NCBI GenBank assembly: GCA_002695025.1
Contig: NZNV01000006.1
Coordinates: forward strand, 1 to 64,000
Source of the DNA: Owenweeksia sp.
GTDB taxonomy: Bacteria; Bacteroidota; Bacteroidia; Flavobacteriales; Schleiferiaceae
Direction of reading: 5' to 3'
DNA: 64,000 nucleotides
Under the pieces are notes generated by a model that saw only the letters and a list, made by a program, of their open reading frames with translations, was not told the DNA's origin and made no database searches. Both the position numbers and the translations under genes were made by a program. Shown one piece after another: positions 1-64,000 of the stretch. Each line of letters begins with the position of its first letter. The stretch's first letter is position 1.

Positions 1-219
1 GAGTTGTACCCCAACCCCACCACCGATTACCTCCATATAGACCGCCTGCGGGAAGAAGTGCTGCAGATGGAGATCTACAGCCAGTCCGGACAATTGCTCA
101 AAAGCACCCCCGTTACCCAAGATTTGGTAGATATCCGGGACCTATCCCCAGGGCTGTACATTGTAGTAGTGACCAACCCCCAGGGCCAACGCTCCCAGGT
201 ATTGGTAAAGAAAGAGTGA
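1..219 (+). CDS. C-terminal fragment of a T9SS type A sorting-domain protein (5' end outside window)
   Basis: The reading frame is open from the first base and stops with TGA at 217-219, so only the last 72 residues are present. The fragment opens with the ELYPNPTTD motif, the usual start of the type IX secretion type A sorting domain, and ends with the typical GLYIVVV...QVLVKKE strands. This domain directs export across the outer membrane and is cleaved on attachment to the surface. The function of the parent protein cannot be told from this window. No terminator is obvious; the structured repeats begin seven bases downstream. Confidence 0.85.
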   Translation, partial: ELYPNPTTDYLHIDRLREEVLQMEIYSQSGQLLKSTPVTQDLVDIRDLSPGLYIVVVTNPQGQRSQVLVKKE

Positions 220-225
220 GGTATA

Positions 226-489
226 GTGTCGCCCTTCGATACACCCCTTGCGGGGTACTCAGGGTGACACCCAAATAAGTAGACAAGCAAACACCCCCGT
301 CCGTCTGAGTGATCCCGGTTTTCCGGGATCGTATCGAAGACCCGGCCGGGAGTCAATATTCGTACCGTGTTGCCCTTCGATACACCCCTTTGGGGCACTC
401 AGGGTGACACCCCAAATAAGTCGATAAGAAAACAACCCCCTGTCCGTCTGAGTGTCGCGCCCCAGCGCGATGTATCGAAGACCAGGGGG
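226..489. repeat. Array of four structured palindromic repeats in alternating orientation
   Basis: Four units are visible: 226-270, about 296-350, 367-411 and 436-489. Units 1 and 3 read CCCTTCGATAC-core-ACTCAGGGTGACAC. Units 2 and 4 are the reverse orientation, CCGTCTGAGT-core-GTATCGAAGAC. Each core is itself a hairpin but its sequence differs: ACCCC/GGGGT, GATCCCGG/CCGGGATC, CCCC/GGGG and TCGCGC/GCGCGA. The outer arms (GTGTCGCCCT with AGGGTGACAC) pair with a G-T wobble. A/T-rich spacers CAAATAAGTNGAYAAG separate the partners. The rest of the 436-base gap (490-655) holds no gene; a short hairpin AGCCTC/GAGGCT lies at 604-624 in the leader of the next gene. Short palindromes ending CTCAGGGTGACA are familiar in Bacteroidota intergenic DNA, so the family is probably not unique to this genome. 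Confidence 0.85.
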
Positions 490-655
490 CAACCCAAATA
501 AAATATAAACCAGAAACCCCCCCTTCCGTATTTTAATTTAAAGTGATGTAAAAAGTACCCTTGAACCGAGTAACTTTCTCTATCTTAAAATAGATACTAT
601 TCCAGCCTCCTGAAGGATGAGGCTATTTTAAAATCCAAACCAAAAAAACCAAACC

Positions 656-2944
656 ATGAAAACTGTATTCGGCCTGCTGGTATTTGTGGGTATCACCAAT
701 CTGTATGCTCAAATTCCCATAGTTTTTGCCACCGATTATACCGGCATTCATAATGATGGAACATCCATCAGCCGTACCAATTGGAAAAACTTCTTATTAG
801 CAACCTCCGATTTGAGTGTTTATTTCCCACAAGGAACCTATAATCTTTCGGATAGTACCGAGGACTTAGAATTGACCATAAACCTCCATTGGTTTGGCGA
901 AGGCGATAAAACGGTTATACAGAACATGGCCTTAAGGCCTAAGGGTGACGTACACCTTTACCGGATGAAATGGAAAGATTGCCCCATTATATTCCGCTTT
1001 GACTCTAATGACACGCTGCCCACTCATACCCCAAATTTTTTCGCACAAGACATTAGCTTACAGAGTTGCCAAATGTTCATACGGAACACAGGGAGTTTCA
1101 ACCCCCAGAAATTTAACGAGGTCTCCATCCGGAATTTCAGGATGGACACTATCGACACCAATAGCAGTGGAGGGTCTGGGGCCTTTATCCAATGGGGCAA
1201 TGCGTTTAAACGCATGCATATAGAAGATGGGTTGATTCAGTACAATACCGACAGCAGTTATAAATCCGTATTAGCGATTTCCGGGATGGATGGGAGCTCC
1301 CGGAGGAGCGATACCAGCGTAACCGTACGAAACCTTGAATTCAGCAATATCTATATCAATGCCACCCATGCTCCCACGGAGGTGATCACCAACATCCAGC
1401 TGATGAGCATTAATGGAGAAGGGGCTAATGTATTAACCGATGGTATTAGCGTGCACGACTGCAACCTGCCGCAATTTGATTTGAGAGGGTCCGGAAGTAC
1501 CATTACCATGCGCAACTGGGATGTAGAGGTGGATAAAGTGGTGAAAACGGCTACAAATACCCAGTATCTTCTTATCAATAAAAGTAGAGGACCCGCCTAT
1601 GAGTATGCGCTTACTATTGAAAACTGCCATATAAACCTGGCCTTGGGAGATGGCCCTGGCGGAGGAGGTAAAATGAGTTTCATGTACTTTGAGAATGAGG
1701 GAAACCGCCAGATATTGGATTCAGAGCTGTTAATGGAAGGGGGAGCAGGTGTATCCGGCATTCGAATGAAAGTAGGGGAGAAAAAATCCTACTACAATAC
1801 CCTGACCGTGGATGGTTCCAGTATTAGAAGCTACGGACCTGCCGGCAACCAGGCCTTTTGGATAAATGATGATATTGACCGGGTTACTGTATCCAATAGC
1901 ACCATTGAAGGCTCCTCAAGTATATATGGTTTTGATGGCGATACCACCACCGCCAGGGAGTACCATTTTCATAACGTTCTGTTCCTGGATGGTTTTCAAT
2001 CACCAGCACAAAGGGATATTGAAGTACTGAAGATCAGCAACTGCACATTTAATGGTGTGAGCCGGTACAATTTTACCTCCACTAAATCCACCATTTTAAC
2101 CAACACCACGTTTACCGATGACAGCAGTACCGTGCCTGATGCCGGAACCGTGGATATAAATTTTGAATTTGGAAAGGCCAGGTCCGTGAAATGGGAACAT
2201 ACTTTCTTTAACCTGAACCGTCACCGAAGAATGGGCACCATTGACCATGAATTTGCGGACTCTGGGTTGGATACCCTTCTGTTTAACAACAATACCGGAA
2301 AAATAAATGGTCGCGGAACCAATGCCATCCAGGTACCTGTAAGAGTAGATTCCGTATCGTACTTAGAGCTGAAAAATAACCATCTGAGCTTTGGAGGTAC
2401 CGCTGAGCCCGCTAACGTTTACCTGGCTCGAATAGGAGATGCCGTTACGGATCTTTACGTTGCAGATAACGTAGTAATGATGGGAGATGGGTCGGACATT
2501 GACTATCTTCTCGCTGGTACAGGAACTGTTTCCAGCGTCCGCACATGGAATAATAAGGGGTACACTGATTTTACGAGTATGAATGTTGCCATCACGGCTT
2601 TTGACACCATACAAACCACCCATTTGAAGGATATGGATAATGTTCCCTACGCTAAGGTTCCCAGGCTGGTTCAGTCGGGCATTTCCAGGAACTTTAATGC
2701 CGATGATATTGGTCAGATAATAAGAGAAACCACAGCGCTGACCTTTACCATTCCCTTTGACTTTGAAGATATGCACCTGGGTGATCAGATAGTTTTAGCG
2801 AATGGGGGTTGTGTAAAGCTTACGGTTAAAGCTGCTTCAGGGGTTACCTTAAATGGTACTTCCGAAGGTTTCGAAATATTAACCGGGCCCTATAAACGTG
2901 GGGTACTGATTAAAGTGGCTGCCAATACCTACGAACTCTATTAA
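656..2944 (+). CDS. Secreted right-handed beta-helix-like protein with phage-tail-like C-terminal module
   Basis: This 762-residue protein starts with a Sec signal peptide (cleavage after LYAQ, about residue 19). Residues 25-75 (DYTGIHNDGTS... VYFPQGTYNLS) resemble the N-terminal edge of pectate-lyase-3/tailspike beta-helices. The middle is rich in short asparagine- and serine-bearing strands (TVSNSTIEGSSS, VLKISNCTFNG), as in parallel beta-helices. The last 80 residues (IGQIIRET..LTFTIPF...VKAASGVTLNG...VLIKVAANTYEL) resemble the small C-terminal module of phage tail and capsid-associated proteins. There is no T9SS sorting domain, unlike most large secreted proteins in this window. No lyase catalytic residues can be assigned. 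By eye the gene is more A/T-rich than its neighbours, and repeat arrays flank it on both sides, which suggests a separately acquired cassette. Confidence 0.75.
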   Translation: MKTVFGLLVFVGITNLYAQIPIVFATDYTGIHNDGTSISRTNWKNFLLATSDLSVYFPQGTYNLSDSTEDLELTINLHWFGEGDKTVIQNMALRPKGDVHLYRMKWKDCPIIFRFDSNDTLPTHTPNFFAQDISLQSCQMFIRNTGSFNPQKFNEVSIRNFRMDTIDTNSSGGSGAFIQWGNAFKRMHIEDGLIQYNTDSSYKSVLAISGMDGSSRRSDTSVTVRNLEFSNIYINATHAPTEVITNIQLMSINGEGANVLTDGISVHDCNLPQFDLRGSGSTITMRNWDVEVDKVVKTATNTQYLLINKSRGPAYEYALTIENCHINLALGDGPGGGGKMSFMYFENEGNRQILDSELLMEGGAGVSGIRMKVGEKKSYYNTLTVDGSSIRSYGPAGNQAFWINDDIDRVTVSNSTIEGSSSIYGFDGDTTTAREYHFHNVLFLDGFQSPAQRDIEVLKISNCTFNGVSRYNFTSTKSTILTNTTFTDDSSTVPDAGTVDINFEFGKARSVKWEHTFFNLNRHRRMGTIDHEFADSGLDTLLFNNNTGKINGRGTNAIQVPVRVDSVSYLELKNNHLSFGGTAEPANVYLARIGDAVTDLYVADNVVMMGDGSDIDYLLAGTGTVSSVRTWNNKGYTDFTSMNVAITAFDTIQTTHLKDMDNVPYAKVPRLVQSGISRNFNADDIGQIIRETTALTFTIPFDFEDMHLGDQIVLANGGCVKLTVKAASGVTLNGTSEGFEILTGPYKRGVLIKVAANTYELY

Positions 2945-2961
2945 GGGTGTGCAAAGGTAGA

Positions 2962-3190
2962 GTGGTGGTGCCGCCCTTCGATACTTTTCACTCCTGCTGC
3001 CGCAGGCCTGAAAAACTCAGGGTGACACCCCAAATAAGTAGATAAGAAAACAACTCCCCGTCCGTCTGAGTGATCCCGGTTTTCCGGGGATTGTATCGAA
3101 GACCCGGTCGGGAGTCAGTACCCGCACCGTGCCGCCCTTCGATACTTTTCACCCCTGCTGCCGCAGGATTGAAAAACTCAGGGTGACACC
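2962..3190. repeat. Second array of the structured palindromic repeats (three units)
   Basis: Units lie at about 2965-3029, 3056-3112 and 3129-3189. The first and third share the CCCTTCGATAC...ACTCAGGGTGACAC arms of the upstream array but carry a longer core, TTTTCA-(hairpin CCTGC/GCAGG)-TGAAAA. The middle one is the inverted type with the GATCCCGG core, nearly identical to the unit at 296-350. The linker after it (AGTCAGTACCCGCACCGTG) matches the corresponding linker near 351-368, so a block of about 140 bp is duplicated on the two sides of the gene at 656-2944. This array fills most of the gap 2945-3235; no gene is seen there. Confidence 0.85.
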
Positions 3191-3235
3191 AAAATAGCGA
3201 CTAAAAAATGAAAATGTACGGAAGCTGTTCCGGGG

Positions 3236-3523
3236 CTATTTAACCGGTTCCGCAGCCTTTACCAACGTACGGGCTGCCTTATTCTCCACCTTTTGCAATC
3301 TTTTCACCACAGAACAGTGGCCGGTGGCCCCACGGAATAACATATAGGCCCCTACCAGGCCGGTGGCAATGCTGCGGCTGGATTTAGCGCTGGCCAGCAG
3401 GGCCGCCCCGGAGAGCAGGGAAACCATACGCTCGTTGAATTCCACGTTTTTTTCCAGGCCATCCACCCAGTTGCGGAAAGCCTGGAAATTTTCTTGTATA
3501 TCTTCTCGGTTGATGAGGGGCAT
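3236..3523 (-). CDS. YgaP-like (DUF2892) small membrane protein
   Basis: A 95-residue protein. Residues 30-75 carry the DUF2892 pattern: a charged residue-rich start (FNERMVSLLSGAALL), two short hydrophobic segments, and the terminal GHCSV motif that corresponds to the TGFCP-like end of the family. A soluble helical N-terminus (LINREDIQENFQAFRNWVDGLEKN) precedes it. The family is widespread; in YgaP the same membrane hairpin is fused to a rhodanese domain, but no rhodanese is present here. Function is unknown. ATG start with a purine-rich AGGAAAAG-like stretch upstream. It lies downstream of the cold-shock gene with about 90 bp between, so it may be transcribed separately. Confidence 0.7.
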   Translation of the reverse strand: MPLINREDIQENFQAFRNWVDGLEKNVEFNERMVSLLSGAALLASAKSSRSIATGLVGAYMLFRGATGHCSVVKRLQKVENKAARTLVKAAEPVK

Positions 3524-3578
3524 AGTAACGTCTTTTCCTTAATTAAGGAAGGGACGGCAAAAAATGTTCAAAAGGCAG

Positions 3579-3597
3579 ACTATCCAAAAAGGATAGT
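3579..3597 (-). terminator. Possible terminator hairpin after the cold-shock gene
   Basis: A perfect 7-bp stem ACTATCC/GGATAGT with a five-base loop lies 20 bases past the stop codon of the minus-strand gene at 3617-4069. The run of T residues on the minus strand is not directly adjacent (CTGCCTTTTG follows), so this is a weak intrinsic terminator at best. Confidence 0.4.
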
Positions 3598-3616
3598 TGT
3601 AAAAGTAGCTGCGAAC

Positions 3617-4069
3617 CTAGTTGCGCAGCACTTTTACCTTAAGAGCAATGGGTCCTTTGGGGCCTTTTCCTATCTCAAAACTCACCATATTCTGCTCTAC
3701 AATAGGCTCCGTAAGGTTGTTGTTGTGCACAAAAATACTCTCCTGGGTAGCCTTGTCCTTTATAAAGCCAAAACCCTTGCTGGCATTGTAAAAGGTAACC
3801 ACACCTTTGCGCTCAACCTCCATCTCTTCCTCTTCCATGCGGTCCTCCTTCTTCGGTACACCCAGCACAATGTCATCAGCCTTTACCTTGTCTGCAGGCG
3901 GGGGAGGGGTGGAGGAAAAGTTTCCGTATTTGTCCACGTAAGTGATGTTATCACCCTTAGGGTCGCTGTTGGCCTGGCGCTCTTCTTTGCGTTTGGCTTT
4001 AGCTTCCTTGCGTTTTTGTTTCTTTTTTTCTCGTTCTTTTTTACCAAAAGTTTCCTGAGATCTTCCCAT
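3617..4069 (-). CDS. Cold-shock domain protein with lysine-rich N-terminus
   Basis: 150 residues. The C-terminal third (about 88-150) is a cold-shock domain with the RNP1-type motif KGFGFI and an RNP2-type motif SIFVHNN, which bind single-stranded RNA or DNA. The N-terminal 35 residues are almost entirely Lys/Arg/Glu (KEREKKKQKRKEAKAKRKEE), followed by a linker with a proline run. This MGRSQETFGKKE... architecture is a common Bacteroidota form of cold-shock protein. It sits 15 bp downstream of the DEAD-box helicase gene on the same strand, so the two are probably cotranscribed and likely act together in unwinding structured RNA in the cytoplasm. The helicase link is inference from context. 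Confidence 0.9.
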   Translation of the reverse strand: MGRSQETFGKKEREKKKQKRKEAKAKRKEERQANSDPKGDNITYVDKYGNFSSTPPPPADKVKADDIVLGVPKKEDRMEEEEMEVERKGVVTFYNASKGFGFIKDKATQESIFVHNNNLTEPIVEQNMVSFEIGKGPKGPIALKVKVLRN

Positions 4070-4084
4070 AGATCAATACTAGTT

Positions 4085-5287
4085 TTAATTAAGAAATGTG
4101 TAGGCCTTACCGGTTTTTCCAGCCCTTCCGGTACGTCCAATACGATGAATATAACTGTCCAGGCTGGAGGGCATCTGGTAGTTGATCACGTGGGTAACGT
4201 CTGAAACGTCAAGGCCACGTGCGGCCACATCCGTAGCTACCAGCACCTGTACCTGCCCGCTTTTAAAGCGTTTTAAAGCTCTTTGGCGGTAGTTCTGTGA
4301 TTTGTTGCCGTGAATCTCATCTGAGGTAATGCCGCTCTTTTCCAGCTGACGGTTTACGCGGCTTACCCAACGCTTGGTCTCGGCAAAAATGAGCACTTTG
4401 TCAAAGTCCGGACGGGCCAGCATTTCCAGTAGTACCTGGAATTTATTCTCGCCCTCTGCTACTTTAATGATCTCCTGATCAATATGTTCATTGGTGGTTT
4501 CGCCACTGCTCACCTTCACCTCCACCGGTTTTTTCAGCAACTGGTCAATAAACACCTGCTGCTGTTTATCCAGGGTAGCGGAAAAGAGCATGGTTTGCTG
4601 GCGCTGAGGGATGGCCTCGGCAATACGCATCACCTCCTTGTTAAAGCCCATGTCCAGCATGCGGTCAAACTCATCCAGTATCAATATGCTGAAATCATTG
4701 AAGCGCAGGGCTTTCCTTTGCTGGAGGTCTTTGAGGCGGCCAGGGGTACCCACCACCAGGTGACTTTTCCTGCGCAGGGTCTGCAAGTCGCGGTTAATGT
4801 TGGTGCCGCCAATAAAGCAGGCACTGTACAGTTTAAGGCCGGCAGTAAGGCCTTTGAACTCCTCTTCCACCTGCACGGCCAGTTCACGGGTAGGTACCAG
4901 AACCAGGGCCTGGAAATCACCCTTCTCCTGCAGCATGCGGTGAATAAGCGGAATTAAAAAGGCAGCCGTTTTACCGGTACCGGTCTGGGCAATGCCCAGC
5001 AGGTCACGGCCCGCCAATAAGGCATCCAGGGTTTTGTCCTGGATCTCCGTAGGAGTATCAAAACCCTTGCGGGCGATGTTGCTTTTCAGAGCCTTATGCA
5101 CCGGAACATCCGCAAAGGTGCGGGAAGCACGGTACGGTTCTGTAGGTGCCTGGGGCATGGCCTTTTGGGTAAGCAGGTCCACATCAATGCTGCTCTGCTT
5201 TTTCCTGGACCGCTTTTGCGGGGCATTATTGGTATTTCTTTTAGGACCGGCCTTTCTGGAGGCGGGTCGCTTATGGGTTGTATTCAT
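4085..5287 (-). CDS. DEAD-box ATP-dependent RNA helicase (RhlE-like)
   Basis: 400 residues. A basic, disordered N-terminus of about 50 residues is followed by the two RecA-like lobes. Visible motifs: Q-motif region (TFADVPV...GFDTPTEIQ, 57-83), motif I AQTGTGKT (100-107), Ia PTREL, Ib TPGRL, motif II DEFD (205-208, in place of DEAD), motif III SAT, and motif VI HRIGRTGRAG (381-390). The protein ends about ten residues after motif VI, so it lacks the long C-terminal tail of many RNA helicases. The DEFD variant is seen in other Bacteroidota RhlE-like proteins. Upstream leader repeats are listed separately. The cold-shock gene follows 15 bp downstream, forming a likely two-gene RNA-remodelling operon. 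Confidence 0.93.
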   Translation of the reverse strand: MNTTHKRPASRKAGPKRNTNNAPQKRSRKKQSSIDVDLLTQKAMPQAPTEPYRASRTFADVPVHKALKSNIARKGFDTPTEIQDKTLDALLAGRDLLGIAQTGTGKTAAFLIPLIHRMLQEKGDFQALVLVPTRELAVQVEEEFKGLTAGLKLYSACFIGGTNINRDLQTLRRKSHLVVGTPGRLKDLQQRKALRFNDFSILILDEFDRMLDMGFNKEVMRIAEAIPQRQQTMLFSATLDKQQQVFIDQLLKKPVEVKVSSGETTNEHIDQEIIKVAEGENKFQVLLEMLARPDFDKVLIFAETKRWVSRVNRQLEKSGITSDEIHGNKSQNYRQRALKRFKSGQVQVLVATDVAARGLDVSDVTHVINYQMPSSLDSYIHRIGRTGRAGKTGKAYTFLN

Positions 5288-5300
5288 AATGAGTTTTTAA

Positions 5301-5337
5301 AGGTGGGCCGCAGTATTGTTAGGTGGGCCCCATACTG
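5301..5337 (-). promoter_or_regulatory. Direct repeat plus inverted repeat in the helicase leader
   Basis: The 9-mer AGGTGGGCC occurs at 5301-5309 and again at 5321-5329, exactly 20 bp apart, and CAGTAT (5311-5316) is complementary to ATACTG (5332-5337). All lie within 50 bp upstream of the helicase start on the minus strand. A protein-binding or RNA-structure role is possible but unproven. Confidence 0.3.
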
Positions 5338-5405
5338 GTTTTGTGGCAGAGCCACTTTTACGGCAAAAGCCGTGTTCTTAAATAAATGAAGGCGTTGGCA
5401 AAGGC

Positions 5406-6491
5406 TTAGCGTCCTAATTGGTATAGCATCCTTCCGTGGTTTTGCAGGGCGTGCGCAAAACTTTTTTCACAGTTGTAGGGAATTCCATATTCCCGCGCTG
5501 TTTCAGCTACCAGCACGGATATTTTACGGTAATGTACGTGGCTGATGTTGGCAAACAGGTGATGCTCTATCTGGTAATTCAGACCTCCTATAAACCATGA
5601 AAAAATGGCGCTTTTGGGCGAGAAGTTGCAGGTGGTAAGCATTTGGTGTACCGCCCATTCGTTCTCCAAACGTCCGTTCTCATCGGGTACCGGGTATTCC
5701 GAGCCGGGCATTACGTGGGCCGCCTGGAAAATAATGGACAGTATAAAACCACATACCAGGTGCATCAGTAAAAAGCCCACCACTACCAGCCAGGGCGAAA
5801 AAGGCACCAGCAGCATGGGTAACAACAGCATATACCCGAAGTAGAAAACCTTACCCCCGGCTATTTTAAAAAGACGGGTAATAAAGGCCTTACGCGAAGT
5901 AATGAGGTTCATCCTGCGGTAGCGTACCGCCCTTTTAAAATCCGTATAAGCTACTTTGATCAACGTCATAAGGCTGTACAGGAACCAGGCGTAGATGAAC
6001 TGGTGCTTATGGATGGGCTTTTTAGCGTCATGCGGTGAAAAGCGCAGCATAGGCGGGCCGATAATATCTTCATCCGCACCGTGGATGTTGGTGAAGGAAT
6101 GGTGAAGCGTGTTATGTTGTATGCGCCAGATGGCAGCATCACCCCCTAAAACATTCATAATGAGGCTTACCAGGTAATTGATGGTTTTATTGGGAGAAAA
6201 TACCCCATGATTGGCATCGTGCATAACGTTTACTCCAATGCCCGTAAGGCCGAAGGCCATTAAGACCCACATCATCAAAAAAGTGCTTACGGAGGTAATG
6301 GCACCGGAGAGCATCAGGACAAAAGGGCCAAAGAAAAGCAGGAGCATAACGGCCGTCTTGATCATCAGCGGGATGCCGCCATAATTGGTGCGTCCGGCAC
6401 TTTTTATATACTGGTTTACTTTTTTGTGAAGACTGGGGAAAAAATCACTTTGGGCGGAAGAAAACTTATACTGACTTTTGATCATAGGCAT
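5406..6491 (-). CDS. Membrane fatty-acid desaturase (acyl-lipid/linoleoyl-CoA type)
   Basis: 361 residues from the ATG at 6491; a GTG six bases upstream and an ATG at 6485 are alternatives. The three histidine clusters of membrane di-iron desaturases are present: HDANHG (about 91-96), HNTLHHSFTNIHG (about 126-138) and QIEHHLF (about 307-313). The QxxHH third box is typical of front-end/acyl-lipid desaturases. Hydrophobic segments flank the boxes (about 42-88 and 210-255). The enzyme should insert a double bond into a membrane acyl chain using O2 and an electron donor; the position of desaturation cannot be told. No cytochrome b5 domain is fused. It is monocistronic by layout. The 351-bp gap upstream (6492-6842) contains a 9-bp inverted repeat that could regulate it. 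Confidence 0.92.
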   Translation of the reverse strand: MPMIKSQYKFSSAQSDFFPSLHKKVNQYIKSAGRTNYGGIPLMIKTAVMLLLFFGPFVLMLSGAITSVSTFLMMWVLMAFGLTGIGVNVMHDANHGVFSPNKTINYLVSLIMNVLGGDAAIWRIQHNTLHHSFTNIHGADEDIIGPPMLRFSPHDAKKPIHKHQFIYAWFLYSLMTLIKVAYTDFKRAVRYRRMNLITSRKAFITRLFKIAGGKVFYFGYMLLLPMLLVPFSPWLVVVGFLLMHLVCGFILSIIFQAAHVMPGSEYPVPDENGRLENEWAVHQMLTTCNFSPKSAIFSWFIGGLNYQIEHHLFANISHVHYRKISVLVAETAREYGIPYNCEKSFAHALQNHGRMLYQLGR

Positions 6492-6559
6492 ATACACATA
6501 CGTAACTTACCCTTTAAAGGGCAACCTGCTACTATTTTGATTTATTAATTGTTGAATAA

Positions 6560-6592
6560 ATTCAGCTATTTGTATCTAATACTTAGCTGAAT
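6560..6592. promoter_or_regulatory. 9-bp perfect inverted repeat between divergent genes
   Basis: ATTCAGCTA (6560-6568) and TAGCTGAAT (6584-6592) are exact reverse complements separated by 15 bases. The element is about 70 bp upstream of the desaturase start and 250 bp upstream of the plus-strand gene at 6843. It could be an operator or an RNA hairpin. The remainder of the gap 6492-6842 shows no gene; only a promoter-like element at 6793-6820 is added. Confidence 0.4.
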
Positions 6593-6792
6593 CTTTATCG
6601 AAGAGAAAAGGGGGGTTAAGGCCATTTTCCCGCTAAGGAGAAGAAGCGGCAAAGGTAAGACTAATAATGGAACTTTTTGATTTTCAATCTAAATAAGTTG
6701 AAACCGCCTGAGGATCAGCATGGCCCATGGAAGGTGGGGACCCCTTCAGCGCTCAAAAGATCCGGGCCGGTTGCTATGTTGTTGCGCTTGGC

Positions 6793-6820
6793 TTGGTACC
6801 TGTCAGAAATACTACTTTTG
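6793..6820 (+). promoter_or_regulatory. Bacteroidota-type promoter for the gene at 6843
   Basis: A perfect TAnnTTTG -7 element, TACTTTTG, lies at 6813-6820, with TTGG at 6793-6796 as a -33 candidate (17-bp spacing after TTG). The predicted transcript start is about 15 bases upstream of the ATG at 6843. This supports 6843 over an in-frame ATG at 6720, which would be outside the transcript. Confidence 0.55.
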
Positions 6821-6842
6821 CCGTGAAAACCCTGATGAAGTC

Positions 6843-9173
6843 ATGAAGAACACCCAGCTTAGCCTTTTGTTTATTTCCCTTTCCGGTTTGCTTCACGCAC
6901 AAAGCCTTTTGGATTATGTGCAAATGGAACAACGTATTTTCAACCCTCCCGGCAATGCGTATATCTACGATTTTGCCGTACATGACTCCGGGCAAATCTA
7001 CACAGCCGGGAGTTTTTCTGGTTCTCCGGATGTAAATATGGCCAGTTGGCCTGCTTATACCATCACGGCCCAGGGCTCCACGGACGGTTTCCTGATAAAA
7101 TATAACCTGGCGGGCAAGGTGGAGTGGGCTAAAACCCTGGGTAATTCAGCGGGAGATATGGAGAAGATGTACCAGGTAACGGTCAATGACAGTGGTCTTT
7201 ATGTGCAATCTTATATGGAGAGTAACCAGCGTATGGGCCCGGATTCCATCCTTACCCAAAATCGCTATACCCGGGTGATCTCCCGTCTTGATTTTTCTGG
7301 AAATTATCTTTGGTCAAAGGCTTTTATTACGGATAAACATGCCTATGATTTTCCTACGGAACAGCCTTCTGACCGCCTGGAGATAGATGCACAGGGAAAT
7401 GTATACATGCTGGCTGCTTTTGCTGATAGCATGGATGCTGATCCCCATCCGTTGGCTAGCCATATTTTGCGTAAAAGCCTGGGCAACTACAATGTGGGTC
7501 TGGTAAAACTCAACGCTTCCGGAGATTTTCAATGGGCTTTTTCGTATCCCGGCAATGCAGACATGGAGGAAATGAGTATTGCCCCCGATGGAAGCATTTT
7601 TGTGAGCGGCATTTTTAACGGTTCTTTTGATGCAGATCCGGGAATAGGTGTTGCCACTCTGAATAACCAGGCTGTGGGTTTCAGCGTGTATGCCACCAAG
7701 CTATCCCCGGAAGGTAATTATCTGCATAGCGTGGCACTGGGGGATGCGGGCACTACACAACAGGAACTGATGGACCTGGCCGTAAACGGGCTGGGTGAAT
7801 TGTTCCTGGCCGGCCGTTTCCAGGGGACGCTTAACCCCGGGGGAGTTGGTGGAACCGGTGTGATTTCAGACTCTATTGTCTTTTCGTATTTCTGTAAAAT
7901 GGATACAGCCCTGAACGTTCAGTGGATAGAGAGTATGGGCGATGTGCATATTCGCGATGTAAACACCGATAGCCAGGGGCGTCCTTACTGGTATGGTCAT
8001 TTCCAGGGTGCTGTGGATGTAATATCTGGAACCGAACGTTTAAAAAGACAGAACAGCTCTCAAAGTATAGTATTGGTAAAAACCAATCGGGATGGCCACT
8101 ACCGTGGCGATATGACCTTCCCTTCTTCCAGCACCACCCTTTCCTGGGGTGTAAACTTTGATTCAGTGGATAATATCTACCTGGGCGGTAATGCGGCTGC
8201 AAACTTTAACCCCTATTTTTACGGGAGTTGGAATGGCCTGGGGCGGAGTTCTTTTGTGCTGAAGTACGATACCTGCCAGACAATGCATAACATTCTGGCC
8301 GAAGGGCCCTTGCAAAGGCAACTATGTCAGGGAGACTCCCTGGAATTGCGCGTTCGCTTTCCCCATCAGCGGATTACCGGTCAGGACTGGGTGCTCTATC
8401 ATAACAATAGGCTATTGGATAGCAATACCACAGGGAGTTTCTGGCTGTATCCATCTTCCAGTGGAAGTTATTATTTAGCCGGAAGGGGTACTTGTAACGG
8501 TGAGGATGATCGCCTGCACTATTTTGTTTACGTGGACTCCGTGTACGAGGAAATTAGGCGGGATACACTTTGTGCCGGTGCTTCCTATCAGTTCAGGGAT
8601 GGTACTACCTGGGCCTTATCCCATGACACGCTTTATGAGCAGGTATACCAGAGCGCACAAGGCTGTGATAGTGTTTTCCGTACTGAACTCCGGGTAATGG
8701 ATACCAGTGCTGCTATAATGATGAGTGACAGCGGACTGATATCCGGGGTGGAGCGGGTGCGATACCAGTGGCTGGACTGCAATAACGGTATGCTGCCGGT
8801 GGCCGGTGCTACCCATAGGGAGTTCATCCCTGCCCAATCCGGGAGCTATGCCGTATATGTTTACGGAGGGGGCTGTGGTGATACATCGGCTTGTTATAAC
8901 TGGAATATTGGCCTGGATGAATACCGGAGCCCTGGAGTGCATGTATACCCCAACCCCGCTCGTGATCATTTTCAACTGTCTCTTTCCGGGGGTGCCCCGG
9001 TTGAAGTGTGCATCTATGACCTTCAGGGCAGGAAAGTAAGGGAATATCCCAGGGTGACCGAAGGGGAAAATATTTCCGTTACGGGATTGCCGGAAGGGGT
9101 TTATCTCTTGAAAATAAGCCGGGGCGGTTCATGGACGGTAAGCCAGCCTTGGGTGCTCAGGAGAGACCATTAA
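6843..9173 (+). CDS. Secreted T9SS type A sorting-domain protein with SBBP/DFDPG-like repeats
   Basis: 776 residues from the ATG at 6843, which gives a clean signal peptide (MKNTQLSLLF...HAQS); the frame extends upstream to 6720 but that extension is not signal-like and precedes the promoter. The body contains repeats of the type GxIYxAGxF...D.DP.......GFLIKYNLAGKVEWAKTLG, as seen in SBBP-like beta-propeller proteins of Bacteroidota. A Cys-containing Ig-like stretch (about 510-690, CQGDSLELRV, CAGASYQF) precedes the C-terminal sorting domain VHVYPNPARDHF...GLPEGVYLLKI. The protein is predicted to be exported by the type IX system and surface-attached or released. No enzymatic motif is visible. 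It converges on the gene at 9203 with 29 bp between. Confidence 0.8.
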   Translation: MKNTQLSLLFISLSGLLHAQSLLDYVQMEQRIFNPPGNAYIYDFAVHDSGQIYTAGSFSGSPDVNMASWPAYTITAQGSTDGFLIKYNLAGKVEWAKTLGNSAGDMEKMYQVTVNDSGLYVQSYMESNQRMGPDSILTQNRYTRVISRLDFSGNYLWSKAFITDKHAYDFPTEQPSDRLEIDAQGNVYMLAAFADSMDADPHPLASHILRKSLGNYNVGLVKLNASGDFQWAFSYPGNADMEEMSIAPDGSIFVSGIFNGSFDADPGIGVATLNNQAVGFSVYATKLSPEGNYLHSVALGDAGTTQQELMDLAVNGLGELFLAGRFQGTLNPGGVGGTGVISDSIVFSYFCKMDTALNVQWIESMGDVHIRDVNTDSQGRPYWYGHFQGAVDVISGTERLKRQNSSQSIVLVKTNRDGHYRGDMTFPSSSTTLSWGVNFDSVDNIYLGGNAAANFNPYFYGSWNGLGRSSFVLKYDTCQTMHNILAEGPLQRQLCQGDSLELRVRFPHQRITGQDWVLYHNNRLLDSNTTGSFWLYPSSSGSYYLAGRGTCNGEDDRLHYFVYVDSVYEEIRRDTLCAGASYQFRDGTTWALSHDTLYEQVYQSAQGCDSVFRTELRVMDTSAAIMMSDSGLISGVERVRYQWLDCNNGMLPVAGATHREFIPAQSGSYAVYVYGGGCGDTSACYNWNIGLDEYRSPGVHVYPNPARDHFQLSLSGGAPVEVCIYDLQGRKVREYPRVTEGENISVTGLPEGVYLLKISRGGSWTVSQPWVLRRDH

Positions 9174-9202
9174 GCAGTATTCCAATACCGGTACCGGCAT
9201 GT

Positions 9203-11857
9203 TTATCTTTTCACAATCCTTTTTGAGAAAGAGGTTTTCTTTCCACTTACCTGCACCATATAAGGCCCTACCGGCCATGATCGCATGTTCAGGCTTTCCT
9301 CCACCCGGGCGATCTTGGGCAACGGCTTTTGCAGCATAAGGGTACCGTTGGTGGCATATACTCTTAGCATCAGCTCTTCCTCACCGGGATGATCAAAGGA
9401 GAGCGTTGCATTGTTCCGGGCCGGGTTAGGGAAAATGTCCATCCGCCTGACTTCCTGTTCGGCAAGGGAAATAGGGTTGAAACCGTCACTTTCAAACAAG
9501 CCGCGGCCGTGTGTGGCGGCAATCACCATATGGTCACTGTCCCGTATCTGGAGCATGTCCACCCGTACGTTGGCCAGCCCGCTGTTACCGGGGCTCCAGC
9601 TGGGTGAAGGCGAATCAAGGTCAGAGGTGCTCCATACCCCCACCTCTGTGGCAAGGATCACTTCTGAACGGTTATTGGGGTTAAACAAGGCCCAGCGTAC
9701 CGGCATATCGGGGAGGTCACCCTCCTTGCTGCTCCAGGTGGTTCCGCCATCCTCCGTATACCAAACGGAATTTACCCCGTAATTGCTGAGGGTAACCAAC
9801 AGCTCATCCTCATCCGCGCCAAGCTCTATACAGGAAATATTCCCGGCCGGGAGCGCAGCACCAATGCTGGTAGCGGTGGGGGAATTCCCATCTGCATTTA
9901 CCACCTTGAAAACATCCCCATTCTCGCAACCCACAAAAAGAGTAGTGCTGGTGGTGGTATAGGGTGAAACCCGCAGGTGTGAAGCCATGCTGACCATATT
10001 GGGTATGATGAAGCTATCCACAGGGTGTGCTCCGCTAACGTCTGTAATGCGGTTTACGCAGAAAGTATCCCTGGCAGAATACAGCACATCCATATTATCA
10101 TCGTAATCGGCAGGGTTCACAAACCTCCCGGTACGGTCATACTGCATTTGTCTCCGTCCGCCTCCGCCATTGGTGCGCCAGTACGCATTGTATACGTAAG
10201 ACATGATCTGCACCTGGGGATTATTCTTGTTGATGAAGCAATAAGCCCCGTCCCCGCCCTGCACTTCAACGGTAGGTCCTAAGCCGCTCACATTGAATTG
10301 CAGCGTGCCGTTGTCCTGCGCACCCGCCAGGGCATAATAGGAACCTGCATCGGGGTGCAGGGCACAGCCGTAAAACTGGGTAATATTCAGGTTTTTGGAA
10401 TGGTGAAAAATAACGTCATTTTGTGCGGCCTGGGTGATGTTGGAGGTGTAAAATACGCCACCATCATTGCTAAAAAGGATCTCGTTGGAATTGCTGCCTT
10501 TAAAGATGATCTGGTGCTGATCAGCATGTACTTCGGAGCAGTTAAGGCCCGCCAGGTTATTGTTATTGCTCCATTTGGAGATCTGCTCCCAGTTGTTGCC
10601 ACCATCGGTGGTCCGGAAAAGGTCTACCGCTCCTGCCAATACGGTGTTTATATTGTTGGGATCTACCGCCAGGGCCATATCGTACCAGGCCTGGTTCCGT
10701 GAAAAATCATTATTGGGAATGCCGTTGTCTGCATCCTGGGGCTTGCCGAGGGTAACCCAGATCAAGCCGTTATTGATGGTACGCACGATCTCACCTACGC
10801 CATTACCAACTTCCGTCATGGCGTATACATAATTGGCATTTCCGGGAGCGCAGGCTATTTCTACTCTTTCACCGTCTGGAACCGTCCGCGCAATGATCCA
10901 GCTGAGGCCATCATCACTAAACAGTATACGGCCACCTCCGTGATCGTTTGCATCGGAAGAAGACTTGGCTGTACCCACCCACAGGCGGTTGTCAGCCGCA
11001 ATTTCCAGGTCGGCCACGGCAAAGGTGATGGTATCCCCCGGCACCTTGGGCATTACCTGTGTCCAGGTGGCGCCACCATCCGTACTGCGTTGCAGTCCTA
11101 TGTTGGGGGTGCCGTGTACCAGGCCCTGGTGCCGCTCTCCGTTGCAGCCGGCATAGATCACCCCGTTGCCATTCTCGTTGCGTACCACCAGGTCATTGAT
11201 GAAATAAAAGTTTGCGGTAGAAGGGAGGTGGGTCCAGTTAAGGCCACCATCGGTACTTTTCCATATTCCGGCCCCACGGGTTCCGGAATAGGTCTGGAAC
11301 CAGCCCTCCCCGGTGCTTGCGTAAAAGATGTTCGGATCGGTAGGATCATAGGCAATGCCGGTAATGGCCAGGTTGTCCCAAAAATCATCTACGGCAAACC
11401 AGGAGGAGTTGGGGTTGGTGATGTTGTTGTTATACCAGAGGCCACCCGTTACACTCCCGGCCCATACTTTATTGCCCGTGGGATCATTGGGGTCCATCAT
11501 GATGGCGCGTACCCGTCCCCCCACATTATCAGGTCCGCGTTCCACCCAGGGTTGGGTGCTGCTTCCCGGTATCTTTTCCTTGTAGCGTGCCAGGCGTACC
11601 CGTTCGTAAATAGGAATAAGCTTTTCCGGGGTGGGCCGGCCCAAAGTGGGGTTCATAGTAGCCAGGTAATTCTGTTGCCAGGCCAGGTCAGGGCGGTCCG
11701 GTTTAAGGGTTTCTTCATGGTTTGTGTGAGCGGTAGGCTGGTTAAAAGGGTGCGCATTCAGGAAATGGGCATATTGGCGTTTAATGTCCGCTTGCTTCTG
11801 GCAGGCAAACAGCAGCAGGCAAAGTGCCAGGGTGAAATAAGCAGAGTTCTTTTTCAT
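9203..11857 (-). CDS. Secreted BNR/VPS10-type beta-propeller protein with T9SS sorting domain
   Basis: 884 residues from the ATG at 11857 (the frame extends upstream but the extension overlaps the preceding gene and is not signal-like). The N-terminus MKKNSAYFTL...LLFACQKQ reads as a lipoprotein signal with Cys in an LFAC box. The body has many BNR/sortilin-like repeats: WKSTDGGLNWTHL, QRSTDGGATWTQV, FRTTDGGNNWEQI, WYTEDGGTTWSSK. The C-terminus is a type A sorting domain (RMDIFPNPARNNATL ... FSKRIVKR). Having both a lipobox and a T9SS tail is unusual, because each proposes a different anchoring route. The substrate is unknown; such propellers often bind glycans or proteins. It begins two bases after the stop of the upstream lipoprotein gene, indicating an operon. 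It resembles the protein at 28387-32904. Confidence 0.82.
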   Translation of the reverse strand: MKKNSAYFTLALCLLLFACQKQADIKRQYAHFLNAHPFNQPTAHTNHEETLKPDRPDLAWQQNYLATMNPTLGRPTPEKLIPIYERVRLARYKEKIPGSSTQPWVERGPDNVGGRVRAIMMDPNDPTGNKVWAGSVTGGLWYNNNITNPNSSWFAVDDFWDNLAITGIAYDPTDPNIFYASTGEGWFQTYSGTRGAGIWKSTDGGLNWTHLPSTANFYFINDLVVRNENGNGVIYAGCNGERHQGLVHGTPNIGLQRSTDGGATWTQVMPKVPGDTITFAVADLEIAADNRLWVGTAKSSSDANDHGGGRILFSDDGLSWIIARTVPDGERVEIACAPGNANYVYAMTEVGNGVGEIVRTINNGLIWVTLGKPQDADNGIPNNDFSRNQAWYDMALAVDPNNINTVLAGAVDLFRTTDGGNNWEQISKWSNNNNLAGLNCSEVHADQHQIIFKGSNSNEILFSNDGGVFYTSNITQAAQNDVIFHHSKNLNITQFYGCALHPDAGSYYALAGAQDNGTLQFNVSGLGPTVEVQGGDGAYCFINKNNPQVQIMSYVYNAYWRTNGGGGRRQMQYDRTGRFVNPADYDDNMDVLYSARDTFCVNRITDVSGAHPVDSFIIPNMVSMASHLRVSPYTTTSTTLFVGCENGDVFKVVNADGNSPTATSIGAALPAGNISCIELGADEDELLVTLSNYGVNSVWYTEDGGTTWSSKEGDLPDMPVRWALFNPNNRSEVILATEVGVWSTSDLDSPSPSWSPGNSGLANVRVDMLQIRDSDHMVIAATHGRGLFESDGFNPISLAEQEVRRMDIFPNPARNNATLSFDHPGEEELMLRVYATNGTLMLQKPLPKIARVEESLNMRSWPVGPYMVQVSGKKTSFSKRIVKR

Positions 11858-11859
11858 AT

Positions 11860-12270
11860 TTATTCGGGTAAGTCCGGGTTTTCCAATTCTCGTATAGCAG
11901 GGTAGGACCATATCTCTCCTTTTACGGTTACGGTGGCACTGAATTTCCGGGCTTTGAATAAAGCCGGGTATTCATTGTCCGTCTCCCCCTGGTCCTCGGA
12001 GGGGTCAGACTGTTCCTGGAGATATACTTCGATAGCCTTGCCTTCCTTTACCAGGGTATACGGCACCAGCTGTTCATTCACCTTAACGGATAGGCCCTCT
12101 TCCTGTATAGCATGCGGAAGGGGAAGGTAAAAATAAAGGGCCCGGAAGCGCCCGGCCGGGATTACCTGTTGCTGGTAATACGCCTCGTTGGCCAGCTGTG
12201 GCACCTTGGAAATGCTGCGGCATGCGGAAAGCATGCATAGCAATGAAAGCAGAAATACAAGTCGGGTCAT
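11860..12270 (-). CDS. Small hypothetical lipoprotein
   Basis: 136 residues from the ATG at 12270, chosen because it yields a lipoprotein signal peptide (MTRLVFLLSLLCMLSACRS, LSAC box). The mature part is short and acidic near the middle (EQSDPSEDQGETDNEYPALF) and otherwise predicted beta-strand; no family was recognised. The stop codon lies two bases before the start of the downstream BNR protein gene, so the two are almost certainly cotranscribed and may be partners at the cell envelope. The 169-bp gap upstream (12271-12439) holds no gene that I can support. Confidence 0.65.
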   Translation of the reverse strand: MTRLVFLLSLLCMLSACRSISKVPQLANEAYYQQQVIPAGRFRALYFYLPLPHAIQEEGLSVKVNEQLVPYTLVKEGKAIEVYLQEQSDPSEDQGETDNEYPALFKARKFSATVTVKGEIWSYPAIRELENPDLPE

Positions 12271-12439
12271 ATAGTAATATACGTATTCGAAGCCCGTCAA
12301 AGGACGGGGAATTAGTATACGTGGCACTTCCTGCCACCGAAATCAAGCCAAAGCCCGCAAAAACTAAAAGGAACTGTGCATCTACCTTTTAGGGGCGGAA
12401 GTAGTATTTGGAGGGTGAGGATTCACCTGGCAAAGAATG

Positions 12440-13900
12440 CTATGGTATCCCCGGAGAGGCATTGGTTTCCAAATCTTCAGCAATATTGGGCATTTTTTGT
12501 GCTTCACTGCTTTTCTTGACTACCTCACGGATAACAAGGTCCAGCTCACGGGCGGAGTGTTGGATGAAGCCCAGGATCTTCTTCAGCTCTTCGATATGGT
12601 AGTCTTCCATTTCCAGTAAGGTGATAAGCCCCATAATGCGGGAAAGCGGGGCTCGTACAACGTGAGATTGTATCCAGGCAATATCACGCAGTTTTTGGTT
12701 TTGATAGGCTATGTCCTGCAGCAGTTGCCGTGTTTTGGTAAAGTCCAGCATGGCTCCTACCGCCCGGGTGGCCTCTCCCTTATCATTACGGATGATATAG
12801 GCCCGGTCCACCACATAGGCGATGGAACCGTCTGCTTTATAGATGCGGTATTCTTCGTTGTAGTTCTTTTGTTTGGGGTCAGCGTATACGGCCTTCAGCT
12901 TTTTGGTTATTCTTTCCAGATCGTCTACATGCACCCTGGCGGACCAGAATTTACCACCGGGATTCTCCACCTTGGTGGAATGGCCCAGCAGGTCCTCAAA
13001 ACCCTGGCCCAGGTAAAGCATGTCTGCCGGGATATCCCAGTCCCAGATGGCTTCATGGCTGGCCTTTAAGGCAATTTCAAAGCGTTCGTTGCTCAGTTGC
13101 AATTGGTGTTGATCCCTTCTTTGGCGGGTAACATCCTGGGCAGCTGCTTCCAGTTTATCCGGCAACCCCCTGGCGTTGTATAGCACCGAAATATGGGAGC
13201 GTACCCATTTGATATTTCCCATAGGCGTTAATATCTGGTGTTCAAAATCCAGGTGTGCCTGTTCCCGGTAAATGGGGTTATCGCGTTTAAAGAGGTTAGC
13301 GGTATCCTTTTCCATGAAAGTTTGTCGTACGGTGTCTATGGAGGGGTGAAAGGAATTGGCGTCTGCCTCCCAGATGTTAAACACTTCTTTGGACCACTGT
13401 ATTTCCTTCTTTTCAAAATCATAATTCCAGTAACCGATGCGGGCCAGCCGCTGAGCGGTTTTTACCTGACGGAAGGCAGCTTTCAAACGTTCTTCGGACT
13501 CTCTTTTTTCCAGGATCTCCTGCTTTTCGCGAAAGGCCCGGAGAACGGCTGTTGGAAGGTAGTACAGCCGGCTCTTGGTAATAAAATCCGTAGCCCCGGC
13601 CTGTATGCTCCGCACCGCATTTTCTTCTCCAATGGTGCCTGTAACAAATATAAAAGGTGTAAGGCTATCCATTTCGCGGAGTATCTCCAGGGCTTTCATG
13701 CCGTTAAAAGAGGGCATATCGTAATCGGAAAGGATCACATCAGGTTCGAAGGTCTGAAGCAGGTGGATGTACTCATCACGTTTGTCCGTAACCCTGTACA
13801 GGCATTCGCCTTTGAGGTTTTCATTAAGGCATGCCCTTATAAGGTCAGCATCCGTCTTGTCATCTTCCAGCAAAAGTATCTTCCAGCGTTGAGGGTGCAT
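12440..13900 (-). CDS. Receiver-PAS-PAS protein with a histidine phosphotransfer-like end but no ATPase domain
   Basis: 486 residues from the ATG at 13900 (a TTG at 13918 in frame is an alternative). Residues about 6-125 form a response-regulator receiver (LLLEDD acidic pocket, LSDYD phosphoacceptor, VTGT, TKS lysine region). Two PAS/PAC domains follow (about 155-270 and 275-400). The last 85 residues include DIAWIQSHVVRAPLSRIMGLI, an H-box like that of HisKA dimerisation domains, with the histidine kept. The protein then ends with no N, G1 or G2 boxes, so it cannot bind ATP as a kinase. It may accept or relay phosphate. It is the last gene of a three-gene operon, 14 bp after the response regulator. 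Confidence 0.8.
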   Translation of the reverse strand: MHPQRWKILLLEDDKTDADLIRACLNENLKGECLYRVTDKRDEYIHLLQTFEPDVILSDYDMPSFNGMKALEILREMDSLTPFIFVTGTIGEENAVRSIQAGATDFITKSRLYYLPTAVLRAFREKQEILEKRESEERLKAAFRQVKTAQRLARIGYWNYDFEKKEIQWSKEVFNIWEADANSFHPSIDTVRQTFMEKDTANLFKRDNPIYREQAHLDFEHQILTPMGNIKWVRSHISVLYNARGLPDKLEAAAQDVTRQRRDQHQLQLSNERFEIALKASHEAIWDWDIPADMLYLGQGFEDLLGHSTKVENPGGKFWSARVHVDDLERITKKLKAVYADPKQKNYNEEYRIYKADGSIAYVVDRAYIIRNDKGEATRAVGAMLDFTKTRQLLQDIAYQNQKLRDIAWIQSHVVRAPLSRIMGLITLLEMEDYHIEELKKILGFIQHSARELDLVIREVVKKSSEAQKMPNIAEDLETNASPGIP

Positions 13901-13914
13901 AGTTTCATTTTGTT

Positions 13915-14361
13915 TCAAGGTGTAAGGTTTATAACGGCCCAGTACATGCCTATTTCCTTAATACATGCCATGAACTTATCAAACTCCACCGGTTTTACAA
14001 TGTAGCTGTTTACACCCAGCTTATAACTTTGGATCAGGTCTTTTTCCTCCCTTGAAGAAGTGAGTACCACCACCGGTATGTGACGCGTACTTTCCTCGGC
14101 CCGTATCCTCCTGAGAACTTCCAGGCCATCTATTTTGGGCATCTTCAGGTCCAGGAGTATTACTTTGGGATTCTGGGGGGTGTCCTGGTCGGAATGTTCA
14201 CCTTTTCCCATAAGAAAATCCAGGGCCTCACTACCGTCCCTTAACCAGGTAACATGGTTGGCCAGCTTATTTTCTTCCAGGGCCAGCATAGTCAGTTCGG
14301 CATCGTGTTTATTGTCTTCCACCAGCAATATTTCCACGAAATTTTTCCGGTTATTTTTCAT
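13915..14361 (-). CDS. Stand-alone response regulator (CheY-like receiver)
   Basis: 148 residues from the ATG at 14361; an upstream in-frame extension lies inside the kinase gene and is rejected. It is a single receiver domain: acidic pair LLVEDN, phosphoacceptor in VILLDLKMPKIDG, conserved VVLTSS threonine/serine and YIVKP lysine. This is the Rcp1-like long form with the insertion MGKGEHSDQDTPQNP, common for regulators paired with phytochrome-type kinases. There is no DNA-binding output domain. The start overlaps the end of the histidine kinase gene by 11 bp, so it is translationally coupled and is the likely direct phosphorylation partner. Confidence 0.92.
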   Translation of the reverse strand: MKNNRKNFVEILLVEDNKHDAELTMLALEENKLANHVTWLRDGSEALDFLMGKGEHSDQDTPQNPKVILLDLKMPKIDGLEVLRRIRAEESTRHIPVVVLTSSREEKDLIQSYKLGVNSYIVKPVEFDKFMACIKEIGMYWAVINLTP

Positions 14362-15994
14362 GAGTTGAGATTTTAGGCAGTGAAAAATAAAAAGTAGCTC
14401 CCTCCTTAGGCGTGCTTTCTCCCCATACTTTTCCATGGTGGCGATGGATAATGCGCTGAACGATGGCCAGCCCCACCCCGGTGCCTTCAAATTCATCATC
14501 AGAATGCAGCCGCTGGAATATATCAAAGAGCTTATGCGCATATTCCATTTCAAAGCCGGCCCCGTTGTCCTTTACATAAAACACGTTTTCACTTTCTGAT
14601 TCCGAGGCCAAACCTATTTCAATAAGGGTGTGAGGGTTTCCACTGCTGAACTTAAGAGCGTTGCTGAGGAGGTTCACCATCACCTGCCGTATCATTTCAC
14701 GGTCGGCACGCACAGGTGGCAGTGGTTCATGGATCAGGAGATCAGCCGCAGGGTAATCACCGGGAGCGCATAATTCTTCAAATACCTTTTGAGCCAGTGA
14801 ACCGATGTTAAAAAAGCTCTCACTTTTACGGGTCTTACCCATGCGGGAGAAGGTAAGAAGGTCGTCAATGAGGTGTCCCATTTTATCCACACTATCCACT
14901 ACGGCCTGCATATAACGCGTTTCGTCCTTATCAAGCCGGTCTCCAATCCTTTTTTGTAAAATGTGGGTGTATCCGTTAATAGCGCGTAAGGGTGCTCTCA
15001 GGTCGTGCGACACAGAATAGCTGAAGCCTTCCAGTTCTTCATTCAGGGCTTTCAGGCGGACGGTACGCTCCTTCACTTTCTTTTCCAGTTGTTCATTGAG
15101 TTGCCGTATCTCCATTTCCGCTTTTTTCTGAGGCGTGATGTCCCGTGAAATAATGGCCACGTGGCTAACCCTGGAGTTACTGTATACAGGAGCTGCGGAG
15201 CTTTGAAAAAAGGACGTGCCACCGGGTAAATGGATGTAGGTTTCATACTGCATAGTATTACCTTTCTCAAATACCTGTTCTAATTTTTCCTTGATCAGCT
15301 CCCGGCTTTCGGGCGGTTGCAGGTCCAGCATATTAGCACCCAGTACATCTTTCTTTTTAATACCGGGAGCTGTATGATTTATAAAGAGGATCTTAAAATT
15401 CCGGTCTATCATAAAAATATAGTCGCTGGTATTTTCATAAATAGCGCGCAAACGTTCCTCGGATGTGCGTTTGGCAATCAGGCTTTTTTCTTCACTTTCC
15501 GTCTTCTCTTCAATAATCTTTCGGCTTTCCATAAAATAGGCATGGGCAATGGCTTTAAAAGAATAGTCCAGGAATTTATCGGTACCCATGAGTATCTGGA
15601 TAGCGCGTACCGTATCACGGGGATACTCTTTCATGATGAGGGGGTAGGCACTTTCGCGGTATGCCGTAAGCACATCGAACCATTCGGAAAAGCTAAGCCC
15701 CATACGGGCGTAAGTAGCGCCCTGTTCCAGCAAATGGTTGGTGTAGCTGCTCCAATTGTTGCTCAGTACAGCTTCCTTTTGCAGTTGAAGGGATTGTTCA
15801 TCCTGCATTTTAGGACTGGAGAGGTTGAGTTTGCTGAGGAGCTGGTTCAGTACGGGATTGTTTTTGAGACTTTCCTTAAGCCCACGGGATATCTCCTCTT
15901 TAAAACGATCGTTAAAGAGTATGTAAGCTTCTACATCCGAAAGATCGCTTACGGAAAATTCGGGTTTTAGATCTTCTAATAATTGGTGGATCAT
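14351..15994 (-). CDS. PAS-domain sensor histidine kinase
   Basis: 547 residues, no membrane segment, so cytoplasmic. Residues 1-165 form a helical sensor-like region (ARMGLSFSEWFDVLTAYRE, MGTDKFLDYSFKAIAHAY) reminiscent of RsbR-type/globin-like N-terminal domains; this is a guess. A PAS domain follows (about 175-295, with a PAC end ISRDITPQKKAEME), then a short coiled coil, HisKA with H-box FSYSVSHDLRAPLRAINGY (about 325-340), and HATPase_c with N-box NLLSNALKFSS, G1 DNGAGF and G2 GTGVGLAIV. The catalytic core resembles phytochrome-like kinases. It is the first gene of an operon with a receiver and a receiver-PAS protein. The ligand is unknown. Confidence 0.92.
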   Translation of the reverse strand: MIHQLLEDLKPEFSVSDLSDVEAYILFNDRFKEEISRGLKESLKNNPVLNQLLSKLNLSSPKMQDEQSLQLQKEAVLSNNWSSYTNHLLEQGATYARMGLSFSEWFDVLTAYRESAYPLIMKEYPRDTVRAIQILMGTDKFLDYSFKAIAHAYFMESRKIIEEKTESEEKSLIAKRTSEERLRAIYENTSDYIFMIDRNFKILFINHTAPGIKKKDVLGANMLDLQPPESRELIKEKLEQVFEKGNTMQYETYIHLPGGTSFFQSSAAPVYSNSRVSHVAIISRDITPQKKAEMEIRQLNEQLEKKVKERTVRLKALNEELEGFSYSVSHDLRAPLRAINGYTHILQKRIGDRLDKDETRYMQAVVDSVDKMGHLIDDLLTFSRMGKTRKSESFFNIGSLAQKVFEELCAPGDYPAADLLIHEPLPPVRADREMIRQVMVNLLSNALKFSSGNPHTLIEIGLASESESENVFYVKDNGAGFEMEYAHKLFDIFQRLHSDDEFEGTGVGLAIVQRIIHRHHGKVWGESTPKEGATFYFSLPKISTHEK

Positions 15995-16303
15995 GCCAAT
16001 AATTTTCAGAAGTTGAAATTGAAAACAAGCGTTTACTTTTCCATCGTCCCAGACATTCTGAGAGATTTCAAGGAGTAAATAGGCTCGAATATATTAAAAT
16101 GTTAGTAGTAAAATTTCCAAAGTTTTAATGCAGGAAGATAATGAATGAAAAACTAAAAAAATAGTGACCCTTGTAAATGGATTTTTGTGTTACCTGAATG
16201 ATCAATGCCGGAGAAGGTAAAACAGTCAACGATTCAATAGGCACTATAAAGGTGAAACAGCTCGGCAAGGATAGCCCGGGCGGATGAATAGCCGCATGAT
16301 CCA

Positions 16304-16346
16304 TTTGCCGGGCTTGCGAAAAGCTTTATTTTCGCTGCAAAAGCCC
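16304..16346 (+). promoter_or_regulatory. Putative promoter and bulged palindrome upstream of the aldehyde dehydrogenase
   Basis: TTTG at 16304-16307 and TATTTTCG at 16327-16334 (one mismatch to TAnnTTTG, 19-bp spacing) form a plausible promoter ending about 17 bases before the ATG. Overlapping it is a long inverted repeat: GGGCTTGCGAAAA (16310-16322) pairs with TTTTCGC (16329-16335) and, after a five-base bulge, AAGCCC (16341-16346). This could be an operator or a leader hairpin. The rest of the 357-bp divergent gap (15995-16351) holds no recognisable gene. Confidence 0.45.
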
Positions 16347-16351
16347 GAATA

Positions 16352-17887
16352 ATGAGTTTCAACATCCAGACTATACTTTCAGAATTAGGCGTGGAAAACG
16401 TCAACAACGGTACTTCAACCGGCCGCGAAACCTCCGGAAAAGGAGCTGTAATAGAATCGTATTCTCCCGTAGACGGGAAGCTTATTGGTAAGGTAACCAC
16501 CACCACCAATGAAGAATATGAAAATGTGCTGGCCAAAAGCCAGGAAGCCTTTAAGAGCTGGCGCATGGTGCCAGCTCCACAACGTGGTGAGATCGTACGC
16601 CAGTTTGGAGATAAACTGCGCGAAAAGAAGGACGCGCTGGGAAAACTGGTATCCTATGAAATGGGAAAGTCCCTGCAGGAAGGCTGGGGTGAGGTACAGG
16701 AAATGATCGATATCTGTGATTTTGCCGTAGGCCTTAGCCGTCAGCTGTATGGTTTGACCATGCACTCCGAGCGCCCTATGCACCGTATGTACGAACAGTG
16801 GCATCCTTTAGGCGTGGTAGGCATTATCTCAGCCTTTAACTTTCCGGTGGCCGTATGGAGCTGGAATACTGCCATCGCCTGGGTTTGTGGTGATGTCTGT
16901 ATCTGGAAACCCTCCGAAAAAACCCCGCTTTGTGGTATTGCCTGCCAGAACATCTTTGCGGAAGTGCTCCGGGATAACGATCTGCCGGAAGGCATCTGCT
17001 GCCTGGTGAACGGTGACCGTGAAGTAGGCGAATGGCTCAGTAATGATAAACGTATTCCTCTCATCTCCGCTACAGGTTCTACCCGTATGGGCCAGAAGGT
17101 AGGAGAAGCCGTGGCCCGCAGGCTGGGTAAGTCCCTGCTTGAATTGGGCGGTAACAACGCCATCATCATCACTGAAAATGCCGACCTGGATTCTACCCTG
17201 GTGGGGGCGGTATTTGGTGCGGTGGGCACAGCCGGCCAGCGCTGCACCAGCACCCGTAGGCTGATCATTCATGAAAGCAAGTACGATGAGGTAAAGGAAA
17301 AACTGGCCAAAGCCTACGGCCAGCTGCGCATTGGTGATCCGTTGGATACCCATAATCACGTAGGGCCACTCATCGATACGATGGCCGTGGAGATGTATGA
17401 AAATGCCCTGGAAAAGATCGCCAAAGAGGGCGGTACCATGGTGGTAAAAGGAGAACGCCTGGAGGGTAGCGGTTACGAGAGCGGCTGCTACGTAAAACCT
17501 TGCATTGCCGAGGTGGAGAACGATTACGAGATTGTTTGCACGGAGACTTTTGCCCCTATTTTATACCTGATCCGTTATAAAGACCTGGATGAAGCCATTG
17601 ACATGCAGAATGCGGTTCCGCAAGGACTGTCATCGGCTATTATGACCACCAATATGCGCGAAGCGGAGCGTTTCCTTTCGGCTGCGGGCAGTGATTGTGG
17701 TATTGCCAATGTGAACATCGGTACTTCCGGTGCTGAAATTGGTGGTGCCTTCGGTGGTGAAAAAGAAACCGGGGGCGGCCGTGAATCCGGTTCCGATGCC
17801 TGGAAAGCGTATATGCGCAGGCAAACCAATACCATTAATTATTCTACGCAGTTGCCTTTGGCACAGGGTATTAAGTTTGACCTTTAA
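16352..17887 (+). CDS. amaB: ALDH7-type aldehyde dehydrogenase (alpha-aminoadipic semialdehyde / piperideine-6-carboxylate dehydrogenase)
   Basis: 511 residues, the usual length of the ALDH7 family, which oxidises alpha-aminoadipic semialdehyde to aminoadipate in lysine catabolism with NAD+. Visible catalytic features: oxyanion Asn in AFNFP (N163), general base Glu in LLELGGNN (E264), and nucleophile Cys in [12 protein letters not shown] (C298). The C-terminus [25 protein letters not shown] is characteristic of ALDH7A1-like enzymes. The gene is monocistronic by layout; it converges on the DUF2490 gene with only three bases between stop codons. Other lysine-pathway genes are not in the window, so the substrate is inferred from family alone. 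Confidence 0.85.
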
Positions 17888-17890
17888 GCC

Positions 17891-18631
17891 TTAAAATACC
17901 AGGCCTATGCCCGTGGTGATAATGTGATGGCTGAAAAAAACATGGTTGGCACCGCTGGGCTGGTACCAGTGCATATAACCGGCATTCAGCTTTAGCTGAT
18001 CATTGCTTTCCTTAAAGCTGAAGGTATAGACCATATCAGCCATCAGGCGGTTTTGGTCAAAGACCCCCTGTCCGCGATTACCGGCAACATTAAGGTGAAG
18101 TTCTTCGCCTGCCCTTGCGCTGAGTGCAGGGGTGAGTTTGTAGCTGTAACGTAGCAGGAAGCGTTCACGGATGGCATAGGTGTCCAGCATATCGTGAAAG
18201 CGGTCTTCCGCATCAGGCATATTAAAACCACGGTATTCGGATTTCAGGGCAAATTGCAACAGGCCCTTCCAGGCCTGGTGGCGGTAGTTCACGGTAAAAT
18301 AAGGCCGCCATTCGTATTGCTTGCTGTTTACGGGGGTTTCCGCCACACCCGGCTGGTAGATGGTGAATACCCATAGCCCTGCGTCCATTTCCCAATGATC
18401 ATTGAATTTTTTGGTAAAGTACAGGTCGGGGATCACCAATTGATGCTGCCGGGCGGGGGAGATAAAATCCCTGCGTTCTACTTTAAGTCCTATGGAAGTG
18501 GCTTTGGGTAGCTTCTTCTCCACACTTAGCCCGTACCAGATCAATGATTGATGGAGTACCGTTTTGTCCTGGGCAAAGCCCGTCTTCCCACACAGTAAAA
18601 TCAGTCCAAATAAGAATACCCTCGTTTTCAC
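17891..18631 (-). CDS. DUF2490 outer-membrane beta-barrel-like protein
   Basis: 246 residues if started at the GTG at 18631, which gives a compact signal peptide ([14 protein letters not shown]... ending GFAQ); a TTG at 18685 in frame would add a non-signal extension and overlap the divergent promoter. The mature protein matches the DUF2490 pattern: [13 protein letters not shown], then alternating strands with [30 protein letters not shown], and a final [17 protein letters not shown] ending in an aromatic residue, as in outer-membrane barrels. Family function is unknown. It is divergently transcribed from the VIT1/CCC1-type gene. Confidence 0.75.
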
Positions 18632-18652
18632 AACTCGCAAAATAAGGTTAAT

Positions 18653-18660
18653 TACATTTG
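18653..18660 (+). promoter_or_regulatory. -7 element for the VIT1/CCC1-type gene
   Basis: TACATTTG is a perfect match to the Bacteroidota TAnnTTTG element. It lies 38 bases upstream of the TTG start at 18699, with a Shine-Dalgarno-like AAAGGA at 18685-18690. No clear -33 TTTG is present. Its position argues against an earlier ATG at 18564 as the start. Confidence 0.45.
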
Positions 18661-18698
18661 TTCTCCAATCACCCTCTCTAAACAAAAGGATATACGAT

Positions 18699-19439
18699 TT
18701 GAGCTCATCCCATAAACACGAAGCACGTATTCACGGCAGTAAGTACCCCCTCATCAATCGTTTCCAGGAATACCTGGGTGAGTTTGTATACGGAGGTATT
18801 GACGGCAGTGTAACCACCTTTGCCGTGGTGGCCGGTGCGGCCGGTGCGCACCTGGATAGTGCCGTGGTGATCATTCTCGGTTTTGCCAACCTGCTGGCCG
18901 ATGGTTTTGCCATGAGTGTGGGCAGTTACCTCTCTACCAAAAGTGAAAAGGATAATTACAATAAACACAAGGCCATTGAATACTGGGAGGTAGACCACCT
19001 TCCCGAAAAAGAGCGGGAGGAGATCCGTGATATCTACCGTGCCAAAGGTTTTGAAGGGGAGCTGCTGGAACAGATAGTGGATGTGATCACTGCAAACAAG
19101 GACCGCTGGGTGGATGTGATGATGAAGGAAGAACTGGAAATGAGCGAAGAAACCAAATCACCCGTAGCCATGGGGGGAGTAACCTTCCTTAGCTTTTTGC
19201 TCTTTGGCTTTATTCCTCTCCTGGTATACGTGATCGATTATTCGGCTGGCCTGGAGATCAACCTCTTTATGTGGTCTTCTGTGATGACCGGAATAGTTTT
19301 TTGCCTTATTGGCTACCTGAAAGCTGTAGTTACGCAGACCAGGGTGGTGCGCAGTATTATAGAAACACTCCTGCTGGGGGGTATGGCAGCAGTGCTGGCT
19401 TACTTTGTGGGTGATGTGCTGGAAAAATTCTTTGTATAA
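18699..19439 (+). CDS. VIT1/CCC1-family transporter (iron/manganese)
   Basis: 246 residues from a TTG start at 18699, preceded at an 8-base spacing by AAAGGA; an in-frame ATG at 18564 lies inside the divergent DUF2490 gene and upstream of the likely promoter. The first membrane helix carries the family signature [22 protein letters not shown], followed by a second helix [22 protein letters not shown] soluble, Glu-rich helical hairpin (about residues 90-145, with EKEREEIRD and [11 protein letters not shown]) corresponds to the metal-binding domain, then three helices close the protein. The family moves Fe2+/Mn2+ across membranes, usually exporting or storing it. The stop is directly followed by the ATG of the next gene. 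Confidence 0.85.
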
Positions 19440-20261
19440 ATGCAGATCTCCCCAAAATACCTCTGGGTACCGCTTTTACTTTTAAGCTATGGTGCTTTTG
19501 CCCAGGAGCCTGCTGACTCATTGAGGCGTCTTCAGTTTCACCTGGGGGTAGGGTATTACCTCGCCAATGATGAAACCTCTTCCTATTATTCAGGAGCGGA
19601 TAATGGCCGCTTTAACCGGGTGCTCAACCATCCTGAATACGAACGGCAGATACAGGAAGCCCTGGATGGCTACACATTTTCCCTGCGCGAGGCACCCTCT
19701 GATTTTGTGTATAAGAACCCCATCAGTTTTATGCTGGGCGGTGAATATGCGTTTACCCGGCATTGGAAACTATTGCTGGTGCTTCACCAGGTACGCCTGG
19801 AATCCGGGGGTACCTTCAGCCTTACGGTGGACCGTCCCAATCCCGATAATACCGGGCAGGACTATATAGAGCGGGGCAGCATCAGCGGCAAAGAACGCAG
19901 ATCCCATTTTCAGATCGGACTTTTAAGACGCTTTGACCTGGGTTCGGATTTTTATTTTGACCTGTCAGCCGGTTTTAATCTCAATACCGTAGAAGTAGAA
20001 CAGAACAAGGTATACATTGCCGGGCTGGAGTTCAACATGCCCGCCAATATTGTAGGAACGCTTAACCAGCCTCAGCAATCGTCTGCCATCACTACCGGTA
20101 CGGGTTACTTTATTGCGCCCGACCTTTGTTACGAGAACGCTTCCGGTTTCGGGCTTTTTGTGCGCCTTACCTTTATGAATACCCAGGTTTCACTCAACGA
20201 GCAGGTAGAAGCCTTTACCACCGCCTGGGTGCCGGCCCTGGGGTTTTCAAAAGCCTTTTAA
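19440..20261 (+). CDS. Hypothetical outer-membrane beta-barrel protein
   Basis: 273 residues with a signal peptide ending GAFAQ (about residue 21). The mature part alternates amphipathic strands (FHLGVGYYLAN, ISFMLGGEYAF, LLLVLHQVRLE, SHFQIGLLRRFDLGSDFYFDLSAGFNL, GFGLFVRLTFMN) and ends ALGFSKAF with a terminal Phe, as outer-membrane barrels do. No named family was recognised. The ATG begins immediately after the stop of the VIT1/CCC1-type gene, so the pair is likely cotranscribed; a role in metal handling would be speculation. Confidence 0.6.
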   Translation: MQISPKYLWVPLLLLSYGAFAQEPADSLRRLQFHLGVGYYLANDETSSYYSGADNGRFNRVLNHPEYERQIQEALDGYTFSLREAPSDFVYKNPISFMLGGEYAFTRHWKLLLVLHQVRLESGGTFSLTVDRPNPDNTGQDYIERGSISGKERRSHFQIGLLRRFDLGSDFYFDLSAGFNLNTVEVEQNKVYIAGLEFNMPANIVGTLNQPQQSSAITTGTGYFIAPDLCYENASGFGLFVRLTFMNTQVSLNEQVEAFTTAWVPALGFSKAF

Positions 20262-20293
20262 ACCTTACCGCACGTTATTAAGTTGATACTGGA

Positions 20294-21073
20294 ATGAGAT
20301 CAACCCTGCTAATACTGAATACGCTAGGCTGGAGCGCGGTAGTAACCGTAAATGCGCTGGCCAATATCCTTCCCATCAATGGTTATACTACCGGTGAACT
20401 TTCGGATAAATATCCTAACCTCTTCACTCCGGCCGGTTTTACCTTTTCCATTTGGGGGGTGATCTACCTCGGCTTGTTGGCCTTTGTTTCCTTCAGCATG
20501 TATAATGCCCGATCCAGCGAAAAAAATACCGGTACAGAGCTTATCGGTTTGTGGTTTTTCATTTCCTGCCTGGCCAATGTGGGGTGGATCCTGGCGTGGC
20601 ATTACCAGTTGGTAGGCCTGAGTGTGTGCATTATGTTCGTATTGCTTTTCAGTTTGATCCAGATCTATCGCAATTTGGGGGTTGGCATCCGTGCGGTAAG
20701 CCCGGCAGAAAAATACATGGTGCATGCGCCTTTCAGCATTTACCTGGGCTGGATTACGGTGGCAACCGTAGCTAATATTACCGCTCTTTTAGTGCACTGG
20801 AACTGGAGGGGCTGGGGGTTGCCGGCCAATTTCTGGACAGCCGCTGCCATTCTATTGGCTACCCTGGTGGCTTTGTATATACTTAACCGTACTAATGACT
20901 TCTTCTTTGTGCTTGTATTGGTATGGGCCTTCTTTGGTATCCTGTACAAGCGTGAATACCAGGACCCCAATCCGTACCCCGTAATTACTACCACCGCCAT
21001 CGCCTGCGGACTTCTTTTACTGTACCGCTTTTTCCGCAATCGTGCGTATCATAAAAATCCTGCTTATTTTTAA
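20294..21073 (+). CDS. TspO/MBR-like tryptophan-rich membrane protein
   Basis: 259 residues with about seven hydrophobic segments. The N-terminal third carries NALANILPINGYTTGELSDKYPNLFTPAGFTFSIWGVIYLGLL, the pattern of TspO/MBR-related proteins of Bacteroidota, with FxPAGxxFSIWGxIY as the most diagnostic piece. The second half adds further helices (WGLPANFWTAAAILLATLVALYIL). Classical TspO proteins bind porphyrins and cholesterol; this longer form has no established ligand. The gene follows the barrel gene by 32 bp, so it may share its transcript. Confidence 0.8.
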   Translation: MRSTLLILNTLGWSAVVTVNALANILPINGYTTGELSDKYPNLFTPAGFTFSIWGVIYLGLLAFVSFSMYNARSSEKNTGTELIGLWFFISCLANVGWILAWHYQLVGLSVCIMFVLLFSLIQIYRNLGVGIRAVSPAEKYMVHAPFSIYLGWITVATVANITALLVHWNWRGWGLPANFWTAAAILLATLVALYILNRTNDFFFVLVLVWAFFGILYKREYQDPNPYPVITTTAIACGLLLLYRFFRNRAYHKNPAYF

Positions 21074-21136
21074 GCAACTCTTTGCAGCCGGAAGGCATCT
21101 GCGAACCATAAGTCTGTACAAATAGTTTAACTGCGT

Positions 21137-22591
21137 ATGCGCATTTTACTTACCGGTGCCAACGGTTACATAGGCCTGCGACTTTTGCCCGCCCTGGTAG
21201 AAGCCGGTCACGAAGTAGTATGTTGCGTACGCGATCGAAACCGCCTGGACATGAAGCCGGCTTACAAGGGCCGCGTTGAGATCTTTGAGGTGGATTTTCT
21301 GAAGGATATTGATTGGGAAAAAGCCCCGGAGAAGGTGGATGTTGCTTTTTACCTTATACACTCCATGTCATCCTCCGGTGATTTTGAGGAGATGGAGGAA
21401 AAAGCCGCCCGCAATTTTGTGAATTTTGTGGACCACCTTCGGGCACGTCAGATCATTTACCTGGGCGGTATAGTGAATGAAAACAAGCTTTCCAGGCACC
21501 TTCGTTCCCGTTTGAACGTGGAGGAAGTACTCAAAACGGCCAAAGCCCATTATACCGTTTTGCGGGCCGGTATCATTGTAGGTTCAGGCAGCGCCTCTTT
21601 CGAGATTATCCGCGACCTGGTGGAAAAGTTGCCGGTGATGATTGCCCCCAAATGGCTGGATACCCGATGCCAGCCCATAGCCATTCGCAACGTGATCCTG
21701 TACCTGCAAGGCGTTATGGGTCGTGAAGATTGCTATGAAAAAGTCTTTGACATTGGTGGAAAGGAAGTACTCACCTATAAGCAGATGTTATTGCAGTTTG
21801 CTGAAGTGCGTGACCTCAGGCGCTATATACTTACCATTCCCGTAATGACACCCCGCCTTTCCAGCTACTGGTTGTTCTTTGTAACCTCTACGAGCTATCG
21901 CCTGGCGGTAAACCTGGTGGATAGCATGAAAATAGACGTAGTGGCCCGGAATGAGGAGATCCGGTCGCTGGTGGACATCCGCCTGTTTACCTATAAGGAA
22001 GCGGTGGAGCTGGCCTTTGACAAGATAGAGCAGAACCTGGTGGTAAGCAGTTGGAAGGATGCCATGAACAGCAGCCTCCGTAAAATATCGCAACATATTG
22101 AAGTGCCCGGTAAAGGCGTATTTACGGATGATCGCTGTAAGCGTATTACCCATGATGTGGAGCAGGTAGCCGATAATATTTTTGCCATTGGCGGGCATCG
22201 CGGTTGGTACTATGCGGATTTCCTGTGGCACATTCGGGGAGCGATGGACAAGATGGTGGGGGGTATTGGCCTGCGTAGGGGCCGTACACATGAAAGCAAT
22301 ATTTACAACGGTGATGCCCTCGATTTCTGGCGGGTATTGGTAGCCGACCGGGAAGAAAGGAGGTTGTTGCTGTACGCGGAAATGAAATTGCCCGGAGAGG
22401 CCTGGCTGGAATTCTCCATTGAAGAAAAGGATGGAGAGGCCTGGTTACGGCAAACCGCTACTTTCAGGCCTCACGGTATTATGGGACGCCTGTACTGGTA
22501 CAGCGTACTACCCTTTCATTTTTTCGTGTTCCGTGGAATGCTCAACCGGCTGGAATCCTACGGTAGCCGTAAAGAACCGGTCCGCGCCTGA
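21137..22591 (+). CDS. SDR family NAD(P)-binding protein with C-terminal DUF2867
   Basis: 484 residues. The N-terminal Rossmann fold opens with RILLTGANGYIGLRLLPAL (GxxGxxG dinucleotide site) and resembles atypical SDRs/NmrA-like epimerase folds (FYLIHSMSSSGDFEEMEEKAARNF; LRAGIIVGSGSASFEIIRDLVEKLPVMI). From about residue 340 the protein is a DUF2867 domain (GGHRGWYYADFLWHIRGAMDKMVGGIGLRRGR; EAWLEFSIEE; FRPHGIMGRLYWYSVLPFHFFVFRGM). The fusion is widespread in bacteria; substrate is not established. It lies between a TspO-like gene and the osmoprotectant transporter, with no obvious functional link. Confidence 0.87.
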   Translation: MRILLTGANGYIGLRLLPALVEAGHEVVCCVRDRNRLDMKPAYKGRVEIFEVDFLKDIDWEKAPEKVDVAFYLIHSMSSSGDFEEMEEKAARNFVNFVDHLRARQIIYLGGIVNENKLSRHLRSRLNVEEVLKTAKAHYTVLRAGIIVGSGSASFEIIRDLVEKLPVMIAPKWLDTRCQPIAIRNVILYLQGVMGREDCYEKVFDIGGKEVLTYKQMLLQFAEVRDLRRYILTIPVMTPRLSSYWLFFVTSTSYRLAVNLVDSMKIDVVARNEEIRSLVDIRLFTYKEAVELAFDKIEQNLVVSSWKDAMNSSLRKISQHIEVPGKGVFTDDRCKRITHDVEQVADNIFAIGGHRGWYYADFLWHIRGAMDKMVGGIGLRRGRTHESNIYNGDALDFWRVLVADREERRLLLYAEMKLPGEAWLEFSIEEKDGEAWLRQTATFRPHGIMGRLYWYSVLPFHFFVFRGMLNRLESYGSRKEPVRA

Positions 22592-22622
22592 AGCTGCGGG
22601 CGGATGCTTATCTTAGCTCATC

Positions 22623-23453
22623 GTGATCTGCCTGCAAAACATCCATAAATCATTCGGAAAAACAGAAGTGCTTAAGGGCATCACCCTGCAGGTGCGGAAG
22701 GGAGAAACCCTGGTGCTGCTGGGCTTGAGCGGCAGCGGAAAAACCACTACCCTGAAATTGATTAATGGGTTGGAGCGTGCAGACCAGGGGGACATCATTT
22801 TTAAGGGAGTTCCCCTTTCTCAATCCGATCCGTTACAGGTGAAACGGCAGATGGGTTATGTGATCCAGCAAGGCGGGCTTTTTCCGCATTATACCGTTTT
22901 TGAGAATATTGCCGTAGTGCCCCGCCTGCTGAAGTGGGAACCGCGTAAGATCGAAGAAAGATACCGTCATTTGTTGGAAAAACTACACCTGGCTCCGGAT
23001 CGCTTCCGGAATCAGTACCCGGCTCAGTTAAGTGGTGGACAACAGCAGAGAGTAGGCCTGGCCCGTGCCCTGGCAGCTGATCCGCCCGTATTGCTGATGG
23101 ACGAGCCTTTTGGTGCCCTGGACCCGATAACACGGGCAGCTATTCGCAAGGAGTTCCTGCAACTGGATGAACTGCGGGAAAAAACGGTGGTGTTGGTTAC
23201 GCATGATGTACAGGAAGCTTTTGAAATGGGCGATCGTATAGCTTTGATGGATAGGGGTGTGATCGTACAGTGTGGTACTCCTGCTGAACTGCTCACTCAG
23301 CCTGAAAATGATTTTGTGCGTTCCTTTCTTGGCAATGATCAATGGCTGCTTCAACTGAAGTGCGAAGGTTGGTATGAAGAATTGCAAAAGGCCCTGCAAA
23401 GCGGAAAACTCTCCATAGATGCGTTGCGAACCCTGATCCATACAGGCCTATGA
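22623..23453 (+). CDS. Osmoprotectant (glycine betaine/choline-type) ABC transporter ATP-binding protein
   Basis: 276 residues from a GTG start. Motifs: Walker A GLSGSGKTTT (about 38-47), Q-loop VIQQGGLFPH, signature LSGGQQQRVGLA, Walker B VLLMDEPFGALD, and H-loop VTHD. The sequence is of the OpuCA/OsmV type; the C-terminal CBS pair found in many OpuCA proteins is absent. The stop overlaps the ATG of the permease gene in ATGA. Together they encode a two-gene importer for compatible solutes such as betaine; the exact solute is unknown. Confidence 0.9.
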   Translation: MICLQNIHKSFGKTEVLKGITLQVRKGETLVLLGLSGSGKTTTLKLINGLERADQGDIIFKGVPLSQSDPLQVKRQMGYVIQQGGLFPHYTVFENIAVVPRLLKWEPRKIEERYRHLLEKLHLAPDRFRNQYPAQLSGGQQQRVGLARALAADPPVLLMDEPFGALDPITRAAIRKEFLQLDELREKTVVLVTHDVQEAFEMGDRIALMDRGVIVQCGTPAELLTQPENDFVRSFLGNDQWLLQLKCEGWYEELQKALQSGKLSIDALRTLIHTGL

Positions 23454-24994
23454 GGGAGCTTTGGCAATTTTACGTGGATAATTATGAGAAGCTCATGGAG
23501 CAGGTGATCCGTCATTTGAACCTCACCCTGGTGTCGGTTCTTCTGGCCTGTGCCATCAGCATTCCATTGGGTGTTCTCATCGCCCGTAAAGCCCGTTTGT
23601 CTGGCCCTGTTCTTACCATTACCGGGATACTGCAAACCATTCCCAGTATTGCCTTGCTGGGTTTTCTGATCCCCGTTCTGGGTATTGGTATGAAGCCGGC
23701 CATATTTGCCTTATTCCTGTATTCTTTGCTGCCCATAGTGCGTAATGTATATACCGGTATTAATGGGATGGATGCAAACGTTCGCGAAGCGGCCCGGGCC
23801 ATGGGGATGAGTTCTTCACAGATCCTTTTTAAGGTGGAGCTGCCTCTGGCCCTGCCTACCATTTTTGCAGGTATTCGTACGGCCACCGTGATCAACGTGG
23901 GCGTGGCCACCCTGGCAGCCTACATTGCGGCCGGGGGCTTGGGTGAGTTTATTTTCGGGGGAATAGCCCTGAACAATTCCACCATGATTATTGCCGGTGC
24001 CCTTCCTGCCGCGCTGCTGGCCATACTGTTGGATTTTCTCTTGGGAAAACTCCAGCATATCCGCTGGAGGAAAGGCAGGAGGCGCTTGACGGGAGTTGCC
24101 GTACTACTATGTGTATTCGTTCTGCTAAGCGCATTTGGCGGAGTACAAAGAACGGCTTTGCTCGCAGGTTTTGCCCCGGAGTTCACCGGGAGAAGAGATG
24201 GTTTGCCAGCCATGGAAAAAACCTACAACCTGCATATTTCCCATCTTATCCTGGGCCCTGCCCTCATGTACAAGGCTATTCATGAAAATTACGTGGATGT
24301 GATCAGCGGGTACAGCACCGATGGACGGATCAAAGCCTATGGCCTGCGGGTGTTGGAAGATGATCAAAAGTGTTTTCCGCCCTACGAAGCCGCCTGGCTG
24401 ATGCGGGCATCCCTTACGAAGGAATATCCCGAATTACAGCCGCTTATGGATAAGCTGTCCGGTACTATCAATGATTCCCTCATGACCTATCTCAACTACC
24501 GGGTTGATCATCAGCAAGAGAGCGTGCAATCCGTGGCCCGTGATTTTTTGCAGGAAAGAGGTTTGTACCAGGCTCCCGGTAAAAGCCAGGATGTTCTGGT
24601 CATGGGTTCCAAGATATTTACCGAACAATACCTGCTTACCGAGATCTACAAACAACTGATAGAGGGCCATACCTCCCTCGCTGTGGAAACCAAAAAAGGA
24701 CTGGGTGGTACCAAGATATGCCTGGACGCCTTGCGGGCCGGAGAGATAGACCTTTACCCGGAGTATAGCGGCACCGCCTTACAGGTGATCCTCAACTACG
24801 AAGGCGATTCCCTGCAAAGTCGTGATGAGGTATATCAATGGGTGCAGCAAGAGTTGCTCCAGCGGCTAAACCTTTTGTTTAGTTCGCCTATGGGCTTCAA
24901 CAATACGTACGCGCTCATGATGCGGGAAGAGCAGGCCAAAGCACTGGGGATAAAAAGTAACTCCCAGCTTAGGGATTACCTGCAAACCCACTGA
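23450..24994 (+). CDS. Osmoprotectant ABC transporter permease fused to a substrate-binding domain, apparently circularly permuted
   Basis: 514 residues. Residues 1-205 are an OpuCB/OsmW-type permease with the EAA-like loop REAARAMGMSSSQILFKVELPLALPTIFAGIRT (112-144). After a last membrane helix (214-230) comes an OpuAC/OsmF-type binding domain, but its halves are in reverse order. Residues 241-372 match the usual C-terminal half (EFTGRRDGLPAMEKTY, DVISGYSTDGRIKAYGLRVLEDD, FPPYEAAWLMR, ..VARDFLQERGL). Residues 381-514 match the usual N-terminal half (VLVMGSKIFTEQYLL, GLGGTKI, GEIDLYPEYSGTAL, GFNNTYALMMR). In the family the MGSKxFTE half normally comes first. The fusion itself is known in the family; the order is the oddity. 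The gene is translationally coupled to the ATPase gene. Confidence 0.88.
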   Translation: MRELWQFYVDNYEKLMEQVIRHLNLTLVSVLLACAISIPLGVLIARKARLSGPVLTITGILQTIPSIALLGFLIPVLGIGMKPAIFALFLYSLLPIVRNVYTGINGMDANVREAARAMGMSSSQILFKVELPLALPTIFAGIRTATVINVGVATLAAYIAAGGLGEFIFGGIALNNSTMIIAGALPAALLAILLDFLLGKLQHIRWRKGRRRLTGVAVLLCVFVLLSAFGGVQRTALLAGFAPEFTGRRDGLPAMEKTYNLHISHLILGPALMYKAIHENYVDVISGYSTDGRIKAYGLRVLEDDQKCFPPYEAAWLMRASLTKEYPELQPLMDKLSGTINDSLMTYLNYRVDHQQESVQSVARDFLQERGLYQAPGKSQDVLVMGSKIFTEQYLLTEIYKQLIEGHTSLAVETKKGLGGTKICLDALRAGEIDLYPEYSGTALQVILNYEGDSLQSRDEVYQWVQQELLQRLNLLFSSPMGFNNTYALMMREEQAKALGIKSNSQLRDYLQTH

Positions 24995-25045
24995 TTATTT
25001 TTTTGGTATTATTGCGTTGCATTATAAACCTTAACCACTTACACT

Positions 25046-25975
25046 ATGCGAATTACCTCTTTTTTAGCGGCCCTGTTTCTATTATTTTCCTTCAACCTTT
25101 CGGCTGGCGATGAAGATTCCCTGGCCATAAGTGATGAGGTGGCGGCCTATCTCCAATTTATGGACAGTGTGCAACAGGCCATACAATACACCTCCGGTAA
25201 AGTGGATATCGGGGAGGGCCTGGCCACCCTCAATGTGCCTCGCGGCTATAAATACATCCGTCCTGAACAGGCAGACTTTATCCTGGTGGATGTTTGGGGA
25301 AATCCTCCTGGCCAAAGCTCCCTGGGCATGGTTATGCCGGAGGCCAGTGGTCCCTTTGACGATAGTAGTTATGCCATTGTCATCAGCTATTCCGAAGAAG
25401 GCTATGTAGAGGATGATGATGCCGAAGACCTGGATTATGACGACCTGCTGGAGCAGATGCAGGAAGATACCCGAAACTGGAACAAGGAACGTATTGAAAT
25501 GGGTTACCCCGCGCTGGAATTGGTAGGTTGGGCCTCACCTCCCTTTTACGACCGTGAGAACAAAAAGCTCCACTGGGCCAAGGAACTCAGTTTTGAGGGC
25601 GAAGAAGGGAATACCCTCAATTATAATATCCGCGTACTCGGCCGTAAAGGTTACCTGGAGCTTAATTTTATTGGCGGTATGTACCTATTACCACAGGTAC
25701 AAAAAGATATGAATGGCATACTGGCCAGCGTGGATTTTAACCAGGGTAACCGTTATGCTGATTTCAACCCGGATATGGATGAAGTGGCGGCTTACGGCAT
25801 TGGCGGCCTCATTGCCGGTAAGGTGCTGGCCAAGGTGGGTTTCTTTGCGCTCCTGGCCAAGTTCTGGAAGATCATTGCTCTGGCGGTGGTGGGTGCTTTT
25901 GCAGCCGTTAAGAAGTTTTTTGGCGGCCGTGGCCATAAGGAAGATAAACCGGAAACACCCGCTCCCACAGCCTGA
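25046..25975 (+). CDS. DUF2167 membrane-anchored protein
   Basis: 309 residues with a signal peptide (SFLAALFLLFSFNLSAG). The pattern YTSGKVDIGEGLATLNVPRGYKYI, VDVWGNPP, LGMVMPE, YAIVISYSEEGYVEDDDAEDLDYDDLLEQMQ and YDRENKKLHWAKELSFEGEEGNTLNYNIRVLGRKGYLELNFI is that of DUF2167. Near the C-terminus are hydrophobic segments (about 245-285) followed by a basic tail, so the protein is probably anchored in the inner membrane with the domain outside. Function is unknown. Confidence 0.85.
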   Translation: MRITSFLAALFLLFSFNLSAGDEDSLAISDEVAAYLQFMDSVQQAIQYTSGKVDIGEGLATLNVPRGYKYIRPEQADFILVDVWGNPPGQSSLGMVMPEASGPFDDSSYAIVISYSEEGYVEDDDAEDLDYDDLLEQMQEDTRNWNKERIEMGYPALELVGWASPPFYDRENKKLHWAKELSFEGEEGNTLNYNIRVLGRKGYLELNFIGGMYLLPQVQKDMNGILASVDFNQGNRYADFNPDMDEVAAYGIGGLIAGKVLAKVGFFALLAKFWKIIALAVVGAFAAVKKFFGGRGHKEDKPETPAPTA

Positions 25976-26058
25976 GGATTGTTCTAATTTGATTGCAGAG
26001 CCCTTCCCCGGCACCCGCCTTTTTCGTAATATCGGTTTCTTTTTAAAAATCCCGGGGC

Positions 26059-26499
26059 ATGAAAGAATTATTGGAATTACTGGAGTATAACTTTTGGGCC
26101 AATGACCAGTTCATATTACGTCTTAAAGAGCAGGATGCGTTGCCGGATAGTATCCACCGCCAGGTGTCACACTTGCTCTCCGCTCACCGGATCTGGCTAC
26201 ATCGCGTAAACGGCCGGGGAACCCTTCCCTCAGTTTGGGGGGAGGTGGACCTTAGCTCCTGGGAGGGTATTAACATTGAACTCTATAATGAAACCACGGA
26301 CCTGGTAAAGTCCAATGCGCTGGATCGCGTGATCAGTTACAGGAATTCAAAGGGAGAGCTTTTTGAAGACCCATTGCGGGCCATATTGTTTCATGTGATC
26401 AACCATAGCACCCACCACCGGGCCCAAATAGCTCTTTTAATGCGTCAAAACCAGATATTACCACCCGTAAGTGACTACATTTTTTACCTGAGAAGCTGA
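26059..26499 (+). CDS. DinB family protein
   Basis: 146 residues, a four-helix DinB/YfiT-like fold. The three metal-ligand histidines appear to be present: HLLSAHRIWLH in helix 2 and HVINHSTHHRAQI near the C-terminus (HxxxH pattern). These proteins bind a divalent metal and, in studied cases, act as thiol-dependent transferases or have unknown function. It stands alone, 83 bp after the DUF2167 gene. Confidence 0.85.
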   Translation: MKELLELLEYNFWANDQFILRLKEQDALPDSIHRQVSHLLSAHRIWLHRVNGRGTLPSVWGEVDLSSWEGINIELYNETTDLVKSNALDRVISYRNSKGELFEDPLRAILFHVINHSTHHRAQIALLMRQNQILPPVSDYIFYLRS

Positions 26500-26585
26500 T
26501 TTAGTTGATCTATAGTAACTTGCAGCTTTAACAGGACCGATTGTACGTATATTCTTAATATTGCATTTATCTTAAACCTTAATTT

Positions 26586-28331
26586 ATGAAAAGAACCTTA
26601 CTTTTTCTCGCTACCCTTATGGGTCTGGCTTTTAATGCTTCAGCAGCCAGAATTTATGTTAACCTGAATGCAACGGGGAATAACAGTGGTACCAGTTGGA
26701 GCAATGCCTATACCTCGCTGGCCAATGCTTTGAATCAGGCGCAAAGCGGAGACGAAATATGGGTGGCCCAGGGAACCTACCTGCCAGGCACCACCGGTCG
26801 TCACAGCACCTTTGCCTTAAAAACATTCATGCACCTGTATGGCGGTTTTAACGGTACTGAAACCTTGCTGGAACAACGTGACCCTCAGGCTTACCCTACC
26901 ATCCTGGAAGGTGACCTGATGGGGAATGATAGTGGCGTACTCACGTATACCAATAGCACCCGTTCAGACAATGTGTATAGCGTGGTAACCATTGACAATG
27001 TGGATGGCGCGGAGATAGATGGATTTATTATACAGGGAGGAAATGCCAATAGTAGTGTAAAAGGCCCGGAACGCTATGGTGCCGGTGTGTATATAACCGG
27101 TTCAAATGTGGCGGATGGTACTATAAACGCTACCGTAAGAAATTGTACCATTCGTTATTGTACGGCCGTATACAGCTGTGCCGTTCAGGCCAAACATTAC
27201 CCTTCTACAAGCGGAGACGCTATGAATGTGCGTTACGAAAACCTGATCGTTCACGACAACCAGGCAGAAGGAAATGTTTTTGGAGGAGGCGGAAACACCT
27301 CGGATAATTCCATTACGTATGTGGTAGCAAATTGTCTTATCTATAATAATACTTCAAGCACGGGTTATGTGGCCGTTATTGATGCTCAGTTGAGTGGGTC
27401 TATAGAAGCTTACTGGGTAAACAATACCATTGTAAATAACAACCTGGGTTCAACACCTGCAATAGGTTTGGGTCGGTATAATTCCTCGGCAACCTCTGAG
27501 GGGTATTTTTACAATAATGTCTTTCACAATAATGGTGGTGGCCATGAGTTTGATCAACATCCTGGCCTCGCATGGGGAGTTTCCGTTTTTGCCTTTCACA
27601 ACAATATGGTGGAAAACCCTGATTATACCGAAGCCACGAGCCATTCGGGTAATATAGTGGATGTGCCCGATTTTGTTAATGAAGCAACTGATGATTTTCG
27701 ACTTACGGCTTGCTCCCCGGGGGTAGAAGATGGGGATACCCTGTTTACGGGTTCCGGGCAAGCGCACCTTAGCTTTAACTATACCGGACAAACGGATGCT
27801 CTGGGCTCTATCCGCTATTTTGGTAGCCAGGTTGATATGGGAGCTTATGAAAGAAGCTTTGATACTTCCATTGAGGTGGTGGCATCGGCAGGTCTGCTAT
27901 ACGCTAATCTTAGCGGAAGTAATATTACCTATCAATGGTTTGACTGTGCCACCGGTATACCTCTTCCGGGAGAGACGGATGATAGCTTGCATGTAACCGC
28001 CAACGGTAGCTATTACGTGGAAATTACTGAGGATTCCTGCCTCACTGCAAGGTCTGCCTGCGGAGAGATAAATACGGTTTCACTTATAGAAAAGAGAGCT
28101 TCAGTGGTGATGGATCTCTTCCCTAATCCCGTTTCGGATCGACTGCATATTTCCAGCCAGGAGAATATTGACCAGGTGACGATAGTTGACATTAGTGGTT
28201 GCGTAGTATTAAAAACGGGGCTAAACGAAAACTATGTGGATGTGTCTTTATTGAGGCCGGGGGTCTATATTTTGTTGGCCCAGGAAGGGGACCAGGTAAT
28301 TGCCAAAGGCCGGTTCAACCGTCTTCCTTAA
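26586..28331 (+). CDS. Secreted right-handed beta-helix protein with T9SS sorting domain
   Basis: 581 residues with a signal peptide (ending NASAA). Residues about 22-90 (RIYVNLNATGNNSGTSWSNAYTSLANAL..GDEIWVAQGTYLPG) match the start of the 'choice-of-anchor Q'/DUF1565 beta-helix group, and the following 300 residues contain stacked Asn-rich strands (IRNCTIRYC-like, ANCLIYNNTSS, VNNTIVNNN). A short Ig-like stretch (ITYQWFDCATG) leads to the C-terminal type A sorting domain (MDLFPNPVSDRLHIS ... LRPGVYILLA). Predicted to be secreted through the type IX system. Ligand or activity is unknown. A strong terminator follows at 28333. Confidence 0.83.
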   Translation: MKRTLLFLATLMGLAFNASAARIYVNLNATGNNSGTSWSNAYTSLANALNQAQSGDEIWVAQGTYLPGTTGRHSTFALKTFMHLYGGFNGTETLLEQRDPQAYPTILEGDLMGNDSGVLTYTNSTRSDNVYSVVTIDNVDGAEIDGFIIQGGNANSSVKGPERYGAGVYITGSNVADGTINATVRNCTIRYCTAVYSCAVQAKHYPSTSGDAMNVRYENLIVHDNQAEGNVFGGGGNTSDNSITYVVANCLIYNNTSSTGYVAVIDAQLSGSIEAYWVNNTIVNNNLGSTPAIGLGRYNSSATSEGYFYNNVFHNNGGGHEFDQHPGLAWGVSVFAFHNNMVENPDYTEATSHSGNIVDVPDFVNEATDDFRLTACSPGVEDGDTLFTGSGQAHLSFNYTGQTDALGSIRYFGSQVDMGAYERSFDTSIEVVASAGLLYANLSGSNITYQWFDCATGIPLPGETDDSLHVTANGSYYVEITEDSCLTARSACGEINTVSLIEKRASVVMDLFPNPVSDRLHISSQENIDQVTIVDISGCVVLKTGLNENYVDVSLLRPGVYILLAQEGDQVIAKGRFNRLP

Positions 28332-28332
28332 C

Positions 28333-28362
28333 AAAAAGCCCCGCTACATAGCGGGGCTTTTT
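28333..28362. terminator. Bidirectional intrinsic terminator
   Basis: A perfect 14-bp stem, AAAAAGCCCCGCTA / TAGCGGGGCTTTTT, with a two-base loop, lies between the convergent genes ending at 28331 and 28387. A- and T-runs on both sides of the GC core allow termination in both directions. Confidence 0.92.
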
Positions 28363-28386
28363 GTTTGGTATCCGGGTTTCGGATTT

Positions 28387-31300
28387 CTATTCTATAATGA
28401 ACTTACTGCTTACGCTGATATTCTCCCCTTCAATGGCTACTATATAAAGGCCAGCAGGTAATTCAGCAATATCAATACCTACAGAAACACGGCTGGATTT
28501 TTCCAGGTTCTGTTTCATGACCATTTGCCCCACATTGTTGAAGATCATCAGGGACCCGTTTTCTACGGCTGTACTGGTTTCCAGTTCCAGGTTAAGCCTT
28601 TCATCAGCCGGGTTAGGGAAGATGGAGAAGGAGCGTACGTTCCTGAATTCTTCCTGGCCAATATTGAATTGTACAGTATCCGAGAAACGGGAACAACCGT
28701 TCTGATCCGTAATGCGGACCCGGTAATTACCACTTACCGATGGGGTATAATTACGCGAAGAGGCATTAAAAATAGCCGTTGGTCCATTGAACCATTGGTA
28801 GCTTAAGCCGGCCTGATCACACTGCATGGTGGAACCCACTATACTAACGGTAGGCTTTACCGGGGCCGGTACTACATGAATAGTGGCCGTATCCTTAACT
28901 GTATCGCAGGCGCCTGATGTGAAGGCGTAGGTGATCCGGAACGAACCAACGCCTACCGAGTCAGGGTAGAAGAGGCCGTTGTAAATACCCGGGCCGGAAT
29001 AGTTACCACCAATGGGAGATCCACCACTCAGGGCCACGCCACCACTTTCCAGGCAAACGGGTGCAGGAGTATTGAAGCTTACCTGTGCCGGGGCATCTAC
29101 ACGGATAGTGCGTAGGGTACTGTTCACACAGCCATTGGAGTCAACATAATTATAAGTAAGCACGTGAAAACCCTGTCCGGCTGCAGAAGGGTCAAATTGG
29201 GAACCCTGTACACCGGGGCCCTTGAAAGTGCCTCCTGAAGGAGTGGCACTCAGGGAAACAGGCGCATCCGAAATGCAGAGATCTGCAACCGCATTTACCT
29301 GAACCGTTGGTTGTGAATATACATCCACGCTGATCGTATCGGTGAAAGCGCTTTCCGGGAAGGCGCAATCTTCAGACGACTTTACGATCGCAAATACCTC
29401 ATCACCATCTCCAAGTCCTGTATAGTTGAAGGAGGGAGAACTGCCCTTGCTGATGCGTGAACCGTTACGGTACCATTCGTAAATAGCATTAGTGCCAGCA
29501 TGGGTTACGGATAGCGACACCTTGAGGGTGTCGTTGAAACATAATGTGGGAGAGCTGCCAAGCACTATCGTGGCCTTTACCGAATCGGCAGGGTCAATGG
29601 TGATAAACGAGGTTTTGGTAACGGAATCCGTACCAAAAGCATTGGTTACCTTGAGTTTAACCGGGTAGGTGCCTGCTGCGTTATAAGTTACGGATGGGTT
29701 GCGGTCGGTGGAAACTGCGGGAGTTGCACCCGTTAATATCCACTCATAGGTGGATGGTGAGCCGTAGGATTGATCCGTAAGAGTAAGCGGGCGCAGAGCA
29801 CATGTCGCCTGTTGCGGACCGCTGAAGGCAGCAGTAGGAGCAACGGATGAATTTCCGCTGATGTTGATATTGTCCAGGTAAATATTATTACCTCCGGCCT
29901 TGCCTGCTTCAAACTTGATGCGGATACCTTCCAGGCCATCATAGGCGTTAAGGTTCACGGTTTTGCACAGGCCGAAGCCCGCATTACCACACCAGTCGGC
30001 AGACGAGCTGGGAACAAAGTTCGAGTTCAGGGGAGTGGAGGTAACAAAGTTGGAAGTGCCATCTTCATAAAACTCCTGCAACAGTGTCCAGTTGTTCTGG
30101 CATTGGGTGGCGATATACACCCGCAGGGTATCATTGGTATTACCACCCCGTCCACGGTAAGCGTAATCAAAACTCATGTTTACCGAGCTGTGATTTACAA
30201 AGCTAATGGTAGGTGAAATAAGTTCATAGGGGCCGTTCCCGGTATTGAAATAGAGGTTGGAGCGTGCCGCCTGGTTACCCGGGCTATTGCCGGAAACCTG
30301 CTGCAGTTCCCATCCTTCCTGATCGGGGGAAACTACCTCCCAGCGATCAAAACTGCCTGGAGTTTCAAAATCTTCCTGGAAAGGCAGTGGCAGGCCTCCC
30401 TGCGATACAGCTGACATATAATAGCTGGTGTGGGAACCCAGGCTGTTGCTTACCGTCAATTGAATATTGTAAATGCCATCCTGGTTAAAAGTAACCTGCG
30501 GGTTTTGTGAATTGGCGTTGGTGCCGTTTACATAGCTGAAGGTGGCAGGGCTTATGGACCAGCTCCAGCTGGTAGGGTGGTAATGTGAAAGATCCGTGAG
30601 GGTAACAATATTACCTGAACATACGGCTGCCGGGAAAGTGGCGTCAGCCAGGGGTGGCACAATATCCGAGTACAGGGGCGACTTCCAGAGGCCACGTCCA
30701 TAGGTGGCAATCTTAAGCCTGCGATCGTTGTAGGTGATCTCAATTTCGTTTACAATAACGTTGGGAAGGTTATTGTTGAAGGGTATCCAGCTATTCAGGT
30801 TATTATCCTTGTAAAAAACCCCCAGGTCGGTGCCTACGTACACCCCAGTGGCCGCATTATTTTCAATGGCTACACAGTTGGCAGGAATATTGGGCAGGTT
30901 GGCGGATATGTTATCCCAGGTATTTCCCCCGTCCCTGGATTCATATACTTTCTGCCCGGCCGAATAGCCACTACGAGTAATAAATACGTGCATAGGATCA
31001 TCGTAAGCTACGGCTATATAAGTGATCTCACGAGTACCCGGGGTGGAAAGGCTCGCAAAGGTAGAGCCGTAATCTTCACTACGCCACAAACGGCTGCCCT
31101 CCGAAACATAGAGTACATTGGAATGAGTAGGCGAAAGTGCCATCTGATCAAGATTGGAGCCTCCGGTCATGCCGGAAGGGCTTACAGCATTAAAGGAACT
31201 TCCCCCGTTGTTGGAACGGTATACCCTTGAAAAACCGGCATATAGCGTATCAGGGTGCTTTTGGTCGATCAGGAAGGGAGTGATCCAGTTGCCGCTACCA

Positions 31301-32904
31301 GAAGGAGGCAGGTTAAAGGGAGCATTAAAGTCATTTCCCCGGTTCATGGACTTCCCGAAATTTCCATAATAAATGGAAGAATACATGGTGTTGGGGTCTT
31401 TGGGATCTATGGCGCATTCCATGCCATCTCCCCCGCGAACACCTTCCCAGTTACCTCCATCGTACAGGTCCGTACCATTGTCCTGGGCACCGTTAATTAC
31501 CAGGTCGGGATCGGTGGCGGAAGCCCCTAGTTTATAATATTGGGTAATGTTCATCCCATCGTTCAGTTCCACCCAGTTGGAGGAGTTGTCGTCCTTACGG
31601 TAAATACCACCGTCACAACCGGCATATAGGGAGGAGCCATCTTCAGTATATCCCAGGTGGTGGATATCCGCATGGATAAAGCTGGCGCCAAAGCCTTGCC
31701 AGTGGCCGATAATGTTCCAGCTTATACCTCCGTTGGATGATTGCCATACATTGACGCCCCCTACGGCCACTTCATCTTTATCGGTTGGGTTTACCGCAAT
31801 GGCAAGATCGTACCATGCCTGGCCGCCACTGTCGCTACCTGTGTTGCTCCACCCCAGTAGGTTAGGAGCTGTAGAACGTGCAGTCCAGTTTGCACCATTG
31901 TCCGTAGAGCGATACGTGCCCAGGTAGCCATTGTTATTGGCTCCGTACAAGGCATACACATAATTGGGATCGTCAGGAGTTACGGCAAGCTCTATTCTCC
32001 GGATACCACTGGTGGGTAGGCCGGCACTCTGAAGCTGGGTCCAGTTGATACCATTGTCCACACTCTTATAAATGCGGGTAGCCGAAGTAGCATACAAGAT
32101 GTTCGGGTCTCCAGGCTTTTGAACGAGCGCGTTGAACACTCCGTTCTGTGTATTGGTCCAGGTGGCTCCACCGTTGGTAGAACGTTGAATACCTGCACTG
32201 GTGGTGGCAATGAGGATATTGGTCTGTGTAGGGTGGATCATAAGGTTGGAGATACGGATCTGTTGACTGACGTTATAGCTGAGTCCTGTGGCATTCCAGC
32301 TGACCCCACCATCCGTTGATTTTAAAACACCATAACTATAAGTGTCTGATCCGTCACGGTCGCCCGTGGCAATGTATAGGATCGAGGGGTTTGAAGGGTC
32401 AATATCAATATCCGTAACGCCCAGGTTGGGGAGAAGGTCGGTATTGGTGGACCAGCTCTGGCCACCATCCGTACTTTGCCATAAACCACCGGCCGGGGTT
32501 CCTATCCATATTTGCTGGGGATTTACCGGGCTTATGGTTACTTTATTGATTCGGCCTACACCGTTGAGAGCGTTACCATTGTATGGGCCTATTGGCGACC
32601 AGGATCCGACATTTACACTGTTTTGGGTAGCTTTTACTTCTTCATAAGCCGTAGCCAAATCAGATGGGTTGGGACGTATGCCTTCCGGGTATACACGTGG
32701 TTCCATAAAGGCTTCCCAGCGTTTGAACTGTTTCCAGCCTTTGCCCTTTTCTATTTCACGTCCTTGCCAGTATTGTTCAAAACTCTTTTGGACTGTATAG
32801 AAGTTCACATCAGGGTCTTCCATCTGATCTATCCAATCGGCATTTTGGGCCAGGGCCCATCCATAGCACACCATCATTATGGCAACTGATAAGCAGTACT
32901 TCAT
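28387..32904 (-). CDS. Very large secreted BNR/VPS10 propeller and PKD-domain protein with T9SS sorting domain
   Basis: 1505 residues from the ATG at 32904, chosen because it begins a signal peptide (MKYCLSVAIM...ALAQ). The first half has many BNR/sortilin repeats (LWQSTDGGQSWSTN, LKSTDGGVSWNAT, QRSTNGGATWTNT, YESRDGGNTWDNI). From about residue 770 come Cys-containing PKD/Ig-like units (TLTDLSHYHPTSWSWSISP, LTLTDQSYGSPSTYEW). Between them is a probable jelly-roll/MAM-like stretch (FQEDFETPGSFDRWEVVSP ... IYLDNINISG). The protein ends with a type A sorting domain (RSFSIFPNPADERLNLE ... FIIE). It resembles the product of 9203-11857 in the propeller part but lacks a lipobox. It is probably an adhesin-like or substrate-binding surface protein; no catalytic motif is seen. 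Confidence 0.85.
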   Translation of the reverse strand: MKYCLSVAIMMVCYGWALAQNADWIDQMEDPDVNFYTVQKSFEQYWQGREIEKGKGWKQFKRWEAFMEPRVYPEGIRPNPSDLATAYEEVKATQNSVNVGSWSPIGPYNGNALNGVGRINKVTISPVNPQQIWIGTPAGGLWQSTDGGQSWSTNTDLLPNLGVTDIDIDPSNPSILYIATGDRDGSDTYSYGVLKSTDGGVSWNATGLSYNVSQQIRISNLMIHPTQTNILIATTSAGIQRSTNGGATWTNTQNGVFNALVQKPGDPNILYATSATRIYKSVDNGINWTQLQSAGLPTSGIRRIELAVTPDDPNYVYALYGANNNGYLGTYRSTDNGANWTARSTAPNLLGWSNTGSDSGGQAWYDLAIAVNPTDKDEVAVGGVNVWQSSNGGISWNIIGHWQGFGASFIHADIHHLGYTEDGSSLYAGCDGGIYRKDDNSSNWVELNDGMNITQYYKLGASATDPDLVINGAQDNGTDLYDGGNWEGVRGGDGMECAIDPKDPNTMYSSIYYGNFGKSMNRGNDFNAPFNLPPSGSGNWITPFLIDQKHPDTLYAGFSRVYRSNNGGSSFNAVSPSGMTGGSNLDQMALSPTHSNVLYVSEGSRLWRSEDYGSTFASLSTPGTREITYIAVAYDDPMHVFITRSGYSAGQKVYESRDGGNTWDNISANLPNIPANCVAIENNAATGVYVGTDLGVFYKDNNLNSWIPFNNNLPNVIVNEIEITYNDRRLKIATYGRGLWKSPLYSDIVPPLADATFPAAVCSGNIVTLTDLSHYHPTSWSWSISPATFSYVNGTNANSQNPQVTFNQDGIYNIQLTVSNSLGSHTSYYMSAVSQGGLPLPFQEDFETPGSFDRWEVVSPDQEGWELQQVSGNSPGNQAARSNLYFNTGNGPYELISPTISFVNHSSVNMSFDYAYRGRGGNTNDTLRVYIATQCQNNWTLLQEFYEDGTSNFVTSTPLNSNFVPSSSADWCGNAGFGLCKTVNLNAYDGLEGIRIKFEAGKAGGNNIYLDNINISGNSSVAPTAAFSGPQQATCALRPLTLTDQSYGSPSTYEWILTGATPAVSTDRNPSVTYNAAGTYPVKLKVTNAFGTDSVTKTSFITIDPADSVKATIVLGSSPTLCFNDTLKVSLSVTHAGTNAIYEWYRNGSRISKGSSPSFNYTGLGDGDEVFAIVKSSEDCAFPESAFTDTISVDVYSQPTVQVNAVADLCISDAPVSLSATPSGGTFKGPGVQGSQFDPSAAGQGFHVLTYNYVDSNGCVNSTLRTIRVDAPAQVSFNTPAPVCLESGGVALSGGSPIGGNYSGPGIYNGLFYPDSVGVGSFRITYAFTSGACDTVKDTATIHVVPAPVKPTVSIVGSTMQCDQAGLSYQWFNGPTAIFNASSRNYTPSVSGNYRVRITDQNGCSRFSDTVQFNIGQEEFRNVRSFSIFPNPADERLNLELETSTAVENGSLMIFNNVGQMVMKQNLEKSSRVSVGIDIAELPAGLYIVAIEGENISVSSKFIIE

Positions 32905-33045
32905 ATATTGGTATTCTTTCAAGTTTTTAGCCCTGATAATCAATCAATTATCGGACCGGGATTTTTCTTAGGGGCTCTAAATATACGTAAATGACCCATT
33001 TGAGGATTGCCTTGATAGAAGAATGCCGGGCAGGCGATAGACAGA

Positions 33046-34824
33046 TTATTCCGAGAACTCCAGCAACTTCCTGCGGTATACTGAAAACATTTTTGATTTA
33101 GAAACAAAACCCTCGTAACGTCCTGAACGTACTACCGGCAGATTCCAGGCCCCGCTGGACTGGAATTTCTGCATAACCGAGTTCATGGTTTCATTCTTTT
33201 CTATAATAGCCGGAGGAGGGTTCATTAGTTCACTTACATAGGTGTCATTGTACAGTGACTGATCAAACATGATGTTACGAAAGTCATCGAGTGTGAGTAC
33301 GCCTACCAGCTTTTCTTCCTCGTCAACCACCGGGAAGAGGTTGCGCTTGCTGGTACTCACCACTTTTACCAGCTCACCCAGGCTCATCTCAGGATTTACC
33401 TTCACAAAATCGGTTTCCAGTACCGCATCAATATTAAGCAGGGTAAGGATCACCTGGTCTTTATTGTGGGTTAGTATGTCTCCCTTCCGGGCCAGCTGCA
33501 TCGTATAAACAGAGTGTGGCATGATCTGCCGGGTAACCACAAAGGATATGGCAGAAACCAGCATCAGGGGGATAAAGAGTTCATATCCTCCGGTGATCTC
33601 CGCGATCATAAAGATAGCCGTTAAGGGGGCGTGCAGGACCCCGGCCATTAGTCCGGCCATACCCACCAGGGCGTAATTGCTGGAAGATAGGGTGATCCAG
33701 TTGAACTCATTGATGAACCGGGCAAATACAAACCCGGAAGATGCCCCTATGAAAAGTGAAGGTGCAAATACTCCTCCCACACCTCCAGCGCCCAGGGTAA
33801 ACGTGGTGGCAAACCCCTTAAAGAGCACGAGGCCTATGAGCAGGGCTATTACCAGGTAATCAGAGGTATGGTACTCATACAGGAAACTGCGCTCAATTAC
33901 CTTGTCAAGGTTGCCATTCAAGAGATGGTTAATGGTTTCGTAGCCTTCTCCGTATAATGGCGGTATCAGAAATATAAGTAAGCCCAGCAGGCTGCCGCCT
34001 ATCAATATTTTGGTCCAGGGGTTGGCAAAGCGACTGAAGAGGTTATCCACGTAAAAATAAAGGCGGTTGAAATACACGGACACAAAAGCGGTCATTACCC
34101 CCAGCAGTGCATAAAAAGGGACCTCGGCAACCCGGAAAGGGGCAATGTATTTATAGTGAAAAAGGTAATCACCACCCTGAATGAAAATAGTAGTAACGGC
34201 ACCGGAAACGGAAGCCAGCAATAAAGGTATCAGAGATCCGAAAGTAAGGTCGAGGCTGAAGATCTCTATGGTAAAGATAATAGCCGCAATAGGTGCATTA
34301 AAGATGGAGGCGATGGCGCCTGCGGCAGCGCAGGATATGAGCAGGATGCGTGATTTATAATTAATGTGCATGAGGCGCCCCAGGTTGGAGCCAATGGCTG
34401 CCCCGGTTCCCACGGAAGGGCCTTCCAGCCCCACCGAGCCACCAAACCCCACTGTAAAAATACTGGTGATCATGTGGCTGAACATCTGTGAAGCGGGCAG
34501 TATACCGCTCTTGCGGGATATGGCAAAGAGGGTATTGGGTACCCCTTCGCCCACCTTTCTTCCCCGGAGAGCTTTGCGAACGATCACCGTAATGAATATC
34601 CCGATAATGGGAAAAGCAAAGTAAAAGGGGTTGTAATACTTGGTAAGGTAGTCCGAGGTGACCAGGCTCTGTATAAAGTGGGTAGTGTTTTTAAGCACCA
34701 CCGCTACCAGCCCGGTAAGAAAACCTACTACGATGCTGAGGATAAGGATAAACTGACGTTGCGGGAGATGCCGGGCTCTCCACTTTAAAAACCGGCCCAG
34801 CAGGCTGTTGCGTCCGTCCGGCAT
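33046..34824 (-). CDS. ClC-type chloride channel/antiporter with CBS domains
   Basis: 592 residues. About ten membrane helices carry ClC motifs: GFGGSVGLEGPSVGTGAAIG (127-145), where E134 in GxEGP is the gating glutamate, and LGAGGVGGVFAPSLFIGASSG, the GxFxP motif lining the anion site. The last 125 residues form a CBS pair (VNPEMSLGELVKVVSTSKRNLFPVVDEE..LVGVLTLDDFR; MNPPPAIIEKNETMNSVMQKF). Whether it is a channel or a Cl-/H+ exchanger cannot be decided by inspection. It starts six bases after the stop of aspS on the same strand, so the two form an operon with no obvious functional link. Confidence 0.9.
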   Translation of the reverse strand: MPDGRNSLLGRFLKWRARHLPQRQFILILSIVVGFLTGLVAVVLKNTTHFIQSLVTSDYLTKYYNPFYFAFPIIGIFITVIVRKALRGRKVGEGVPNTLFAISRKSGILPASQMFSHMITSIFTVGFGGSVGLEGPSVGTGAAIGSNLGRLMHINYKSRILLISCAAAGAIASIFNAPIAAIIFTIEIFSLDLTFGSLIPLLLASVSGAVTTIFIQGGDYLFHYKYIAPFRVAEVPFYALLGVMTAFVSVYFNRLYFYVDNLFSRFANPWTKILIGGSLLGLLIFLIPPLYGEGYETINHLLNGNLDKVIERSFLYEYHTSDYLVIALLIGLVLFKGFATTFTLGAGGVGGVFAPSLFIGASSGFVFARFINEFNWITLSSSNYALVGMAGLMAGVLHAPLTAIFMIAEITGGYELFIPLMLVSAISFVVTRQIMPHSVYTMQLARKGDILTHNKDQVILTLLNIDAVLETDFVKVNPEMSLGELVKVVSTSKRNLFPVVDEEEKLVGVLTLDDFRNIMFDQSLYNDTYVSELMNPPPAIIEKNETMNSVMQKFQSSGAWNLPVVRSGRYEGFVSKSKMFSVYRRKLLEFSE

Positions 34825-34830
34825 TTCCCC

Positions 34831-36576
34831 TTACTCAGTAATAGTGATTCGCAACTCTTTCAGTTGCTCTTCCCCGATGATGGAAGGTGTATCGATCATC
34901 AGGTCGCGACCCGCATTGTTCTTGGGGAAGGCCATAAAATCGCGGATACTCTCCTTGCCTCCCAGTATCGCCACCAGGCGGTCAAAGCCAAAGGCTATAC
35001 CACCGTGGGGCGGGGCACCGTATTCAAAGGCATCCATTAAGAAGCCGAATTGTTTTTTGGCTTCCTCATCACTAAAACCGAGGATGCCGAACATTTTCTT
35101 TTGCAGGTCACGGTCATGGATACGGATGGAGCCTCCACCTATTTCGTTGCCGTTCAATACCAGGTCATAGGCATTGGCACGTATGCTTCCGGGGTCGGTG
35201 TCCAGGAGGGGAATATCCTTGGGGTAAGGAGAAGTGAAAGGGTGGTGCATTGCGTACCAGCGTGCTGTATCTTCATCCCACTCCAGTAAAGGGAAATCCA
35301 GTACCCAAAGCGGGGCAAATTCGTCTGGCTTGCGCAAACCCAATTCTTCGGCCAGGTGCAGGCGCAATTCGTTCAGCGCTTTACGGGTTTTGTCCTTCGG
35401 ACCCGCCATGATCAGCAAAAGGTCGCCAGGTTTGGCATCCATGGCTTCGGCCCATTCCTTCAGATCTTCAGGGCTGTAAAATTTATCTACGGATGATTTC
35501 AGTGTGCCGTCAGCGTTGTACTTGCACCATACCAGTCCACTGCCCCCTACCTGGGGTCTTTTTACAAAATCGGTAAGGGCATCGATCTGCTTGCGGGAGT
35601 ATTCGGCACAACCCTCAACGTTAATACCTACTACCAGCTCAGCCTGGTCAAATACGTTAAAGCCCTTATTCTGGGTAAGCTCGTTCAGCCCGGTAAAGGT
35701 CATTCCAAAACGGATATCCGGTTTATCACTACCATAAAGGGCCATGGCTTCATCATAAGTCATGCGGGGAATAGAATCAATATCCACTCCTTTAACCGTT
35801 TTGAGGATGTGCTTCAGGAAACCTTCAAAAGTGTTCAGGATATCCTCCCGTTCCACAAAAGCCATTTCACAGTCTATCTGCGTAAATTCTGGCTGGCGGT
35901 CAGCGCGCAGGTCTTCGTCACGAAAGCATTTTACAATCTGGAAATACTTATCAAAACCCGAAACCATCAGCAATTGCTTAAAGGTTTGAGGCGACTGTGG
36001 CAGGGCGTAGAACTGTCCTTCATGCATGCGTGAAGGCACCACAAAGTCGCGGGCACCTTCAGGGGTGGATTTAATCAGGAAAGGCGTTTCAATATCCAGG
36101 AAGCCTATGGAGCTGAGGTAATTGCGGGTTTCTATGTTTACCCGGTGGCGCAGCATAATATTTTCTTTCAGGGGGTTCCTGCGCAGGTCCAGGTAGCGGT
36201 ATTTCATACGCAACTCCTCACCACCATCTGTTTCATCTTCAATGGTAAAAGGAGGAGTTTTGGAAGCGTTGAGCACCGTTAAGGAAGAGCAGCGGATCTC
36301 AATCTCACCCGTACTCATATTAGGATTCTTGCTGCTGCGTTCAATCACTGTGCCTTCGGCTTGTATCACAAACTCGCGCCCGGTTTTTCGGGCCTTTTCC
36401 AGTAGTTCGGTATCCCATTCCTCGTTAAAGGCCAGTTGGGTAATGCCATAGCGATCCCGAAGATCAATAAAGGTCATGCCGCCCAGGTTGCGTACGCGCT
36501 GTACCCAGCCGGCCAGTTTTACATTTTTGCCCTCGTGTTGCAGGTTCAGTTCACCACAGGTATGTGTACGATGCAT
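34831..36576 (-). CDS. aspS: Aspartyl-tRNA synthetase
   Basis: 581 residues, normal for the bacterial (GAD-domain-containing) type. The N-terminal OB-fold anticodon-binding domain is clear ([32 protein letters not shown]). Class II motifs: motif 2 [18 protein letters not shown], motif 3 [13 protein letters not shown] near the C-terminus. [25 protein letters not shown] is typical of AspRS. It attaches aspartate to tRNA-Asp (or also tRNA-Asn if non-discriminating). ATG start; it is the first gene of a pair with the ClC gene and is divergent from tadA with 72 bp between. Confidence 0.97.
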
Positions 36577-36648
36577 CTTAGCTGATGATTTAGTAAGCTG
36601 GCGAAATTACAAAGTATTAGGAGCATAGCTATATTTACAGGCCTAAAA

Positions 36649-37104
36649 GTGGACCCATTGGGAATTGAAATTTACAGTGACGAATATTTTATGCGGCAGG
36701 CCTTTATGGAGGCCCAAAGAGCTTATGAGGAAGATGAGATACCCATAGGTGCCGTTATTGTAAGTAAGAACAAAGTCATAGGTAGGGGGCATAACCTTAC
36801 TGAAAGGCTTACCGATGTTACAGCCCATGCTGAAATGCAGGCTATCACAGCTGCCAGCTCCTACCTGGGCTCCAAGTATCTGAAGGATTGTACACTTTTT
36901 GTAACGCTTGAGCCCTGTCCTATGTGCGCGGGCGCTCTTTTCTGGAGCCAGATAGGCCGGGTGGTTTTTGCGGCTCCGGATCCCAAGCGTGGTTTCCTGG
37001 AACACGGTGGATATCTGCATCCTAAAACAAAATTGGAACAAGGATTGTTACAAGCGGAATGTTCGGAATTAATCCGGGCGTTCTTTGCCCGTAAAAGAGC
37101 GTAG
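36649..37104 (+). CDS. tadA: tRNA-specific adenosine deaminase
   Basis: 151 residues from a GTG start. The zinc-dependent cytidine-deaminase fold motifs are present: HAEMQAI (60-66, His ligand and catalytic Glu) and PCPMCAGAL (89-97, two Cys ligands). EDEIPIGAVIV and the end SELIRAFFARKR are typical of TadA, which converts A34 to inosine in tRNA-Arg(ACG). It is divergent from aspS. Confidence 0.93.
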   Translation: MDPLGIEIYSDEYFMRQAFMEAQRAYEEDEIPIGAVIVSKNKVIGRGHNLTERLTDVTAHAEMQAITAASSYLGSKYLKDCTLFVTLEPCPMCAGALFWSQIGRVVFAAPDPKRGFLEHGGYLHPKTKLEQGLLQAECSELIRAFFARKRA

Positions 37105-37155
37105 GCTCATCAAAGCAGGCTTAGAAGAGTTACTCGCTAAAGATCACGTATTTAC

Positions 37156-37186
37156 TTGACTTTCAGTAAGTTTTTTTGTAGTTTTG
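37156..37186 (+). promoter_or_regulatory. Bacteroidota-type promoter for the gene at 37210
   Basis: TTG at 37156-37158 and a perfect TAnnTTTG element (TAGTTTTG) at 37179-37186 are separated by 20 bp. Predicted start of transcription is about 17 bases upstream of the ATG at 37210, which supports that start over an in-frame ATG at 37156 that lies inside the promoter. Confidence 0.65.
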
Positions 37187-37209
37187 CACTGTCGTTACAC
37201 AATTGTTCT

Positions 37210-37686
37210 ATGATTACTAATAAAAATATACGCAAATACCTCTGGATGGTGCTGCTTGCACTGGCGCTGGTGGTGCTGGCTGATCTGGCCTTCCTTTTTA
37301 TTCTCGATCACATTGGTGACCTATTTAATGGTTACTCCATTTTGGTGATCCCTGCCCTTATCGGTATCGCTTATGCCTATGCGGGTCTGCCCATTTTCAC
37401 CTTCAATGCAGAATCGGATGTATTGCATATCAAAAGCCACATGGTTATGAACCGCCTTTTGGGTAAGGATCTGTACATATTGCGTAAAAACGTGGTGGCT
37501 CTGGAGCTGGATCGTAGTGGTATCCGTAAAAAACTGGTGATCCATTACATCAAAGCGGGGAAAGAATGCACAGAAAAATTCAGTGTGAGCCTTCTCAGTA
37601 AAAAGAAAATTGAGCGCCTGGCCCAAACGGTACAAGACATTGATTCTGAAGCCCGGAATTTACCCAATACACCAATGTTCATTTGA
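37210..37686 (+). CDS. Hypothetical membrane protein with PH-like C-terminal region
   Basis: 158 residues from the ATG at 37210. Two membrane helices (YLWMVLLALALVVLADLAFLFIL and YSILVIPALIGIAYAYAGL) are followed by a soluble beta-rich part (FTFNAESDVLHIKSHMV, KDLYILRKNVVALELDRSG, KKLVIHYIKAGKECTEKFSVSLLSKKKIERL), which resembles small PH-like domains attached to membrane helices. No named family was recognised. It has its own promoter and a strong terminator, so it is monocistronic. Confidence 0.65.
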   Translation: MITNKNIRKYLWMVLLALALVVLADLAFLFILDHIGDLFNGYSILVIPALIGIAYAYAGLPIFTFNAESDVLHIKSHMVMNRLLGKDLYILRKNVVALELDRSGIRKKLVIHYIKAGKECTEKFSVSLLSKKKIERLAQTVQDIDSEARNLPNTPMFI

Positions 37687-37707
37687 TAGTAAAAGATTCA
37701 TATATGC

Positions 37708-37736
37708 AAAAGGAGGTTTTTAAAGCCTCCTTTTTT
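37708..37736 (+). terminator. Intrinsic terminator
   Basis: A GGAGG/CCTCC stem extended by flanking A- and T-runs (AAAAGGAGG ... CCTCCTTTTTT) lies 22 bases after the stop codon of the gene at 37210-37686. Confidence 0.85.
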
Positions 37737-37788
37737 GTTTTCAATCGTTATATAGCCGTATCCAATCTGTCAGATAAAAGGAGAATCC

Positions 37789-37796
37789 TAATTTTG
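37789..37796 (+). promoter_or_regulatory. -7 element for the bacilliredoxin gene
   Basis: TAATTTTG is a perfect TAnnTTTG match, 14 bases upstream of the ATG at 37811. No clear TTG is present at the expected -33 position (TCTGT at about 37766-37770 is the nearest). Confidence 0.5.
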
Positions 37797-37810
37797 TAAA
37801 AAATTATCTT

Positions 37811-38221
37811 ATGTATCCAGAAGACTTAATTGCTCCCATGCGCGAAGATCTCACCTCGTTAGGTATTAAAGAAACGAGATCATCAGAGGAAGTAAAGAAC
37901 GAAATAAATCAGGATGGAACCACTCTGGTGGTGATCAACTCAGTTTGTGGTTGCGCAGCAGCCAATGCAAGACCAGCGGTGAAAATGGCCACTCAGCATA
38001 GCAAGAAACCAGATCGTATGATCACTGCTTTTGCCGGTAATGATGTGGAAGCTGTAAAAACAGCCCGTGATATGATGGCACCTTTTCCTCCTTCATCACC
38101 GTCTATTGCCTTATTCAAGAATGGCCAGCTGGTCCATATGATTGAAAGACACCATATTGAAGGTCGTGCTGCTCAAGCTATTGCAGAGAACCTGACCAGT
38201 GCTTTTGACGAGTACTGCTAA
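37811..38221 (+). CDS. BrxA/BrxB-type bacilliredoxin
   Basis: 136 residues, the usual length of the YphP/YqiW (BrxA/BrxB) family. The CGC active-site motif is at 46-48 (VINSVCGCAAANARPA), and MYPEDLIAPMREDL at the start and SPSIALFKNGQLVHMIERHHIEGR near the end are diagnostic. In Firmicutes these proteins remove bacillithiol from cysteines; in Bacteroidota the thiol partner may differ. Cytoplasmic. Monocistronic, with a terminator after it. Confidence 0.93.
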   Translation: MYPEDLIAPMREDLTSLGIKETRSSEEVKNEINQDGTTLVVINSVCGCAAANARPAVKMATQHSKKPDRMITAFAGNDVEAVKTARDMMAPFPPSSPSIALFKNGQLVHMIERHHIEGRAAQAIAENLTSAFDEYC

Positions 38222-38268
38222 TTAACCAGGCGGTCCGGTTTAAGAGCTTACAACTGCCAGGTTGAGTG

Positions 38269-38288
38269 AAATCCCGGAGGGATTTTTT
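38269..38288 (+). terminator. Intrinsic terminator after the bacilliredoxin gene
   Basis: AAATCCC / GGGATTT stem with a three-base loop followed by a T-run, about 48 bases past the stop codon. Confidence 0.75.
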
Positions 38289-38361
38289 GTTACGACCTGT
38301 ACATTAAAGCGGACCAGCTCTAATTGATCTCTAAACAAACAAACCTTCTTACAAAGGGAGG

Positions 38362-38400
38362 TAAATAAAAAGGCCCCCGAAAACTCGGGGGCCTTTTATT
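38362..38400. terminator. Strong bidirectional terminator
   Basis: A 17-bp stem with a GGCCCCC/GGGGGCC core and outer AAATAAAA/TTTTATTT arms. It lies 15 bases past the stop codon of the minus-strand gene at 38416-40098 and would stop readthrough from either side, insulating the starch locus. Confidence 0.92.
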
Positions 38401-38415
38401 TGCGATTGATGTCTG

Positions 38416-40098
38416 TTACTGCACAATCACCTTATTGATATTGGTTTCGCCTTTTTCGTTGGTTACCTTGAGGTAGTACACCCCGGCTTTAACGTGATTT
38501 ACGTTAAGCGTGTACTTGCCGGAAACTCCGGTTACCTGGTACACTTGCTTACCGGTAATATCCAACATATTCAGGTCGAAAAGCTCTTCATTGTTCAGCT
38601 CAATGGTTGTTTTACCACTAAACGGATTGGGATAGATGTTCAGGTTGGTACGGGCAAAGTGATCTTCCAGGCCAATGTTGATGGCTTCGCAGGAATTCCA
38701 CTTATAAGCCAGTGTATGAGGCTGATCATCAGGACGTACGAAAATACGGTTCAAACTTCCTACACCACTGGGTTCTGTACAGGATGAGTCCGTAAGACCT
38801 ACCCAATCTTCCTCCTGCTCGGTATTATCCGTTTTCACATTCATGAATTTGTAGGAGATCTTGCCAGGACATACATTGGCTACCGTAGTCTGGAAAATAC
38901 CCGGAGAACCAGCCACAGGCGTTAAAGCCAGTTTACCGGCTTGCCAGGCAGGAGTGGTAAAATCACCAATCACATACAGGTTGTTGAGATCAGCCTGGTT
39001 AGGGAAAGTGGTTACATCCACCATAAAAGTAAGATCAGCCGGACCAGGCAGCGGAGTGCAGGCTCCGTACACATCGCTATTGAAACAACGTACCGGAAGC
39101 ACCGTATCCTTATTGAAAGAGATCACTTTATTGTTACCGCCTTCCCAGTTGGTGTTGCCATTAGCATGGTAACGTGCCTTATAGGTAAACTCGGGAGCAG
39201 GTGCACGAAGGGTGATTTCCCAAACTCCATCATTATTCGCATCGGTAAGCATACTGGCAGCTTCAAAGCCCCCGGGCCAGTTGTTGAAAGGACCGGCCAG
39301 GTCAACGGTATCATTAAAACCGCAGGTGGCATTCATGTCAATTTGAATGGTAATGTTGAAAGTATCTGGAATAAAGCAGGATGCACACTGGCTGAAACAA
39401 ACCGGGCCATAGATGGAATCATTGGTGATGGAAGCGTGACGGTTTCCGTTCATGGCACAACCACTGGGCACACTTTCTTCTGTTCCCCAGGCAGTACCAT
39501 TCAGGAATTTCCATTCATAGGAGGTTCCGGGGGTGAAGAAAGCCACATGACGGTATACGCTGTCACCTTTAAGGTCGGTCATAATAGAGGCACCAGGTGT
39601 CCAGGCATTGGGAGTTTGAAAACTACCGGCCACGCTCACAGTATCGCTTACGGAAGCTTCCTGGCTCAGGTCTACGATCATGGTAAGTGCTTTCATACCG
39701 GCAGGAGCCGCGCCACCAAAAGTATAGGCAGGAAGGGTAGTATCACTGCTGATCACTACCCAACGGTTATCGTTACCACTTCCAAGGTCTACCTGGGCAG
39801 CAGCAGGAACACTTTCAACACCGGGCCAGTCATTATCATTAATAAACTTATACTCATAACTTCCGGCTGGAATGTTAACCGTTACGGAGTAAATAGTACC
39901 CGATGAATTGGTCAGAGCCGTGGCAGAAGGATTCCAGTCACCGGGAGCACCGGCAGCTGCCTGGAAGTTTCCGGCCACATGAACCCCATTGGCACTAACG
40001 GTCTGTCCGCTCATGTCAACCTGGAAGGTCACATTATGTTGTGCCTGTACCATGCCGAGCGCTAACATGGACAGAAGAAGAGAATAAAGGTTCTTCAT
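38416..40098 (-). CDS. Secreted four-module E-set/starch-binding-like protein with T9SS sorting domain
   Basis: 560 residues with a signal peptide (ending MVQAQ). Four successive units start with similar strands: NVTFQVDMSG.., ALTMIVDLSQ.., NITIQIDMNA.., DLTFMVDVTT.., each followed by V.V.G.F and W residues and YEYKFIN- or YEWKFLN-like strands. These are CBM48/CBM20-like E-set folds as in SusE/SusF-type starch-binding proteins. A type A sorting domain closes the protein (LNIYPNPFSGKTTIEL ... NKVIVQ). It is divergent from a GH13 gene across an operator at 40133, and is probably a secreted or surface starch-binding protein. The glycan specificity is inferred from fold and neighbours. Confidence 0.8.
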   Translation of the reverse strand: MKNLYSLLLSMLALGMVQAQHNVTFQVDMSGQTVSANGVHVAGNFQAAAGAPGDWNPSATALTNSSGTIYSVTVNIPAGSYEYKFINDNDWPGVESVPAAAQVDLGSGNDNRWVVISSDTTLPAYTFGGAAPAGMKALTMIVDLSQEASVSDTVSVAGSFQTPNAWTPGASIMTDLKGDSVYRHVAFFTPGTSYEWKFLNGTAWGTEESVPSGCAMNGNRHASITNDSIYGPVCFSQCASCFIPDTFNITIQIDMNATCGFNDTVDLAGPFNNWPGGFEAASMLTDANNDGVWEITLRAPAPEFTYKARYHANGNTNWEGGNNKVISFNKDTVLPVRCFNSDVYGACTPLPGPADLTFMVDVTTFPNQADLNNLYVIGDFTTPAWQAGKLALTPVAGSPGIFQTTVANVCPGKISYKFMNVKTDNTEQEEDWVGLTDSSCTEPSGVGSLNRIFVRPDDQPHTLAYKWNSCEAINIGLEDHFARTNLNIYPNPFSGKTTIELNNEELFDLNMLDITGKQVYQVTGVSGKYTLNVNHVKAGVYYLKVTNEKGETNINKVIVQ

Positions 40099-40132
40099 AA
40101 TCGAATGATTTAATTAAAAAAATGTTTTACTT

Positions 40133-40149
40133 AGTGTAAGAAGTACAAT
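40133..40149. promoter_or_regulatory. Operator copy A of the shared 17-bp palindrome
   Basis: AGTGTA-AGAAG-TACAAT, one mismatch from the palindrome AGTGTA-N5-TACACT; read on the minus strand the spacer is CTTCT, like the CTTT-type spacers of the other copies. It sits in the 123-bp gap between the divergent genes starting at 40098 (minus) and 40222 (plus), so one site could control both. A one-mismatch -7 element for the plus gene is TAACATTG at 40185-40192. Confidence 0.6.
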
Positions 40150-40221
40150 TACAGAGCAAGGTAAAAAAATAATTGATTGCCTAGTAACATTGCCTTAAAA
40201 TTTAGCTTTTAAATCACTGAC

Positions 40222-42033
40222 ATGAAAGTAATTGCCAATACAGGAAGGTTGTTGAATATCCTTATATTTCTTCCCCTTATTCATCTATCTGCACAAACCC
40301 ATGTTTATCCCCCGTATTGGTGGAATGGTATGAATAAGCAAACCCTTGATCTTTTGGTATATGATCCGGAAGGTTTTGAGAGTAGTCCGGTGGTTGATGG
40401 CGTAGAGGTATTGAGTTCGGAATTGGCACCTAATGCGCATTATGCCTATCTCCGGATCCAAACGCCAGATCAAACGGAAAAGTCCACTTTTACCATTGGA
40501 AAAGGGAAGAAAAAACGGATATATGAACTAAGGGAACGCAAAGCTGAACGGGTACATGGCCTGGATCCGGCCGATGTGATGTACTTGATTACCCCAGACC
40601 GTTTTGCCAATGGTGATCCTGGTAACGATCGTAAAAAGGCCATGGCGGAGCGTGATTACAGGCGGGATTCCATTTATGGCCGGCATGGCGGAGATATAAA
40701 GGGGATCCGGGATCACCTCGCTTACCTCCAGGATATGGGTTTTAATTCCCTCTGGATATGTCCGCTCATGACCAATGATCAGCCAAAGGCCTCCTACCAC
40801 GGCTACGCTATAACTGATCATTATTCTATTGACCCACGCTTTGGAACGAACCAGGAATACTCACAGCTGGTGAATGAAATGCACCAGCGGGAAATGAAGA
40901 TGGTCATGGATGTGGTGTACAACCATTTTGGCTCCCGCCATCACCTTTTTCTGGATCCCCCAGACTCTGCTTTTTTCAATTTTCACGAGGGCTACCTGCA
41001 AACCAATTACCGCGCGGCTACCCTGTTTGATCCGCACGTTGCAGCATCGGACCGCTCGCGTTTTACGGATGGCTGGTTTGACGGGCACATGCCGGATGTG
41101 AACCAGCGTAACCCGCAGATGGCCAGCTTTCTTATTCAGAATTCCATTTGGTGGATCGAAGAATTTGGGATCGATGCGTTCCGGGTGGATACCTACACCT
41201 ATCCCGATCAGCAATTTATGGCCGATTTAGCCAAAGCAATAAAAGAAGAGTACCCGGACTTTTTCATCTTCGGGGAAACCTGGGTGCATTTTCCGGAAAT
41301 CCAGAGCTATTTTGTGGAGGGCAACCGCTATAACCCGATTGCCACCTATATGGATGCCGTAACCGATTTCCAGTTTTGTTTTGCGGTACACGAAACCTTT
41401 AACCAACCGCAGGAATGGGCTAAAGGACTCTCCAAGCTGTATTACAGGCTGGCGGCCGATTATCTTTATGAGCACCCGGAGAACAGCGTAACCTTTTTAG
41501 ATAACCATGACCTGGCCCGTATCTACGGGACCTTTGGTGAGGATATGGATAAGCTGAAAGCTTCGCTGGGGTTGCTGTTCACCATGCGGGGCATACCTTG
41601 TGTGTATTACGGTACCGAGATCCTGATGAAGGAAACGGCCAATCATGGAGTGATCCGGCAGGACTTTCCGGGAGGCTGGCCAGGGGATGAGATGAATAAA
41701 TTCACGGCAGCAGGACGGACCGGGGCGGAGAATGAAATGCACCATTATATCAGTAAGATTCTGAACTGGCGTAAGGGTTCAGAAGCCATAACCAAAGGAA
41801 AAATGACGCATTTTATCCCGGAAAATGATATTTACGTTTTCTTCCGCTATACGGAAAGGGATACGGTAATGGTGGTTCTGAACAGTAATCCCAATGAGGC
41901 CCGCACGGTAAAAAAGGAGCGCTTCGCGGAAATGATGCCTTCACAAAGCGGTACGGATGTAATTTCCGGTGAGCGTGTGGCCCTGAAGGAATTGACCATC
42001 CAACCCAAGAGTATTCAGATCATTCAGCTCTAA
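40222..42033 (+). CDS. GH13 alpha-glucan hydrolase (cyclomaltodextrinase/neopullulanase-like)
   Basis: 603 residues with a signal peptide (LIFLPLIHLSAQ). An N-terminal cyclomaltodextrinase-type domain (HVYPPYWWNGMNKQTLDLLVYDPEG) precedes the (beta/alpha)8 barrel. GH13 catalytic residues are visible: nucleophile D323 in FRVDT, acid/base E352 in FGETW, and D430 in LDNHD. The C-terminal beta domain (DIYVFFRYTERDTVMVVLNSN) is intact. Probably periplasmic or outer-membrane associated; it has no lipobox and no T9SS tail. It should cut maltodextrins or cyclodextrins to maltose and glucose. It is convergent with the transporter gene, five bases apart. Confidence 0.9.
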   Translation: MKVIANTGRLLNILIFLPLIHLSAQTHVYPPYWWNGMNKQTLDLLVYDPEGFESSPVVDGVEVLSSELAPNAHYAYLRIQTPDQTEKSTFTIGKGKKKRIYELRERKAERVHGLDPADVMYLITPDRFANGDPGNDRKKAMAERDYRRDSIYGRHGGDIKGIRDHLAYLQDMGFNSLWICPLMTNDQPKASYHGYAITDHYSIDPRFGTNQEYSQLVNEMHQREMKMVMDVVYNHFGSRHHLFLDPPDSAFFNFHEGYLQTNYRAATLFDPHVAASDRSRFTDGWFDGHMPDVNQRNPQMASFLIQNSIWWIEEFGIDAFRVDTYTYPDQQFMADLAKAIKEEYPDFFIFGETWVHFPEIQSYFVEGNRYNPIATYMDAVTDFQFCFAVHETFNQPQEWAKGLSKLYYRLAADYLYEHPENSVTFLDNHDLARIYGTFGEDMDKLKASLGLLFTMRGIPCVYYGTEILMKETANHGVIRQDFPGGWPGDEMNKFTAAGRTGAENEMHHYISKILNWRKGSEAITKGKMTHFIPENDIYVFFRYTERDTVMVVLNSNPNEARTVKKERFAEMMPSQSGTDVISGERVALKELTIQPKSIQIIQL

Positions 42034-42038
42034 GGTAT

Positions 42039-43439
42039 TTACACCATTGCTGCCTCATCCGGTTGGTAGGTAATGGCTTTTTTATTGGTGATCAGTAGGT
42101 TGGAAAGTCCGCCCAGGATCAGGCTGGTGCCAGCCAGCAGCATGGCGTTGATGGAATCTTCCCCGAAAATGGCCTGGTATAAAAAGTTGAGGCCACCGGT
42201 AGCCGCAATGATCTGTGGTATGACAATGAACATATTGAATAGCCCCATGAATACCCCCATCTTTTTAGGATCAATGGAGCTGGAAAGCATGGCATAAGGC
42301 ATGGAAAGAATACTGCCCCAGGCAATACCGATGAGTGCAAAAGATCCGATCAGGAATACATGATCCTGGATAAAATACATGGAAATAAAACCCAGGCCAC
42401 CCAGTATAAGGCAAGTCATGTGCACCAGCTTACGGTTAATACTTCTCCGGGCGGTATAGAAAGTGAGGATCAGCGCAAAAGCCATGGACGATAATCCATA
42501 AAAGCCCATGTGAGAGCCTACCAGGTCTGCGGCATCATTGTATTTTTTATCCTCTTCCTGGTAGATGGCTATATTCTCTTCGGTAGCTTCTTCCACACTC
42601 AATTCAACCGGTTTAGGTGATTCAAACACGTGCTCGGTGAGGGCTGGTGTTGCCAGGCTCCACATGGCAAAGAAGGCAAACCAACTGAAGAATTGCACTA
42701 CCCCCAGTTTTACCATAGTTCTGGGCATGTTTACAATATTGCTGATGATCTCACGGAAGGCGGTGCCCATCCCTTTGCTTTTCTGCTTTTCCTCTTCAAA
42801 AGCTTCCATATCCTCTGGCGGATATTCGCTGGTGGTAAAAACGGTATATAGTATGGAGAGCAGGAATACAAAAGCCCCGATGGCAAAGGCAATCTTTACG
42901 GAGGGAGGTATTACACCGGGACCGGCCTCGTTGGAAACTCCCAGGTTATTGACCAGTAAAGGAAGGTTGCTGGCCACCCAGGTGCCAATCCCAATGATCA
43001 GGGTTTGCATAACAAAACCGTAGCTACGCTGGGAGTCAGGAAGCTTATCAGCCACCAGCGCCCGGAAGGGTTCCATGCTGATATTGATGGAGGCATCCAG
43101 TATCCAGAGGCAACCGGCTGCAACCCAAAGCACCGGGGAGTGAGGCACAAAAAATAAGGTGATAGAGCTAAGTATAGCCCCTACCAGGAAGTAAGGCCGC
43201 CTACGGCCCAGCCTGGAGTGCCAGGTACGGTCACTCATATACCCAATGATAGGCTGCACGATCAAACCCGTGAGCGGAGCAGCAATCCATAGGAGCGGGA
43301 TCTCATCTTTTCCGGCTCCCAGGGTTTGGAAGATCCGGGACATAAATCCGCCCTGCAGGGCAAAGCCGAACTGGATCCCCAAAAAGCCAAAGCTCATGTT
43401 CCAGATCTGCCAGAAACTCAATTTGGGTTTAGCGGTCAT
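42039..43439 (-). CDS. MFS sugar transporter of the SLC45/sucrose-maltose type
   Basis: 466 residues with about twelve membrane helices. The start [34 protein letters not shown] and the loop [24 protein letters not shown] are typical of the glycoside-pentoside-hexuronide/SLC45-like MFS transporters found in flavobacterial maltodextrin loci. A long acidic loop (about 245-300) separates the two halves. It is expected to import maltose or maltodextrins across the inner membrane by proton symport. Operator copy B lies about 42 bp upstream, with a near-consensus -7 element between (CTAATGTA at 43464-43471 on the plus strand, TACATTAG on the coding strand). Confidence 0.88.
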
Positions 43440-43480
43440 GGGTTTGTGTTTTGAAAAGCTGGCCTAATGTAAAAAATAAA

Positions 43481-43497
43481 AGTGTTGAAAGTACACT
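43481..43497. promoter_or_regulatory. Operator copy B of the shared palindrome
   Basis: AGTGTT-GAAAG-TACACT on the plus strand; on the minus strand AGTGTA-CTTTC-AACACT, one mismatch from the perfect palindrome. It lies 41 bp upstream of the MFS transporter start and just beyond the stop codon of mgsA, giving the transporter its own regulated promoter within the minus-strand gene cluster. Confidence 0.65.
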
Positions 43498-43510
43498 TAG
43501 CGACCCCTGC

Positions 43511-43879
43511 CTAACTGAGCAGTCCCCTGAAAATCAGGCGGGCCGTAGCCGGGTTGGTGGCCAGCGGAATATTGTGAACATCACAGATGCGCATCAGCAT
43601 CAGGATATCCGGTTCATGGGGATGTTTGTCCAGCGGATCGCGGAAAAAAAAGACCGCATCCACTTCACCCACCGCTACCTGGGCGGCAATCTGGGCATCC
43701 CCGCCCAGCGGGCCGGACAGTACCTTGTCTACCTGGAGCCCTGCCCCTTCTACGTGTTTTCCGGTGGTGCCGGTGGCTACCAGTTTTACATCATCACGAT
43801 GAAAGAGATCGAGATGATCCCGCAGGAACGCTACCATCTCTGCTTTTTTTCCATCGTGGGATATCAGTGCTATTACCAT
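43511..43879 (-). CDS. mgsA: Methylglyoxal synthase
   Basis: 122 residues, slightly shorter than the E. coli enzyme. Motifs: ALISHDGKK near the start, LVATGTTG phosphate-binding loop, LSGPLGGDAQIAA with the catalytic Asp, and DAVFFFRDPLDKHPHEPDI followed by NIPLATNPATA. It converts dihydroxyacetone phosphate to methylglyoxal and phosphate, an overflow bypass of lower glycolysis. Its ATG overlaps the stop codon of the upstream GH13 gene by one base (TAATG), so it is translated as the last gene of the maltodextrin operon. That placement suggests it relieves phosphorylated-sugar build-up during rapid maltodextrin use. Confidence 0.93.
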   Translation of the reverse strand: MVIALISHDGKKAEMVAFLRDHLDLFHRDDVKLVATGTTGKHVEGAGLQVDKVLSGPLGGDAQIAAQVAVGEVDAVFFFRDPLDKHPHEPDILMLMRICDVHNIPLATNPATARLIFRGLLS

Positions 43880-45243
43880 TATAAACCTATTATGGTGAAA
43901 TCATTGGCAGCTACTTTAACTGCGCCTTCCTGCGATCCTTTTTCGGCTCTTCCGGCCAAAAGATCTATGCTGCTCAGGCCCTGGTACGTAAGCTCTCCGG
44001 GCTGATCCGAAAAATTGAGGATCACCAACATTTTGTCATTTCCTTTAGAACGCACGTAAGCGTACATTTTTGAGGCATCATCGGTTGCTATTCTTTCAAA
44101 ATCACCTTGATCAGCTCCATTGGCCAAAGCTTCATGATCGGATTTCAACCTGATCATTTGCTGGTAAAAATCAAACAAAACCGTATCCTGTTCCCAGTTG
44201 ATGGTGTCTTTGTCAAAAAATGAGAGGCGCTTGTTGAGGCCTGCTTCCTGGCCGCTGTAAATAAGGGGCATTCCGTAGGGGAAGGTGGTAGCCAATACAA
44301 AGAAATTTTTGTGGTTGGCACCCATACGCTCACCGATGGTGCCGTTCCAGCTGTTCTCATCATGGTTGGTGGTGAAATACATGCGATAGGCGCTTTCAGG
44401 ATATAGGGTATCCATTTTGATGAGGTAGGTATCCAAGGCACTTACGGGCTCTTCACCTTTGGCTATCTGGTTCATAATGTGGTGAAATTCCCAGCCGTAG
44501 GTCATATCAAAGGCTTGTTCGTGGAACTCGGGACCTTCAGCTTCGGCCAGCATGAACACCGGTTTAATGCTGTCCAGGCTTTTACGCGCACGGTTCCAGA
44601 AATCCATGGGCACCATCATGGCCACATCACAGCGGTAACCATCCACATCCGCTTCCTTTACCCAAAATTTAAGGGCGTTCATCATTTCCTCCTGCATGCC
44701 CGGGGCTTCATAATTCAGGTCGGCCACGTCAAACCAGTCTTCAACCGGGGGGATTACTTTACCGGAATCATTGCGCGTGTACCAGTCGGGGTGTTGTTCC
44801 ATCCAGGGGTGGTCCCAGGCGGAGTGATTACCCACCCAGTCCAGGATTACTTTAAAACCCATGTCGTGCGCCTCATTGACCAGCCCTTTGAAATCTTCCA
44901 TGGTTCCGAATTCCGGGTTTACGGCCGTATAATCCTTAATGGAATAATAGCTTCCGAGCTTTCCCTTCCGGTTTTTTTCACCGATGGGTTGTACGGGCAT
45001 GATCCAGAGGATCTCCACACCAAGCTCCTTCAGGTGGGGGAGGTGCTCCTTAAAAGCATTGAAAGTTCCCTCGGGGGTGTACTGACGGATATTGACCTCG
45101 TAAATGGACGAATGTTTGCTCCAGGCCGGATGCTCCAGGGAGGCGGTAGTATCGTTGTCAACCGGCTCAGCCTCCTTTACTACGGGACCGTTGCATGCCC
45201 AAACGAGAGTTACTAGGCCAAGGATACCTATGGATTTTTTCAT
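43879..45243 (-). CDS. GH13 alpha-amylase-family lipoprotein
   Basis: 454 residues with a lipoprotein signal (GLVTLVWACNG, Cys about 17). The barrel begins WSKHSSIYEVNIRQYTPEGTFNAF. Catalytic motifs: GYRCDVA (nucleophile Asp), FMLAEAEG (acid/base Glu) and TTNHDENSW (third Asp). It is a compact amylase with no CBM. It is predicted to be membrane-anchored facing the periplasm or outside. The start overlaps the preceding GH13 gene in ATGA, and the stop overlaps the ATG of mgsA. Confidence 0.9.
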   Translation of the reverse strand: MKKSIGILGLVTLVWACNGPVVKEAEPVDNDTTASLEHPAWSKHSSIYEVNIRQYTPEGTFNAFKEHLPHLKELGVEILWIMPVQPIGEKNRKGKLGSYYSIKDYTAVNPEFGTMEDFKGLVNEAHDMGFKVILDWVGNHSAWDHPWMEQHPDWYTRNDSGKVIPPVEDWFDVADLNYEAPGMQEEMMNALKFWVKEADVDGYRCDVAMMVPMDFWNRARKSLDSIKPVFMLAEAEGPEFHEQAFDMTYGWEFHHIMNQIAKGEEPVSALDTYLIKMDTLYPESAYRMYFTTNHDENSWNGTIGERMGANHKNFFVLATTFPYGMPLIYSGQEAGLNKRLSFFDKDTINWEQDTVLFDFYQQMIRLKSDHEALANGADQGDFERIATDDASKMYAYVRSKGNDKMLVILNFSDQPGELTYQGLSSIDLLAGRAEKGSQEGAVKVAANDFTIIGL

Positions 45244-47585
45244 GGTTGTGTTTGTTTAAGGGTTACGTATTCAAAGCCCAGAGGAGGAAGTTCAAGAGGG
45301 ATAACCTGTGCGTTGAGGTTGGAGATCATACCTTCGTTAAAGTGTAATTGTACTTTGGTTTCGGGCTCAATGGCTAGCTGGATATTCTGCTTTTTTTCCG
45401 AAGTATTGAGCAGTATGACCACCTGCTCATCAAAATAGGTGCGCCTGATCTCCAAGAGGGATCCGTTAATAATTCGGGTTTCGGTGGTGCCGTAGATCAG
45501 CGGTAGCTGGCTGCCACGTAATTGATTGAGCTTTTTCACATTCTCCAGGAGAATGGTTTCATCCTCGTCCAGGCCACTGAATTGCATCATCCTGCGATTG
45601 TCGGGATCACCACCACCGGGCATGCCATATTCATCACCGTAATAGATGCAGGGAATACCCGGAACGGCATTGTTAAAGGCGTGTAAAAGGCCTAGTTTCC
45701 GGTAGGCCGAAGCTTCAGGCTTGTCAATGTTGCGATCCCAGCCGGCCATTTTCTGGTCCTCCTCAAAAAGGACATCCCCGGAGGCCAGGCTAATGAAGCG
45801 TGAACGGTCCTGGTTGCCGGTAATATTGCCCATCAGGTGATGGTAGCCATAGGTTTCCAGTCCCTGGTGCAGTTTGTCCTGCAAGCCTTCCAGGTCACCG
45901 TTTGAACTGGCAAATGCATTGACTGCGGCATCATAAAGGTTAAAATCAAACTGAGCATCCATCATACCGGTGCTGATGTAGCTGTTGATGAGTTGCGGGC
46001 TGCCGTAGGTCTCCCCGATTTGCAATACCGGGCGATCCGTGTGTTTACGCACGCGATAGGTGAGGGTACGCCAGTACAGTTCATCAATGTGTTTAGTGGC
46101 ATCATGACGGAAGCCGTCAAAATCATATTCGGTAACCCAGAACAAAGCACTGTCTGCCATGGGGTCCACTATTTCCCAACGTCTAAGGTCCAGCGTAGGA
46201 AGGTGATCGTCAAACCAGGTGGTAAGGCGGTACTCGTCCCATTTTTCGGTGTTCTTAGTGCCATCCGGCAGGTATAGTGAGGTGGCCCAATCCTGGTGTT
46301 TTTGATATATAGGGTGATTTATATGTATGTGATTGGCTACATAGTCCAAGATCACATTTTCATTACGTTGATGGGCATCGTTCAGAAGTGTGCGCAGCTC
46401 TGCGGATGTGCCAAAGCGATGATCTACGCGGATGTTACTGACCGGCCAATAGCCGTGGTATGCGGAAAACTTACTTTTGGTCTTGCCTTTGTCCCAGTAC
46501 CCCCAGGCATCTTCGGGGTTTTGGGTAATGGGAGACAGCCAGATGGTGTTCACATGGAGATCTTCAAAAAAGCCCTCTTCCGTTTTTTGGGTCACCCCAC
46601 TCAGGTCGCCACCGTAGTAGTTGGCTTTGGGATGAATTTCCGGGTCAGGGGTACGTTGGTCGTTTTCCGGATTACCGTTGAAGAAGCGATCCACCATCAG
46701 GAAGTACATGCGCGCCTGGTGCCAGTCCAGCCGTTCCAGCTGGTCCACATTGGTGATGGGCACACCATATTCCAACGGGATCAAAACATCGTTGGCCGCC
46801 TTTTCTCCACGGAAGGAGTATACCCGCAAATAGGAGCGTTTCACTTCTGCCGCTTTTTGGGGAATAGGCACCAGGTTTTGAGAAGTATTACTCTGGGCAC
46901 TTGCCAGTGGTAAGGGCTGGTTATTCCACAGAGCCAGTATTTTTTGATCAGCGGGGAGCGGGCTCAGTTTGATGCTTCCTTCATCAAAAGAAAGAGCATG
47001 GTAGATAGCCGGCTCCTCTTTTTGGGGGTATTTCACCTCCAAAACGTTGTTGAAGTCACCCATACCATTACTCACCTTTACAGGATTGTTGGGGTCTAAA
47101 AGTTCTTTGCCGTTCACATAGAACTTATACTCGTACTTGCCTGGGTTCAAACGGTAGGTACGTCTGTATTGGCCACCCTTTGCAACAAGGGGTGCGCTTC
47201 CACGATTCCAGTTGTTGAAGGCTCCGATCACTTTTACCTCACCATTAAACTCCCCTCCGGCCGGGACGCTGATCGTCACATCTTGTAGGGCAGGGTTGAT
47301 CAGGACCAGGCTCTCCATTCCCTTTGGGGTTTTGAGCCACAGAAACTCCATTTTTTCGGTCAGCTTACCCGTAAGGATGAGGGTATCCTTTTGTTGGGAG
47401 TGATTAGTAAGGCCAGTGGGTAATAAGTATGAATCCAAAGTTTGATCGGCCAGGTAGTCCCGAAGATAAATAGTAGTGGTATCACCATTAAGGTGAATGG
47501 GGGTATACAGCCCATGCAGCGCCACCTGTGCTTGTGCCATTAAGCTCTCCAGGGCGATCAGTGAGAAAAGGAACAGCTTTTTCAT
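45240..47585 (-). CDS. GH13 alpha-glucan hydrolase with N-terminal E-set domains (neopullulanase/SusA-like)
   Basis: 781 residues with a signal peptide (ALESLMAQAQ). Residues about 25-110 form a first beta domain and about 115-195 a CBM48-like E-set (EVKVIGAFNNWNRGSAPLV...YEYKFYVNG). The catalytic barrel starts ARMYFLMVDRFFNGNPENDQRTPDPEIHPKANYYGGDLSGV. Catalytic motifs: DGFRHDATKH (nucleophile), LQIGETYG (acid/base). The third motif reads ITGNQDRSRF, so the usual NHD histidine is Gln, as in some CBM48-containing GH13 groups. Expected to hydrolyse maltodextrins or pullulan in the periplasm. Overlaps in ATGA with genes on both sides. Confidence 0.88.
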   Translation of the reverse strand: MKKLFLFSLIALESLMAQAQVALHGLYTPIHLNGDTTTIYLRDYLADQTLDSYLLPTGLTNHSQQKDTLILTGKLTEKMEFLWLKTPKGMESLVLINPALQDVTISVPAGGEFNGEVKVIGAFNNWNRGSAPLVAKGGQYRRTYRLNPGKYEYKFYVNGKELLDPNNPVKVSNGMGDFNNVLEVKYPQKEEPAIYHALSFDEGSIKLSPLPADQKILALWNNQPLPLASAQSNTSQNLVPIPQKAAEVKRSYLRVYSFRGEKAANDVLIPLEYGVPITNVDQLERLDWHQARMYFLMVDRFFNGNPENDQRTPDPEIHPKANYYGGDLSGVTQKTEEGFFEDLHVNTIWLSPITQNPEDAWGYWDKGKTKSKFSAYHGYWPVSNIRVDHRFGTSAELRTLLNDAHQRNENVILDYVANHIHINHPIYQKHQDWATSLYLPDGTKNTEKWDEYRLTTWFDDHLPTLDLRRWEIVDPMADSALFWVTEYDFDGFRHDATKHIDELYWRTLTYRVRKHTDRPVLQIGETYGSPQLINSYISTGMMDAQFDFNLYDAAVNAFASSNGDLEGLQDKLHQGLETYGYHHLMGNITGNQDRSRFISLASGDVLFEEDQKMAGWDRNIDKPEASAYRKLGLLHAFNNAVPGIPCIYYGDEYGMPGGGDPDNRRMMQFSGLDEDETILLENVKKLNQLRGSQLPLIYGTTETRIINGSLLEIRRTYFDEQVVILLNTSEKKQNIQLAIEPETKVQLHFNEGMISNLNAQVIPLELPPLGFEYVTLKQTQP

Positions 47586-49888
47586 GCGTAGGCGGATTGC
47601 GTATGGGCGTTAGCCTGTACGGGGTACTCTTTACCTTTTATCCAAACCGAAACATCTTCAGCAGAATGGTTATGCAATTCAAAGCTATCCGGACGGCAAT
47701 CCAGCTCTAAAGTGCTGTGCCTGAAGCGGATCTTGAAAGACAGGCTTTTCCAGCCTTCCGGCAGTTTGGGGTCAAAATGCAGATGGCCATCTCTTACGCG
47801 CATGCCACCAAAACCTTCTACTACGCTCAGCCAGGTGCCGGCCATACTGGTAATATGCAGGCCTTCGTGCACTTCTTTGTTGTAATCATCCAGGTCCAGG
47901 CGGCTGGTGCGCAGGTACAGTTCGTAAGCCTTGTCCATCTTATCCAGGTAAGCGGCTATAACCACGTGTACACAAGGCGAAAGTGAGCTTTCGTGTAAAG
48001 TGCGCGGCTCGTAAAAGTCAAAGTTGCGCTCAATGGTGGCGCGGTCAAAATCATCTTCAAAAAGGTAGATACCCTGCAAAACATCGGCCTGTTTAATAAA
48101 ACAGGAGCGCAGAATGCGGTCCCAGCTCCAGTGCTGGTTGATGGGACGCTCAGCAGGGTTCAGGTCAGCGGCTGTAAGCTGCTCCTTGTCCAGATAGTTT
48201 TCCTGTTGCAGGAAAATGCCCAGTTCCTTGTCTTCAGGCAGGAACATTTTGTTGATGATATCTTTCCACCGGGATACTTCTGTATGGCTGTTGAAGGCCG
48301 TTTTTTCGAGAATAACCTCCAGCCTGGCCGCATCATTCTTGCGAACCGTTTCAATACTCTCAAGGGTGTATTGTAAAGTCCAGCGGGCAATATAACTCGT
48401 ATACCAGTTGTTGTTTACGTTGTTCTCATACTCGTTGGGGCCTGTAACCCCCAGCATCACGTATTGCTCTTTGGCGGCACTCCAGTTTACCCTTTGTGCC
48501 CAAAAGCGGGCAATCCCGATGAGTACCTCCAGGCCATATTCGGCCAGGTAATTTTCATCACCGTAGTAGCGGGTGTAATTATAAATAGCAAAGGCAATGG
48601 CCCCGTTGCGGTGTATCTCCTCAAAGGTGATCTCCCATTCGTTATGGCATTCCTCCCCATTCATGGTCACCATCGGGTATAATGCGGCCCCGTTGGTAAA
48701 ACCTAGTTTACGGGCATTTTCAATGGCTTTTTCCAGGTGCCGGTAGCGGTATACCAAAAGGTTTTTGGCCACTTCCTGTCCGGCCGAAGCCATATAAAAG
48801 GGCAGGCAGTAAGCTTCCGTATCCCAATAGGTGGAGCCTCCGTATTTTTCACCGGTAAAGCCTTTGGGACCGATATTCAGGCGGGGGTCATCGCCCGTAT
48901 AGGTTTGAGTAAGCTGGAAGATATTGTAGCGAATAGCCTGTTGTGCTTTGGCATCGCCATCAATACGTATATCACTGTTTTGCCAGTACTTGGCCCAAAG
49001 ATTTTTTTGTTCGTTCAGCAGTCTTTGAAATCCGGCCTCACGGGCATCCTCAGCAAGCTGTTCAGCTGCCTGGCTAAGTTTGTCCTTAGCATGATTCAAG
49101 GAAGAAACTACTGCAGCGTATTTGTACAAATGATAAGTGCTTCCTTCCAGGCCATCGATCTCAAAGTGATTTTCCGCGTATTTATTGCGGGTGGAGGCGG
49201 CAGATTCCAGGGTAAGGAGGTTGTCTCCGGCATGAAGCTCATAGGCCATAGCTGCTGCTACCTGGAAATCGAGCTTTTTGGTTTTGGCGATCACCATCGC
49301 TGTTTGTTCTCCTGCCTCCTGGCTGATCCCTTCCCAGAATTTTTCATCGTAATTGCTGTCGTGGTTGACCACGTCAAAATCCAGGTAAGGGGTAAAGGAT
49401 AATTTACCACTGAAGTTTACCGGGGTTATTGAATAGCGGATAGCCCCGATCTCCTTGCGCTTCAGGCTCAGGAAACGTTGTGCTTCTATCTTTAGCTTCT
49501 TACCGGGTTGTATTTCGGCTATAAAACTGCGTAGCAGGTAGCCTTCTTTCATGTTCAACTCCCGGTAAAAATCGGTAACCGGAACGGTGTGGAGATCCAG
49601 GCTACGGCCCTCTGCTTCAATCTTGATGCCTATCCAGTTTACGGAGTTCAGCACCTTGGCAAAATACTCGGGGTAGCCGTTTTTCCACCAGCCTACACGG
49701 GTTTTGTCCGGGTAATAAATGCCGGCTACATAGCTTCCTTGAAGATGCTGGCCAGAATAGTCTTCCTCAAAATTGGCACGTTGGCCCATGTGGCCGTTGC
49801 CAAGGCTGAATAACGACTCGGAACCCTGGTGTTGTTTGGGATCCCAGCCTTCCTCTATAATTTTCCATTGATCGGTTAGCAGGGGCAT
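47582..49888 (-). CDS. GH65 glycoside phosphorylase (maltose phosphorylase type)
   Basis: 768 residues, normal for GH65. The N-terminal beta-sandwich starts DQWKIIEEGWDPKQHQGSESLFSLGNGHMGQRANFEE; the (alpha/alpha)6 barrel contains the catalytic Glu in GVTGPNEYENNVNNNWY. No signal peptide, so cytoplasmic. With phosphate it should split maltose to glucose and beta-glucose-1-phosphate. The adjacent beta-phosphoglucomutase would convert that product to glucose-6-phosphate, and the kinase next to it would handle free glucose, which together argue for maltose over trehalose or kojibiose as substrate. Middle gene of the operon. Confidence 0.92.
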   Translation of the reverse strand: MPLLTDQWKIIEEGWDPKQHQGSESLFSLGNGHMGQRANFEEDYSGQHLQGSYVAGIYYPDKTRVGWWKNGYPEYFAKVLNSVNWIGIKIEAEGRSLDLHTVPVTDFYRELNMKEGYLLRSFIAEIQPGKKLKIEAQRFLSLKRKEIGAIRYSITPVNFSGKLSFTPYLDFDVVNHDSNYDEKFWEGISQEAGEQTAMVIAKTKKLDFQVAAAMAYELHAGDNLLTLESAASTRNKYAENHFEIDGLEGSTYHLYKYAAVVSSLNHAKDKLSQAAEQLAEDAREAGFQRLLNEQKNLWAKYWQNSDIRIDGDAKAQQAIRYNIFQLTQTYTGDDPRLNIGPKGFTGEKYGGSTYWDTEAYCLPFYMASAGQEVAKNLLVYRYRHLEKAIENARKLGFTNGAALYPMVTMNGEECHNEWEITFEEIHRNGAIAFAIYNYTRYYGDENYLAEYGLEVLIGIARFWAQRVNWSAAKEQYVMLGVTGPNEYENNVNNNWYTSYIARWTLQYTLESIETVRKNDAARLEVILEKTAFNSHTEVSRWKDIINKMFLPEDKELGIFLQQENYLDKEQLTAADLNPAERPINQHWSWDRILRSCFIKQADVLQGIYLFEDDFDRATIERNFDFYEPRTLHESSLSPCVHVVIAAYLDKMDKAYELYLRTSRLDLDDYNKEVHEGLHITSMAGTWLSVVEGFGGMRVRDGHLHFDPKLPEGWKSLSFKIRFRHSTLELDCRPDSFELHNHSAEDVSVWIKGKEYPVQANAHTQSAYA

Positions 49889-49893
49889 AGTTC

Positions 49894-50553
49894 TTAAGGG
49901 TTTAGTTGGTTAATAAGCTGGGCAGGACTGGTATCCTGAAAGCCCGGCAGCACTATATCAGCACCTTTAAGGTTTTCTTCTTCACCAATGCCCACGCTGT
50001 GAAAGCCTCCGGCTACTGCTGCTTCGATACCTGCCTGGGCATCTTCAAAAACCACCAGTTGACCTGGGTCTTCACCCAGTTCTTCGGCAGCCATCAAAAA
50101 AACCTGGGGGTCGGGTTTGGAGCGGCTGGTCTTATTTCCGTCAATGATGGCGTGAAAATAATGTTCCAGCTGTACTTTTTGGAGTATAGCCCGTGCGTTA
50201 CGGCTGGCAGAGCCTAAGGCAATCTTCAAGCCTGAATTCCTGGCATTTTCCAGGAAACCGGCTACGCCTGGCAGTACTTCATCGGAGTCCATATTATTGA
50301 TGAGCTCCAGGTACCAGTCGTTCTTTTGGCGCATCCAAAGTTCCATTTCGGCATCCGAAGCGGTCTGGTTTCCCCATTCCAGAATTTTCTGAAGGGATTC
50401 CTTGCGGCTTATACCTTTAAGCTGCTCGTTCTCCTTTTCGGTAAAGTGAATTCCTAATTGTTTGGCCAGCCTTTGCCAGGCCTGAAAATGATATCGTGCT
50501 GTGTCTACTAAAACCCCGTCAAGATCAAAAATGAACCCCTGGATAGTAGCCAC
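49894..50553 (-). CDS. pgmB: Beta-phosphoglucomutase
   Basis: 219 residues from a GTG directly after the stop of the kinase gene. HAD-superfamily motif I DLDGVLVDTARYHFQAW has the nucleophile Asp and the DxVxT-type pattern of beta-PGM; motif II LGSASRN; motif III with Lys in KTSRSKPDPQVF; motif IV VFEDAQAGIEAA. The cap carries KGISRKESLQ. It converts beta-glucose-1-phosphate to glucose-6-phosphate, matching the GH65 phosphorylase encoded five bases downstream. Confidence 0.93.
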   Translation of the reverse strand: MATIQGFIFDLDGVLVDTARYHFQAWQRLAKQLGIHFTEKENEQLKGISRKESLQKILEWGNQTASDAEMELWMRQKNDWYLELINNMDSDEVLPGVAGFLENARNSGLKIALGSASRNARAILQKVQLEHYFHAIIDGNKTSRSKPDPQVFLMAAEELGEDPGQLVVFEDAQAGIEAAVAGGFHSVGIGEEENLKGADIVLPGFQDTSPAQLINQLNP

Positions 50554-51432
50554 TTAACTGCTTTTTAAGGTTTTAACGGAAGGAAGTACATGTTCCCGGT
50601 GATATTTGATCAGGCCTTCCAAGGGCTTCTGAATGATATTCCCCGCTTCCAGATCAAAATAGAGCAATACATCCTTAAGGATATCCTTAAAGTGGTATCC
50701 TACGGAACCCACAAAATGAATGGGTACTTCACGGGCTTGTGGAAAACCCAGAACGTGGAATTCTACAAAATCACGGAAACTGCTGAATACGGCCTCCCAG
50801 CAAAATGGGTTGTCAATGTGCGTATTGGCAAAGGGTGCAAAACCAGCCAGGTATACGTTGGCGTGGTCATTCTGATACACCTTTTTCACCACATAATCCT
50901 TATCAAGGTTGTACTTCTCCGCAAACTTTACCCGGAGCTTGGCGGGCATAGTGCGGTAGAAGTAGGAGGTGATGAGCTTTTTACCAATGTGGCTGGCGGA
51001 GCCTTCGTCTCCCAGGATAAAACCAAGCCCTGAATCCAGGGTTTCAATATCCTTACCGTCAAAATAAACACTGTTAGAGCCGGTGCCCAGTATGCAGCTG
51101 ATGGCAGGCTGCCCGGTGTAGGTGGAATAAGCACAAGCCTTCAGGTCATGGTCAACCAAAATTTTAGCGTTGGGAAATACCATAGCCAGGCCTTTGCTTA
51201 CCACCGCACAAAGTTTGTCTGAAGAGCAACCTGATCCGTAAAAATATACCTGGGTGATGCTTTTACCGTATTTCTGAATGGTGTCTACCTTAGCCATTTC
51301 CTTGCCGATAGACTCCGAAGTGTGAAAATATGGGTTAAAGCCGATAGTATTCACTCTACAAACCTCGCTACCGTCAGGGTTTAGTATTACCGCATCCGTT
51401 TTGGTAGAGCCACTTTCCGCTAGATAAATCAT
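50554..51432 (-). CDS. BadF/N-acetylglucosamine-kinase-family sugar kinase
   Basis: 292 residues of the ASKHA fold. Phosphate 1 motif YLAESGSTKTDAVI at the N-terminus; phosphate 2 / adenosine region CILGTGSNSVYFDG and GLGFILGDEGSASHIGKKL, which is typical of BadF/GlcNAc-kinase-like proteins. In this operon the most sensible role is phosphorylation of glucose released by the phosphorylase and hydrolases, but GlcNAc or another sugar is not excluded. It is the first gene of the operon; operator copy C and a perfect -7 element (coding strand TATATTTG, 51467-51474) lie directly upstream. Confidence 0.85.
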   Translation of the reverse strand: MIYLAESGSTKTDAVILNPDGSEVCRVNTIGFNPYFHTSESIGKEMAKVDTIQKYGKSITQVYFYGSGCSSDKLCAVVSKGLAMVFPNAKILVDHDLKACAYSTYTGQPAISCILGTGSNSVYFDGKDIETLDSGLGFILGDEGSASHIGKKLITSYFYRTMPAKLRVKFAEKYNLDKDYVVKKVYQNDHANVYLAGFAPFANTHIDNPFCWEAVFSSFRDFVEFHVLGFPQAREVPIHFVGSVGYHFKDILKDVLLYFDLEAGNIIQKPLEGLIKYHREHVLPSVKTLKSS

Positions 51433-51466
51433 AGAACAGTCCTATTTATAAAGAAGGCTAAAACGG

Positions 51467-51496
51467 CAAATATAGTTCAAGTGTACTTTTTATAAT
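51467..51496 (-). promoter_or_regulatory. Operator copy C and -7 element of the kinase-pgmB-GH65-GH13-GH13-mgsA operon
   Basis: AGTGTA-CTTTT-TATAAT at 51480-51496 has a perfect left half and a right half with two mismatches. Five bases away on the minus strand is a perfect TAnnTTTG element, TATATTTG (51474-51467), about 35 bp before the kinase ATG. The palindrome overlaps the last codons of gapA, so the intergenic gap is only 57 bp. Confidence 0.6.
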
Positions 51497-52479
51497 TGAG
51501 ACATTTTGATGGTAAGGTCTGCCAGGCGGGAAGAATATCCCATCTCATTATCATACCAGCCCACTACTTTAGCCATATTTCCATTGGTAGCGGTAAGTTC
51601 ACTATCAAAGATGCACGAAGCATGGTGCCCCATAATGTCAGCAGATACGATGGGTTCATCGGTATATTCCAGGATACCCTTCAGTGCATTTCCACTGGCT
51701 TCCTTCATGGCCTGATTGATCTCATCGGCACTCACTTCTTTTTCCAGTTCTACCGTAAGGTCGGTTACCGATCCGGTAGGTGTAGGCACGCGCATGGCAA
51801 AACCGTCCAGGCGGCCTTTCATTTCCGGTAAAACCAGTCCCACGGCTTTGGCAGCACCTGTGGTGGTGGGTATAATGCTCAAGGCAGCAGCCCGTGCTCT
51901 GCGAAGATCCTCATGGGGTGCATCCTGCAGGCGCTGATCGGCCGTATAGGCATGCGTAGTGGTCATATAGCCTTTTACGATACCGAATTTCTGGTGCAGC
52001 ACTTTTACCATAGGTGCCAGGCAGTTGGTGGTGCAGGAAGCATTGCTGATAAACTGGTCTTCAGCGGTAAGCTCTTCATCGTTTACTCCCAGTACAATAG
52101 TTTTAACATCACCTTTGGCCGGTGCGCTGAGAATAACCTTACGGGCACCGGCTGTGATGTGTTTACCCATTCCTTCACGGTCACGGAAAATACCGGTACA
52201 TTCCAGCACCATTTCCACGCCCATATCTTTCCAGGGCAGTTGGGCGGGGTCTTTCTGAGACAGGATCTTGATCTCCTTGCCGTTTACCACCAGGGCATTG
52301 TCACGGGTTTCTACCGAGTATGGGAACCTTCCGTGTACGGAATCATATTTTAAAAGATGAGCCAGGATGGCGGGGTCAGTAAGGTCATTGATGGCCACTA
52401 CTTCCACTTCTTTACGATCTATTAACTGACGGAAAGTGATCCTCCCAATACGGCCGAAGCCATTGATTGCAATACGCAT
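51490..52479 (-). CDS. gapA: Glyceraldehyde-3-phosphate dehydrogenase
   Basis: 329 residues from the ATG at 52479 (an upstream in-frame extension runs into pfkA and is rejected). Starts [19 protein letters not shown] (NAD-binding Rossmann motif); catalytic Cys in [33 protein letters not shown] and the ending [15 protein letters not shown] are standard GAPDH. Cytoplasmic glycolytic enzyme. It begins 13 bases after the stop of pfkA, so the two are cotranscribed from the operator-D promoter. Linkage of gapA to a maltodextrin locus is unusual. Confidence 0.96.
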
Positions 52480-52492
52480 AATTAAGTGTTTT

Positions 52493-53476
52493 TTAAATGG
52501 ATAATATTTTGCTGATGCGCAGTAGCTCGGTATTGAGTACTGCCTTGTTGTTGATAGCTTTTTGTAAAAAGGTATAGGTGATTTCGTTATTTTCCAGACC
52601 AACCATTACGTCCGATTTACCGTTGAGGAGTCCTTCTACCGCAGCCACACCCAGCTGGCTGGCCAGCACACGGTCATGGCAGGTAGGTGACCCGCCTCTT
52701 TGCAGGTGTCCCAGTATCGTTACTTTGGACTCCATGTCCGGGAACTTTTTACGGATCTCCTCCGCAATGGCGAAAGTGTCACCCAGCTTATTGCCTTCGG
52801 CCACCACCACCAGCTTGTTGGTTTTCTTGTTTTCCACCCCTTTTGCCAGCTCGTTAAGCAGGTCCTGCATGGGGGAGCTTTCCTCCGGAAGGATAACATC
52901 CAGGGCACCTGATGCCAGTGCGGCCCTGAGGGCAATAAAACCAGAGTCCCGGCCCATCACTTCAATAAAAAATAGACGGTTGTGCGACTCGGCCGTATCG
53001 CGCAGCTTGTCCACGCAATTGATTACGGTGTTGGTGGCAGAATCAAAGCCAATGGTGTAATCGGTGCCGAAAAGATCGTTGTCAATAGTACCGGGAACCC
53101 CGATCACGGGAATGTCGTATTCTTCGGAAAAAATGTGCCCCCCGGTAAAGGTTCCGTTTCCTCCTATAAGCACCAGGGCGTCTATACCGTGCTTTTTAAG
53201 GTTTTCGTAGGCTGATTTTCGCCCTTCCTTGGTTTTAAAGGCCTCGCTTCTTGAAGATTTTAACACGGTTCCTCCCCGGTTGAGTATGTTTTTTACCGAA
53301 CGTGCGTTAAGTTCTTTTATATTGTCAGCGATAAGGCCCTCGTAGCCTTCATAGATTCCGAAAACCCTTCTCTCATAAAAAGTGGCGGCACGTACTACCG
53401 CCCTTATGGCGGCATTCATCCCGGGAGCATCGCCACCTGAGGTGAGAACCCCAATTGTTTTGATGGATTTGGTCAT
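52493..53476 (-). CDS. pfkA: ATP-dependent 6-phosphofructokinase
   Basis: 327 residues from the ATG at 53476, which begins [26 protein letters not shown]; a longer reading (to 53500) would run into the promoter. Motifs: GGDAPGMN phosphate loop, [32 protein letters not shown] with the catalytic [20 protein letters not shown], and [10 protein letters not shown] at the position before TFTGG (GNGTF rather than GDGSF/GDDTL) is seen in many bacterial ATP-PFKs. It phosphorylates fructose-6-phosphate. It is head-to-head with the NUDIX regulator gene. Confidence 0.95.
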
Positions 53477-53497
53477 AAAATTGTAAGAATAATGAAA

Positions 53498-53521
53498 CAA
53501 ACTTAGTGTAAAAAATACACT
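53498..53521. promoter_or_regulatory. Operator copy D (perfect palindrome) abutting the pfkA -7 element
   Basis: AGTGTA-AAAAA-TACACT at 53505-53521 is a perfect 6-5-6 palindrome. On the minus strand it runs into TAAGTTTG (53505-53498), a perfect TAnnTTTG -7 element, 21 bp before the pfkA ATG. Thus the palindrome covers the spacer between -7 and -33, a repressor-like position for pfkA. It is 93 bp upstream of the plus-strand regulator gene, so it may also serve autoregulation. A separate half-site AGTGTA is at 53587-53592, and a hairpin ACTCCC/GGGAGT is at 53544-53562. Confidence 0.75.
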
Positions 53522-53614
53522 TTTAAAAAAATTTCTATATTTAACTCCCGAGAGTGGGGAGTGCTTAAATTTTAGTAACTGACTGAAGTGTAAATTGTTG
53601 TGAAATAGGCAATT

Positions 53615-54319
53615 ATGAAAAACCTTAATCCCAATGTTTCTGTAGACTGTGTTATTTTTGGATTTGATAACGAGAAGCTGAACGTTCTACTGATTGAACA
53701 AAAACTGGAAAGGGGAAAAAGCCAGTTGGCCCTGCCCGGAGATCTTATTTTAGATGACGAAGGCCTGGATGAAGCAGCTTCCCGCGTGCTTAAAGAACTC
53801 ACTCAGCTGGAAGGGATTTTCCTGAAGCAATTCAAAACCTTTGGCAATCCTGACCGGGTAAGCGATATCAAGGACCTGGAGTGGTTGCAATCCTACCGTG
53901 AACATCCACAGGCACGGGTTATTACCGTGGCTTATCTCTCCCTGGTGAAAATGGGCGATTTTGAACCCGCTGCTTCCAGCTTTGCGGAGCGCGTTTTTTG
54001 GTGTGACCTGAAGGAACTGCCCTGCCTTGCTTTTGATCATAACGATATCCTGGATGAAGCACTTTACAGGCTTAAAGAGGATTTTGAGAATAAAAAGACC
54101 GGCTTTGAGCTGTTGCCGGAGAAGTTTACCCTGAGCCATATCCAAAAGTTGTACGAGATTATTTTGGGTAAAAAGCTGGACAAGCGGAATTTCCGCAAAA
54201 AGATATTGAAGGAAAAGCTGGTTACCCCTACCAATGAAAAGCAACAGGGTGTGTTGCACAAGCCAGCCCGGCTCTACGAGGTGAACCCCGAAGAGTTGAT
54301 GGTTCAAAATGAAGCATAA
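53615..54319 (+). CDS. NUDIX-fold transcriptional regulator (NrtR/AraR-like)
   Basis: 234 residues. The N-terminal 150 residues are a NUDIX fold (VSVDCVIFGFDNEKLNVLLIEQKLERGKSQLALPGDLI). The NUDIX box reads GDLILDDEGLDEAASRVLKELTQL: against GX5EX7REUXEEXGU the Glu after Arg is Val and one of the paired Glu is Leu, so hydrolysis is probably lost. Residues about 165-234 (FTLSHIQKLYEIILGKKLDKRNFRKKILKEKLVTPTN... KPARLYEVN) match the C-terminal winged-helix of NrtR/AraR-type regulators. Known relatives sense ADP-ribose (NrtR) or arabinose (Bacteroides AraR). Here the context is maltodextrin use, so a glycolytic or glucan-derived ligand is inferred. It is the only regulator in the locus, and it overlaps or abuts the downstream GH13 gene. 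Confidence 0.88.
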   Translation: MKNLNPNVSVDCVIFGFDNEKLNVLLIEQKLERGKSQLALPGDLILDDEGLDEAASRVLKELTQLEGIFLKQFKTFGNPDRVSDIKDLEWLQSYREHPQARVITVAYLSLVKMGDFEPAASSFAERVFWCDLKELPCLAFDHNDILDEALYRLKEDFENKKTGFELLPEKFTLSHIQKLYEIILGKKLDKRNFRKKILKEKLVTPTNEKQQGVLHKPARLYEVNPEELMVQNEA

Positions 54320-57158
54320 CATGAGAAAACTAGACCTATGCGCCCTGGCGCTGCTGTTCCTTTCCGGCTTTGCCACGATGCAGGCGCAGGTGAGCCTCAT
54401 CCCCACTTTTGTTACGCAGAATGATACGGTTGAGGTACTATTTGACGCTACCCAGGGTAATGCAGAATTGGTGGGTGTAAGCCAGGTGTATGCCCATACC
54501 GGGGTTATTACCAGTGCCAGCACAGGTCCAACCGATTGGAGATATGTACAGGGCAATTGGGGTACGGCAGATGCTAAAGTACAAATGACCAACCTGGGTA
54601 ATAACCAGCACAGCCTTAAATACCATATTAATACTTTTTACAGTGTTCCTGCCGGTGAAACCGTGCAGAGCCTGGCCTTTGTTTTTCGTAATCAGGATGG
54701 CTCCAAAGTGGGCCGTGCCAGTGGGGGAGGCGATATTTTTGTGCCGATCTATTCCGGGGGCTTACAGGCTATTTTCAGTTCACCCGCGGAATTCGGAGTA
54801 TATGATCTTAATGATACGCTGGAACTTCAGGTGCAGACTTCCACCAGTGGAACCATTACCCTTTTCCATGAAACCACCCAGCTTACCCAGGTGAGCGGGG
54901 TAAACTCGCTCAATTATGACCTTCCTTTGGTCAACTACGGGCAGGGACGTTTTGAGGTGATCCTTCAGGCTGTATTGAACGGTAATGTGATTTACGATAC
55001 CATCAGCTACCTGGCCCGTTCCGGTCCCAATATCGGGGTTGACCCGCATAATGGTGAAGAAGGTATAACCGTGCTCAATGATTCCACCGTTTACCTGAAG
55101 CTGAGAGCACCTTTTAAGAGTTTTATTTATGTAGTGGGCGATTTCAATGATTGGGAGGTAGACCCCCAATATGAGATGTTCAAAACCCCGGACAGTAAGT
55201 ATTTCTGGCTGGAGATCACCGGCCTGGATTCGCAAACGGAATATGGATTCCAATACCATATTGACCAGGAAGGCTTGCGTATAGGCGATCCGTATGCCGA
55301 GAAAGTCCTTGACCCCTGGAATGATCCGTATATACCCTCTTCGGTATACCCGAATCTGAAACCGTTCCCGGTTGATCGGACCAATTACCCGGTGAGTGTA
55401 TTCCAGATCGATGAGCCGGATTATACCTGGCAAACCGGTAGCTCGTACCAGCGACCCGAGCAGGAGGACCTGGTGGTCTACGAATTACTGATCCGTGATT
55501 TTGATGAGCGAAGAACGTATCAGTCGGTTATTGATCGGCTCCCGTACCTCACTTCATTAGGAGTTAATGCCATTGAGCTGATGCCCGTTATGGAGTTTGA
55601 AGGCAATGAAAGCTGGGGTTATAACCCTATGTTCTTTATGGCCCCGGATAAATATTACGGTACCAAGAATGACCTTAAGATGCTTATTGATAGCTGCCAC
55701 CAGCGCGGTATAGCGGTTATTATGGATATTGTACTCAACCATGCTTTTGGCCTTAACTCCATGGTGCGCATGTATTTTGATGCATCATCCGGGCAGCCAA
55801 CTGCTCAAAACCCCTGGTTTAACCAGGTTCCCAAACACGAGTTTAATGTAGGTTATGATTTTAACCACGAAAGTGAGGATACCAAATATTTCGCCAGGCG
55901 CGTGTTGCAGCATTGGGTTTCCGAATATAAAATAGATGGGTACCGTTTTGACCTTTCAAAGGGATTGACACAAAAAAACACCTTGGGTAATGTGGCGGCT
56001 ATGGCGCAATATGATCAAAGCAGGATCAACATCATCTCCCGTCTTAAGAATGATGTACATCAGATAGACCCCGGGGCTTATATAATCCTTGAGCATTTTG
56101 CCGATAACCCTGAGGAAGTGGAACTGGCTTCACGTGGCTTTATGCTTTGGGGCAATGAAAACCACCAGTATAATGAGGCCACCATGGGCTATAGTAGTAA
56201 CCTGAGTGGTGTATACCATGCCAACCGGAATTTTGCCTCCAAACATCTGGTAGGATATATGGAAAGCCATGATGAGGAACGGCTGATGTTCAAGAATAGT
56301 AATTACGGAAACGGCAGTGGAAGCTACTCAGTAAAGAACCTGGCCACAGGCCTTGACCGTGTAGGACTTGCGGCAGCTTTCTTTTTTACCGTTCCCGGTC
56401 CGAAGATGATCTGGCAATTCGGGGAAATGGGCTACGATTTTTCCATCAATTACTGTCCTGACGGAACCATAGACCCTGGCTGTCGTATTGCCAATAAGCC
56501 GGTGCATTGGGATTACCTGAACAACCCGGATAGAGCCGATTTGGTCAATGAATTCTCGGCTTTGATATGGCTGCGCAGGCAACACCCCAATGTGTTTGAG
56601 AACGGACAGCTTTCGGCCAACTGGAACTCCATGATCAAGCATCTGCTGCTGAGCAGTGGAGACAGCAGTGCCCTGATAGTTGGTAATTTTAATGTAACCC
56701 AGGCTTCTGTAAATGTAGCTGCAGCGGATGGAGTATGGTATGATTACTTTGGTGGGGACAGTATTGTGATCAGTGGTGGATCCCTGCAGGGAAGCTATGC
56801 CCCGGGCGAATATCATATCTATACCAACTTTAAGACCCTTAGTGGCCCCGCTACCGGCATAGGTAATGAGGAGTGGATCTATCAAAACGGACTAAGTGAA
56901 TTGTTCCCTAATCCAGCCTCTGGGCACATATACCTTAAAATATACTGTCAAGATCCTGTAAAAGACTTGAACATTGAACTGTACAACATTACGGGGCAGC
57001 AAGTGCGGAAGGTTGCACTGGGGGAAGCAGACCGGGGCTGGACCACTCTGGAAATAGGAGAAAAACTGGGAATTAGTGAGCTTGGTGAGGGTATATACTT
57101 ATACCATTTGCGCAACGGTAAAAATGCAGAAACCGGTAGAATACTAGTTCAACATTAA
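54309..57158 (+). CDS. Large secreted GH13 alpha-amylase with E-set domains and T9SS sorting domain
   Basis: 949 residues from 54309; an ATG at 54321, one base after the regulator's stop codon, is equally plausible and keeps the signal peptide (ending ATMQAQ). The first 250 residues form E-set/Ig-like domains, followed by a CBM48-like domain (FIYVVGDFNDWEVDPQYEM ... TEYGFQYHIDQEG). The GH13 barrel begins QEDLVVYELLIRDFDERRTYQSV. Catalytic motifs: DGYRFDLSKG (nucleophile), IILEHFADN (acid/base), YMESHDEERL (third Asp, with SHD in place of NHD). A type A sorting domain closes the protein (LSELFPNPASGHIYLKI ... GRILVQH). It is the surface or secreted amylase of the locus, playing the part of SusG. 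Cotranscribed with the NUDIX regulator. Confidence 0.9.
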   Translation: MKHNMRKLDLCALALLFLSGFATMQAQVSLIPTFVTQNDTVEVLFDATQGNAELVGVSQVYAHTGVITSASTGPTDWRYVQGNWGTADAKVQMTNLGNNQHSLKYHINTFYSVPAGETVQSLAFVFRNQDGSKVGRASGGGDIFVPIYSGGLQAIFSSPAEFGVYDLNDTLELQVQTSTSGTITLFHETTQLTQVSGVNSLNYDLPLVNYGQGRFEVILQAVLNGNVIYDTISYLARSGPNIGVDPHNGEEGITVLNDSTVYLKLRAPFKSFIYVVGDFNDWEVDPQYEMFKTPDSKYFWLEITGLDSQTEYGFQYHIDQEGLRIGDPYAEKVLDPWNDPYIPSSVYPNLKPFPVDRTNYPVSVFQIDEPDYTWQTGSSYQRPEQEDLVVYELLIRDFDERRTYQSVIDRLPYLTSLGVNAIELMPVMEFEGNESWGYNPMFFMAPDKYYGTKNDLKMLIDSCHQRGIAVIMDIVLNHAFGLNSMVRMYFDASSGQPTAQNPWFNQVPKHEFNVGYDFNHESEDTKYFARRVLQHWVSEYKIDGYRFDLSKGLTQKNTLGNVAAMAQYDQSRINIISRLKNDVHQIDPGAYIILEHFADNPEEVELASRGFMLWGNENHQYNEATMGYSSNLSGVYHANRNFASKHLVGYMESHDEERLMFKNSNYGNGSGSYSVKNLATGLDRVGLAAAFFFTVPGPKMIWQFGEMGYDFSINYCPDGTIDPGCRIANKPVHWDYLNNPDRADLVNEFSALIWLRRQHPNVFENGQLSANWNSMIKHLLLSSGDSSALIVGNFNVTQASVNVAAADGVWYDYFGGDSIVISGGSLQGSYAPGEYHIYTNFKTLSGPATGIGNEEWIYQNGLSELFPNPASGHIYLKIYCQDPVKDLNIELYNITGQQVRKVALGEADRGWTTLEIGEKLGISELGEGIYLYHLRNGKNAETGRILVQH

Positions 57159-57210
57159 GGCTTGAAACTTTGAAATGGTTTATGTTCAGGCTTTTATGTG
57201 AAAATTTTTA

Positions 57211-57251
57211 AGTGTACTTTATACACTAACTAATATTTTTAGTTACATTTG
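57211..57251 (+). promoter_or_regulatory. Operator copy E (perfect palindrome) and promoter of the susCD operon
   Basis: AGTGTA-CTTTA-TACACT at 57211-57227 is a perfect 6-5-6 palindrome. A perfect TAnnTTTG element, TACATTTG, lies at 57244-57251, 26 bp before the susC ATG. The palindrome is centred near -36, where a -33 TTG would be; none is present. The site could therefore exclude polymerase or, if the regulator activates, replace the -33 contact. Confidence 0.75.
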
Positions 57252-57277
57252 GTTTACCGAATCTTAACACGCGGTGT

Positions 57278-60200
57278 ATGAAAAAAAGATTTACGCACTC
57301 CATCTTTTTGTTTCTACTATTGTTTTTAGGGTTTCATTTTTCCGGTATAGCGCAGACTGTAACCGGAAAGGTGGTTGATGACGCGGGACTCCCACTGCCC
57401 GGTGCTGCGGTTGCTGTAAAAGAGCAACTTGGTATTGGTGCCGTTGCGGATGTAGACGGGGCTTTTACTCTTACAGGTATAAAGCCGGGCTCTATAACTC
57501 TTGTCATATCCTTTATAGGTTTTGAAACACAGAATATCCCCCTTGAAGTGGTTGCGAATACCACTAAAAATCTGGATATTAAATTAAAGGAATCCTCCAG
57601 CAGCCTGGATGAAATTGTGGTTGTAGGATATGGTGTTCAACGAAAGAGAGAAAACACGGGTTCCATTGTTAAACTCAACGCCAAGGATGTAACCGATATG
57701 CCGGCTCCCAGTTTTGAGAATACCTTGCAGGGTAAGGCCCCTGGGGTACAGATCATTACCGGTAGTGGTTTGTCGGCATCGCCTTCCGTAGTTCGTATAC
57801 GGGGTATATCCTCTATCAGCGCGGCAGGAGATCCTTTGTACGTAGTGGATAATATTCCCATTACCCAGGATTATTTTATGAACGGTAATTCCGGGGGTAT
57901 GAACACCAACCCGCTGGCTACCATTAACCCCAATGATATTGAGTCCGTAGAAGTGCTGAAGGATGCATCTGCCACGGCTATATACGGTTCCAGGGGAGCT
58001 AATGGGGTAATATTGATCACCACCAAAAGAGGTAAAAAAGGAGGTCTGAGGTTTGGTTTCAATACTACTCAGGGTATTTCGCAACCTACCCGTTTGCCGG
58101 ATATGCTCACCGGTCCGGAATACCTGCAACTTTATGAAGAAGCGTGGGTGAATGACGGAAATGTGGGTACACCTACCTTCCCTTTTGCCAGCCTTACCTG
58201 GGAAGAGGCTCAACAAAACAATACCGACTGGATCAGCCAAACGGTGGGAACCGGTTATAAGCAGATGTACGATTTTAACGTACAAAAGGGGGCTGAAAAA
58301 TATAACTTCTACCTGGGTGGTTCGTATGACCGCAATGAAAGCTACCTTCTGGGTAACTCCTATGAAAGGCTTTCCGGGCGGGCCAATGCGGATTTCCGCT
58401 TCTCAAAAAAATTAAAACTGGGGGTGTCCACCAGTATTTCCCGGGGAGATAACAACCGGGTGGATGCGGCCTGGAGCGGGGGCTTAGGAGCGGCCATGTC
58501 TACCGCTTTACCCATTTACCCCATTTATTGGGATAAAGATGGTGTGAACGGTAACGGTGATAGTGTTAAGGCTGGTGATTATTGGTTGGAAGCCGGTATT
58601 GGTAACAACCCGGTGGCTTTCCGCGATAAAAAAGAATGGAGAGTGCGGGAGGTGCGTTCTATAAACTCATTGAACCTCCTCTATACCCCAATTCAAAATC
58701 TTACTTTCAATATCACAGGTTCCTATGACCTGATGTACCAGACGGAAGATGTTTTTCTGGAGCGTGAGCTCCACGGGATTGACTCACTGCCGGAATCAGG
58801 GATTGCTATACATATTCCCCGTGTTGTTCATAACTACAACACTTTTGCTACGGGTTCCTACGACTGGAAGATCAATGACAATCACAACCTTAACTCTATG
58901 TTGGGTATTGAGTTCCAGAAAAGTGCCAATTACCTGAGTGCCTTTAAAACCATAAATGAAAATGGTAATGTGGGATCAACGCCTATTATTGCGGATGTGT
59001 ACGCCCCCTACTATGAATTGAGCAATCCCCGTAAACCGGATACCACCTATACCGAGGAAAACAAAAGGTTTAATTTCCTGAGTTTCTTTGGGCGTTTAAA
59101 CTACAGTTACCAGAATAAATATTTTGTGCAGGGAACCTTACGTGCAGATGGCTCTTCAAAATTCGGGGTTAATAAGCGCTACGGCTTTTTTCCAGCAGTA
59201 GGTTTGGGCTGGATTATTACTGAGGAGGATTTTTTCAATACCAACCCGGTGGTTAATTACCTCAAATTAAAAACAAGTTTAGGCTACGTAGGTAATGCCG
59301 GCCTGCAACCCAACCAGTGGAGAAGTATCTATAATCTCAACGGTATCGGATATGGGCAACAACTCTCTTCCACACCCGTAGTGCTGGAAAATCCGAACCT
59401 GCAATGGGAGTCAGCTTTAAACTTTGACTTGGGTCTTGAATTCGGGTTATGGGAAGACCGCATCACCGGTGAAGTTACCTATTACCGCAAGCAATCATCC
59501 GATGTATTCCTACAGATTGGGGTTCCCAAATACGAAGGTTTTTCCAACTATTGGGATAACGTAGGCGAAATACTCAATACCGGGGTAGAATTTCAGGTAA
59601 CCACCCGTAACCTTACCGGGCGTTTGCAGTGGACCACTAATTTCAATATTGCGTATAACTACAACGAGATACAGAGCCTGGGTGGCTACAGTGCCGATGC
59701 CATTGCCGGAGGAACCAATGATACCCGTACGGTGATCGGTTACCCGGTAGGAACCAACTACCTGGTGCGCTTTTCACACGTAGATACCGAAACCGGAGCC
59801 CCGGTTTACCTGGACATCAACGGTAATGAAACTTTTACCTGGGATCCTGCCGATCGCGTTCCCGTAGGTAAGGTGCTCCCCGATGCTGTAGGAGGTATCA
59901 CCAACACCTTTAAATACACGCAATGGGAATTGAGCTTCCTTTTCGTGTACTCCATAGGAGGTAATATTTATGACTCGTCCTCTAAAAGGCAACTGGGCCG
60001 GGTGGATGAATGGAACAAAACCACGCACATCTATGACCGCTGGCAAAAGCCCGGAGATGTGGCCATGTACCCACGCTTAACGCTGGATGCCAATAACCTG
60101 GGTTCCACCACTCCCTGGATCAATACCACCCTCTTCCTGCATGATGCCTCCTATGCCCGGTTAAGGAACCTTACCTTGGCCTATAACTTTACATCTGACC

Positions 60201-60403
60201 TGGCCAAAAAGGTAGGAATGAAGTCGGTGCGGATAGCTTTTATAGGCACCAACCTGCTGACCTTTACCAAATACCCGGGTATTGATCCTGAAATTGCCCG
60301 CGATTTTGAAAATCCTACGGACCGTAACATGAGTCCTAACATTGCGTACCTCACTCCGCCCCAGGAGAAAACCTACAGTCTTTCACTTAACGTAAGCTTT
60401 TAA
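57278..60403 (+). CDS. susC: SusC-family TonB-dependent outer-membrane transporter
   Basis: 1041 residues with a signal peptide (SGIAQ). Residues about 25-110 form the carboxypeptidase-regulatory-like domain (TVTGKVVDDAGLPLPGAAVAVKEQ...GAFTLTGIKPGSITLVISFIGFETQ). The linker DEIVVVGYGVQRKRENTGSI leads into the plug (about 110-240; LQGKAPGVQIITGSG, VRIRGISSI, VLKDASATAIYGSRGANGVILITTKRG). The barrel ends KTYSLSLNVSF with a terminal Phe. It imports oligosaccharides, here presumably maltodextrins, across the outer membrane with SusD as lid. First gene of a four-gene operon with operator E upstream. Confidence 0.95.
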   Translation: MKKRFTHSIFLFLLLFLGFHFSGIAQTVTGKVVDDAGLPLPGAAVAVKEQLGIGAVADVDGAFTLTGIKPGSITLVISFIGFETQNIPLEVVANTTKNLDIKLKESSSSLDEIVVVGYGVQRKRENTGSIVKLNAKDVTDMPAPSFENTLQGKAPGVQIITGSGLSASPSVVRIRGISSISAAGDPLYVVDNIPITQDYFMNGNSGGMNTNPLATINPNDIESVEVLKDASATAIYGSRGANGVILITTKRGKKGGLRFGFNTTQGISQPTRLPDMLTGPEYLQLYEEAWVNDGNVGTPTFPFASLTWEEAQQNNTDWISQTVGTGYKQMYDFNVQKGAEKYNFYLGGSYDRNESYLLGNSYERLSGRANADFRFSKKLKLGVSTSISRGDNNRVDAAWSGGLGAAMSTALPIYPIYWDKDGVNGNGDSVKAGDYWLEAGIGNNPVAFRDKKEWRVREVRSINSLNLLYTPIQNLTFNITGSYDLMYQTEDVFLERELHGIDSLPESGIAIHIPRVVHNYNTFATGSYDWKINDNHNLNSMLGIEFQKSANYLSAFKTINENGNVGSTPIIADVYAPYYELSNPRKPDTTYTEENKRFNFLSFFGRLNYSYQNKYFVQGTLRADGSSKFGVNKRYGFFPAVGLGWIITEEDFFNTNPVVNYLKLKTSLGYVGNAGLQPNQWRSIYNLNGIGYGQQLSSTPVVLENPNLQWESALNFDLGLEFGLWEDRITGEVTYYRKQSSDVFLQIGVPKYEGFSNYWDNVGEILNTGVEFQVTTRNLTGRLQWTTNFNIAYNYNEIQSLGGYSADAIAGGTNDTRTVIGYPVGTNYLVRFSHVDTETGAPVYLDINGNETFTWDPADRVPVGKVLPDAVGGITNTFKYTQWELSFLFVYSIGGNIYDSSSKRQLGRVDEWNKTTHIYDRWQKPGDVAMYPRLTLDANNLGSTTPWINTTLFLHDASYARLRNLTLAYNFTSDLAKKVGMKSVRIAFIGTNLLTFTKYPGIDPEIARDFENPTDRNMSPNIAYLTPPQEKTYSLSLNVSF

Positions 60404-60407
60404 GACC

Positions 60408-61808
60408 ATGAACAGATTACTATATTTTCTCAGTTTGATCCTGGTGGTTTCCGTTTCTGTTTCATGTGAAAAGATCCTGGAATTTGAGCCGGAGGGTTCT
60501 AATATTGAAGAGGATGAAGCCCTGTCCACCAAGGCAGGAGTGGAGGCCTTGCTGAATAGTGGCTATGAGGCTTTAGCCGGCTATATGGGCGGAAGCTTCC
60601 AGGCCTTTGGAGACCTTATGGCCGATGACCTGGTAAAACCCGCCAGTAATAACGACCTGGATGAGGTGTATCGTCATAACGTATTGTTCTTTAACTCCAC
60701 GGTGGGCAATACTTATGCAGCACCTTATGCCTCTGTATTTCGCGCGAACCGTGTTTTAGACGTAGTGGACGGTTTCGACTTCAGTGAGATAGAATCCAAC
60801 CGTATTAAGGGGGAATGCCTGTTTCTTCGTGCTTTCGCACATTTTGAAGTGGTGAAGTTATTTGCGCATACCTATGGGTACAGCCCTAATAATGACCACC
60901 CGGGCATTGTGATCAAGTCAAGTACAGAGCGCCAATTACTTCCACGTAGCTCAGTGAATGAGGTTTATATGTTTATCATTCAGGATCTTAAGGATGCGGC
61001 AAACCTGCTGCCTCCTTCCAACGGTATTTACGCCACCAGTGATGCAGCAAAAGCCTTGCTGGCCAAAGTGTATTTTCAGATGGGAGATTACGCCAATGCC
61101 GCACAGGTAGCCGGTGAGGTGATCAATTCCGGTAGTTACAGCCTGGGCGCCAGTGTAGATCGTTACCTCAGCAATAATGTAGCTCCTGAAGTGATCTTCT
61201 GGCTGGATAGTTACCTGGATGTGAATGGAGGTACGGCCTTTTTTGCGTCAGGTAATTTTACCGGAAACTACCGTTACTCCCAAAGTAACCTCAACCCCGT
61301 TCTGAAACCTACCCGGGTGTTCTATGACGCTTATGCCGGTGATACCACCGACAAACGTCTTGACTTTTTTGAGATCATTAATGCCGGAGAACCCGATGAG
61401 ATTTTGGTATGCCGGAAGTTTGACCGCGATTATTTCAACGTACCCCTCTTGCATTTAACGGATCTGAAACTTTTGCGTGCCGAAGCCCTGGCAGAGCTTG
61501 GACAGGACCTGGCTACCGCTATTGATGATGTAAATGATATACGGGAAAGGGCATACGGGAGCCCAGGCAAAAACCTTGGAGCCGGTGTGTCAGCAGCAGC
61601 TATTATAGAGGCGGCCCGTTATGAACGCAGAATAGAGATGTTTGGTGAAGGAGATCGCTTTGATCAGCTGAAGCGCAGAGGCGCCCTGGAAAACGAAAAT
61701 ATCGAAGTGAGGGGTGATGTGTGGAATTGCAACGGAATGATCCTGCAATTTCCTATTTCAGAGAATACCGAGCTTTTTGAAATGAATCCCACCGGAGGAT
61801 GCAATTAA
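60408..61808 (+). CDS. susD: SusD-family glycan-binding lipoprotein (RagB/SusD)
   Basis: 466 residues with a lipoprotein signal (VSVSVSCEKI). SusD/RagB pattern: EPEGSNIEEDEALSTKAGVEALLNSGYEALAGY, then TPR-like helices with the conserved ECLFLRAFAHFEVVKLF and AKALLAKVYFQMGDYANAAQVAGEVI, and near the end AARYERRIEMFGEGDRFDQLKRRG. Surface-exposed lid of the SusC channel that captures the oligosaccharide. Four bases after susC; a short gap leads to the next gene. Confidence 0.95.
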   Translation: MNRLLYFLSLILVVSVSVSCEKILEFEPEGSNIEEDEALSTKAGVEALLNSGYEALAGYMGGSFQAFGDLMADDLVKPASNNDLDEVYRHNVLFFNSTVGNTYAAPYASVFRANRVLDVVDGFDFSEIESNRIKGECLFLRAFAHFEVVKLFAHTYGYSPNNDHPGIVIKSSTERQLLPRSSVNEVYMFIIQDLKDAANLLPPSNGIYATSDAAKALLAKVYFQMGDYANAAQVAGEVINSGSYSLGASVDRYLSNNVAPEVIFWLDSYLDVNGGTAFFASGNFTGNYRYSQSNLNPVLKPTRVFYDAYAGDTTDKRLDFFEIINAGEPDEILVCRKFDRDYFNVPLLHLTDLKLLRAEALAELGQDLATAIDDVNDIRERAYGSPGKNLGAGVSAAAIIEAARYERRIEMFGEGDRFDQLKRRGALENENIEVRGDVWNCNGMILQFPISENTELFEMNPTGGCN

Positions 61809-61819
61809 TTGTACAAGCC

Positions 61820-62305
61820 ATGAAAAGAATGTATGTATACGGGTTGCTGGCAGCGGCAGTATGGGCCTGCAAGCCGGATATCACGGATAAAACCATAGGT
61901 ACACCCTATGACCTTACCGAGGGTATTAGCGGAAGCTGGGAGATCAGCAAAGTTCAGGTTACGGATCTTACCCTGCCGGTACCGGAGCAAAGAGAGATAT
62001 CGGATTATTACCTGGGGCAGTCCCAATTGCTGGGCATTGATTTTAACTCAGAAGACAATACGTATACCGTGCAGAACGGTTCTGTACCCGGCAGTCCTTT
62101 TGGAACCGGAGGTACGTATCGTTTCCAGCTCAATGACGAAGGATTTACCACCGGTTTGCAAATGGTAACCGCTGCTCAGGATACCCTGGATGTGGACTTG
62201 CTGAACATGGTGCGCAGTATTGACCCGGTAATGGGTTTCAGCCATGTTCGCAGTGCCTGTGGTGATTCGTACGCTTCCTATCAATATACCTTTAAAAGGA
62301 AATAG
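61820..62305 (+). CDS. Small lipoprotein of the susCD operon (DUF5004-like)
   Basis: 161 residues from the ATG at 61820, which gives a lipoprotein signal (LLAAAVWACKPD). The mature part has the pattern of DUF5004-like lipocalin-type lipoproteins: GISGSWEISKVQVTDLTLPVPEQREISDYYL, LGIDFNSEDNTYTV, GTGGTYRFQLNDEGFTTGLQM, ending YQYTFKRK. The family is often encoded beside SusCD pairs; its role is unknown. It lies between susD and the SusE/F-like gene with gaps of 11 and two bases, so it is part of the operon. Confidence 0.7.
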   Translation: MKRMYVYGLLAAAVWACKPDITDKTIGTPYDLTEGISGSWEISKVQVTDLTLPVPEQREISDYYLGQSQLLGIDFNSEDNTYTVQNGSVPGSPFGTGGTYRFQLNDEGFTTGLQMVTAAQDTLDVDLLNMVRSIDPVMGFSHVRSACGDSYASYQYTFKRK

Positions 62306-62307
62306 AC

Positions 62308-63168
62308 ATGAAGAAGTTAGTTTATATATGGAGCTTATGCCTGGCAACCACCGGCCTTTTTGCCCAGGTAAGTACTATTCCTGCTGAAGATATTAACCCT
62401 GAAGAGTCACTGAAGATTATTGTGGATCTCACCCAAATGGATGGCTCCAAGGATTATATTAAGAATCTGCAGGACGATGCCGCCAGTGGAAAGGATATCT
62501 ATATGTGGACCTGGTCTCCCTATGAGTTCCCGGCCGGCCACCCAAAAGCCAACGGAACCGGAGCTCAGGCGTGGAAAAGCAGTAACGAGTTGCTGAAGAT
62601 GACCAAGGAAGGCCCGGGGGTATACAGTTATACCTTGATACCCACAGAGTTTTACGAGGTAGATGCGGCTACGGTGTACAATAATGACATTTCCTTTTTG
62701 GTAAAACCCAAGGATGGTGGCGGTTATGGTGATCCTGACCGCAAATCAGATGACCTGAAAGTGACCATTGACCCGCCCAATACCGAGCGGCCGTCCTTTT
62801 ATAGCTTCCCCGCTTTTTCTACTACTGATGACCTGATGACATTGGTCTATGAAAATGCACGCGATACTACACCTACCATGCAAAACCTGGATCCGGATGA
62901 TTGCTATTTCTATCCCCAGATCACTCTGTCAGACAGTACTACTTTTTTACTGGAGCCCTCTATTTTCAACGCGGGCAACAATCCTAAACTGAAGATGGAC
63001 TATGTGGGAGATAATACATTTAGGAAGCAGTTACAGCCCAGGGACTTCTTTAACGTTCCTCCCGGGAAAACGATTATACAGTTTAAGGCGGCCATCATCC
63101 GCAAACAATATTTATCCGCGGCAGACCGCAGTACCTCAGCTATTGATATGAGTATGCTTTGCCCGTGA
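62308..63168 (+). CDS. SusE/SusF-like secreted protein
   Basis: 286 residues with a signal peptide (TTGLFAQ). No lipobox is visible, in contrast to classical SusE and SusF. The mature protein has beta-sandwich-like segments (EESLKIIVDLTQMDGSK, DIYMWTWSPYEFP, GVYSYTLIPTEFY, DNTFRKQLQPRDFFNVPPGKTIIQFKAAII) that resemble E-set and starch-binding modules of SusE/F-type and amylase N-terminal regions. The call rests mainly on position as the last gene of a susCD operon. A terminator follows. Confidence 0.6.
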   Translation: MKKLVYIWSLCLATTGLFAQVSTIPAEDINPEESLKIIVDLTQMDGSKDYIKNLQDDAASGKDIYMWTWSPYEFPAGHPKANGTGAQAWKSSNELLKMTKEGPGVYSYTLIPTEFYEVDAATVYNNDISFLVKPKDGGGYGDPDRKSDDLKVTIDPPNTERPSFYSFPAFSTTDDLMTLVYENARDTTPTMQNLDPDDCYFYPQITLSDSTTFLLEPSIFNAGNNPKLKMDYVGDNTFRKQLQPRDFFNVPPGKTIIQFKAAIIRKQYLSAADRSTSAIDMSMLCP

Positions 63169-63198
63169 TTGAACTTTAAGTCTGAGAGGTTGAAAGAG

Positions 63199-63236
63199 AA
63201 CCCCGTAAAGGCCATTCGGTCTTGCGGGGTTTTTTG
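63199..63236 (+). terminator. Intrinsic terminator ending the susCD operon
   Basis: AACCCCG (63199-63205) pairs with CGGGGTT (63225-63231), the loop contains a further partial stem (AAGGCC/GGTCTT), and a run of T follows. It lies 30 bases past the stop of the SusE/F-like gene. Confidence 0.9.
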
Positions 63237-63271
63237 TTTTATCTCCAACGGAATAGCCTAAATTTGCCGCA

Positions 63272-64000
63272 ATGAAACCTTTCTGGAGAATAATGCGATA
63301 TGCCCGGCCTTACCGGTCCAATATCGTTTTTAATGTAGTGTTCAACCTGCTTTCCATTATTTTTTCCCTGGCCTCTATTGGTTTGGTGATACCGGTACTG
63401 GGCATCATCTTCAACCAGGCAGATAGTGTTGGCGAGAAGGCTGAATTTGATGGTAATTTGATGGACTATGTGCGGGATTATCTCAATTATGAGATTGGCG
63501 CCAGGTTCCACGAATTAGGTCAGGCTGAGGCCTTGTTGTACGTATGTATATGGGTAGTGGCTGCCTTTTTTCTTAAAAACCTCTTTAATTACCTGGCGTT
63601 ATTCAGCATCACTCCTCTACGGAACGGTATAACCCGTGATCTCCGGGCAGAGTTGCACCATAAAATACTGGCCTTGCCCATTTCCTTCTTTACCGAACAA
63701 CGCAAGGGAGATATCATCTCGCGTATGACCTCGGACCTCAAAGAGATAGAATGGTCAGTGCTGATGACCATTGAGATGTTTTTCCGCGAGCCCATCATGA
63801 TCATAGCCTCACTGGTTATCCTCATCTGGATGAGCCCGGCCCTAACCGTTTTTGTATTTATACTATTGCCCGTAGTATCCCTGATCGTTACTACCATCGG
63901 CAAAAGCCTGAAACGCTCTTCGGCCAGGGCCCAGCATAAAATGGGGGAATTGATGTCGCAGACCGAAGAAAACGTAACCGGCCTCAAGGTGATCAAGGCC
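63272..64000 (+). CDS. ABC exporter, membrane domain (MsbA/lipid-exporter-like), truncated by the window end
   Basis: The frame is open from the ATG at 63272 to the last base (243 residues, no stop), so the 3' part is outside. Visible is the type IV exporter membrane domain: MKPFWRIMRYARPYRSNIVFNV, helices about 18-45 and 93-115, the coupling-helix-type region RNGITRDLRAELHHKILALPISFFTEQRKGDIISRMTSDLKEIEW, and helices beyond 160 (IMIIASLVILIWMSPALTVFVFIL). The KGDIISRMTSD segment is typical of MsbA/MdlB-like exporters; the nucleotide-binding domain should follow. Probable role: flipping lipid A-type lipid or another hydrophobic substrate. Confidence 0.88.
   Translation, partial: MKPFWRIMRYARPYRSNIVFNVVFNLLSIIFSLASIGLVIPVLGIIFNQADSVGEKAEFDGNLMDYVRDYLNYEIGARFHELGQAEALLYVCIWVVAAFFLKNLFNYLALFSITPLRNGITRDLRAELHHKILALPISFFTEQRKGDIISRMTSDLKEIEWSVLMTIEMFFREPIMIIASLVILIWMSPALTVFVFILLPVVSLIVTTIGKSLKRSSARAQHKMGELMSQTEENVTGLKVIKA

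Follow-up and report, generated by a model that had tools for sequence, protein, structure and literature searches.

What does a protein built on a NUDIX fold with a decayed catalytic signature sense, and which genes does it govern, when its own gene runs directly into that of a secreted amylase? This question is raised by a locus of Owenweeksia sp. lying within a stretch of 64,000 nucleotides (hereafter the window), for which a preliminary description had proposed a ligand sensor exerting private control over one amylase. The sensor and autoregulation parts of that proposal hold up, whereas the private role is too small, as the same candidate operator lies at five promoter regions of the locus. 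Because this operator recurs at those five promoters and, among relatives, before pfkA and, in some of them, before pckA and a second glyceraldehyde-3-phosphate dehydrogenase (GAPDH) gene, the protein is better seen as a central switch than as the regulator of a single amylase. We consider it likely that we are dealing with a sugar-responsive, one-component transcription factor from the NrtR family that switches glycolysis, gluconeogenesis and starch use in the manner of Cra or TrmBL1.

Fold, NUDIX box and ligand pocket of the regulator

The regulator gene (53615..54319, plus strand) starts with ATG and encodes 234 amino acids. Pfam models place a NUDIX domain at residues 7-144 (32 bits against a cut-off of 21.1) and an NrtR winged helix (NrtR_WHD) at residues 163-222 (92.7 bits against 27), which is the N-terminal and C-terminal arrangement characteristic of the NrtR family, and the AraR_C model also exceeds its own cut-off. 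When the protein sequence is searched against the PDB, AraR of B. thetaiotaomicron ranks first (E 8e-38) and NrtR of S. oneidensis (SoNrtR) second. An AlphaFold2 model computed from a 43-row alignment has a mean pLDDT of 90.4, and Foldseek likewise returns AraR as its best PDB match (E 2.3e-21) with SoNrtR next; superposition gives Z 22.5 and rmsd 2.1 over 199 residues for arabinose-bound AraR, and Z 19.2 for SoNrtR. The NUDIX plus winged-helix fold is thus kept, as had been expected from the first reading of the sequence. The same reading called this protein the only regulator of the locus, and no second DNA-binding domain was found among the locus proteins scanned, which represent a part of the open reading frames in the window. 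The genome as a whole yields ten NUDIX matches, and just two of those proteins carry the NrtR winged helix.

Read against the signature GX5EX7REUXEEXGU, the box of the regulator runs D43..E49..R57-V58-L59-K60-E61-L62-T63-Q64-L65. Two breaks had been recognized earlier, namely the loss of the Glu after Arg (V58) and of one paired Glu (L62), and both are correct. An alignment with an intact-box paralog reveals two further changes, Asp43 in place of the box Gly and Gln64 in place of the last Gly, for a total of four. Among 35 aligned orthologs, D43, V or I at position 58, and L or I at position 62 are each found in 35 of 35, such that the impaired box typical of NrtR proteins is a conserved feature of this group. 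Position 64 is variable (G in 17 of the 35), and we therefore dropped Q64 as evidence of box loss. By pairwise alignment the AraR box carries the same V and L, and AraR proteins have been described with two or three box Glu residues replaced (PMC4666351). Given this conserved loss, and given that AraR, a non-catalytic arabinose-sensing NUDIX protein, is nearest by both fold and sequence, the evidence argues for a sensor and not a hydrolase, as had been proposed, with hydrolysis predicted to be absent.

It is very improbable that the protein instead works as a NUDIX hydrolase, or that it is an NrtR which responds to ADP-ribose and controls NAD metabolism. Such a role would be in keeping with the NUDIX and NrtR_WHD matches and with the NCBIfam NtrR repressor model, which gives 112 bits, a score far under its cut-off of 400. 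Against it, all 35 orthologs have lost the box Gly, one paired Glu and the Glu that follows Arg, the same genome encodes another NrtR-type protein, on contig C24, whose box is intact, and the recurrent targets described below are sugar genes. A NAD-kinase-like label that had been given by eye to the gene before this paralog has no Pfam support and was discarded.

Alignment with the pocket residues named for AraR (PMC4666351) indicates that Arg86, Phe129, His131 and Val92 are retained as R81, F140, H142 and V102, with R81 and H142 invariant across the wider 43-row alignment. The arabinose-contact residues Arg86 and His131 are therefore both kept, whereas the third, Arg34, is replaced by Gln29 (Gln in 29 of 35 orthologs, R in 4 and K in 2), and Gly48 and Phe49 of AraR correspond to Asp43 and Leu44. 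The AraR mutant R34N is still bound to DNA in the presence of 0.5 mM arabinose (PMC4666351). Because the former set is kept while Arg34, Gly48 and Phe49 are changed, the ligand is probably a sugar other than L-arabinose. One may speculate that an invariant R95 and a conserved K86 in an insertion that follows R81 would suit a phosphate group. The insertion itself was rejected as a hallmark of the clade, since an equally placed one is found in homologs beside xylose-type genes; judged by eye, K86, R95 and P98 alone seem to be clade-specific positions.

A candidate operator shared by starch and glycolytic promoters

The genes around the regulator, assigned by Pfam unless stated otherwise, form a starch and glycolysis cluster. 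On the minus strand lie pfkA (6-phosphofructokinase, 52493..53476) and gapA (glyceraldehyde-3-phosphate dehydrogenase, 51490..52479, scanned from 52476 with its start taken from the open reading frame), then a BadF/BadG-type sugar kinase with a predicted glucokinase-like role (50554..51432; 30.1 bits, slightly below the cut-off of 31.5), a HAD-fold protein that would be a beta-phosphoglucomutase by context (49894..50553), a GH65 enzyme of the maltose phosphorylase type, again by context (47582..49888), two GH13 enzymes (45240..47585 and 43879..45243), a methylglyoxal-synthase-like protein with an MGS domain (43511..43879) and an MFS sugar transporter (42039..43439). Beyond these, a GH13 cyclomaltodextrinase-like enzyme on the plus strand (40222..42033) diverges from a T9SS-exported starch-binding protein with CBM20, CBM48 and X25 domains on the minus strand (38416..40098). 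Downstream of the regulator on the plus strand are the GH13 amylase, exported by way of a C-terminal Por_Secre_tail T9SS sorting domain (54309..57158, or from an ATG at 54321), a SusC-type TonB-dependent transporter identified by domain scan (57278..60403) and a SusD-like lipoprotein (60408..61808; a weak match, far below cut-off). Arabinose genes, which are the neighbours and targets of AraR-type proteins, are absent from this setting of pfkA, gapA, GH65, GH13 and SusC genes, and there are no xylose genes at the regulator locus. Genes similar to the methylglyoxal-synthase-like one inside this starch and glycolysis cluster recur in loci L208, L210, L213 and L214.

The amylase gene directly follows that of the regulator, as first described, with an 11-base overlap if it starts at ATG 54309 or a one-base gap if it starts at ATG 54321. 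Cotranscription of the two is likely because of this overlap or gap, and to that extent the earlier claim stands. A T9SS amylase adjoins the regulator in the window and in just three of 20 neighbourhoods from relatives (G213, G074 and G042; tblastn, 1e-12), however, and so we regard the pairing as a lineage detail. The regulator and pfkA-gapA lie side by side in divergent orientation in 13 of the 20 neighbourhoods, which equals 13 of the 16 whose orthologs have at least 50% identity, and in 11 of these 13 loci the kinase, pgmB, GH65 and GH13 genes come next. We also considered a regulator devoted to maltose alone; this idea was dropped because in G001 and G003 pfkA-gapA lies opposite the regulator, and of the starch locus little was found in the former and none in the latter.

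The candidate operator is the palindrome AGTGTA-N5-TACACT, which occurs six times in the window when up to two mismatches are allowed, versus an expectation of 1.56 from shuffled sequences, none of 100 of which reach six. Five of the six sites are in promoter regions and the sixth is inside the amylase gene. An exact copy, AGTGTAAAAAATACACT (53505..53521), is common to the divergent pfkA and regulator promoters and is conserved in relatives. The consensus of the -7 element in Bacteroidota is TAnnTTTG, and on the minus strand this copy ends with the base that opens the pfkA -7 element matching this consensus, TAAGTTTG (53498..53505, minus strand). Toward the regulator, 110 bp separate the start of the copy from the ATG, and a weak -7-like element follows 14 bp after its end, an arrangement that agrees with the autoregulation originally proposed. 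A second exact copy, AGTGTACTTTATACACT (57211..57227), precedes susC at 16 bp from TACATTTG. A weaker copy with two mismatches (51480..51496) lies before the sugar kinase-maltose phosphorylase operon, 5 bp from the -7 element TATATTTG, and the pattern search found copies with one mismatch before the MFS transporter gene (43481..43497) and between the divergent genes for the starch-binding protein and the GH13 enzyme (40133..40149).

Across the whole genome there are 17 sites at one mismatch, compared with 10 for the reversed pattern. Two of the 17 reside on contig C5 (L070, 8374 bp), which duplicates part of the starch locus at 66-72% identity to the window in aligned pieces and has a GC content of 39.6% versus 48.4%. 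Because these values indicate that C5 is probably foreign to the assembled genome, its sites were left uncounted as support. Exact sites also occur at C9:129374, where a T9SS metalloprotease-like gene is 58 bp away, and at C21:272289, 18 bp from a gene without a Pfam match; these may be chance occurrences or extra targets.

Several observations connect this palindrome to the regulator. The core of the DNA crystallized with AraR, GTGTTACTTTTACAC, reads GTGT-N7-ACAC (Table 2, PMC4666351), and AGTGTA-N5-TACACT has the same geometry. The AraR residues that contact bases, K179-R180-N181-K184, correspond to K190-R191-N192-K195 of the regulator and are found in all 35 orthologs. When 400 bp upstream of regulator orthologs were searched at up to two mismatches, a site was present at 25 of 30 loci from the genome search, our own included (20 exact, five with one mismatch), and at five of 14 loci from named records, where six of the nine misses are homologs of 33-38% identity and three are homologs of 54-55%. 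Within the family, exact sites occur in 47 of 64 genomes bearing the regulator (136 sites) and in none of 11 without it (Fisher 4e-6, a p-value that is too small because related genomes are not independent), which leaves 17 of the 64 without an exact site. This set of 64 excludes G223, whose match is only at paralog level, and includes G336 with a partial match. Ten regulator-bearing genomes contain 36 exact copies of the pattern, versus four of its reverse.

Exact sites also extend beyond the family, to 43 genomes of the order. For family f11 the tally is 12 of 24 among genomes that match the regulator at 1e-20 and six of 28 among those that do not, the latter including the 96% complete genome G112 with three exact sites. 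Either some regulators of this family have diverged or are missing from the drafts, or another factor uses the site. In families f3 and f6, 18 exact sites occur in 16 large genomes whose homologs reach only the 1e-30 to 1e-52 level or which have none, and these sites may be due to chance at that genome size.

The f11 genomes bring up the possibility that the operator belongs to another co-occurring factor throughout, for example the NrtR-type protein on C24 or an unseen factor of the LacI or Crp type. The C24 protein is from the same winged-helix family and has a similar recognition helix (DRRNFRK), and the 11 family genomes that lack the regulator also lack a C24-type protein at E 1e-20. Nevertheless, G213 and G074 match only the window-type protein at E 1e-20 and yet have exact sites, no site with up to one mismatch exists in the 14 kb around the C24 gene, and in relatives the site is located between the regulator and pfkA. 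With an operator geometry equal to that of AraR DNA, these findings make another factor improbable, and we favor the regulator itself as the protein that binds the palindrome.

Candidate target promoters and site geometry in relatives

We scanned 250 bp of promoter sequence in relatives for the operator at up to two mismatches, leaving our own genome uncounted. A site precedes pfkA in 22 of 22 genomes with the regulator and in none of five without; for pckA the numbers are 18 of 47 and 0 of 6, and for the second GAPDH gene, which by analogy may be gluconeogenic, 24 of 48 and 0 of 5. The reversed pattern, examined in the same regulator-bearing sets, scores 0, 1 and 1, respectively. Regulator-bearing genomes that lack the site (29 of 47 for pckA and 24 of 48 for the second GAPDH) include G213 and G387 of the same genus. 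These counts omit G015 and G248 for pckA, which have no upstream sequence, as well as the second pfkA copies of G238, G021 and G051, none of which has a site; genomes without a gene match are outside the denominators (two and three for pckA, two and five for the second GAPDH, and three for pfkA, of 30 each).

The position of the site relative to the -7 element differs among these targets. At pfkA it abuts the TAnnTTTG element in 15 of 22 genomes as scored by script, and by eye also in G238, where the start codon is possibly misassigned, and it lies 7-14 bp upstream of the element in four further genomes. At the promoter of the regulator itself (the window, G213, G387, G278 and G074), the site is 14-16 bp before a -7-like element. 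These positions, like that at susC, suit repression by occlusion. At pckA, by comparison, 12 of the 13 promoters with a recognizable box have the site 53-56 bp from the -7 element and the remaining one has it at 63 bp, and at the second GAPDH (20 promoters with a box) the distance is 43, 54, 65, 76-79 or 87 bp; our own genome has distances of 54 and 77 bp, respectively. The offsets at these two genes progress in steps of about 11 bp. A Rayleigh test with one median per genus (n=19) gave R 0.71 at a period of 10.5 and 0.82 at 11, with our own genome added and with five pckA and four second-GAPDH promoters lacking an exact -7 motif and the more distant second site of G003 set aside. Because genera share ancestry, and because the test was conceived and its period picked after the offsets had been seen, we take this phasing as a pointer to, and not proof of, activation from one face of the helix.

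A simpler reading is that the protein is an AraR-type catabolic repressor of starch and glycolytic genes only, and that the sites before pckA and the second GAPDH are weak or fortuitous. The sites at pfkA, susC, the kinase operon and the MFS gene are indeed positioned for repression, NrtR proteins of the NAD type are described as repressors, AraR leaves its DNA on binding arabinose (PMC4666351), and sites are lacking in 53 of 95 regulator-bearing pckA and second-GAPDH promoters combined. Despite these points, we judge this reading unlikely, because the other 42 of 95 promoters do carry a site versus none of 11 in genomes without the regulator, the offsets fall on one helix face across genera, and a site located 76 bp ahead of the -7 element is poorly placed for simple repression. 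Our preferred reading thus retains both repression and activation.

A further 16 sites outside the cluster were inspected in relatives. Six precede genes, each encountered a single time, that encode a phosphorylase, a CBM48 protein, a dehydrogenase E1 component, an aldehyde dehydrogenase, a glutamate dehydrogenase and another NrtR-winged-helix protein. Three others are at the start of genes for starch-binding CBM proteins like that of the window, with uncertain start codons in two cases. At four of the 16 (L190, L197, L199 and L201) no gene was judged by eye to be sugar-related. Three sites lie between a gene for quinolinate phosphoribosyltransferase, an enzyme of NAD metabolism, and a long open reading frame (one with a T9SS domain), and these exact sites in G059, G105 and G090 would speak for the NAD-controlling role considered above. 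In G059 and G105, however, the NAD gene has the site at its 3' end, and in G090 588 bp and another gene separate the site from the gene start. Among those looked at, no NAD-gene promoter contained a site. As a side observation, these operators (L191, L194 and L189) hint at a possible link either to NAD metabolism, a classic NrtR theme, or to the long open reading frame. Likewise, in G090 an exact operator is positioned one base before a gene (L188, 2313-2999, minus strand) for an NrtR-winged-helix protein without a NUDIX match, which raises the possibility of a regulator cascade.

A proposed switch and its place among known regulators

Fold, family, conserved box loss, operator conservation, the distribution of the operator and its linkage to the gene, and site positions are all computed features; to these we add, by inference, binding of the operator by the regulator, a hexose or hexose phosphate as its ligand, and a sign of regulation for each promoter. 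A ligand-free dimer would bind AGTGTA-N5-TACACT. At promoters whose core contains or adjoins the operator, namely those of pfkA-gapA, the regulator gene with the amylase, susC, the maltose-phosphorylase operon and the maltose transporter, the bound protein would block RNA polymerase. At pckA and the second GAPDH, where the operator sits about 43-87 bp ahead of the -7 element and on a single face of the helix, the protein would help to recruit polymerase. When sugar is present, a hexose or hexose phosphate is expected to fill the former NUDIX active site and to rotate the winged helices as in AraR, thereby freeing the DNA. Starch uptake and glycolysis would then be turned on, and gluconeogenesis would lose its activator.

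In its boldest form, this model makes the NUDIX fold a master switch between glycolysis and gluconeogenesis in a lineage of Flavobacteriales, with a hexose or its phosphate in a dead active site, and with operator position deciding whether the protein represses or serves as a helix-phased, class-I-like activator, a logic invented independently of Cra and TrmBL1. We lean toward this full version by only a narrow measure. Cra (FruR) of E. coli belongs to the LacI family and CggR of B. subtilis to the SorC family, and both are central-carbon regulators that respond to sugar metabolites. HexR of Proteobacteria, from the RpiR family, is another such regulator (PMC5343134), and none of these three families is built on NUDIX.

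A closer parallel in logic is provided by TrmBL1/Tgr of Thermococcales, whose operator TGM, TATCAC-N5-GTGATA, is likewise a palindrome with an N5 spacer (PMC4158304). The tgr gene adjoins a maltodextrin operon, and the protein, for which autoregulation has been proposed, responds to maltotriose or maltose, represses glycolytic genes from sites after the core promoter and activates gluconeogenic genes from sites upstream (PMC4158304). The pattern of site positions that we observe equals this logic, with the sign at each of our promoters being predicted, whereas TrmBL1/Tgr comes from an unrelated protein family and works with archaeal promoter machinery. If our model is true, position-dependent control of glycolytic and gluconeogenic genes has arisen on an unrelated fold, and Flavobacteriales gain a candidate central-carbon switch whose operator is defined, whose targets can be tested and whose ligand pocket is predicted. 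Such a switch would also offer a way to read the sugar regulons of uncultured marine Bacteroidota that degrade starch-like polymers.

Within the NrtR family, AraR (BT0354) is the nearest characterized protein, sharing with the regulator its NUDIX and winged-helix domains, the V and L of the degenerate box, the pocket residues Arg86, Phe129 and His131, the base contacts and the GTGT-N7-ACAC geometry (PMC4666351). The regulator differs from it in Gln29, Asp43 and Leu44, in the insertion after R81, in having glycolytic, gluconeogenic and starch targets as opposed to arabinose genes, and in its proposed activator role. XylR of B. thetaiotaomicron (BT0791) is another sugar-linked NrtR protein of Bacteroidota, one that has xylose genes as targets (PMC3878776, PMC4666351). 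Among the open-licence PMC papers searched, AraR and XylR are the only sugar-linked NrtR proteins that we found, and the published tree of Bacteroidetes NrtR proteins (Figure 1A, PMC4666351) may hold members of the clade described here.

In our own tree, the regulator clade is separate from AraR and from homologs beside xylose-type and mannitol genes, and the intact-box paralog branches with SoNrtR, a placement to be read with several weak forks and a long-branch warning in mind. Homologs beside genes for an FGGY kinase and a xylose-isomerase-like protein (L221 and L223), which carry an insertion at the same place, branch apart from the regulator in this tree. Homologs from Aquimarina branch with AraR, and in one such locus (L017, 7626-9814 and 9968-10651) an AraR-like NrtR-family gene adjoins galT-galK, which suggests a galactose-sensing member of the family. 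In two genomes of another family, NrtR-family homologs reside near genes for mannitol dehydrogenase or for PfkB kinase and isomerase-like proteins (L220, 9800-14159; L222, 9494-13950), an arrangement that suggests polyol- or hexose-sensing members.
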